Part shown: positions 1 through 23,313 of the stretch, in pieces
Numbering within the stretch: the stretch's first letter is position 1
Layout of the letters: each line of letters begins with the position of its first letter
IMG/VR virus record: IMGVR_UViG_3300038303_000284
Location: 1-23,313 of that record
DNA length: 23,313 nt
Strand: one strand, 5' to 3'
Source of the DNA: a virus
Position numbers and translations under genes: made by a program
The notes under the pieces: model-generated
Databases searched by the model: none
The model's input: only the letters and a program-made list of their open reading frames with translations
Told to the model about the DNA's origin: nothing

Positions 1-2567
1 ATCCGGGCCCATGGCTCCCCCTTGAACAGCTTGAAGCATGGATTGCTGTCGGTGAAGACAACGTCCCAATATTTCCCAAGCTCCTCTTCGGAGAGGTTGA
101 GCTGCTTTGCGCGCAGCGACAGAACCAACACTGTCATCATCGCTTTTCCGTCCGGAGAGACGGGAAGCGAATCCGCGAGCTCGTGAGCCACTTTCATGGC
201 AGCGAGCCAGTGCTTTGGTTCGTCGAGCTTCGTGAACTTTCGCCCCAACTCGGTAGCAACTCTATTTACGAGTTCTGCAACCTTGGAGTTCTTGTCCAGG
301 AAGGCCATACGATGTTCGATCGCCGCACGTTTCGAGAAGAGGCTTTCACACAACTCTTTACGTGCTTTGATTGAGCTTTCAATCGACTTGACCACAATAT
401 TTGTGAACATTGTCCACGTATTGTTGCCGTCGATACTGTAGAGCTCTTTTCCGACCGTACAACCGGACTTGGCCTTATGGTCATTGACCCATTCAGCCAA
501 GCGCCCCAGCTGGTGCTCGTCCAAGGTCATCCCCAGAAACGCATCAATGAACGACTCATTGTGTATTACTGCGGGGACCTTGGAGTACCACATTTGCGAG
601 TAGACACATCCAATGACTGTGCCCATATGCAAACCGAGATCATACATCGCCCAGTAGGCCTTATACCTCTGGTCAATGTAGTCGTCCAAGTTCGTAAATG
701 GATTCGCCTTCAGATCCATCTTCTCGGTGATCACCTTCTTCATCCTCGGGTTACCCTGAGAATCGAAGGGGTTCAGCATTTCTAGCAAGTTATTCTTCTG
801 ATTGATGAAGATCAGAGAATTATGCTTCAGAATTCTGAACATTTCGCCGGGACCGATGGGGTGCCGAACAACACTCAGGGTTTTACCCCTGTCATGCGAT
901 CGGAAAGAACCCTGGTCACCGTCGAAGTCACAACCACCACCAACAACTCGAAATTTCGAGCCGCTGGTGCAATGCTTCCTGCAGATGAAGCAATTGCCGT
1001 TTGCCCAACCAGGGACAAAGCGAGTATCGATGAACTCCCAAACAGTCTCACGACCATCTGTTCGTTTGATAATCACTTCGCCAGCCTCGGAATCCCACTT
1101 AAGAGACTCGAGGTTGTTCCTGATCGCACGTGGCAACGCGGCCAGGATCGAGTCGCACATTTTCTGAGTCATATACGCCGCCATGGGCATGTACTTCAGA
1201 TTAGTACCTCGAACCTCTGCTCCACAGAACTTCAGAGCCTTCTGACCAGCGAACCGATTCGACGGATTGACACGGATAGTGCCTCCATTGATTTCCAGTC
1301 CGTTAGTTTTCTGGTTCATCAGGTGTGTGGACACCGCTCGGACCATAGAACCCAGGGAAGTCACTGTGCTCGGGTTGATACCCGCATCGAGCAAGCACCT
1401 TGCGGCACCAGTACGATCAGGACGGGTACCAGCCATCTTGAGCTCAGTGTCTCCAAAGAGATCCAGGAAGAAGTCGGAGAAGTCCTCTCCGTCAGACTGG
1501 ACTTCGTCGGCCCAGCGATAGATATCGCCAGTGCCAAAGTCCTTCTGAATCTTCGTCACTTTCGAAGCGAGAGTTGCCTCATACGCCTCTTGGTGATTCA
1601 GATACATCTCCACCGCAAACTCTTTGTCTGCATCAGTAGCTGGAATACCCAGATACTGGTTCAGCTCGGCATAGGACTGCCCGGTGCTAGTAGCACCATG
1701 GTAGTCTTTCTGCTGAGCCTCTACAGACCCGTTAATGTTACAGAGCAAGAAGAGCACACGCTTTTCAGAATGCGCCAGCTGACTCTTCAGGTCCTCCCTG
1801 GTTGTGTTAACCAGGGGTTTCTGAAGCTTCCTGTCAAAAGTCACATATCCGTAACCTTTGATGAAGCCGTTCTCGAAGAGCGCACGGGGTTGAGCCGTGA
1901 TGTTTACCTCTCCGAGTCTGTACTTCTCTCTGTAGCTTTCAGGAAGAATGACATGGACGTTACCATCCTCGTCACCTTCTGTTGAGCCTTCCCGCTCAAC
2001 GAACTCAACATCAAAGTCTGTCCACATCAATTCTTTCTTGTTAGGAGAGAACGATGCGAAGTTTCTCATCGATTGAACCCGTTTTGCGAAGGCCCCATCA
2101 CAGGTAAACCCGCTAGTCCCATTGACTTCACGCAGAATATCCTGCTCCCTGAATTCCAGGTCTTTGCCGTCCGCTGCTAGACACAACGACAGCCCAAACC
2201 TTCGAGCCAGGTGACTCAGGCAGTCCTCGAGCACGAACTCTTCCGAGTCCGCATGCTTCTTGACTTCCCTGAGACAGACAAACGCATGGTCTACTCCATA
2301 TACCGAGTGGAGTACTCGACTCTTTTCAGAGATCGAAATCCAGTCTTTCTCGGCAGGAGACTCAAGCTCGACATTGAAAGCCCTTGCGACTTCCTCTGTC
2401 TTCTTGATAACCCATTCTGCGTCCGTATGTAGACACTGAAGTATGAATCCTGCCAAGCTGCGACCCTCACGGTCCAACATCTTGCAGTACAATGACACCA
2501 GTGCCCTCACTGACCCGTCAGTCTTTCGACCTACAGGTAGATTTAAAGCCTTTCCTTGGCTTGACAT
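1..2567 (-). CDS. Unit 1: large DFDGD-motif protein, candidate divergent two-barrel RNA polymerase-like (partial)
   Basis: An uninterrupted minus-strand frame starts at ATG 2567 behind a GAAAGGGG Shine-Dalgarno and is still open at the left edge, giving 855 residues without the C-terminus. It is by far the largest gene of the minus-strand array and the last transcribed in this window. Residues 547-551 read DFDGD after a Gly-rich turn (GGGC). The same Asp pattern holds the catalytic Mg2+ in the double-psi barrel of RNA polymerase beta-prime subunits and of single-chain YonO/QDE-1-type enzymes. About 17 residues later comes RHPIGPGE (568-575), which resembles the R-x-P-x-x-PGD motif of those enzymes but lies on the opposite side of the Asp motif. 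A Cys cluster (C526, C529, C533) precedes it. An EF-hand-like Ca2+ loop is an alternative reading. The ORF is certain; the polymerase idea is inference only. Confidence 0.6.
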   Translation of the reverse strand, partial: MSSQGKALNLPVGRKTDGSVRALVSLYCKMLDREGRSLAGFILQCLHTDAEWVIKKTEEVARAFNVELESPAEKDWISISEKSRVLHSVYGVDHAFVCLREVKKHADSEEFVLEDCLSHLARRFGLSLCLAADGKDLEFREQDILREVNGTSGFTCDGAFAKRVQSMRNFASFSPNKKELMWTDFDVEFVEREGSTEGDEDGNVHVILPESYREKYRLGEVNITAQPRALFENGFIKGYGYVTFDRKLQKPLVNTTREDLKSQLAHSEKRVLFLLCNINGSVEAQQKDYHGATSTGQSYAELNQYLGIPATDADKEFAVEMYLNHQEAYEATLASKVTKIQKDFGTGDIYRWADEVQSDGEDFSDFFLDLFGDTELKMAGTRPDRTGAARCLLDAGINPSTVTSLGSMVRAVSTHLMNQKTNGLEINGGTIRVNPSNRFAGQKALKFCGAEVRGTNLKYMPMAAYMTQKMCDSILAALPRAIRNNLESLKWDSEAGEVIIKRTDGRETVWEFIDTRFVPGWANGNCFICRKHCTSGSKFRVVGGGCDFDGDQGSFRSHDRGKTLSVVRHPIGPGEMFRILKHNSLIFINQKNNLLEMLNPFDSQGNPRMKKVITEKMDLKANPFTNLDDYIDQRYKAYWAMYDLGLHMGTVIGCVYSQMWYSKVPAVIHNESFIDAFLGMTLDEHQLGRLAEWVNDHKAKSGCTVGKELYSIDGNNTWTMFTNIVVKSIESSIKARKELCESLFSKRAAIEHRMAFLDKNSKVAELVNRVATELGRKFTKLDEPKHWLAAMKVAHELADSLPVSPDGKAMMTVLVLSLRAKQLNLSEEELGKYWDVVFTDSNPCFKLFKGEPWAR
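1796..1816 (-). repeat. 8-bp inverted repeat inside unit 1
   Basis: CCCTGGTT / AACCAGGG with a 5-nt loop. Nearby in the same gene are the perfect palindromes TTCAGAATTCTGAA (826-839), CTCGAAATTTCGAG (947-960) and GGTGCTA / TAGCACC (1683-1697). Confidence 0.65.
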
Positions 2568-2569
2568 AT

Positions 2570-2605
2570 TTAACCCCTTTCAATAGAGTTTGGCTTGTCT
2601 GCCAT
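2570..2605 (-). other. Possible 11-codon upstream ORF in the unit 1 leader
   Basis: Between the unit 1 leader hairpin and the unit 1 start lies ATG 2605 followed by MADKPNSIERG and a TAA that overlaps the unit 1 Shine-Dalgarno region. No good ribosome site precedes it because the hairpin lies directly upstream. It may be chance. The gap between hairpin and start codon (38 nt) is longer here than in most other units. Confidence 0.2.
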
Positions 2606-2650
2606 TGCGATAATCCCGGACCCCCAACGTGGGAACCCATCGTTATCGCA
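2606..2650 (-). promoter_or_regulatory. Leader hairpin of unit 1 (long form)
   Basis: Minus-strand RNA can pair TGCGATAA with TTATCGCA as an outer stem. An inner GGGTTCCC / GGGGGTCC stem with G-U pairs closes around loop ACGTT. It belongs to the 18-copy leader family and lies 30 nt downstream (minus sense) of the terminator of unit 2. Confidence 0.8.
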
Positions 2651-2680
2651 TAAAATAAAAAGAAGAGAAATAAAAAAGAA

Positions 2681-2702
2681 CCCACCCCCCGAAGGGGATG
2701 GG
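2681..2702 (-). terminator. Terminator-like hairpin of unit 2
   Basis: A 9-bp stem CCCATCCCC / GGGGGTGGG with loop UUCG in minus sense, followed by TTCTTTTTTA. Its one imperfect pair is G-U in minus-strand RNA but C-A in plus-strand RNA. Confidence 0.85.
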
Positions 2703-2723
2703 TCTTTTTCGTAGAAATCGAGA

Positions 2724-3089
2724 CTACGGCCGAGCGTAGTACCGGAACGTGGGCCAGACGAATCCGGTCTTGAGCACCAAGTACCCCATTCGCTCGATGA
2801 GGTCATCGGCCTTCTCGAGGGCCATCTCATGAACCCCGTGAATCATCTCGATGCGATCAGCGAACTGAGACTTGCTCTCATCCTTCTGCTGAACATCCTT
2901 CCGGTCACCGAGGTCGACTTTCCGGGACTTGAAGATCCCGTCGCACGCCTTCTCGAAGAGGTGCTGGTAGAGATCATTTTCCGTCTCTGGGCACATGTAG
3001 TGAGTGTTGAGCACTTCACCGTTCTTGTCCCTCTCCACCGGATCCGACAGTTCTGTCAAACAATTTGAGCACTGAATTTGAGTCTTCAT
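2724..3089 (-). CDS. Unit 2: small protein with N-terminal zinc-ribbon-like cysteines
   Basis: 121 residues, ATG 3089 behind AAAAGGGGAG. The N-terminus has C7-x2-C10 and H30-x2-C33, a spacing that fits a single zinc-binding knuckle. The rest is hydrophilic and acidic/basic mixed, probably helical (residues 65-105), ending in an aromatic, basic tail (FRYYARP). No family is recognised. It has its own leader hairpin upstream and terminator downstream, so it is probably expressed as a single-gene message. Small Cys-rich phage proteins often bind host proteins or nucleic acid, but nothing here shows which. Confidence 0.8.
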   Translation of the reverse strand: MKTQIQCSNCLTELSDPVERDKNGEVLNTHYMCPETENDLYQHLFEKACDGIFKSRKVDLGDRKDVQQKDESKSQFADRIEMIHGVHEMALEKADDLIERMGYLVLKTGFVWPTFRYYARP

Positions 3090-3107
3090 AGACTCCCCTT
3101 TTCATGG

Positions 3108-3152
3108 TGCGATATACGTGAGCCCCCAAAGCGGGAACCCATCGTTATCGCA
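3108..3152 (-). promoter_or_regulatory. Leader hairpin of unit 2 (long form)
   Basis: Outer stem TGCGATA / TATCGCA, then ACG / CGT, then TGGGTTCCC / GGGGGCTCA around loop GCTTT in minus sense. It ends 19 nt before the unit 2 ATG. The 28-nt G-free spacer 3153-3180 lies upstream of it. Confidence 0.85.
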
Positions 3153-3180
3153 TAAAATAAGAATGAGAGAATAAAAGAAA

Positions 3181-3204
3181 ACCCACCCCCCTTAGGGGGT
3201 GGGT
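3181..3204 (-). terminator. Terminator-like hairpin of unit 3
   Basis: A perfect 10-bp stem ACCCACCCCC / GGGGGTGGGT with a 4-nt loop (TAAG in minus sense), followed by TTTTCTTTTATTC. It lies 22 nt past the unit 3 stop. Confidence 0.85.
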
Positions 3205-3226
3205 AGTCTCTTGTGGGGAAGAAGCC

Positions 3227-3574
3227 TTACAGCTTTCTCTTCCCCTTCATGTATTCGATCAGCAGGGCGGGAGCCTTGTGCTCCTCCCTGTTGATCACCT
3301 TGATCACCTTGCCGAGATACTCAGTGGTGATCTTGCCACCGAAGAGCCACTTCATGACTTCCTTCGCAACCTTCGGCTGGCGCGTTACTGCGCTCAGCAT
3401 CTGGTTGATTTTGGTCAGCTGCGCGGTTTTCTTCTCCGCGAGCAGAGCATCTTGCAGAGCTTTGCGGTCCGCTGCCTTCTTCTGCAGCCAAGCCCTCTGA
3501 TCTTCATTCGCCTCGGCCGCATCCTTGTCGGAAATGGCCGGGACCCATACAGTACTTGGACGATCGAAGTTCAT
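3227..3574 (-). CDS. Unit 3: basic helical protein of unknown function
   Basis: 115 residues from ATG 3574, chosen because GGAAAGAGAGAAG lies just upstream. A longer in-frame reading from 3616 would start inside the leader hairpin and is rejected. Residues about 18-60 are Ala/Lys/Glu/Gln-rich and likely form a long helix or coiled coil. The C-terminus is strongly basic (KGKRKL). No cysteines, signal peptide or membrane segment are seen. The composition would suit nucleic-acid or protein binding, but no family is recognised. Confidence 0.78.
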   Translation of the reverse strand: MNFDRPSTVWVPAISDKDAAEANEDQRAWLQKKAADRKALQDALLAEKKTAQLTKINQMLSAVTRQPKVAKEVMKWLFGGKITTEYLGKVIKVINREEHKAPALLIEYMKGKRKL

Positions 3575-3594
3575 AACTTCTCTCTTTCCATGAG

Positions 3595-3641
3595 TGCGAT
3601 ATACGCGAGCCCCCAACGTGGGAACCCATCGTTATCGCGCA
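3595..3641 (-). promoter_or_regulatory. Leader hairpin of unit 3 (long form)
   Basis: Outer stem GCGATA / TATCGC and inner GGGTTCCC / GGGGGCTC around loop ACGTT in minus sense. It carries an extra GC dinucleotide at the 5' side (TGCGCGATA). A G-free spacer (3642-3670) precedes it. Confidence 0.83.
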
Positions 3642-3670
3642 TAAAAAGAATAAGAGAATATAAAAAAGAA

Positions 3671-3690
3671 CCCACCCCCGAAGGGGTGGG
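3671..3690 (-). terminator. Terminator-like hairpin of unit 4
   Basis: An 8-bp CCCACCCC / GGGGTGGG stem with a C(UUCG)G loop, then TTCTTTTTTATA in minus sense. It lies 23 nt past the unit 4 stop. Confidence 0.87.
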
Positions 3691-3713
3691 TCTTTGTCAT
3701 CTCGAGTCACCGT

Positions 3714-4091
3714 TCACCGTTCAAGACCGTCGAGTTTCTCCGCCTTCTCTAGAAGATCCAGAGATAACGTGCAATCGAACATCGCAATGTTCTTTATTGC
3801 TGCCGGCAATCTCCTAATGAACTCATCGGGCGAGTTTGCACCCATCCGATTGATGATAGTGCGGACCTCTTCGAGGTTTACCTCAACGAAAGAGGTAATC
3901 CCTGGCTCTCTCTCAACCAGGGTTGGCATCAGCCAGACTTCGAAATTGCGGTCGAAGCTTTTCGCGACGACTACTTCCACGAAGATCGTTTCGCCAATGC
4001 ACCCTACTTCTAGGGGCCGCTCATCTATGAACGCATAGATAGGCGACCTCCTCGGCCAAACTAGAGACAGTAGCTTAGTCAGAATACGCAT
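3714..4091 (-). CDS. Unit 4: protein of unknown function
   Basis: 125 residues from ATG 4091, placed by GGAAAGGAGAATACT directly before it. An in-frame ATG at 4145 lies inside the leader hairpin and is rejected. The N-terminus (MRILTKLLSLVWPRR) is a short hydrophobic, basic helix, possibly amphipathic or membrane-touching but too short for a confident membrane segment. The middle alternates strand-like hydrophobic stretches; the last 60 residues look helical and acidic. No family is recognised. It is flanked by its own hairpin pair. Confidence 0.78.
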   Translation of the reverse strand: MRILTKLLSLVWPRRSPIYAFIDERPLEVGCIGETIFVEVVVAKSFDRNFEVWLMPTLVEREPGITSFVEVNLEEVRTIINRMGANSPDEFIRRLPAAIKNIAMFDCTLSLDLLEKAEKLDGLER

Positions 4092-4111
4092 AGTATTCTC
4101 CTTTCCTTGGA

Positions 4112-4155
4112 TGCGATAATCCCAGGCCCCAAAGCGGGAACCCATCGTTATCGCA
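4112..4155 (-). promoter_or_regulatory. Leader hairpin of unit 4 (long form)
   Basis: Outer stem TGCGATAA / TTATCGCA and an inner GGTTCCC / GGGGCC-type stem around loop GCTTT in minus sense. Followed by CCAAGGAAAGGAG, the Shine-Dalgarno of unit 4. Its 28-nt G-free spacer is 4156-4183. Confidence 0.83.
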
Positions 4156-4183
4156 TAAAAAAAGAAATGAGAATAAAAAAGAG

Positions 4184-4205
4184 CCCTACCCCCGAAGGGG
4201 TAGGG
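4184..4205 (-). terminator. Terminator-like hairpin of unit 5
   Basis: A 9-bp stem CCCTACCCC / GGGGTAGGG with a UUCG loop in minus sense. One A-T pair replaces a C-G pair of the common form on both arms, a compensatory change. Followed by CTCTTTTTTATTC. Confidence 0.87.
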
Positions 4206-4229
4206 TCTTCTTGAGATGTAGCGATTAAG

Positions 4230-4394
4230 CTACTTCTTCGTGAGGTGATGTTTCACCCCATCGATTCTGCGCGCCAACCTGACGATCTCCTGCTTGGAGA
4301 ACTCAGGCTTCCCTGAAGACTTCTTCTCCAGAGCATCGATCCTGCAAAAGAGCAGGAAGTTGACCACGACCAGTGCGATGACCATGATTTCCAT
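4230..4394 (-). CDS. Unit 5: small membrane-anchored protein
   Basis: 54 residues from ATG 4394; AACGGAGG sits five bases upstream and sets this start. An in-frame ATG further upstream (4418) lies before the ribosome site and is rejected. Residues 2-17 (MVIALVVVNFLLF core) form one hydrophobic membrane segment. They are followed by a Lys-rich, probably helical tail (EKKSSGKPEFSKQE), so the charged part is expected in the cytoplasm. There are no motifs to name a function. Small single-span phage proteins include spanin parts, superinfection-exclusion proteins and host inhibitors, and none is favoured here. Its 3' end shares a 14-base segment with unit 6. Confidence 0.75.
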   Translation of the reverse strand: MEIMVIALVVVNFLLFCRIDALEKKSSGKPEFSKQEIVRLARRIDGVKHHLTKK

Positions 4395-4412
4395 GGTGCC
4401 TCCGTTTCTTGG

Positions 4413-4435
4413 TGCCATAACCCAACGTTATGGCA
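4413..4435 (-). promoter_or_regulatory. Leader hairpin of unit 5 (short form)
   Basis: A perfect 9-bp stem TGCCATAAC / GTTATGGCA around a 5-nt loop in minus sense. Compared with the TGCGAT / ATCGCA form, the third pair is flipped from G-C to C-G on both arms. The whole inner arm of the long form is missing. Confidence 0.87.
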
Positions 4436-4463
4436 TATAAAAAAAGAAAATGATAAAAGAAAA

Positions 4464-4483
4464 CCCACCCCCGAAGGGGTGGG
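4464..4483 (-). terminator. Terminator-like hairpin of unit 6
   Basis: An 8-bp CCCACCCC / GGGGTGGG stem with a C(UUCG)G loop, then TTTTCTTTTATC in minus sense. It lies 19 nt past the unit 6 stop. Confidence 0.85.
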
Positions 4484-4502
4484 TGATCTTGGGATGTAGC
4501 GA

Positions 4503-5108
4503 TTAAGAAGAATCGCGTCTACCTTGGCACCAGGAATAATTGGACTTTGAAGTCCAATACATCCAAGTACTCAGGTACCGAGAGAAACTCTCCCGGATCG
4601 AGCCACTGTCGTCGGCGGGAAGATTCCCAATCATCGGTTGGGAAACCGATAACTTCCATGCTTCTTCCACATGGCATCCCTTGGAGGCGTCGAGCACTGG
4701 CTTGTCCAGCACTACTTTGCTCGCCTTGAGAGTTGCTCCCGATCCGCTTTCAAAGCAGACTGAGACGCAATTCTCTTCGGTGAGTTCATCCCACACCTCG
4801 TCAAATCCTTCGCCTTCAGCCTCTGCGAAAGTCTTGACGAGATCTTCGTCAAGGACTGAGAAGTCCCGGCCACCGGTCCATGCTCCAGACCGGCTGGGGT
4901 ACACAGCATCTTCTCGGGGGAGTTCCCCTTCGAAGAGCTTTCCGACATCCGTGTGTGCCGCGAATACACGACATACACATGCCCAGGAAACCACTGCCTC
5001 AAACAGAAGACATCGCAGTGGCAAGCCTTCCCTTCTGAGCTTCCTTGTCGATACTGTATCTGGCGTTGAGACCAGACCCTCCGACTGCTCTACAGAAAAT
5101 GTTGACAT
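4503..5108 (-). CDS. Unit 6: acidic protein of unknown function
   Basis: 201 residues from ATG 5108, chosen because GGAAAGG lies 11 bases upstream. In-frame ATGs at 5126 and 5150 fall before or across the ribosome site. It is the largest of units 2-18. Residues about 31-50 (PLRCLLFEAVVSWACVCRVF) are hydrophobic with three Cys and could be a buried core or a weak membrane segment. The middle is very acidic (DELTEEN, AEAEGEGFDEV). No family is recognised. The coding sequence contains a 9-bp near-perfect hairpin at 4539-4558 and another at about 4831-4858. Confidence 0.75.
   Translation of the reverse strand: MSTFSVEQSEGLVSTPDTVSTRKLRREGLPLRCLLFEAVVSWACVCRVFAAHTDVGKLFEGELPREDAVYPSRSGAWTGGRDFSVLDEDLVKTFAEAEGEGFDEVWDELTEENCVSVCFESGSGATLKASKVVLDKPVLDASKGCHVEEAWKLSVSQPMIGNLPADDSGSIRESFSRYLSTWMYWTSKSNYSWCQGRRDSS
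4539..4558 (-). repeat. 9-bp inverted repeat inside unit 6
   Basis: ATTGGACTT / AAGTCCAAT with a 2-nt loop near the 3' end of the gene; perfect arms. Confidence 0.7.
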
Positions 5109-5128
5109 CAGAGTATACCTTTCCATGG

Positions 5129-5173
5129 TGCGATATACGTGAGCCCCCAACGCGGGAACCCATCGTTATCGCA
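5129..5173 (-). promoter_or_regulatory. Leader hairpin of unit 6 (long form)
   Basis: Same fold as the unit 2 leader with loop GCGTT in minus sense: TGCGATA / TATCGCA outside and TGGGTTCCC / GGGGGCTCA inside. The loop varies among copies while the stem arms stay fixed. A 27-nt G-free spacer (5174-5200) precedes it. Confidence 0.85.
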
Positions 5174-5200
5174 TAAAATAAGAATGAGAGAATAAAAAAA

Positions 5201-5224
5201 GACCCCACCCGTAAGGGTGAGGTC
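5201..5224 (-). terminator. Terminator-like hairpin of unit 7
   Basis: GACCTCACCC / GGGTGGGGTC stem with loop TTAC in minus sense, then a T-rich run. Its one imperfect pair is U-G in minus-strand RNA but C-A in plus-strand RNA. It begins 6 nt past the unit 7 stop. Confidence 0.85.
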
Positions 5225-5229
5225 TATTG

Positions 5230-5409
5230 TCACTCAGGAGAAAGTTCATCTCTCCATGCCTCCGTGAGGGAGAACTTGCACAGCTGACAAAGGATTACAC
5301 CCCTTGCCCGGCGCTCTCCCTCTACCTCGAGGGGGTCGTAACCGTTCCCGTCGTCCAACCCGAGCTTTTTTTCGCAGTCATCGCAGAGAAGCTTGTCTTC
5401 TTCTTCCAT
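5230..5409 (-). CDS. Unit 7: small four-cysteine zinc-ribbon protein
   Basis: 59 residues, ATG 5409 behind GAAAGGAAATCTA, stop TGA 5230-5232. It has two CxxC knuckles, C9-DD-C12 and C41-QL-C44, the usual arrangement of a zinc ribbon. Between them lies a polar linker (GLDDGNGYDPLEVEGE). It is strongly acidic at both ends. Such mini zinc ribbons in phages often bind nucleic acid or host transcription proteins, but no specific family can be named. It has its own leader and terminator like its neighbours. Confidence 0.82.
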   Translation of the reverse strand: MEEEDKLLCDDCEKKLGLDDGNGYDPLEVEGERRARGVILCQLCKFSLTEAWRDELSPE

Positions 5410-5424
5410 TAGATTTCCTTTCTA

Positions 5425-5469
5425 GCGATATACGTGAGCCCCCAAAGCGGGAACCCATCGTTATCGCGC
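5425..5469 (-). promoter_or_regulatory. Leader hairpin of unit 7 (long form)
   Basis: Outer stem GCGATA / TATCGC and inner TGGGTTCCC / GGGGGCTCA around loop GCTTT in minus sense, followed by CTAGAAAGGAAATCTA and the ATG. The ribosome-site cassette differs from those of units 2-6 but matches units 8, 10 and 14. Confidence 0.83.
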
Positions 5470-5497
5470 ATAAAAAGAATGAGAGAATAAAAGAAAA

Positions 5498-5517
5498 CCC
5501 ACCCCCGAAGGGGTGGG
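5498..5517 (-). terminator. Terminator-like hairpin of unit 8
   Basis: An 8-bp CCCACCCC / GGGGTGGG stem with a UUCG loop, then TTTTCTTTTATTC in minus sense. It starts only 6 nt past the unit 8 stop. Confidence 0.86.
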
Positions 5518-5523
5518 TCTTTG

Positions 5524-5799
5524 TCACCCCTTGTGCTTATACAAGGGGCAAATCTTCTCGCCTTCAAGCTGTCCAGCGACACCGGCCGACACCAGATACT
5601 TGGTGCGCAGCCAGACGGCCTGCGAGAACAGGCTATCTGGGACTTCAGCATTCGCTGTACATCCCACGACGACCGGTCGTCCAGCGACACCCCGCCACAG
5701 CACTGACACCATCCCCGTCTCTTCGCGGAGGGCGCAGCTTTCGCAGGGAATCTTCCCTCCTACGAAGTCGTTCGCTGTCAACATACCATCGATTGGCAT
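5524..5799 (-). CDS. Unit 8: small Cys-containing protein of unknown function
   Basis: 91 residues from ATG 5799, set by GAAAGGAAATCTGTT upstream; an in-frame ATG at 5835 is inside the leader hairpin. Cysteines lie at C19-x2-C22, C47 and C84, which could form one zinc site, though the spacing is wide. The segment around 30-50 (VSVLWRGVAGRPVVVGC) is strand-like, and the protein ends in a basic tail (KHKG). No family is recognised. Confidence 0.77.
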   Translation of the reverse strand: MPIDGMLTANDFVGGKIPCESCALREETGMVSVLWRGVAGRPVVVGCTANAEVPDSLFSQAVWLRTKYLVSAGVAGQLEGEKICPLYKHKG

Positions 5800-5816
5800 A
5801 ACAGATTTCCTTTCTG

Positions 5817-5857
5817 GCGATACGTGAGCCCCCAAAGCGGGAACCCATCGTTATCGC
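5817..5857 (-). promoter_or_regulatory. Leader hairpin of unit 8 (long form)
   Basis: GCGATA / TATCGC outside, TGGGTTCCC / GGGGGCTCA inside, loop GCTTT in minus sense. The two bases that form the A-T bulge in other copies are absent here, so the outer stem joins the inner stem more directly. Confidence 0.82.
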
Positions 5858-5888
5858 ATAAAAAAAGAAATGAGAGAATAAAAAAGAG

Positions 5889-5910
5889 CCCTACCCCCGA
5901 AGGGGTAGGG
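5889..5910 (-). terminator. Terminator-like hairpin of unit 9
   Basis: A 9-bp CCCTACCCC / GGGGTAGGG stem with a UUCG loop, then CTCTTTTTTATTC in minus sense. Same sequence as the unit 5 terminator. Confidence 0.86.
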
Positions 5911-5919
5911 TCTTCTAAG

Positions 5920-6102
5920 CTACTTCTGAATCGACTGCTGAATCGACTGCAGCTTTTCCCACAGCTTATCGATGTAGGCGCCTTGCTTGTCAATCAGCGC
6001 CTCCTGATCCTTGATCAGTGCTTCCTGCTTTCTGAGCAGGGCACTCTGATCCTTGATCAGGCGATCCTGGTCCACCATCAAGTCGACACGTTCGTTGGCC
6101 AT
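5920..6102 (-). CDS. Unit 9: short coiled-coil protein built of repeats
   Basis: 60 residues from ATG 6102 behind AAAAGGAGG. After a short head (MANERVDLMV) the chain is a run of near-heptads: DQDRLIK, DQSALLR, KQEALIK, DQEALID, KQGAYID, KLWEKLQ. Hydrophobic residues fall at regular a/d positions and each repeat opens with D/K-Q, so this should form a parallel coiled-coil oligomer. The DNA mirrors this with two copies of the inverted repeat CTGATCCTTGATCAG. A role as an oligomerising adaptor or inhibitor is possible but unsupported. Confidence 0.8.
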   Translation of the reverse strand: MANERVDLMVDQDRLIKDQSALLRKQEALIKDQEALIDKQGAYIDKLWEKLQSIQQSIQK

Positions 6103-6121
6103 GATGGCCTCCTTTTCTTGG

Positions 6122-6169
6122 TGCCATTAAACCCGTGAGTCCCCACCATGGGAACCCACCGTTATGGCA
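6122..6169 (-). promoter_or_regulatory. Leader hairpin of unit 9 (long form, flipped outer pair)
   Basis: Outer stem TGCCAT / ATGGCA and inner GTGGGTTCCC / GGGGACTCAC with loop ATGGT in minus sense. Relative to units 1-8 both the outer third pair and an inner U-G to U-A pair changed while pairing was kept. Confidence 0.86.
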
Positions 6170-6195
6170 TATGAAAATAAATAGAATAAAAAAGA

Positions 6196-6219
6196 ACTCA
6201 CTCTCCGAAGAGAGTGAGT
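6196..6219 (-). terminator. Terminator-like hairpin of unit 10
   Basis: A perfect 10-bp stem ACTCACTCTC / GAGAGTGAGT with a UUCG loop, then TCTTTTTTATTC in minus sense. The stem sequence differs widely from the CCCACCCC form but loop, length and tail are the same. Confidence 0.88.
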
Positions 6220-6278
6220 CTTTTACCAGCACCTGAGGGAGAAACCCTGCTGGTTAGGTTCCGACAGAAAAGCCTAAA

Positions 6279-6419
6279 TTAGGCCGGACTGCGGGCAGCC
6301 TTTTTCTTGGCTTGCTCGCCGTTCGCCGCCGAAGAAGACTTCTTCACGCGCTTGGCTTTGTTGGCCTGCGTGTGGGCCAGTCTTTCGGCCGGCGTCCAGT
6401 CCGAGTGGGACCTTGGCAT
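6279..6419 (-). CDS. Unit 10: very basic 46-residue peptide
   Basis: 46 residues, ATG 6419 behind CTAGAAAGGAAATCTACT. About a quarter of residues are Lys or Arg (NKAKRVKKSSSAANGEQAKK and KKKAARSP), with Ala and Ser making up much of the rest. This resembles a disordered nucleic-acid-binding tail of the histone H1 or AlgP type, though it is far shorter. The 60 nt between stop and terminator also hold a CCAGCA / TGCTGG inverted repeat. Function unknown. Confidence 0.72.
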   Translation of the reverse strand: MPRSHSDWTPAERLAHTQANKAKRVKKSSSAANGEQAKKKAARSPA

Positions 6420-6435
6420 AGTAGATTTCCTTTCT

Positions 6436-6479
6436 AGCCATGCTGATGCCTCCCACCATGGGAACCCAGCGTTATGGCA
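6436..6479 (-). promoter_or_regulatory. Leader hairpin of unit 10 (long form, weaker)
   Basis: Outer stem TGCCAT / ATGGCT with a TTCCC / GGGAG-type inner arm and loop ATGGT in minus sense. The inner arm is less complete than in the other long copies. Followed by CTAGAAAGGAAATCT as in units 7, 8 and 14. Confidence 0.75.
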
Positions 6480-6500
6480 TAAAATAAGAATAAGAATAAA

Positions 6501-6536
6501 AAAGAACCCCACCCCCCGAAGGGGATGGAGTTCTTT
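6501..6536 (-). terminator. Terminator-like hairpin of unit 11 (extended)
   Basis: A 16-bp stem in minus sense: AAAGAACTCCATCCCC pairs with GGGGGTGGGGTTCTTT around a UUCG loop. Two pairs are U-G in minus-strand RNA and would be C-A in plus-strand RNA. Confidence 0.87.
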
Positions 6537-6552
6537 GGCAAAGAGAGGCTGC

Positions 6553-6804
6553 CTATCTCTTGATACGAGACAGCCTCTTTACGGCCCAACTCGCCACTCG
6601 CAGGACTGCGAGTTCGATCTTGTCTCTCGAGACAAGATCCTCGAGCCGTAAGATAGTCTCCTCGTTGAGAGAGACTATCTCACGTTCATGTGTTACTGCA
6701 AGGGCTCTGATCAGCCCTCGCAGTCGCCCGATCTCCTCCACGGAAAGTCGGCTATAGCCAACGATCTTCAGGAGGTTCTGAACGTCCTCAGAGGGGGCAC
6801 CCAT
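6553..6804 (-). CDS. Unit 11: helical protein whose gene is packed with inverted repeats
   Basis: 83 residues from ATG 6804, set by GGAACGGAGGAGCC; an in-frame ATG at 6861 lies in the leader hairpin. The protein is Leu/Arg/Glu-rich and almost entirely helix-like (SVEEIGRLRGLIRALAV, ETILRLEDLVSRDKIEL), ending in a basic tail (KRLSRIKR). It could be a small helical bundle or DNA-binding protein, but no helix-turn-helix can be asserted. At least five strong inverted repeats tile its 252 bp, including an 11-bp arm pair with a 2-nt loop at 6616-6639. The RNA may therefore matter as well as the protein. Confidence 0.75.
   Translation of the reverse strand: MGAPSEDVQNLLKIVGYSRLSVEEIGRLRGLIRALAVTHEREIVSLNEETILRLEDLVSRDKIELAVLRVASWAVKRLSRIKR
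6596..6726 (-). repeat. Tiled inverted repeats inside unit 11
   Basis: Successive hairpins: ACTCGCAG / CTGCGAGT (6596-6613, 2-nt loop), GATCTTGTCTC / GAGACAAGATC (6616-6639, 2-nt loop), AGATAGTCTC / GAGACTATCT (6651-6680) and CTGC..AGGGCT / AGCCCT..GCAG (6696-6723). A further AGAGGCTG / CAGCCTCT pair spans the stop region (6544-6578). Confidence 0.75.
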
Positions 6805-6823
6805 GGCTCCTCCGTTCCTTGGT

Positions 6824-6871
6824 TGCCATTCAACCCGTGAGTCCCCACCATGGGAACCCACCGTTATGGCA
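6824..6871 (-). promoter_or_regulatory. Leader hairpin of unit 11 (long form, flipped outer pair)
   Basis: TGCCAT / ATGGCA outside and GTGGGTTCCC / GGGGACTCAC inside, loop ATGGT in minus sense. Nearly identical to the unit 9 leader. A 28-nt G-free spacer (6872-6899) lies upstream. Confidence 0.86.
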
Positions 6872-6899
6872 TAGAAAGAGAAATGAGAATAAAAGAAAA

Positions 6900-6919
6900 C
6901 CCACCCCCGAAGGGGTGGG
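6900..6919 (-). terminator. Terminator-like hairpin of unit 12
   Basis: An 8-bp CCCACCCC / GGGGTGGG stem with a UUCG loop, then TTTTCTTTTATTC in minus sense. Confidence 0.86.
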
Positions 6920-6945
6920 TGATCTTGGGACTGGTGATCTAGGGA

Positions 6946-7107
6946 CTAGTGGCTGCCGCCGTGCAGGTCCACCTTCACGTATCCCAGATCCTTTACGATT
7001 TCGAGCACTTCTGTCCAAGAAAGAAACAACTTATGGTGTTTCTTCTTGTAGGACTCGATCACGGAGATGAACTCTAGTTCATCTGCGCTCAGTGACTTGG
7101 GCTTCAT
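6946..7107 (-). CDS. Unit 12: 53-residue protein of unknown function
   Basis: 53 residues, ATG 7107 behind AAAAGGAGGGCTCT, stop TAG 6946-6948. The sequence reads as two helices separated by a basic stretch (SYKKKHHKLF), with an acidic first helix (SADELEFISVIE) and a short strand at the end (YVKVDLHG). The C-terminus is Gly/His. No family is recognised. It shares its leader and ribosome-site cassette almost base for base with unit 13, which points to duplication of that cassette. Confidence 0.75.
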   Translation of the reverse strand: MKPKSLSADELEFISVIESYKKKHHKLFLSWTEVLEIVKDLGYVKVDLHGGSH

Positions 7108-7127
7108 AGAGCCCTCCTTTTCTTAGA

Positions 7128-7148
7128 GCCATAACCCAGCGTTATGGC
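7128..7148 (-). promoter_or_regulatory. Leader hairpin of unit 12 (short form)
   Basis: A perfect 8-bp GCCATAAC / GTTATGGC stem with a 5-nt loop in minus sense, followed by TCTAAGAAAAGGAGG. The G-free spacer upstream is about 27 nt. Confidence 0.87.
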
Positions 7149-7176
7149 ATATAAATAAGAAGAGAATAAAAAAGAA

Positions 7177-7200
7177 CTCCACCCCCCGGAGGGGGTGGAG
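7177..7200 (-). terminator. Terminator-like hairpin of unit 13
   Basis: A 10-bp CTCCACCCCC / GGGGGTGGAG stem with loop UCCG, then TTCTTTTTTATTC in minus sense. Confidence 0.87.
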
Positions 7201-7220
7201 CTGAGGATAGTGATCTCAGG

Positions 7221-7451
7221 TTAGCTAGACCTGAAGATCACTAGCACCGGGTAGTGCATGCGAGGAAGGAGTTCGTAAGTTCTCCTTCCCCCCGCTGCGA
7301 TAGTCTTGGTTTTGAACCCTTTCAGGTTTCGATCCAAGTACTGATCGCATTCCCCAAGGAACTTTTTAAGCTCCTTGGAGGTCCCCTCAAACTCTTCGCG
7401 GATGTCTGTTTCTCCGCCGAGTCCGAGGAATTGGGCTTTGAAATGTTTCAT
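7221..7451 (-). CDS. Unit 13: 76-residue protein of unknown function
   Basis: 76 residues from ATG 7451 behind AAAAGGAGGGCTCT. The first half is charged and likely helical (EFEGTSKELKKFLGEC); the second half is basic, then strand-like with a hydrophobic end (YPVLVIFRSS). One Cys only. No recognised motif. The gene contains two clear inverted repeats, GGAAGGAG / CTCCTTCC near 7262 and CCAAGGA / TCCTTGG near 7353. Confidence 0.77.
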   Translation of the reverse strand: MKHFKAQFLGLGGETDIREEFEGTSKELKKFLGECDQYLDRNLKGFKTKTIAAGGRRTYELLPRMHYPVLVIFRSS

Positions 7452-7471
7452 AGAGCCCTCCTTTTCTTGGA

Positions 7472-7492
7472 GCCATAACCCAACGTTATGGC
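7472..7492 (-). promoter_or_regulatory. Leader hairpin of unit 13 (short form)
   Basis: A perfect 8-bp GCCATAAC / GTTATGGC stem with loop GTTGG in minus sense. Differs from the unit 12 leader almost only in the loop. Spacer to the next hairpin is 27 nt. Confidence 0.87.
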
Positions 7493-7519
7493 ATATAATA
7501 AGAATGAGAATAAAAAAGA

Positions 7520-7543
7520 ACTCACTCTCCGAAGAGAGTGAGT
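7520..7543 (-). terminator. Terminator-like hairpin of unit 14
   Basis: A perfect 10-bp ACTCACTCTC / GAGAGTGAGT stem with a UUCG loop and TCTTTTTTATTC tail in minus sense. Same stem as the unit 10 terminator. Confidence 0.88.
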
Positions 7544-7596
7544 CTTTGCCATTTTCTGTTCCCAGGCATGGCTGCCCGGCAAGAAGCAGGGGAGGA

Positions 7597-7782
7597 TTAC
7601 TCCTTCCCCTGCTCCTTGCGGTGTGCCTGCATAGCGATTATTGCCGCCAGGCTACTGTGGTCATAGACCGACAACATCTGGCTGAGCTGAGCCGCCCATG
7701 CAGGCGCGGCCTTCAGGCGTGCCAACGCTTTCGCGAAGTGCACCTTGAAGGCCTCCTCCTCTTCAGGAGGGACAATGCTCAT
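7597..7782 (-). CDS. Unit 14: small helical, Ala-rich protein
   Basis: 61 residues from ATG 7782, set by CTAGAAAGGAAATCT. A much longer in-frame reading from 7971 would pass through the terminator and leader of the neighbouring unit and is rejected. An acidic head (PPEEEEAF) is followed by an Ala-rich helix (FAKALARLKAAPAWAAQL), a second helix and a polar Lys/Glu tail. Probably a small helical bundle; no family recognised. Its 3' flank (7547-7575) closely resembles that of unit 18. Confidence 0.76.
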   Translation of the reverse strand: MSIVPPEEEEAFKVHFAKALARLKAAPAWAAQLSQMLSVYDHSSLAAIIAMQAHRKEQGKE

Positions 7783-7796
7783 AGATTTCCTTTCTA

Positions 7797-7838
7797 GCGG
7801 CGCCAGTACTTCCCACCATGGGAACCCGGCGTTGCCGC
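7797..7838 (-). promoter_or_regulatory. Leader hairpin of unit 14 (divergent long form)
   Basis: Outer stem GCGGC / GCCGC, then GCC / GGC, then TTCCC / GGGAA around loop ATGGT in minus sense. Several bases changed in both arms relative to the other units yet the pairing survives, which is strong evidence for selection on the fold. Confidence 0.84.
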
Positions 7839-7871
7839 ATATAAAAAAGAAAAGAAGAAATAAAAAAGAGC

Positions 7872-7899
7872 CCTCTCTACCCCCGAATGGGCAGAGAGG
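7872..7899 (-). terminator. Terminator-like hairpin of unit 15
   Basis: An 11-bp stem CCTCTCTGCCC / GGGTAGAGAGG with a 6-nt loop in minus sense. The single imperfect pair is G-U in minus-strand RNA (A-C in plus). Followed by CTCTTTTTTATTTC. Confidence 0.83.
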
Positions 7900-7906
7900 A
7901 CTCGCG

Positions 7907-8002
7907 CTATGCGATAAACCAGGCGAGCAGCCATACTGCCAGCCAGACGGCCAACAGCATAGCGACTGCAATCTCCTGGTTAGGGGGACGCTTGATCACC
8001 AT
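7907..8002 (-). CDS. Unit 15: 31-residue single-span membrane peptide
   Basis: 31 residues, ATG 8002 behind GGAAAGGAGAAGATC, stop TAG 7907-7909. After a short basic head (MVIKRPPNQ) the whole remainder (IAVAMLLAVWLAVWLLAWFI) is one hydrophobic membrane helix rich in Trp. The positive head should stay in the cytoplasm. It is too short for a standard gene call but has a full leader, Shine-Dalgarno and terminator, the same casing as its larger neighbours, which argues that it is real. A toxin-like, holin-modulating or exclusion peptide would fit; none is shown. Confidence 0.75.
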   Translation of the reverse strand: MVIKRPPNQEIAVAMLLAVWLAVWLLAWFIA

Positions 8003-8021
8003 GATCTTCTCCTTTCCTTGG

Positions 8022-8038
8022 TGCGCGGCGTACCCGCA
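8022..8038 (-). promoter_or_regulatory. Leader hairpin of unit 15 (short, GC-rich form)
   Basis: TGCGG / CCGCGCA can pair around a small loop in minus sense, a degenerate short form. Position, G-free spacer upstream and CCAAGGAAAGGAG downstream match the family. Confidence 0.68.
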
Positions 8039-8068
8039 TATAAATAAGAAAAGAGAATAAAAAGAAAA

Positions 8069-8090
8069 CCCACCCCTGTGAGGGGGTGGG
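8069..8090 (-). terminator. Terminator-like hairpin of unit 16
   Basis: An 8-bp CCCACCCC / GGGGTGGG stem with loop CTCACA, then TTTTCTTTTTATTC in minus sense. The UUCG loop of other copies is replaced. Confidence 0.84.
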
Positions 8091-8099
8091 TTACTACTG

Positions 8100-8393
8100 C
8101 TAACAGCCCATCATGGACTGGTAGCAGTTGGCCTTGACGATCTTTCGATCAATCAAGACCCGGAGGTATTGCTCACCACCATTGGTAAGCAATACGGCTG
8201 CCTTGGGTTCTGTGTACCCATCGGTCCCGGTTATACGGTATACGACTGCCGTCCACTCACCACTGGTGAGAGTGAACATGCTCGTACACCGCGGTAGGCA
8301 GCCTTCTTGGAAGGCGCCTCCTACCGGCGTTGCGGCTCCCATGTCCAGAGACAGAGTCTCCGAAGCATGGGAGGTAGAGCGGAATACCATCAT
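8100..8393 (-). CDS. Unit 16: 97-residue protein with four cysteines
   Basis: 97 residues from ATG 8393; GGAGG lies six bases upstream, and a second ATG follows immediately at 8390. Cysteines sit at C32-x3-C36 and C90, C97. The central part is strand-rich (FTLTSGEWTAVVYRITG, AAVLLTNGGEQYLRVLI), suggesting a small beta-fold. It shares a TLT...LTNGE pattern with unit 17 and may be a longer paralogue. The gene carries strong inverted repeats, including a nested one at 8293-8325 and GTATTGCT / AGCAATAC at 8166-8195. Function unknown. Confidence 0.77.
   Translation of the reverse strand: MMVFRSTSHASETLSLDMGAATPVGGAFQEGCLPRCTSMFTLTSGEWTAVVYRITGTDGYTEPKAAVLLTNGGEQYLRVLIDRKIVKANCYQSMMGC
8293..8325 (-). 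repeat. Nested inverted repeat inside unit 16
   Basis: GGTAGG / CCTACC encloses GCCTTC / GAAGGC with a 3-nt loop, a two-tier hairpin inside the coding region. Confidence 0.7.
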
Positions 8394-8413
8394 AGTATTC
8401 CTCCTTTTCTTGG

Positions 8414-8436
8414 TGCTATGGCCCTATGCCATGGCA
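8414..8436 (-). promoter_or_regulatory. Leader hairpin of unit 16 (short form)
   Basis: TGCCATGGC / GCCATAGCA stem with one mismatch and a 5-nt loop in minus sense, followed by CCAAGAAAAGGAGG. Confidence 0.78.
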
Positions 8437-8457
8437 TAAGAAGAAGAAAAAAGAAAA

Positions 8458-8479
8458 CCCACCCCTGTGAGGGGGTGGG
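8458..8479 (-). terminator. Terminator-like hairpin of unit 17
   Basis: An 8-bp CCCACCCC / GGGGTGGG stem with loop CTCACA and TTTTCTTTTTTC tail in minus sense. Directly beside it, 8476-8495 carries about three tandem copies of GGGTGT (plus strand). Confidence 0.84.
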
Positions 8480-8498
8480 TGTGGGTGTGGGTGTGGCC

Positions 8499-8678
8499 CT
8501 ACCACCACCGGGAATGCGTGATTTCAATCACACACTCGCCGTTGGTGAGCACCAGCGGGGAGTTGTCATCTCCTTCTGGTGGGTTACACCCCGTGAGGGT
8601 GATGACCTCGTGGCCATCAACCTCCTCCAGAAGGCCAATGCCCTCTGGAGTTAGAGTAAGCATGTTGTAGTACATCAT
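8499..8678 (-). CDS. Unit 17: small strand-rich protein, possible paralogue of unit 16
   Basis: 59 residues from ATG 8678, set by AACGGAGGTAAGT; an in-frame ATG at 8717 is in the leader. The chain is acidic with several strand-like stretches (MLTLTPEGIGLL, HEVITLTG, SPLVLTNGECVIEIT) and ends in SRWW. The MLTLT start and LVLTNGE segment line up with MFTLT and LLTNGGE of unit 16, next door, suggesting an old duplication followed by loss of the N-terminal part. Function unknown. Confidence 0.76.
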   Translation of the reverse strand: MMYYNMLTLTPEGIGLLEEVDGHEVITLTGCNPPEGDDNSPLVLTNGECVIEITHSRWW

Positions 8679-8698
8679 ACTTACCTCCGTTTCTTGGA

Positions 8699-8720
8699 GC
8701 CATGGCCCTATTGCCATGGC
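8699..8720 (-). promoter_or_regulatory. Leader hairpin of unit 17 (short form)
   Basis: GCCATGGC pairs with GCCATGGC around a 6-nt loop in minus sense, followed by TCCAAGAAACGGAGG. A 29-30 nt G-free spacer precedes it. Confidence 0.82.
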
Positions 8721-8750
8721 ATAAGAATAAAAAATATAAAAAAAAGAAAA

Positions 8751-8773
8751 CCCACCCCCTATGAGGGAGTGGG
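8751..8773 (-). terminator. Terminator-like hairpin of unit 18
   Basis: A 9-bp CCCACTCCC / GGGGGTGGG stem with loop TCATA in minus sense and one G-U pair that would be C-A in the other strand. Followed by TTTTCTTTTTTTT. Confidence 0.83.
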
Positions 8774-8803
8774 TGTGCCATTTCTGTTGCCACGCATGGC
8801 TGC

Positions 8804-8818
8804 GCCGAATCTTATTCG
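8804..8818 (-). repeat. Perfect inverted repeat in the unit 18 3' flank
   Basis: CCGAAT / ATTCGG with a 3-nt loop lies between the unit 18 stop and its terminator. The neighbouring bases (8775-8803) are a diverged copy of the 3' flank of unit 14. Confidence 0.6.
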
Positions 8819-8831
8819 GAGTGCCAGGCTG

Positions 8832-9035
8832 TTACTCCTTGGTACGCAGCAAGGCTTTGCCAGTTTTGAAACTGACGAAGCCCGCGCGCATCAGGAGCTG
8901 CCCAGTGCACCATCCGATGACTTTCATCACCGGACGCACAACGGGCCAGCCGAGCTTGGCGATTCTGACCACGGTCTGAAACAGACCATGCAGCATCTCG
9001 CCAAGCACTGACACCCAGTTAAGGAAACCTACCAT
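8832..9035 (-). CDS. Unit 18: small hydrophobic, basic protein, possibly membrane-associated
   Basis: 67 residues from ATG 9035, set by GGAAAGGAGCCTGCC; a longer in-frame reading to 9203 crosses the leader and is rejected. It is rich in Val, Leu, Gly and Trp with scattered Arg/Lys (VSVLGEMLHGLFQTVVRIA, WPVVRPVMKVIGWCTGQLL) and has a basic tail (KTGKALLRTKE). Amphipathic helices that lie on or cross a membrane are likely. A holin-like role is possible by composition only. It is the first gene of the array: no terminator hairpin lies upstream of it. Confidence 0.76.
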   Translation of the reverse strand: MVGFLNWVSVLGEMLHGLFQTVVRIAKLGWPVVRPVMKVIGWCTGQLLMRAGFVSFKTGKALLRTKE

Positions 9036-9071
9036 GGCAGGCTCCTTTCCTGGAACTATCCGTTCCTTGGA

Positions 9072-9092
9072 GCCACGACCCATTGTCATGGC
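9072..9092 (-). promoter_or_regulatory. Leader hairpin of unit 18 (short form)
   Basis: An 8-bp GCCATGAC / GTCGTGGC stem with a 5-nt loop in minus sense; one A-T pair of the family became a G-U pair. A second small stem GGAAC / GTTCC lies between it and the ribosome site. Confidence 0.8.
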
Positions 9093-9107
9093 ATAAAAAA
9101 AAGAAGA

Positions 9108-9324
9108 TGGGGGGGGGCATGAAACGCCAAGCACCCAATTCTGCATATATATAAACTGTTCAGGAGCCCAGTCTGAGATTTTTCGACTTATATAAACTAT
9201 CAAAAAAAATATACAATAAAATTTTCAAACTCATGGATTCTCCTCATTGCGAGGCGGCCGGGGATAAGATACTATTGAAGGTTCGCACTAATCTATTATC
9301 GACTGTGATGGAAGGAAACTGGGG
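9108..9324. promoter_or_regulatory. AT-rich divergent intergenic region with a repeated 10-mer
   Basis: This stretch separates the leftward array from the rightward genes and holds no convincing gene. It has a run of nine G near 9110-9118 and two exact copies of TATATAAACT at 9148-9157 and 9189-9198, 41 bp apart (AGTTTATATA on the minus strand). A TTGTAT, 17 bp, ATATAA arrangement on the minus strand around 9190-9219 could be a sigma-70-type promoter for unit 18, and TACAAT on the plus strand near 9215 could be a -10 box for the reductase. These are visual candidates only. Confidence 0.45.
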
Positions 9325-11277
9325 ATGGTCAAGTTCTCTAATGAGGCAGCAGAGTTTGTTTACACACGTACGTACTCGAGGTGGATAGAAAAAGAAAACA
9401 GAAGAGAACACTGGGATGAAACAGTAAAACGATATACAACATTCTTGCATAAACACATGCAGGACAAAGTTCCTGCAAAGACATACAAGAAGATATACGA
9501 CTCAATACTTTCCTTCGACGTAATGCCCTCCATGCGGTCCCTCTGGGCTGCAGGCCCCGCGGCGGAACAAGACAACATATGCATGTACAATTGTTCATTC
9601 CAGGTAATAGACAATCCAATAGTCTTCTCAGAAGCACTATATATACTAATGTGTGGTACAGGCTATGGGTTTTCAGTAGAAGAACAGCATGTATCTAACC
9701 TCCCAGAGGTCGCTCAGTTCTGCGATGAGCGTTATACAAAGAAGTATACCATTGAGGACTCTAAGCGCGGGTGGGCTAATTCCGTTAGGCTTCTAATCGA
9801 CTCACTTTATGAGGGCCATGATGTCGAAATGGACTATTCAGAAATAAGACCTAAAGGCTCTCTCCTCCATACAATGGGCGGAAGGTCCTCTGGACCCGAA
9901 CCCTTGGTTCAGCTCCATGCATTTATGCGTGAGATATTTCAACATGCACAGGGCAGAAAACTCACCTCACTTGAGTGTCATGATATTATGAATCAAATTG
10001 CGGAGATAGTTGTTGTCGGTGGCGTACGCAGGTCTTCGCAGATATCATTATCTGATTTATCAGATACCGAAATGGCCGAAGCCAAGATATGGCCGTTTCC
10101 TCTCCGTAGAGCCATGGCGAACAACAGTGCTGTATATAACGCTAAGCCTACTGCCACAGACTTTCTCGGGGAGTGGAGCACGATTGCTGCCTCAGGAACC
10201 GGAGAAAGAGGAATGTTCAATCTAGAGAATGCTCAAAAACGCGCACCGCGGCGCCGAGATGGTACTTTAATCGCCGGAACGAATCCCTGTGCAGAAATAA
10301 GTCTCAGAAATCAAGAGTTCTGTAATTTGTCGGAAGTTGTGGTACGAGCAGGTGATGATTTAGATAATCTGTTTAAAAAGATAGAAACAGCTGTATGGAT
10401 AGGGGCTATACAGTCCTGTTTTACGCATTTTCCGTATTTGAACGAAAGCTGGAAAACAAACTGTGATGAAGAACGTCTCCTAGGTGTATCGTTTACTGGA
10501 ATTATGGATAACCATTCGCTTTTGTCCGATGATGCGTTAAGGGCTATGAAGCGTAAAGCTATTAAGGTAGCTAAGCATGCTGCCGAAAAACTTAACATTA
10601 ATACTCCAGCAGCTATTACTTGTGTAAAACCCTCCGGCACTGTATCTCAGCTTGTTAACTCTGCCTCCGGAATACATACTAGATTTGCAAAATACTATAG
10701 AAGGAGATATAGGATATCTAGTACAGATCCTTTATTCAGAATGCTGTGGGACCAAGGACTTAAAATGTCCCCCGAAAATGGACAAAGAGAGTCTGACTGG
10801 GAAAAGGCTGCAGGAGGAGATCCTGCTGCCTGCAGCATATACGAAGAAAATATGAGCTGGAGTAATGACAAAGTAATGACCTGGGTGGCTACGTTCCCTA
10901 TCGAGTCACCCAAAGATTCTATAATGCGGTCTGACATGACTGCCGTCGATCAGCTAGAACAGTACAAGAGGCTACAAAGAAACTGGTGTGAGCATAACGC
11001 TAGTTGTACTATTTATGTTCAAGACAATGAATGGTTTGAAGTAGGCAATTGGGTGTATGGTAATTGGGATCTAATCAATGGAGTATCCTTTCTTCCATAC
11101 GACGGAGGTAGATATGAGCAGGCCCCTTACGAGGAATGCACAGAAAAAGAATATAAAGAACTACTTGCAAACTTGCCAAGAATAAATTATGGTAAACTTA
11201 GCATGTATGAAAAAGAAGATGGCACCGAAGGTGCCAAAACTTGGGCATGCAGCGGAGATAAATGCGAGTTAATTTAG
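9325..11277 (+). CDS. nrdJ: Class II (adenosylcobalamin-dependent) ribonucleoside-triphosphate reductase, monomeric type
   Basis: 650 residues. It reduces ribonucleoside triphosphates to deoxynucleotides using a radical generated from coenzyme B12, supplying DNA precursors without oxygen. The key residues match the Lactobacillus leichmannii enzyme in pattern and spacing. N320-P-C322-A-E324 is the NxCxE active-site triad with thiyl Cys322. Redox partner Cys333 lies exactly 11 residues on, Cys90 is the probable other partner, and C642/C647 (ACSGDKCEL) are the C-terminal shuttle pair. VVVGGVRRSSQIS (229-241) and KPSGTVSQLVNSASGIH (435-451) are further family landmarks. It is shorter than the 739-residue reference. 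Start ATG 9325 follows GGAAGG. A single-gene unit closed by a terminator. Confidence 0.95.
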   Translation: MVKFSNEAAEFVYTRTYSRWIEKENRREHWDETVKRYTTFLHKHMQDKVPAKTYKKIYDSILSFDVMPSMRSLWAAGPAAEQDNICMYNCSFQVIDNPIVFSEALYILMCGTGYGFSVEEQHVSNLPEVAQFCDERYTKKYTIEDSKRGWANSVRLLIDSLYEGHDVEMDYSEIRPKGSLLHTMGGRSSGPEPLVQLHAFMREIFQHAQGRKLTSLECHDIMNQIAEIVVVGGVRRSSQISLSDLSDTEMAEAKIWPFPLRRAMANNSAVYNAKPTATDFLGEWSTIAASGTGERGMFNLENAQKRAPRRRDGTLIAGTNPCAEISLRNQEFCNLSEVVVRAGDDLDNLFKKIETAVWIGAIQSCFTHFPYLNESWKTNCDEERLLGVSFTGIMDNHSLLSDDALRAMKRKAIKVAKHAAEKLNINTPAAITCVKPSGTVSQLVNSASGIHTRFAKYYRRRYRISSTDPLFRMLWDQGLKMSPENGQRESDWEKAAGGDPAACSIYEENMSWSNDKVMTWVATFPIESPKDSIMRSDMTAVDQLEQYKRLQRNWCEHNASCTIYVQDNEWFEVGNWVYGNWDLINGVSFLPYDGGRYEQAPYEECTEKEYKELLANLPRINYGKLSMYEKEDGTEGAKTWACSGDKCELI

Positions 11278-11302
11278 GCTTCACCGTTCTCCTTCTTCCT
11301 AG

Positions 11303-11335
11303 GGCCCCGCTAGTCCCCACTGGCGGGGCCTTTTT
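11303..11335 (+). terminator. Rho-independent terminator after the reductase
   Basis: A perfect 8-bp GGCCCCGC / GCGGGGCC stem with a 12-nt loop and five T. The T run sits only four bases before AGGAGA, the ribosome site of the next gene, so the hairpin also forms the immediate 5' leader of the virion operon. Confidence 0.9.
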
Positions 11336-11349
11336 ATAGGAGAAGATAA

Positions 11350-11595
11350 ATGAGTCGTAGTGTAAAATATATGTCTAACGCATTTGCGAAACTTATACAT
11401 AATGAGGATGCCGCCGTTAAATACATGTATAAGAACCAGCAATCACTTATGAATCACTATTTTGCTCTAGTGGCGCAAAGGGGTCGGGGGTGTCCAAATG
11501 CTAGGATTTGCTTAAGGCTGGCATTTGCGAATGAGATGAAAGAGAATAAAGATGTCTTCGATAAATCACTTCGGTCCTGGGGTTACTGTTCCTGA
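11350..11595 (+). CDS. Small protein of unknown function at the head of the virion operon
   Basis: 81 residues, ATG 11350 five bases past AGGAGA. Mixed polar and hydrophobic, helix-like, with basic stretches (QRGRGCPNARICLRL) and three Cys (C49, C54 and C80). No family recognised. It overlaps the following gene by 44 nt in another frame, a larger overlap than the other junctions. Because its ribosome site is the strong one here, it may serve partly to couple translation into the next gene. Confidence 0.65.
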   Translation: MSRSVKYMSNAFAKLIHNEDAAVKYMYKNQQSLMNHYFALVAQRGRGCPNARICLRLAFANEMKENKDVFDKSLRSWGYCS

Positions 11596-12313
11596 TGAGC
11601 CTAACAATCTTCCTGCGCCCCTTCCTGAACCCAACAGCATAGCTATCTCAGGCAACAAAGCATTAACCGAAGTACAAAAAAACAATATAGCTAAATACGA
11701 AGAATCAGTTAAATATGGTTTTACTCCTATGGCTGGACCTATGGTGTGTAGGGATGATAAATGCCCATACTTCGACAAATGCCCATTAGTGAGGAATAGT
11801 ATAGATAGACCTATGGGCGAGGACTGCCCCGTAGAGGCTTTTCAAATAAAACAATGGACTGAACAATTTAGTGCGGCTGCGGCCATAGATCCAGATGATC
11901 CATCTTCCGCATATGACAGAATGTTAGTGGATCAAATAGTATTCCAAATGACGCTTGAGGCAAGAGCTGCTATGCAGCTTGCTCTTGACCCAAGAATAGA
12001 AAGAAAAGCAGTTAGTGGATATAGTCCTACTGGCCAGCCTTTTTACGCTACAGAAAATTCAAAGGCTGCAGAATTTTATGAAAAATTAGTTAAAACAAAA
12101 CTTAGGATTATGCGCGAGCTACTAACTACAAGAAAATCTAAAGCGGATGCAGCTTCCAAGGGATATGCCGATCCCTCAAAAGTCGCTGCGCACCTTATGG
12201 AGAAGGCAAAGAAAATACGTCTTGCTTCGCAACATTCTGATGGCAGCGTCAGCGCGACAGAAATAGAAATGCATGAGTCTAGTCCCAAAGCCCCCGAAGT
12301 ATTTGGTGAATAA
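11552..12313 (+). CDS. Four-cysteine helical protein, possibly packaging-related
   Basis: 253 residues. A Pro-rich N-terminal tail (NNLPAPLPEPNS) leads to a cysteine cluster, C66-x4-C71-x5-C77-x14-C92, reading roughly CRDDKCPYFDKCP then GEDCPVE. This looks like a zinc or iron-sulfur site. The rest is Ala/Lys/Glu-rich and helical. It lies two to six genes ahead of the large terminase and shares a Cys cluster at its N-terminus with it, so a small-terminase or packaging-adaptor role is a reasonable guess but unproven. Its start has only a weak ribosome site (AAAGAGAATAAAG), consistent with coupling to the overlapping upstream gene. Its TAA overlaps the next ATG (TAATG). Confidence 0.72.
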   Translation: MSSINHFGPGVTVPDEPNNLPAPLPEPNSIAISGNKALTEVQKNNIAKYEESVKYGFTPMAGPMVCRDDKCPYFDKCPLVRNSIDRPMGEDCPVEAFQIKQWTEQFSAAAAIDPDDPSSAYDRMLVDQIVFQMTLEARAAMQLALDPRIERKAVSGYSPTGQPFYATENSKAAEFYEKLVKTKLRIMRELLTTRKSKADAASKGYADPSKVAAHLMEKAKKIRLASQHSDGSVSATEIEMHESSPKAPEVFGE

Positions 12314-15312
12314 TGGATGATTTAAAGTATACCTTTCTAGATTTCGATTTTGAAACTGTAGGTTTTGAAAAAGGAGAAGTCCTAGATATTTGGATGGGCT
12401 CTCGTCGGCTTACCCGCAACAAAGGGGCGTCGCTCACGAGACCAAATACTCCAAATATTATAGAGATATTTGGGCAAACAGAAGAAGATTCTATTCATAT
12501 AAAAACACCGTTTTATGACGGTAACGAGCAAGCAAAAAAATTAGCAGAAGAGATCAGATACGAGTTTCAATATAAAGATACTACTGCCGACCTGGAATCC
12601 GGCGAAGTTAAATGGAAAACTTTAAGCCATGAACAAATTAAAAAACATATTTCGGGAGAAGAAGTTCATCCTCAATTGGCTAGCAGGGAAGGAAGATTCC
12701 AAACTAGCGACACGGCTAAAACCAGGGATGCCTTGCATGGATTGTGGTCTTTTGGTCCTTCTGAGCCAAACCGGGCACAGTGGGATACCGGGATAACCAT
12801 TAGGGGTAGTACGCTAAATAGAAATCTAGCCGAAAATCTATTTGATATAGAATCACAATCTGAGGCGATAGGAAAAGGACCAGATAGGGCGGCAGCGCTA
12901 CATAGTTTTGTTGATTATATATCGGGGGCCAAAGAGAAAGCCGCGAGCGAAGGTAAGACGCTGGCTATGCGGGCATGGAATGCGCCATTCGATATGCGTG
13001 TTTTTGCACAAACCATAGATGAAACGGGAGATGAGGACTTACTCCGAAAATTTACGAGATTATTTGATGAGTCTGGATCGATTAGATTGGTTGAAGCTTC
13101 AGATAAATTTAGAGATATTATGTTTGAGCTGACTAAAAGAAGTGACAAAAACCATTTTATGAATTTGGACCACGGAGCGATTCAGAGAAGTTTAGGCAAT
13201 AGTACTGAGTTAAGAGAAATCGCCGACCGGGTATACGGCACTCTAAGTGGGCAAGTCACTGACGGTTTACCTTCGCAATATATTAAGGAGAGTACGCTCC
13301 TTGGCAACTTAGCCGAGAGAGTCAAAGAGGGTGAGGGACGTTCTAGTCAAACAGTCGCAGATATAAAAGCTGAAGTTATAGGCAGGATAACTGGACAAAA
13401 TCAAGAACAGGGCTTTAGAGATTTCGGCGGACATCTTGGCAATGTCCAGAGCAACGAAGGAAAAATAGTTGATGCTGTTGCTGAGTTATTACATAATTTA
13501 ATTAATCCATTAGAGGAACTTGGTCCCACAGAAACTCTCAGAAGAAGTATGCTTGAGATACGTGCTCTTGATCAAGCAGACCTGGCAAATGAAATTATGC
13601 AAAGAGCCGTAATGCCATCCAGCCCAGGCAGGATAGTTCCCGGCCTTCTATTAGACTTTGGCTCTCCTCCCCCTGCCCCCGAAGGCACCGCACTACATCT
13701 TGTTCACAAGCATCTAGGGAATGCGTTGGGCGGAACTTTACCCGACTTCATGGGCGGAGCTACCTTAAGCTCGGGGAATACTGGTCTTCTCGGAAGTATA
13801 ATGACCGCCAAGGACAACTATCTCGAGACTATAAATGCTGGTAGGCCAAGTGAACATTTGCAAGAGATATTTGGTTTGATCGATGACAATCTAGCAGTTC
13901 AATTAAATACGTTAGAAACAACAGGAGGACACTCAGCAAGTATTGATGTTGACAATATGGCTAGAATATTAAGAAATGTGTTAGATCAGGGATATAAAAA
14001 TATAGCGGATCCTGATGTTCAATCCTTTATGAGCGATGTATTTCATGAAAATGTAATTAAAAGCAGCGAGGATCGCCTTGCTCAGAAATATGGAACATGG
14101 GGTGAGCTCGATCCAATAGTTCAGGGAAAACTAGCATCTCTCGTTGGAAGAACACCAGAAGAAGTCATGGATCCTTCGGCAAAGAATCACTCTGGAAAAT
14201 CAGGCATAGTGGGGAGCGTGGATCCGGGATTTCGAGGTAAAGCAAGTATTTTTGCAAAGTCTGCATTTGTTCTTTCGGGGATCGTTTTAATAGCAAACAG
14301 GACTGGAGATATAAAGGACCAGGGGTCGAAGTACAATACGTTGGAGGGCATGTCTCCTTCTGGAGATCCGCTCTTGCACTCTTTTGGTTCAGGAAATAGC
14401 CATATGAATAACATGGCTATAAATAATTTGATATATAACTTCGATATAGGCTCAGATACGCTTAGGTCTTCCATGCTGGGATATAAGGGAGACCAATTAG
14501 CCAATCAGCTTATTGGTAGGGAATTATTTGATGATTATACAAATTCCTCAGAAAGAGGAAGTATAGTCCACGGTATTATTGAGCAAGAGTATCTGCAGAA
14601 AAAACTTGCACAAAATACTGAACACTATATCTATTCTTCTGAGTTAGATGTCGCAGGACACGTTGACATAATATTAAATTCCGGTGTTCCGCTAGAAATT
14701 AAGACTGTAGCCGACTTCGATGCGTTGAAGGAATTATCATACCCTAAAGACAAGCACGTATCTCAAGCGAACTTTTACGCGTATGCATTAAACCAACCAT
14801 ACGCACTGATAGGTTATGCTGCGAGAAATGATCCTAGCAAAATAAAATATTTTAAAATTGACGTTAATATCAAAAGACTTATGGACGAGGTGGCGATAGT
14901 TAGAAACGTCGCAACTAATCTTAAGACGCAGGGATATCAGATTAGCACATATCCTGTATATCAGCAGTCTCAAGATATGATTAGAAATATGACTCAGAAT
15001 AAGTATTCAAGAAATCCAGGTGTATATACTTCTATGCAAAATGGGCTAGTGCATTCAACTGAACGAGAGAATCAGTATTCTGCCATAAAGGGACTGGGCG
15101 ACTATAAGAAAAGAAATAAAAACACAAATGTATTTAGAGGCACTGACCCCAGGGTAGCTCAAAAGAAGTTCAGAAATCGTAGCTCTGAGGGCAGGGGGCC
15201 TTCGGGTAATAAAACAAATCATCTGTTTGCTGGTATAATAAGAAGTAGCCCCAGAGAAAGCGGATACCATCCAGGATCTAGGGCAGAACGTACAGCGACA
15301 GCTACCACGTAG
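12313..15312 (+). CDS. Large nuclease: DEDD exonuclease-like N-terminus and RecB/Cas4-like PD-(D/E)XK domain
   Basis: 999 residues. LDFDFETVG (residues 9-17) matches Exo I of DnaQ/DEDD 3'-5' exonucleases (D12, E14), and MRAWNAPFDMRVF (219-231) matches Exo II (N223, D227). A clear Exo III is not seen. Near the C-terminus, H753 (RGSIVHGIIE), D785 (AGHVDIIL), E795-x-K797 (PLEIKTV) and Q818-x3-Y822 (QANFY) form the full set of a RecB-family PD-(D/E)XK nuclease. The middle is long, helical and unassigned, with a hydrophobic patch at 645-661. The tail after 930 is basic and disordered. The gene is coupled by TAATG to its predecessor. It may process or degrade DNA during packaging, recombination or host takeover. 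The second domain is the surer call. Confidence 0.8.
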   Translation: MDDLKYTFLDFDFETVGFEKGEVLDIWMGSRRLTRNKGASLTRPNTPNIIEIFGQTEEDSIHIKTPFYDGNEQAKKLAEEIRYEFQYKDTTADLESGEVKWKTLSHEQIKKHISGEEVHPQLASREGRFQTSDTAKTRDALHGLWSFGPSEPNRAQWDTGITIRGSTLNRNLAENLFDIESQSEAIGKGPDRAAALHSFVDYISGAKEKAASEGKTLAMRAWNAPFDMRVFAQTIDETGDEDLLRKFTRLFDESGSIRLVEASDKFRDIMFELTKRSDKNHFMNLDHGAIQRSLGNSTELREIADRVYGTLSGQVTDGLPSQYIKESTLLGNLAERVKEGEGRSSQTVADIKAEVIGRITGQNQEQGFRDFGGHLGNVQSNEGKIVDAVAELLHNLINPLEELGPTETLRRSMLEIRALDQADLANEIMQRAVMPSSPGRIVPGLLLDFGSPPPAPEGTALHLVHKHLGNALGGTLPDFMGGATLSSGNTGLLGSIMTAKDNYLETINAGRPSEHLQEIFGLIDDNLAVQLNTLETTGGHSASIDVDNMARILRNVLDQGYKNIADPDVQSFMSDVFHENVIKSSEDRLAQKYGTWGELDPIVQGKLASLVGRTPEEVMDPSAKNHSGKSGIVGSVDPGFRGKASIFAKSAFVLSGIVLIANRTGDIKDQGSKYNTLEGMSPSGDPLLHSFGSGNSHMNNMAINNLIYNFDIGSDTLRSSMLGYKGDQLANQLIGRELFDDYTNSSERGSIVHGIIEQEYLQKKLAQNTEHYIYSSELDVAGHVDIILNSGVPLEIKTVADFDALKELSYPKDKHVSQANFYAYALNQPYALIGYAARNDPSKIKYFKIDVNIKRLMDEVAIVRNVATNLKTQGYQISTYPVYQQSQDMIRNMTQNKYSRNPGVYTSMQNGLVHSTERENQYSAIKGLGDYKKRNKNTNVFRGTDPRVAQKKFRNRSSEGRGPSGNKTNHLFAGIIRSSPRESGYHPGSRAERTATATT

Positions 15313-15320
15313 GAGATAAG

Positions 15321-15848
15321 ATGGCCAGACATACCATAATACAGGACTACATGGGTAAGAAGATGGGTGACTTTTTATCCGGCGTGATAGGAGATTTAAA
15401 TCCCATATCGGTAGCTAGGGGACAACAAGCATCAAAGAATAGTATTACTGGAAATGTGAAAGCTATCAAAGACCTGATGCTAACCAAGAAGGGGAAGGGC
15501 ATGTCGCTATCTGATTTTTTTTCCGGTAAAAGGATACACACAGACATGCAGTCCGGCAATAAAGCTAGATTCGGCCGAATAATAAGCGATGGAAGCGATG
15601 ATGCTAGAGCATCCGTAAGGGCGGTGGCCGCGGGTACGATAGCTGCTTACGGAGCTGCCCCGGTACTACTCGGCGAGGATAATATAGTAAGTAGGACAAT
15701 AGAAGGTGGAGCAGCTATTGGTATGCACGCAGGAATAATTGCGGCTTCAATAAGATCTGGTGGATCTGGACCAATGTTCGGTGTTGGCTATGCGGGGTTT
15801 GCAGCAGTTAACGCTATACGTCAGGGTAATAATTTTGGACCATTCTAA
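15321..15848 (+). CDS. Gly/Ala-rich putative virion or membrane-associated protein A
   Basis: 175 residues, ATG 15321 behind AGGAGA, starting 9 nt after the nuclease stop. The first 90 residues are polar and basic. The second half has three hydrophobic Ala/Gly-rich stretches (AVAAGTIAAYGAAPVLL, GAAIGMHAGIIAAS, MFGVGYAGFAAVNAI), which could be membrane helices or tightly packed structural helices. No family recognised. Position in the packaging operon and resemblance in composition to the next two genes suggest a shared structure, perhaps an internal or genome-delivery virion component. Confidence 0.7.
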   Translation: MARHTIIQDYMGKKMGDFLSGVIGDLNPISVARGQQASKNSITGNVKAIKDLMLTKKGKGMSLSDFFSGKRIHTDMQSGNKARFGRIISDGSDDARASVRAVAAGTIAAYGAAPVLLGEDNIVSRTIEGGAAIGMHAGIIAASIRSGGSGPMFGVGYAGFAAVNAIRQGNNFGPF

Positions 15849-15860
15849 GGAGTAATAAAC

Positions 15861-16886
15861 ATGGGTAGAGTCGCAACAATAAAAGCCCTCCTCAAAAATA
15901 CCATAGGTGTTGCTAATAGGGGAGCAGAGGCCGCTAAAAGAGTATCGAAGTCGCTAGACAGTTACAAGGCTTCACCCGGGAAATATACGGGCTATTCTGC
16001 TAGAAACTTCGATTCCGGTATTGGGATGCTAGGCTTTGGCGCCGGAGCACATGTCGCCGGCACATCTTTTCAAGATGCATTCGGTGATCAACTCTCACCT
16101 ATGCAGAACTTTCTGGTGGGTGGAGCGACAAAGGCCTTAACCACTGCGGCTGCAATGAGGGGTTTTACTCATTTTGGCAGAGCCGGTATGGCAAAATTCG
16201 GAGGTGGGAATGAATTAAGGACGCTAAAGAAAGATCTACCCGGTAGAAAGAAACTGGACAAAGCTAAGCGAAGGGCCCAAAAGGCCGCAAGGATACAAGA
16301 CGACTTAGATCAAGACTTCCACGCAACTGGGGAAGCCCTGAGAATCGGCCTTAGACCAACCGAGCGTGTAGTCGCATGGCAACATGGTGGCGCCTACGGG
16401 ACTACTCTTACAAGACATAGGGGCATGCCAAGGGCTACACGTAAGACTGTCGATAGGCTCAATCGTACCCAAAAGGGCGGAACACTATTACGTGAAAAAC
16501 CCGTCAAAGTCGATGGCGTAAAGCAAAAAAGTAATATGGAAAAGGTGAAAAATGTACTTGCTGTAGAGCGGGCCCAAAAATTTAGCTCTCTGGGTATTCT
16601 GGCGAAAGGCTTCGCACTTCCCGGAATGTTACTAGGTCCCATGCTAGGTAAAGGTACATTGGGTAAGGTGAAAGACCCGGTAATGAGCTTCATTGGAAAA
16701 TCCATGCCATTATCAATATATGGAGGAGCTCTTGCCGGCATCGGTGGAGGTATCTGGAGTCGCAACCGTGGAAACGGTTTGGGCCCCGTCGCTGGACCCA
16801 GGAGTAGACAGAGTAGAAGTTTTTCAAACATAAATCATAACGCAACCCTTAGTGCACATGGAATGAATTCAAATGTCTTACGATAG
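15861..16886 (+). CDS. Gly/Ala-rich putative virion or membrane-associated protein B
   Basis: 341 residues, ATG 15861 behind AAGGAG. Gly-rich hydrophobic stretches near the start (GIGMLGFGAGAHVAG) and end (ILAKGFALPGMLLGPMLGKG; SIYGGALAGIGGGIW) flank a very basic middle (KKLDKAKRRAQKAARIQ). The C-terminus is Asn/Ser/His-rich (NINHNATLSAHGMNSN). Basic character plus membrane-like segments would suit a protein touching DNA and membrane during ejection, but no family is recognised. It overlaps the next gene by 14 nt. Confidence 0.7.
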   Translation: MGRVATIKALLKNTIGVANRGAEAAKRVSKSLDSYKASPGKYTGYSARNFDSGIGMLGFGAGAHVAGTSFQDAFGDQLSPMQNFLVGGATKALTTAAAMRGFTHFGRAGMAKFGGGNELRTLKKDLPGRKKLDKAKRRAQKAARIQDDLDQDFHATGEALRIGLRPTERVVAWQHGGAYGTTLTRHRGMPRATRKTVDRLNRTQKGGTLLREKPVKVDGVKQKSNMEKVKNVLAVERAQKFSSLGILAKGFALPGMLLGPMLGKGTLGKVKDPVMSFIGKSMPLSIYGGALAGIGGGIWSRNRGNGLGPVAGPRSRQSRSFSNINHNATLSAHGMNSNVLR

Positions 16887-17670
16887 AATAATTTCGACTG
16901 CTGGCTTCCAGCCCTTAACTTCGGCGTCAAGTACTGAGAATATGGGCTTCGGCCATATGGCTGCCGACATAGGGATAGCTATTGGCCTAGAAAGTCTTGG
17001 TGCAGGACTAGCTGGGTATCAAGGCGGATTTGGTGGTGGTAAACCTTTAATGGGGATGATAAAACCATTTTGGACAGGTAGATTCACATCAGATGGTGTC
17101 CATCGATCCGGCATCGAAGTACTAAGAAGACAAGCGGCTTCAGTGGATGCAATCCTCCAAGGCAATGCGCCACCACGCAGAGGCAATTGGGACGCTTTTG
17201 ATGATTTACATGATAATACCTATAAGACTATGGACCGGAAGCAGATGTTTGAACGAATCCAGCGTCTTCGGGAGCAAGCAAGCGAGAAATATGAGCCGGG
17301 GCATGCAAAAGCCGGAAAATATAAACATGGCGGTAAACTCCATGGAAGAGCAAAAGCTCTAGGTACTACACTTGGTAAAATAAGCATAGGGGTAGCTTTA
17401 AGGACACTTAGTCGCGCTTGGGTAGCTAACGACTTATTTTCTATGGCGCTTGGAGGCGCAATGGCGGTAACCCAGGGGTTGGAGACGTTTCAATATAATA
17501 GAGCTGCCGAAGAGCCTTCAGCCTGGGGAACAGACATAGATCTAGGAGCTGGCTTCGCAGAGACAAAAAGTAGTTTTACTCAAAGGCAGCGAGCCATGCA
17601 AGCCATACATAACTCGCAAATGAATACAAGGGCCGCAATGGGCAACGAAGCGACATTCATGCATGTCTAA
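16873..17670 (+). CDS. Gly/Ala-rich putative virion protein C
   Basis: 265 residues. The N-terminal third is Gly-rich and hydrophobic (GLESLGAGLAGYQGGFGGG), the middle is polar (a DDLHDNTYKTMDRKQMFERI helix), and a second hydrophobic patch (LFSMALGGAMAVTQGLE) precedes a helical C-terminus with RQRAMQAIHNSQMNTRA and ending in GNEATFMHV. The alternating make-up resembles proteins A and B, so the three may be related or act together. No family recognised. It starts inside the end of the previous gene and its stop overlaps the terminase start by 8 nt, so translation is probably coupled. Confidence 0.7.
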   Translation: MSYDRIISTAGFQPLTSASSTENMGFGHMAADIGIAIGLESLGAGLAGYQGGFGGGKPLMGMIKPFWTGRFTSDGVHRSGIEVLRRQAASVDAILQGNAPPRRGNWDAFDDLHDNTYKTMDRKQMFERIQRLREQASEKYEPGHAKAGKYKHGGKLHGRAKALGTTLGKISIGVALRTLSRAWVANDLFSMALGGAMAVTQGLETFQYNRAAEEPSAWGTDIDLGAGFAETKSSFTQRQRAMQAIHNSQMNTRAAMGNEATFMHV

Positions 17671-19708
17671 AGAAAAGGAAGAGTCTCGCGAAATCAGGAT
17701 CGCGGGTGAAAAACCTATTAAAATAGGTATTGATCATAGCGAAAACTATATACCTATGGATAACTACAAGGACAATAACTATAAACCTATAATCAAAAGG
17801 GATTGTCATTTCTGTAAAAAATGCGTAAGCTACTATAAAGAAATGCACGATAACGGAATAACCTCTGAGCCATTCATGCCTGCCTGTGAAGGCGACTATC
17901 GACTGCTAGCCAAGAAGATGAAAGATCAAGGCTTATCTGACGAAGAGTTACAGAGCTACAAGATACTACAAGACCCAGTCGCTTGGGCTAAGTTCGAGTT
18001 CGATTGGGAAGCCAGATGGTATCAGGAAGAGATTATGCGATGTTCATCTCAGTTTAAGGCGATACGCGCAGGACGTCGTGTCGGCAAAACTGAAGCGATG
18101 AGCGTTCTTGCTCTTTGGAAATTATTTACTAATGGTGGATTAATTGATAGACAATTTGAGATATTAGTACTCGCCCCGTATCAGCCACAGGTCGCAAAGA
18201 TTTTTGACACTATGCGTGATTTTATACGTCGGTCCTCTACACTAAACATGCCAGGCATGATCAAGAGGAATGTCCTTAATCCACAAATGATTGAATTCAG
18301 CTCAGGTGGAGTTATCCGAGGCTGGTCTTCTGGCGCACATTCGGGCGCAAAATCCGATAAGGTTCGCGGCCAAGACGCAGACTTTATCATCATGGACGAA
18401 GTTGATTATATCAATGACAGCGACATCGAAGTAATCATGGCGATAATGGCTTCTCACCCGACTTGCGAACTCATTGTCTCGTCCACACCTACCGGAATAC
18501 GAAAAAAACTTTATAACTGGTGCTATGACAAAAGCCAGGGATTTAAAGAATTTTGGTTTATATCTGCTGAGTCTCCTAGTTGGACTCCAAAAGTAGATCA
18601 TATGTTTAAGCAGAACTATTCACAAACTGGATATAATCGAGAATTTCTAGCCGAATTTGGTGACGAAGCAGAGGGTGTGTTCCGAAGTGAGGATGTGAAC
18701 AGGACTCTTGCCGACTATACCTATGAGGATTGTATTCCGCATGCTGAGTCTAAATATGTTATTGGAGTCGATTGGGGTAAAACTACGGGTACGCATATCG
18801 TCGTGGTAGAGTCTATGAATCTTGATGGCAAGATAATATATAAGTCTGTTGAAAAGCATATAATAAGAACTCAGGAATTTCAGCAAATAGAAGCTATAAA
18901 AAAGATAATGGATCTAGATAAAAAATGGGGTAATCAAACTGCATTTATTTATGTGGATGCCGGGTATGGACATGTCCAAGTTGAAATGATGTGGAAATAT
19001 GATGTAGACTATCCGCAGGAAAGAACTAGATATAAAGAGCGCGTTAAGCCCATAACAATGAATAAGAACATAGAAATATCAGATCCCATTAGTGGGCTTC
19101 CCATTAAAAAACCCGTGAAGCAATTCATGGTTGATGCCTCGTCTAGGTCAGTAGAAATGAGACAGATTATATTTCCTGCCTCCGAAGATACAACAACGCG
19201 GATAGTTCCTAGCGAAATTCCTTTCGCAAATATTGGGATTTTGCAACAAATGAGGAACTTTAAGATTGTAAAATATAGCCCCACAGGCGTGCCCACCTAT
19301 TCTCAAGACTATGAACATACACTCACGGCGTGGATGCTTGCGATTATGGGTCATATACTTGAGTTTAGTGATATGAAAAAAATAGAGTACATTATGGATG
19401 TTGCGTATTCTGTTGGATTCAGTAGTGATTCTGATCAGGATCAGCAATTCCCAGAACTTGCCAAGCTAGATAAAGAGGTTGGATTAGACGAAGCTAAATT
19501 ATTCCAAAAGAAAATGCAAAAAGATTTGAAGCCACAAAAAAGGTCCGATGAAGATCAGGGAGAAAATTTGATAGCTGGTTCAGATATAGGGCTATATGTT
19601 TCCAGACGTCAAACTATTGTCAGAACTAAGGGCGAGTCGATAAAGCCTAGAACCGGCTATTATGGGAAAAGCCCTAGAAGTAATTATCGGGGCAGGAGAA
19701 ATATATAA
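17663..19708 (+). CDS. terL: Terminase large subunit (ATPase and nuclease of DNA packaging)
   Basis: 681 residues. The motor pumps phage DNA into the prohead and cuts it. Walker A is RAGRRVGKT (135-143), Walker B FIIMDEVD (241-248, catalytic E246), and the coupling motif SSTPTG (273-278). The RNase H-fold nuclease follows with VIGVDWGKT (D370), FIYVDAGYG (D432) and a third acidic site around SQDYEHTLTAW (D549). An N-terminal extension of about 110 residues before the ATPase core carries C48-x2-C51-x2-C54 and C75, a probable metal site that many terminases lack. The last 110 residues are polar and basic. Upstream overlap is 8 nt; downstream TAATG overlaps the next gene. Confidence 0.96.
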   Translation: MSKEKEESREIRIAGEKPIKIGIDHSENYIPMDNYKDNNYKPIIKRDCHFCKKCVSYYKEMHDNGITSEPFMPACEGDYRLLAKKMKDQGLSDEELQSYKILQDPVAWAKFEFDWEARWYQEEIMRCSSQFKAIRAGRRVGKTEAMSVLALWKLFTNGGLIDRQFEILVLAPYQPQVAKIFDTMRDFIRRSSTLNMPGMIKRNVLNPQMIEFSSGGVIRGWSSGAHSGAKSDKVRGQDADFIIMDEVDYINDSDIEVIMAIMASHPTCELIVSSTPTGIRKKLYNWCYDKSQGFKEFWFISAESPSWTPKVDHMFKQNYSQTGYNREFLAEFGDEAEGVFRSEDVNRTLADYTYEDCIPHAESKYVIGVDWGKTTGTHIVVVESMNLDGKIIYKSVEKHIIRTQEFQQIEAIKKIMDLDKKWGNQTAFIYVDAGYGHVQVEMMWKYDVDYPQERTRYKERVKPITMNKNIEISDPISGLPIKKPVKQFMVDASSRSVEMRQIIFPASEDTTTRIVPSEIPFANIGILQQMRNFKIVKYSPTGVPTYSQDYEHTLTAWMLAIMGHILEFSDMKKIEYIMDVAYSVGFSSDSDQDQQFPELAKLDKEVGLDEAKLFQKKMQKDLKPQKRSDEDQGENLIAGSDIGLYVSRRQTIVRTKGESIKPRTGYYGKSPRSNYRGRRNI

Positions 19709-21633
19709 TGGGTTTATTCGCTAAAAAACCAGGCAAGTATAAGAAGGAAAGGGTCCTTCAGGATAATTTTAACAAGCCGGTTAGAAGAGAAAATACGAAT
19801 CAAGAGGATCTTGCCGAAGAGCTTGCTAAAAATACTTTCGGACCTATCAAAAGAAATATAGATCTTGCCAATAAGCTCCTACCATTATTCGAAGAAAAAT
19901 GTAGAGCCACTCATATCTTTGTTCCTGAAATTATGACTGAAGTTAGATCGGCAGTCAAAAGAAAAGATAGTTCAAACATACTGGGTGATAAAATTAGTTT
20001 TGCGCTATTTTTAACCTGCATCAAAAAATACGAAGAGCTAAAGATAGAGTACGCATTAACTATACAAGATAGTATTTCCGACAACCCAGAAATGGCCGCG
20101 AGATCTGTAACTAGATTAAAATCTAGAGTAATTGCAGGTATCTCGGAAGAGGATTATCTGCTATTTGTATCTCTTTGGTTACTGAACTATTCAGCTTCTA
20201 AGTACCAGCAAATATTTAATGTCCCGATGGCCACGAGTATCGCGAATAAGCACTCTGAAGGAGCTGGGGCCACAGCTCAGGGCGTAGCTATTCTAATATC
20301 CGCCACTGCTTTTGCTACAGCCGTTGATACGATATATGAAAATTTAAATGATTTATATAATTTAAGGCGCACAAATGTCCATACCGATGAAACTCCAATT
20401 TTGGAGGGCAACAGATTAGATCAGCTTGCGCTTAAAAAAGTATCTGAAGGCGACTACGAGACGATACTTAATTTCGCCGTGCGATACATATATTCATCTG
20501 GAGATCAAAAATATGATCCTTGGATAAATTATCTAACAACAAGACAAACCAGAAACGCGTCTATAGATGCGTATAAATATTATCCTGCGTATTCAAAAGA
20601 GATTTTTTTAAAGATAAATTCTTTTTCTGATAAAGACGATCACGATACAGACTATGTCCAATCAGCATTAAGTGAAGAATTCGATCAGAGATTCGCAGAA
20701 AGGTTTAGATATAATACTAATGGACTAATCGGGCTTAGTCAGACATTGCAGAAGTCCGCCGCCAGAAACAATGCATTCTTGTTAACCGCAGGCCAAAGCG
20801 CTAGTTACCGTATGAAAAAGAGCCAGACTTGCTGCCTAGTCCGGATTCTCACTCTCTCTACACAAATTACAAAAAGAGATATCAAGATAATGCGGAGTCT
20901 TTTGAGATGTGCGTCATCATCAATAACAATAACCGAAAGTGAGAAGGCAGGCATTACTATAGCAGATCTAAAGGCTTTTGACGGTATAAATTATGCAGTC
21001 ACATATGCTAGATCGGTATTTGCCTCGCTATTAGGTCAACTAGGGAATAATATATATAACAATATAAATGATAATGTGGAACGAAGTATCGGAGTAAAGT
21101 GTTTAGCATTCTTCAATTTACAGCAGTTATTTATTGAAGAAGCAGAAGCCCTCGTGTCGAAGTTTAACAATGAGTCCAATATGGTTTTTGGAGATGAGTA
21201 CAGAAGGTATTTGAATTCTGACAATACCATAAAAGAAAGATATAGGCTGCGATTGCTGAATGACACCCAATATATTCTCTCTAGGATATTGGATGAAGCC
21301 CTATATGAATGCAGTGATATATCCGATGATATCGCTGATGAGAACATCAATGCCACAGTAAGCGGTTTGGAATTACCCTCAGAACAGTATACAATTGATA
21401 TTCCAGAAGATGTGCTAGATGAATACTTCTCGGATAGTCAGCCGATACAGCTGAACACAAAGTCTAGCCTATTCGAGGATCGTTCGAAGCTCTTTATACC
21501 TGCGATAGATAGGGTGGGTGGCTTAGAAACTTCCGAGGAAGTTATTAGAAATATACTAAGAACTTGTAAAATAGAACTTAGCACAGAAGAAATAAAACGG
21601 ATGTTAAAGGATACAGATGGGACTTCTAGGTAG
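19708..21633 (+). CDS. Large protein of unknown function between terminase and portal
   Basis: 641 residues, start ATG 19708 overlapping the terminase stop, with AGGAG upstream. It is largely helical and polar, with one Ala-rich hydrophobic stretch (QGVAILISATAFATAVDTIY, about residues 191-210) and an acidic C-terminus (DIPEDVLDEYFSD). The opening MGLFAKKPGK resembles the opening of many portal genes, but the body lacks portal landmarks. Position between terL and portal suggests a head-assembly or packaging role. No family recognised. It overlaps the portal start by 17 nt. Confidence 0.75.
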   Translation: MGLFAKKPGKYKKERVLQDNFNKPVRRENTNQEDLAEELAKNTFGPIKRNIDLANKLLPLFEEKCRATHIFVPEIMTEVRSAVKRKDSSNILGDKISFALFLTCIKKYEELKIEYALTIQDSISDNPEMAARSVTRLKSRVIAGISEEDYLLFVSLWLLNYSASKYQQIFNVPMATSIANKHSEGAGATAQGVAILISATAFATAVDTIYENLNDLYNLRRTNVHTDETPILEGNRLDQLALKKVSEGDYETILNFAVRYIYSSGDQKYDPWINYLTTRQTRNASIDAYKYYPAYSKEIFLKINSFSDKDDHDTDYVQSALSEEFDQRFAERFRYNTNGLIGLSQTLQKSAARNNAFLLTAGQSASYRMKKSQTCCLVRILTLSTQITKRDIKIMRSLLRCASSSITITESEKAGITIADLKAFDGINYAVTYARSVFASLLGQLGNNIYNNINDNVERSIGVKCLAFFNLQQLFIEEAEALVSKFNNESNMVFGDEYRRYLNSDNTIKERYRLRLLNDTQYILSRILDEALYECSDISDDIADENINATVSGLELPSEQYTIDIPEDVLDEYFSDSQPIQLNTKSSLFEDRSKLFIPAIDRVGGLETSEEVIRNILRTCKIELSTEEIKRMLKDTDGTSR

Positions 21634-23313
21634 AGTTGCCGCGCTTTTTTCTGCAACAAAGGTAGAGCATGAAGATATTAAGCTTGCTCAGGGCAAGAAA
21701 TCTGAGTCGATAGGGGAGGCGATAAAGACCTCTCCGAGACAAGCAGTATCTACACTTTATTATAAAACAAGCTTATCCGCAAGAGGGTATCCGGGTTTAT
21801 CTTCGGGATCTGAAAATGGCTTCATTTCTCCGATGTATAACTTAGGCGAAATAGGTAAAACTTTAGATATTGAATCTTATTTTGCTGCCTCGATCAGAAG
21901 GCATAGAGAACTAGTAATGAAGGAGGGATGGTATCTGCAGGGTAAAGACAACGAGACCATCTCTTACGTAAAAGACAGGCTTGCAGAAATAGAACTTATA
22001 ACTGGTGAACCTATCTCCGCAATAGTCAGAGAGCTTTTAACTAATCTCATTGCATATGGCAACTCAATGCTGATACTCAAAAGAGATCCGTTAAGATCTA
22101 GTGGCTCATCTATAAGAATGTTTGGTAAAACAATGCAGCCTATATCCGGGCTGTATCCTTCAGATCCCACGAGTATGGCTGTTAAAAAGAATGAGTTCGG
22201 TAGACCGATGCAGTGGAAGCAAAAACTTTGGGATGCCCAAAAGGAAAAAAAGTTTAGTTCATCAGATGTAGTGCACTTCACACTCGACAGAAAATCCGGA
22301 TTTACATTTGGCACACCCTATATAATTCCCGTGCTCGAAGATATTAGGGCTCTCAGAAGACTTGAAGAGCTAGCAGAACTCGTAACACACAAGCACACTT
22401 TTCCTCTGTTTCATGCCAAGGTTGGGACTAAGGATAAGCCCGCGGGGTATGTTACTGCGCCGGATGGATCCAGTTATTCAGAAGTAGATATGATCGGATC
22501 ACAAGTCGATGCACTTCCTCCGGAAGGCGGCCTTGTTACTACGGAGCGAGTGGAAATAAATATGCTTGGGACTGAGGGGCAAGTGTTAGACCTCCAGCCA
22601 TATTTAGCTCACTTCGAAGCCAGGGTTTTAGGTGGGTTAAGGTTATCCGGTATCGATCTAGGTCGAGGAGATACTGCCAACAGAGCTACTGCCCAGACAG
22701 TCACAAAGAGCTTAGTCGACGCATGTTCTGAAATACAGAATGTATTTGCAGAAATATTTACGGCTAAAGTTATTGACATATTGCTGTTAGAGGGCGGGTT
22801 TGATCTTAACAAAGAGACCAGAGTTGTCCTAAAATTCCCCGATATTGATCGTGAGGAAATGCGTGCGCATCAAAATCATGGGATACAACTATTTTTACAA
22901 AATGCCATAACGCAAGACGAGCTTAGAACTGAATATCTGAACAAAGAATCATACCTCGATAAAGATCGAAAGAATACTTTCCATGAGTTGTATACCAAGC
23001 CGTTGACTGAACTTAGCGCACAGAACAAGAGTCGTTCAGAAGGATCATCTAACGCGACTGCTAATAAATCTCGTCCAACTAATCAGCATGGTACCGCCAG
23101 CACTAAAAAGGCAGTCGCTCAGAATAGTGAAGTATCTAAGAAGTTATATGATGAGTTCGGATATTCTTGGGGAGAAATGTGCGATGGGATATGCGATCTT
23201 ACCAATAATAGCGTTAAGTATAATAAGATAGTTAAATCCGAAGATATCAAAAGATGCCTAATCGCTAAAACAGAGATGATGGTTGCAGACGCGAAAAAAT
23301 ATTTACTTTCTGA
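21617..23313 (+). CDS. Portal protein (partial, runs off the right edge)
   Basis: 565 residues seen, still open at the window end: the final TGA is out of frame, with the last complete codon being TCT. Portals form the dodecameric ring at the head vertex through which DNA passes and on which the terminase docks. Support comes from RELLTNLIAYGNSMLILKRD (138-157), the usual portal helix-strand with the YGNS core, then GLYPSDPTSM, the VVHFTLDR and FGTPYIIPVLEDI segment, and DLQPYLAHFEARV followed by GLRLSGIDLG, all in the expected order. A Ser/Asn/Lys-rich linker near residues 475-510 leads to an extra C-terminal region with paired Cys (MCDGICDL) that is not typical and may be a fused or extended domain. 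Confidence 0.85.
   Translation, partial: MGLLGRVAALFSATKVEHEDIKLAQGKKSESIGEAIKTSPRQAVSTLYYKTSLSARGYPGLSSGSENGFISPMYNLGEIGKTLDIESYFAASIRRHRELVMKEGWYLQGKDNETISYVKDRLAEIELITGEPISAIVRELLTNLIAYGNSMLILKRDPLRSSGSSIRMFGKTMQPISGLYPSDPTSMAVKKNEFGRPMQWKQKLWDAQKEKKFSSSDVVHFTLDRKSGFTFGTPYIIPVLEDIRALRRLEELAELVTHKHTFPLFHAKVGTKDKPAGYVTAPDGSSYSEVDMIGSQVDALPPEGGLVTTERVEINMLGTEGQVLDLQPYLAHFEARVLGGLRLSGIDLGRGDTANRATAQTVTKSLVDACSEIQNVFAEIFTAKVIDILLLEGGFDLNKETRVVLKFPDIDREEMRAHQNHGIQLFLQNAITQDELRTEYLNKESYLDKDRKNTFHELYTKPLTELSAQNKSRSEGSSNATANKSRPTNQHGTASTKKAVAQNSEVSKKLYDEFGYSWGEMCDGICDLTNNSVKYNKIVKSEDIKRCLIAKTEMMVADAKKYLLS

Follow-up and report, generated by a model that had tools for sequence, protein, structure and literature searches.

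A tandem array of 18 small phage genes with leader hairpins conserved as RNA folds and structured translation starts

The window, a stretch of 23,313 nucleotides from IMG/VR virus record IMGVR_UViG_3300038303_000284, carries on its minus strand, from about position 9095 to 2567, 18 repeated units of small phage genes in a row. Each gene is preceded by a leader hairpin (H1) that is a conserved RNA fold under selection. The first-pass annotation had suggested such a selected fold just before the ribosome site, and this is supported, as the pairing survives changes in both arms and as wobble pairs and folding stability favour the transcript strand.

Organization and occurrence of the array

Within a unit the order of elements is intrinsic terminator, T/C-rich tract, TATGC, H1, Shine-Dalgarno sequence (SD) and small ORF. 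Strong intrinsic terminators lie between all units, and in nearly every unit a U-rich single-stranded stretch is found directly between two hairpins. Unit 18 is the first of the array; it has no terminator upstream, yet the T-run and TATGC are kept. A separate candidate promoter, partly similar in relatives, is located upstream of this unit. Sigma-70 promoters did not occur above chance. The range previously given for the leaders, 4413-7838, covers units 5-14, with units 1-4 (2606-4155) and 15-18 (8024-9093) falling outside it.

3..2567, minus strand: ORF of unit 1, 855+ aa, truncated at the end of the window; carries the two-barrel RNA polymerase-like motif CDFDGDQG
2606..2650, minus strand: H1 of unit 1, long class; precedes the 855+ aa ORF (DFDGD motif)
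2648..2678, minus strand: T/C-rich tract ending in TATGC, example from unit 1
2679..2704, minus strand: intrinsic terminator upstream of the leader, example from unit 1; similar before units 2-17
3108..3152, minus strand: H1 of unit 2, long
3595..3639, minus strand: H1 of unit 3, long; a GC insertion of 2 nt separates the stem from TATGC
4112..4155, minus strand: H1 of unit 4, long
4413..4435, minus strand: H1 of unit 5, short class
5129..5173, minus strand: H1 of unit 6, long
5425..5468, minus strand: H1 of unit 7, long; 2-nt GC insertion
5817..5858, minus strand: H1 of unit 8, long
6122..6169, minus strand: H1 of unit 9, long, GCCAT/ATGGC
6437..6479, minus strand: H1 of unit 10, long, GCCAT/ATGGC
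6824..6871, minus strand: H1 of unit 11, long, GCCAT/ATGGC
7127..7149, minus strand: H1 of unit 12, short
7471..7493, minus strand: H1 of unit 13, short
7797..7839, minus strand: H1 of unit 14, long, GCGGC/GCCGC
8024..8038, minus strand: H1 of unit 15, shortest, GCGG/CCGC
8414..8436, minus strand: H1 of unit 16, short; one C.A mismatch
8698..8721, minus strand: H1 of unit 17, short
9071..9093, minus strand: H1 of unit 18, short

TATGC is invariant (18/18 units), and since pairing involves its second T in no more than eight of them, the element must be conserved for a reason other than pairing. The T-rich/TATGC element was sought elsewhere in this phage and was not found, so that its candidate promoter role draws no support from outside the array. 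The polymerase-like character of the unit 1 product is suggested by a short motif; the ORF had no Pfam, PHROG or PDB match, no relatives of it were found, and its single-sequence structure model reached a pLDDT of only 35.

A search of IMG/VR for a homologous array found none: DNA patterns returned a near-identical contig, the one other contig with the array, plus chance matches, and with a second pattern multiple matches occurred, among the matches listed, only in that same contig. A single match in genome contigs was dismissed as chance, being located inside coding sequence. Relatives of the phage were traced via terminase (about 80-88% identity); the closest of them (88%) stop short of the array locus, and two others (G005 and G006) reach it and lack the array, though small ORFs preceded by SDs are present. 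A generic detector for the succession terminator, hairpin, SD and ATG recovered 15 units in the near-identical contig (L065), and in none of the unrelated loci examined did it find as many as two. A distant array may still exist elsewhere.

The leader hairpin as an RNA fold

The first base of H1 lies within TATGC or 2 nt past it, and its end approximately 4-12 nt upstream of the SD in nearly all units. The hairpin varies in size between 4 bp and about 19 bp, the short form without inner stem being present in seven units (5, 12, 13 and 15-18); this spread fits a general role and singles out no specific mechanism. H1 was rejected as an intrinsic terminator, as the stem is followed by an A-rich ribosome binding site (RBS) instead of a T-run. 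Rfam covariance models gave only sub-threshold matches, none at gathering score.

The compensatory changes described by the first-pass annotation were confirmed. The outer stem reads GCGAT/ATCGC in units 1-4 and 6-8 and GCGGC/GCCGC in unit 14, as claimed, and GCCAT/ATGGC in the named units 5, 9 and 11 but also beyond them, the full set being 5, 9-13 and 17. The outermost T-A pair with which the TGCGAT and TGCCAT stems had been drawn exists in only eight units. Unit 15 has GCGG/CCGC and unit 18 GCCAT/GUGGC with one U-G, and the C.A mismatch of unit 16 is the sole break in outer stem pairing. The reported switches of inner pairs from U-G to U-A are real; they are one-sided and do not involve both arms. 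The loops, in turn, do not vary freely as had been stated, but are of four types, each common to a subgroup of units.

In total, 87 of the 89 outer stem pairs remain of Watson-Crick type. When outer arms were swapped among units the mean was 72.4 and the maximum 83, so that none of 20,000 swaps reached the observed value, and likewise none of 1,500 simulations under a tree-aware null matched the observed covariation. Both tests used a structural alignment made by hand because MAFFT misaligned the 3' arm of the long class. In an alignment of the short class the covariation score was reached by 0 of 500 shuffles; this class is 94% paired, with every slid register performing far worse (21-40%). 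As no homologous array was found, covariation was measured among the 18 copies in one genome and represents roughly five or six events.

The strand on which the hairpin folds is informative as well. The transcript strand folds more stably than its complement in 17/18 units and contains 31 G.U pairs, with the A.C of unit 16 as the sole pair of that kind; the selected object is thus an RNA and not a DNA palindrome. A repeated inverted repeat adjoining a candidate promoter might in principle act as DNA, either as a protein binding site or as an N4-type hairpin promoter, but the 31 G.U pairs would then be A.C on the other strand, and a template-strand hairpin of the N4 type would give the opposite strand bias. 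Both DNA readings, which we consider very improbable, were therefore rejected on strand asymmetry.

Folded Shine-Dalgarno sequences and start codons

Of the three structures that the leader contains, the first-pass annotation had described H1 only. The other two were first noticed in folds, and the statistical tests were applied afterwards. H2 is a small SD hairpin with a 7-nt loop and at least 2 bp, present in 17/18 units. Its arms covary (own arms 125 versus 77; 0/5,000) and its loop, A[AU]G[AG]AA[AC], is conserved. Units 10 and 14 have the same H2 sequence as unit 7, and that of unit 8 is CAGA-AAGGAAA-UCUG. H3, a hairpin at the start codon with 5 bp or more, is present in 11/18 units, against a mean of 3.8 and a maximum of 9 in 2,000 swaps (score 1/5,000), with the AUG mostly in the loop and not in the helix. 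No enrichment of H3 was found in late genes of this phage or in relatives. Examples of both hairpins are as follows.

5410..5424, minus strand: H2 of unit 7, UAGA-AAGGAAA-UCUA, SD inside the 7-nt loop
3080..3095, minus strand: H3 of unit 2, GAGUCU-AUGA-AGACUC
3566..3580, minus strand: H3 of unit 3, GAAGUU-AUG-AACUUC
4081..4099, minus strand: H3 of unit 4, AGAAUAC-UAUGC-GUAUUCU
6097..6109, minus strand: H3 of unit 9, GGCCA-UCA-UGGCC
7099..7114, minus strand: H3 of unit 12, GGGCU-CUAUGA-AGCCC
7994..8006, minus strand: H3 of unit 15, GAUCA-UGG-UGAUC
8381..8401, minus strand: H3 of unit 16, GGAAUACUA-UGA-UGGUAUUCC
9024..9045, minus strand: H3 of unit 18, GGAGCCUGC-CAUG-GUAGGUUUC

Possible working of a unit and related systems

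We place roughly even confidence in a reading of the units as stand-alone cassettes, each probably monocistronic, in a probably early gene region, with a start at TATG, a 5' end capped by H1 and a folded translation start. The most likely transcription start would be the invariant TATG that closes the T/C-rich tract, and the enzyme may be a polymerase encoded by the phage. The probable start at TATG is drawn by analogy from the multisubunit enzyme of an unrelated phage: late promoters of phiKZ consist of TATG with G as +1 (PMC4666361), and here too a short TATG (18/18) stands beside the presumed start with little else conserved. In phiKZ the polymerase is a multisubunit one (PMC4666361); in this genome, which is incomplete, a single DFDGD ORF was seen, and the transcription start is only presumed. 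With such a start, the mRNA would begin with the H1 fold, closing the 5' end; H1 would most likely shield this end from degradation and keep the ribosome site free of upstream sequence, and the terminator hairpin after the gene may protect the 3' end. Bacterial mRNAs of the ompA type likewise carry 5'-terminal stabilising hairpins; the presumed position at or near the 5' end and before the RBS is similar, but 18 diverging copies in one phage are unlike the ompA type. Downstream of H1, as the statistical tests show, the SD sits within or next to the small hairpin H2 with its 7-nt loop, and the AUG of most units within or next to the H3 loop; these folds may give each gene a locally structured translation start and tune its strength. 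The promoter role of TATGC and the stability role of H1 are what we infer.

Alternatively, an RNase E/J- or RNase III-like activity could cleave one long transcript from the array start within the U-rich stretch that precedes each H1. The mRNAs so formed would carry H1 at the 5' end and the terminator hairpin at the 3' end. The position of the U-rich stretch between two hairpins and the separate promoter candidate upstream of unit 18 are consistent with cutting, but the terminators between all units would halt such a transcript and RNase E requires less specific sequence than an invariant TATGC, so that we regard it as unlikely. A put-like antitermination RNA formed by H1, with H2, would predict read-through of the array terminators. 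The put RNA of HK022 consists of two tandem stem-loops, and most units here start with tandem hairpins 0-2 nt apart and have a terminator after each gene; nevertheless, a single element at the front would suffice, and neither the 18 copies nor the wide spread of H1 sizes nor the SD within H2 fits, which leaves this explanation hardly credible.

Two further proposals concern translation. H1, H2 and H3 might be operators at which a protein of phage or host origin jointly represses the small genes or sets their timing, as RegA or gp43 do in T4. The folds overlap SD and AUG, the H2 loop is conserved and the T4 repressors act at such sites (PMC3014915); however, H1 loops and H3 stems share little sequence and the conservation of the H2 loop is in part that of the SD itself, and we therefore consider operators improbable. 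Similarly doubtful is a three-hairpin translation-start module, dedicated to this purpose in a phage lineage, whose fixed 7-nt SD loop and AUG hairpin loop are read or opened by a phage-specific factor for selective or timed translation of the small genes. An initiation factor, a helicase or a polymerase-coupled ribosome would be candidates for this factor.

Leader hairpins and structured starts are already known singly in phages, but an array of 18 tandem cassettes, each with its own terminator and with divergent yet pairing-conserving folds at leader, SD and AUG, was absent from the literature searched. The closest described features are the ESAS repeats of Cluster K mycobacteriophages (PMC3203893). 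Both SAS/ESAS and the elements here are found many times in one genome, a short way 5' of the start codons of non-structural genes, and like ESAS, the inverted repeat (18 copies here) lies directly 5' of the SD element (PMC3203893). In contrast, the 13-bp SAS GGGATAGGAGCCC is missing at the RBS, which is of the type AAGRAAMGGAGG or UAGAAAGGAAAUCUA, and each unit has its own terminator as well. For ESAS, the differences between left and right repeats were judged not to support RNA pairing and a DNA site was favoured (PMC3203893), whereas here the differences between the arms do support RNA pairing, making the array an RNA-pairing counterpart of these unexplained repeats. With one structural problem solved in 18 ways within a single genome, it constitutes a natural mutational series in which the share of each hairpin in mRNA stability and translation is directly testable, and hence a ready test set for RNA-structure control of short phage mRNAs.

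Local RNA hairpins likewise hold the SD and/or AUG of the T4 genes e, soc, 49, I-TevI, 38 and 25 (PMC3014915), whereas structured starts here mark a whole array. For gene e of T4, transcripts from a late promoter lack the 5' strand of the helix (PMC3014915). No such loss occurs here, where the 5' arm of H3 lies between SD and AUG, so that every translatable transcript contains it.

An array of 18 tandem units

The window, a 23.3-kb fragment of an IMG/VR virus, carries in its right part, on the plus strand, terminase and portal genes and a gene that, from its sequence, we take to be RNR. On the minus strand, 18 tandem units run from 9095 down to 2567, each in the order intrinsic terminator, T/C-rich tract (~20-30 nt) with TATGC at its end, leader hairpin (H1), Shine-Dalgarno sequence (SD) and small ORF. 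Unit 18, which opens the array, lacks the upstream terminator and keeps the T-run and TATGC. The first-pass annotation had placed the leader hairpin at 4413-7838, a range that covers units 5-14 and leaves the other units outside. The ORFs encode 31-201 aa, unit 1 excepted:

3-2567, minus strand: unit 1 ORF, 855+ aa, CDFDGDQG motif, without match in Pfam, PHROGs, PDB or phage records

Judged from its sequence, this ORF may encode a divergent two-barrel RNA polymerase. The array and polymerase-like region (1-9100) have a G+C content of 0.51-0.53, against 0.38-0.49 in 9100-23313. A short GTGTGG tandem repeat (8470-8495) adjoins the terminator that separates unit 17 from unit 16. Of the 999-aa protein encoded at 12313-15312, nothing was recognised beyond a C-terminal exonuclease/CRISPR-associated-like region (phrog_1706, phrog_2506).

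TATGC is unchanged in all 18 units and the tract before it also has invariant Ts; no further copy of this T-rich/TATGC element was found elsewhere in this phage. Because the second T of TATGC has a partner in just eight units, and two extra bases separate the motif from the H1 stem in units 3 and 7, it is not conserved for pairing. The late promoters of phiKZ are TATG, with G as the first transcribed base (PMC4666361). By analogy, the mRNA would begin with the first H1 stem base, or, in units 3 and 7, two bases upstream of that.

H1 is a conserved pairing in RNA

The outer stem of H1 occurs in several versions that differ on both arms.

Outer stems of H1 in the 18 units
GCGAT/ATCGC: 7 units
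GCCAT/ATGGC: 7 units
GCCAT/GUGGC: unit 18
GCGGC/GCCGC: unit 14
GCGG/CCGC: unit 15
stem with a C.A mismatch: unit 16

Arms of the same unit form 87 of 89 Watson-Crick pairs; with arms swapped among units the mean was 72.4, and 87 was reached in 0 of 20,000 trials. Relatedness was controlled for with a neighbour-joining tree of the units, along which the columns were evolved anew with the number of changes held equal. The observed covariation sum was reached in 0 of 1,500 simulations (single pairs: O3, p = 0.0007; O4, p = 0.02; S6, p < 0.001; S7, p = 0.01), although on the tree it amounts to about five or six events only, below what the unit count suggests. The compensatory changes described in the first-pass annotation are thus borne out. 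Seven units (5, 12, 13 and 15-18) have a short H1 that lacks the inner stem. The short class has 94% paired cells when aligned alone, against 21-40% in slid registers, with three pairs changed on both sides. Short H1 (UGCCAUAACGNUGGGUUAUGGC) looks like long H1 minus the segment between two GGGUU copies (units 9 and 11 compared with 5, 12 and 13), and was probably derived by loss of that segment; since it still pairs, the size of H1 appears flexible while its closure is kept.

The selected object is RNA. When H1 and its complement were each folded, the transcript strand gave the stabler fold in 17 of 18 units, and its folds contain 31 G.U pairs, the sole A.C being the unit 16 mismatch. No such strand bias is expected of a DNA palindrome, and the opposite bias is expected of an N4-type hairpin in the template strand; both readings were rejected, and the selected RNA fold proposed earlier is favoured. 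The switch reported in the inner stem was also found: U-G pairs of the long class become U-A in units 9-11 and 14. No Rfam family matched, all hits lying below the gathering score.

Hairpins at the Shine-Dalgarno sequence and start codon

Two further conserved pairings, H2 and H3, were first noticed in folds, and statistics were applied afterwards to the same units. H2, directly 3' of H1 on the minus strand of the window, is possible in 17 of 18 units as a 2-4 bp stem whose loop is always 7 nt long (consensus A[AU]G[AG]AA[AC]); loops of any other length had far less support. Its stems are weak and varied (CC/GG, CUC/GAG, UCC/GGA, UCU/GGA, UAGA/UCUA, CAGA/UCUG), and the pairing score is 125 with a unit's own arms, compared with 77 when halves are swapped (matched in 0 of 5,000). 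The SD AAGGAAA forms the loop in units 7, 8, 10 and 14 and lies on the 3' side in most others. Some early genes of relatives, in small numbers, have SD hairpins of the same geometry, for example AUCUC-UUGAAAG-GAGAU (L050) and GCUC-UUGAAAG-GAGC (L048).

In H3 the start codon lies within or next to the loop; the 5' arm falls in the SD-AUG spacer and the 3' arm within the first codons. H3 forms 5 bp or more in 11 of the 18 units (2567-9045, minus strand), against a mean of 3.8 and a maximum of 9 when upstream and coding parts were swapped, and nearly all its stem sequences differ (units 4 and 16 are alike). No H3 enrichment was found in late genes of the array phage (3/25), in relatives (24% vs 26% null) or in Moorella phage MTATph1. 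In two related phages, the AUG hairpin of a 192-195 aa gene is kept via compatible wobble changes:

L060, ~12200, minus strand: arms GAGUAGGA/UCCUAUUC
L061, ~2854: arms GAAUGGGA/UCCUAUUC

Proposed working and relatives

The data show H1, H2 and H3 as conserved pairings, and also the strand, the order of the elements and the terminator pattern. We infer the start site at TATG, the polymerase, the end protection and the tuning of start strength as follows. Each unit would yield its own short mRNA, possibly made by a phage-encoded polymerase, starting at TATG and stopping at its own terminator; H1 would close the 5' end, most likely protecting it, and the terminator hairpin would protect the 3' end. 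H2 and/or H3 would fold the translation start locally, which may set start strength and prevent pairing with the many similar array sequences. In T4, single hairpins lie over the SD or AUG, some inhibitory and some helpful (PMC3014915).

Nearest in layout to the array are the ESAS repeats of Cluster K mycobacteriophages; according to their authors, the repeat differences fail to support RNA pairing (PMC3203893), whereas the differences between H1 arms support it. By terminase, the nearest GenBank phage is MTATph1 (34% identity), and IMG/VR relatives with ~80-88% terminase identity exist. Two IMG/VR relatives that reach the same locus beside RNR have small SD-led ORFs and no array; among the IMG/VR matches listed and the loci compared, the array is shared only with one near-identical contig. 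Upstream of the first unit (9100-9165, minus strand), TTTCATGCCCCCCCCC comes after a TATA-like stretch, and relatives carry a similar site, TTCATGCCCACCCCCCCC or TTTCACGCCCACCCCC, before the first small gene:

L048, ~2555-2615: site like TTTCATGCCCCCCCCC
L049, ~1520-1570: site like TTTCATGCCCCCCCCC
L050, ~3585-3620, minus strand: site like TTTCATGCCCCCCCCC
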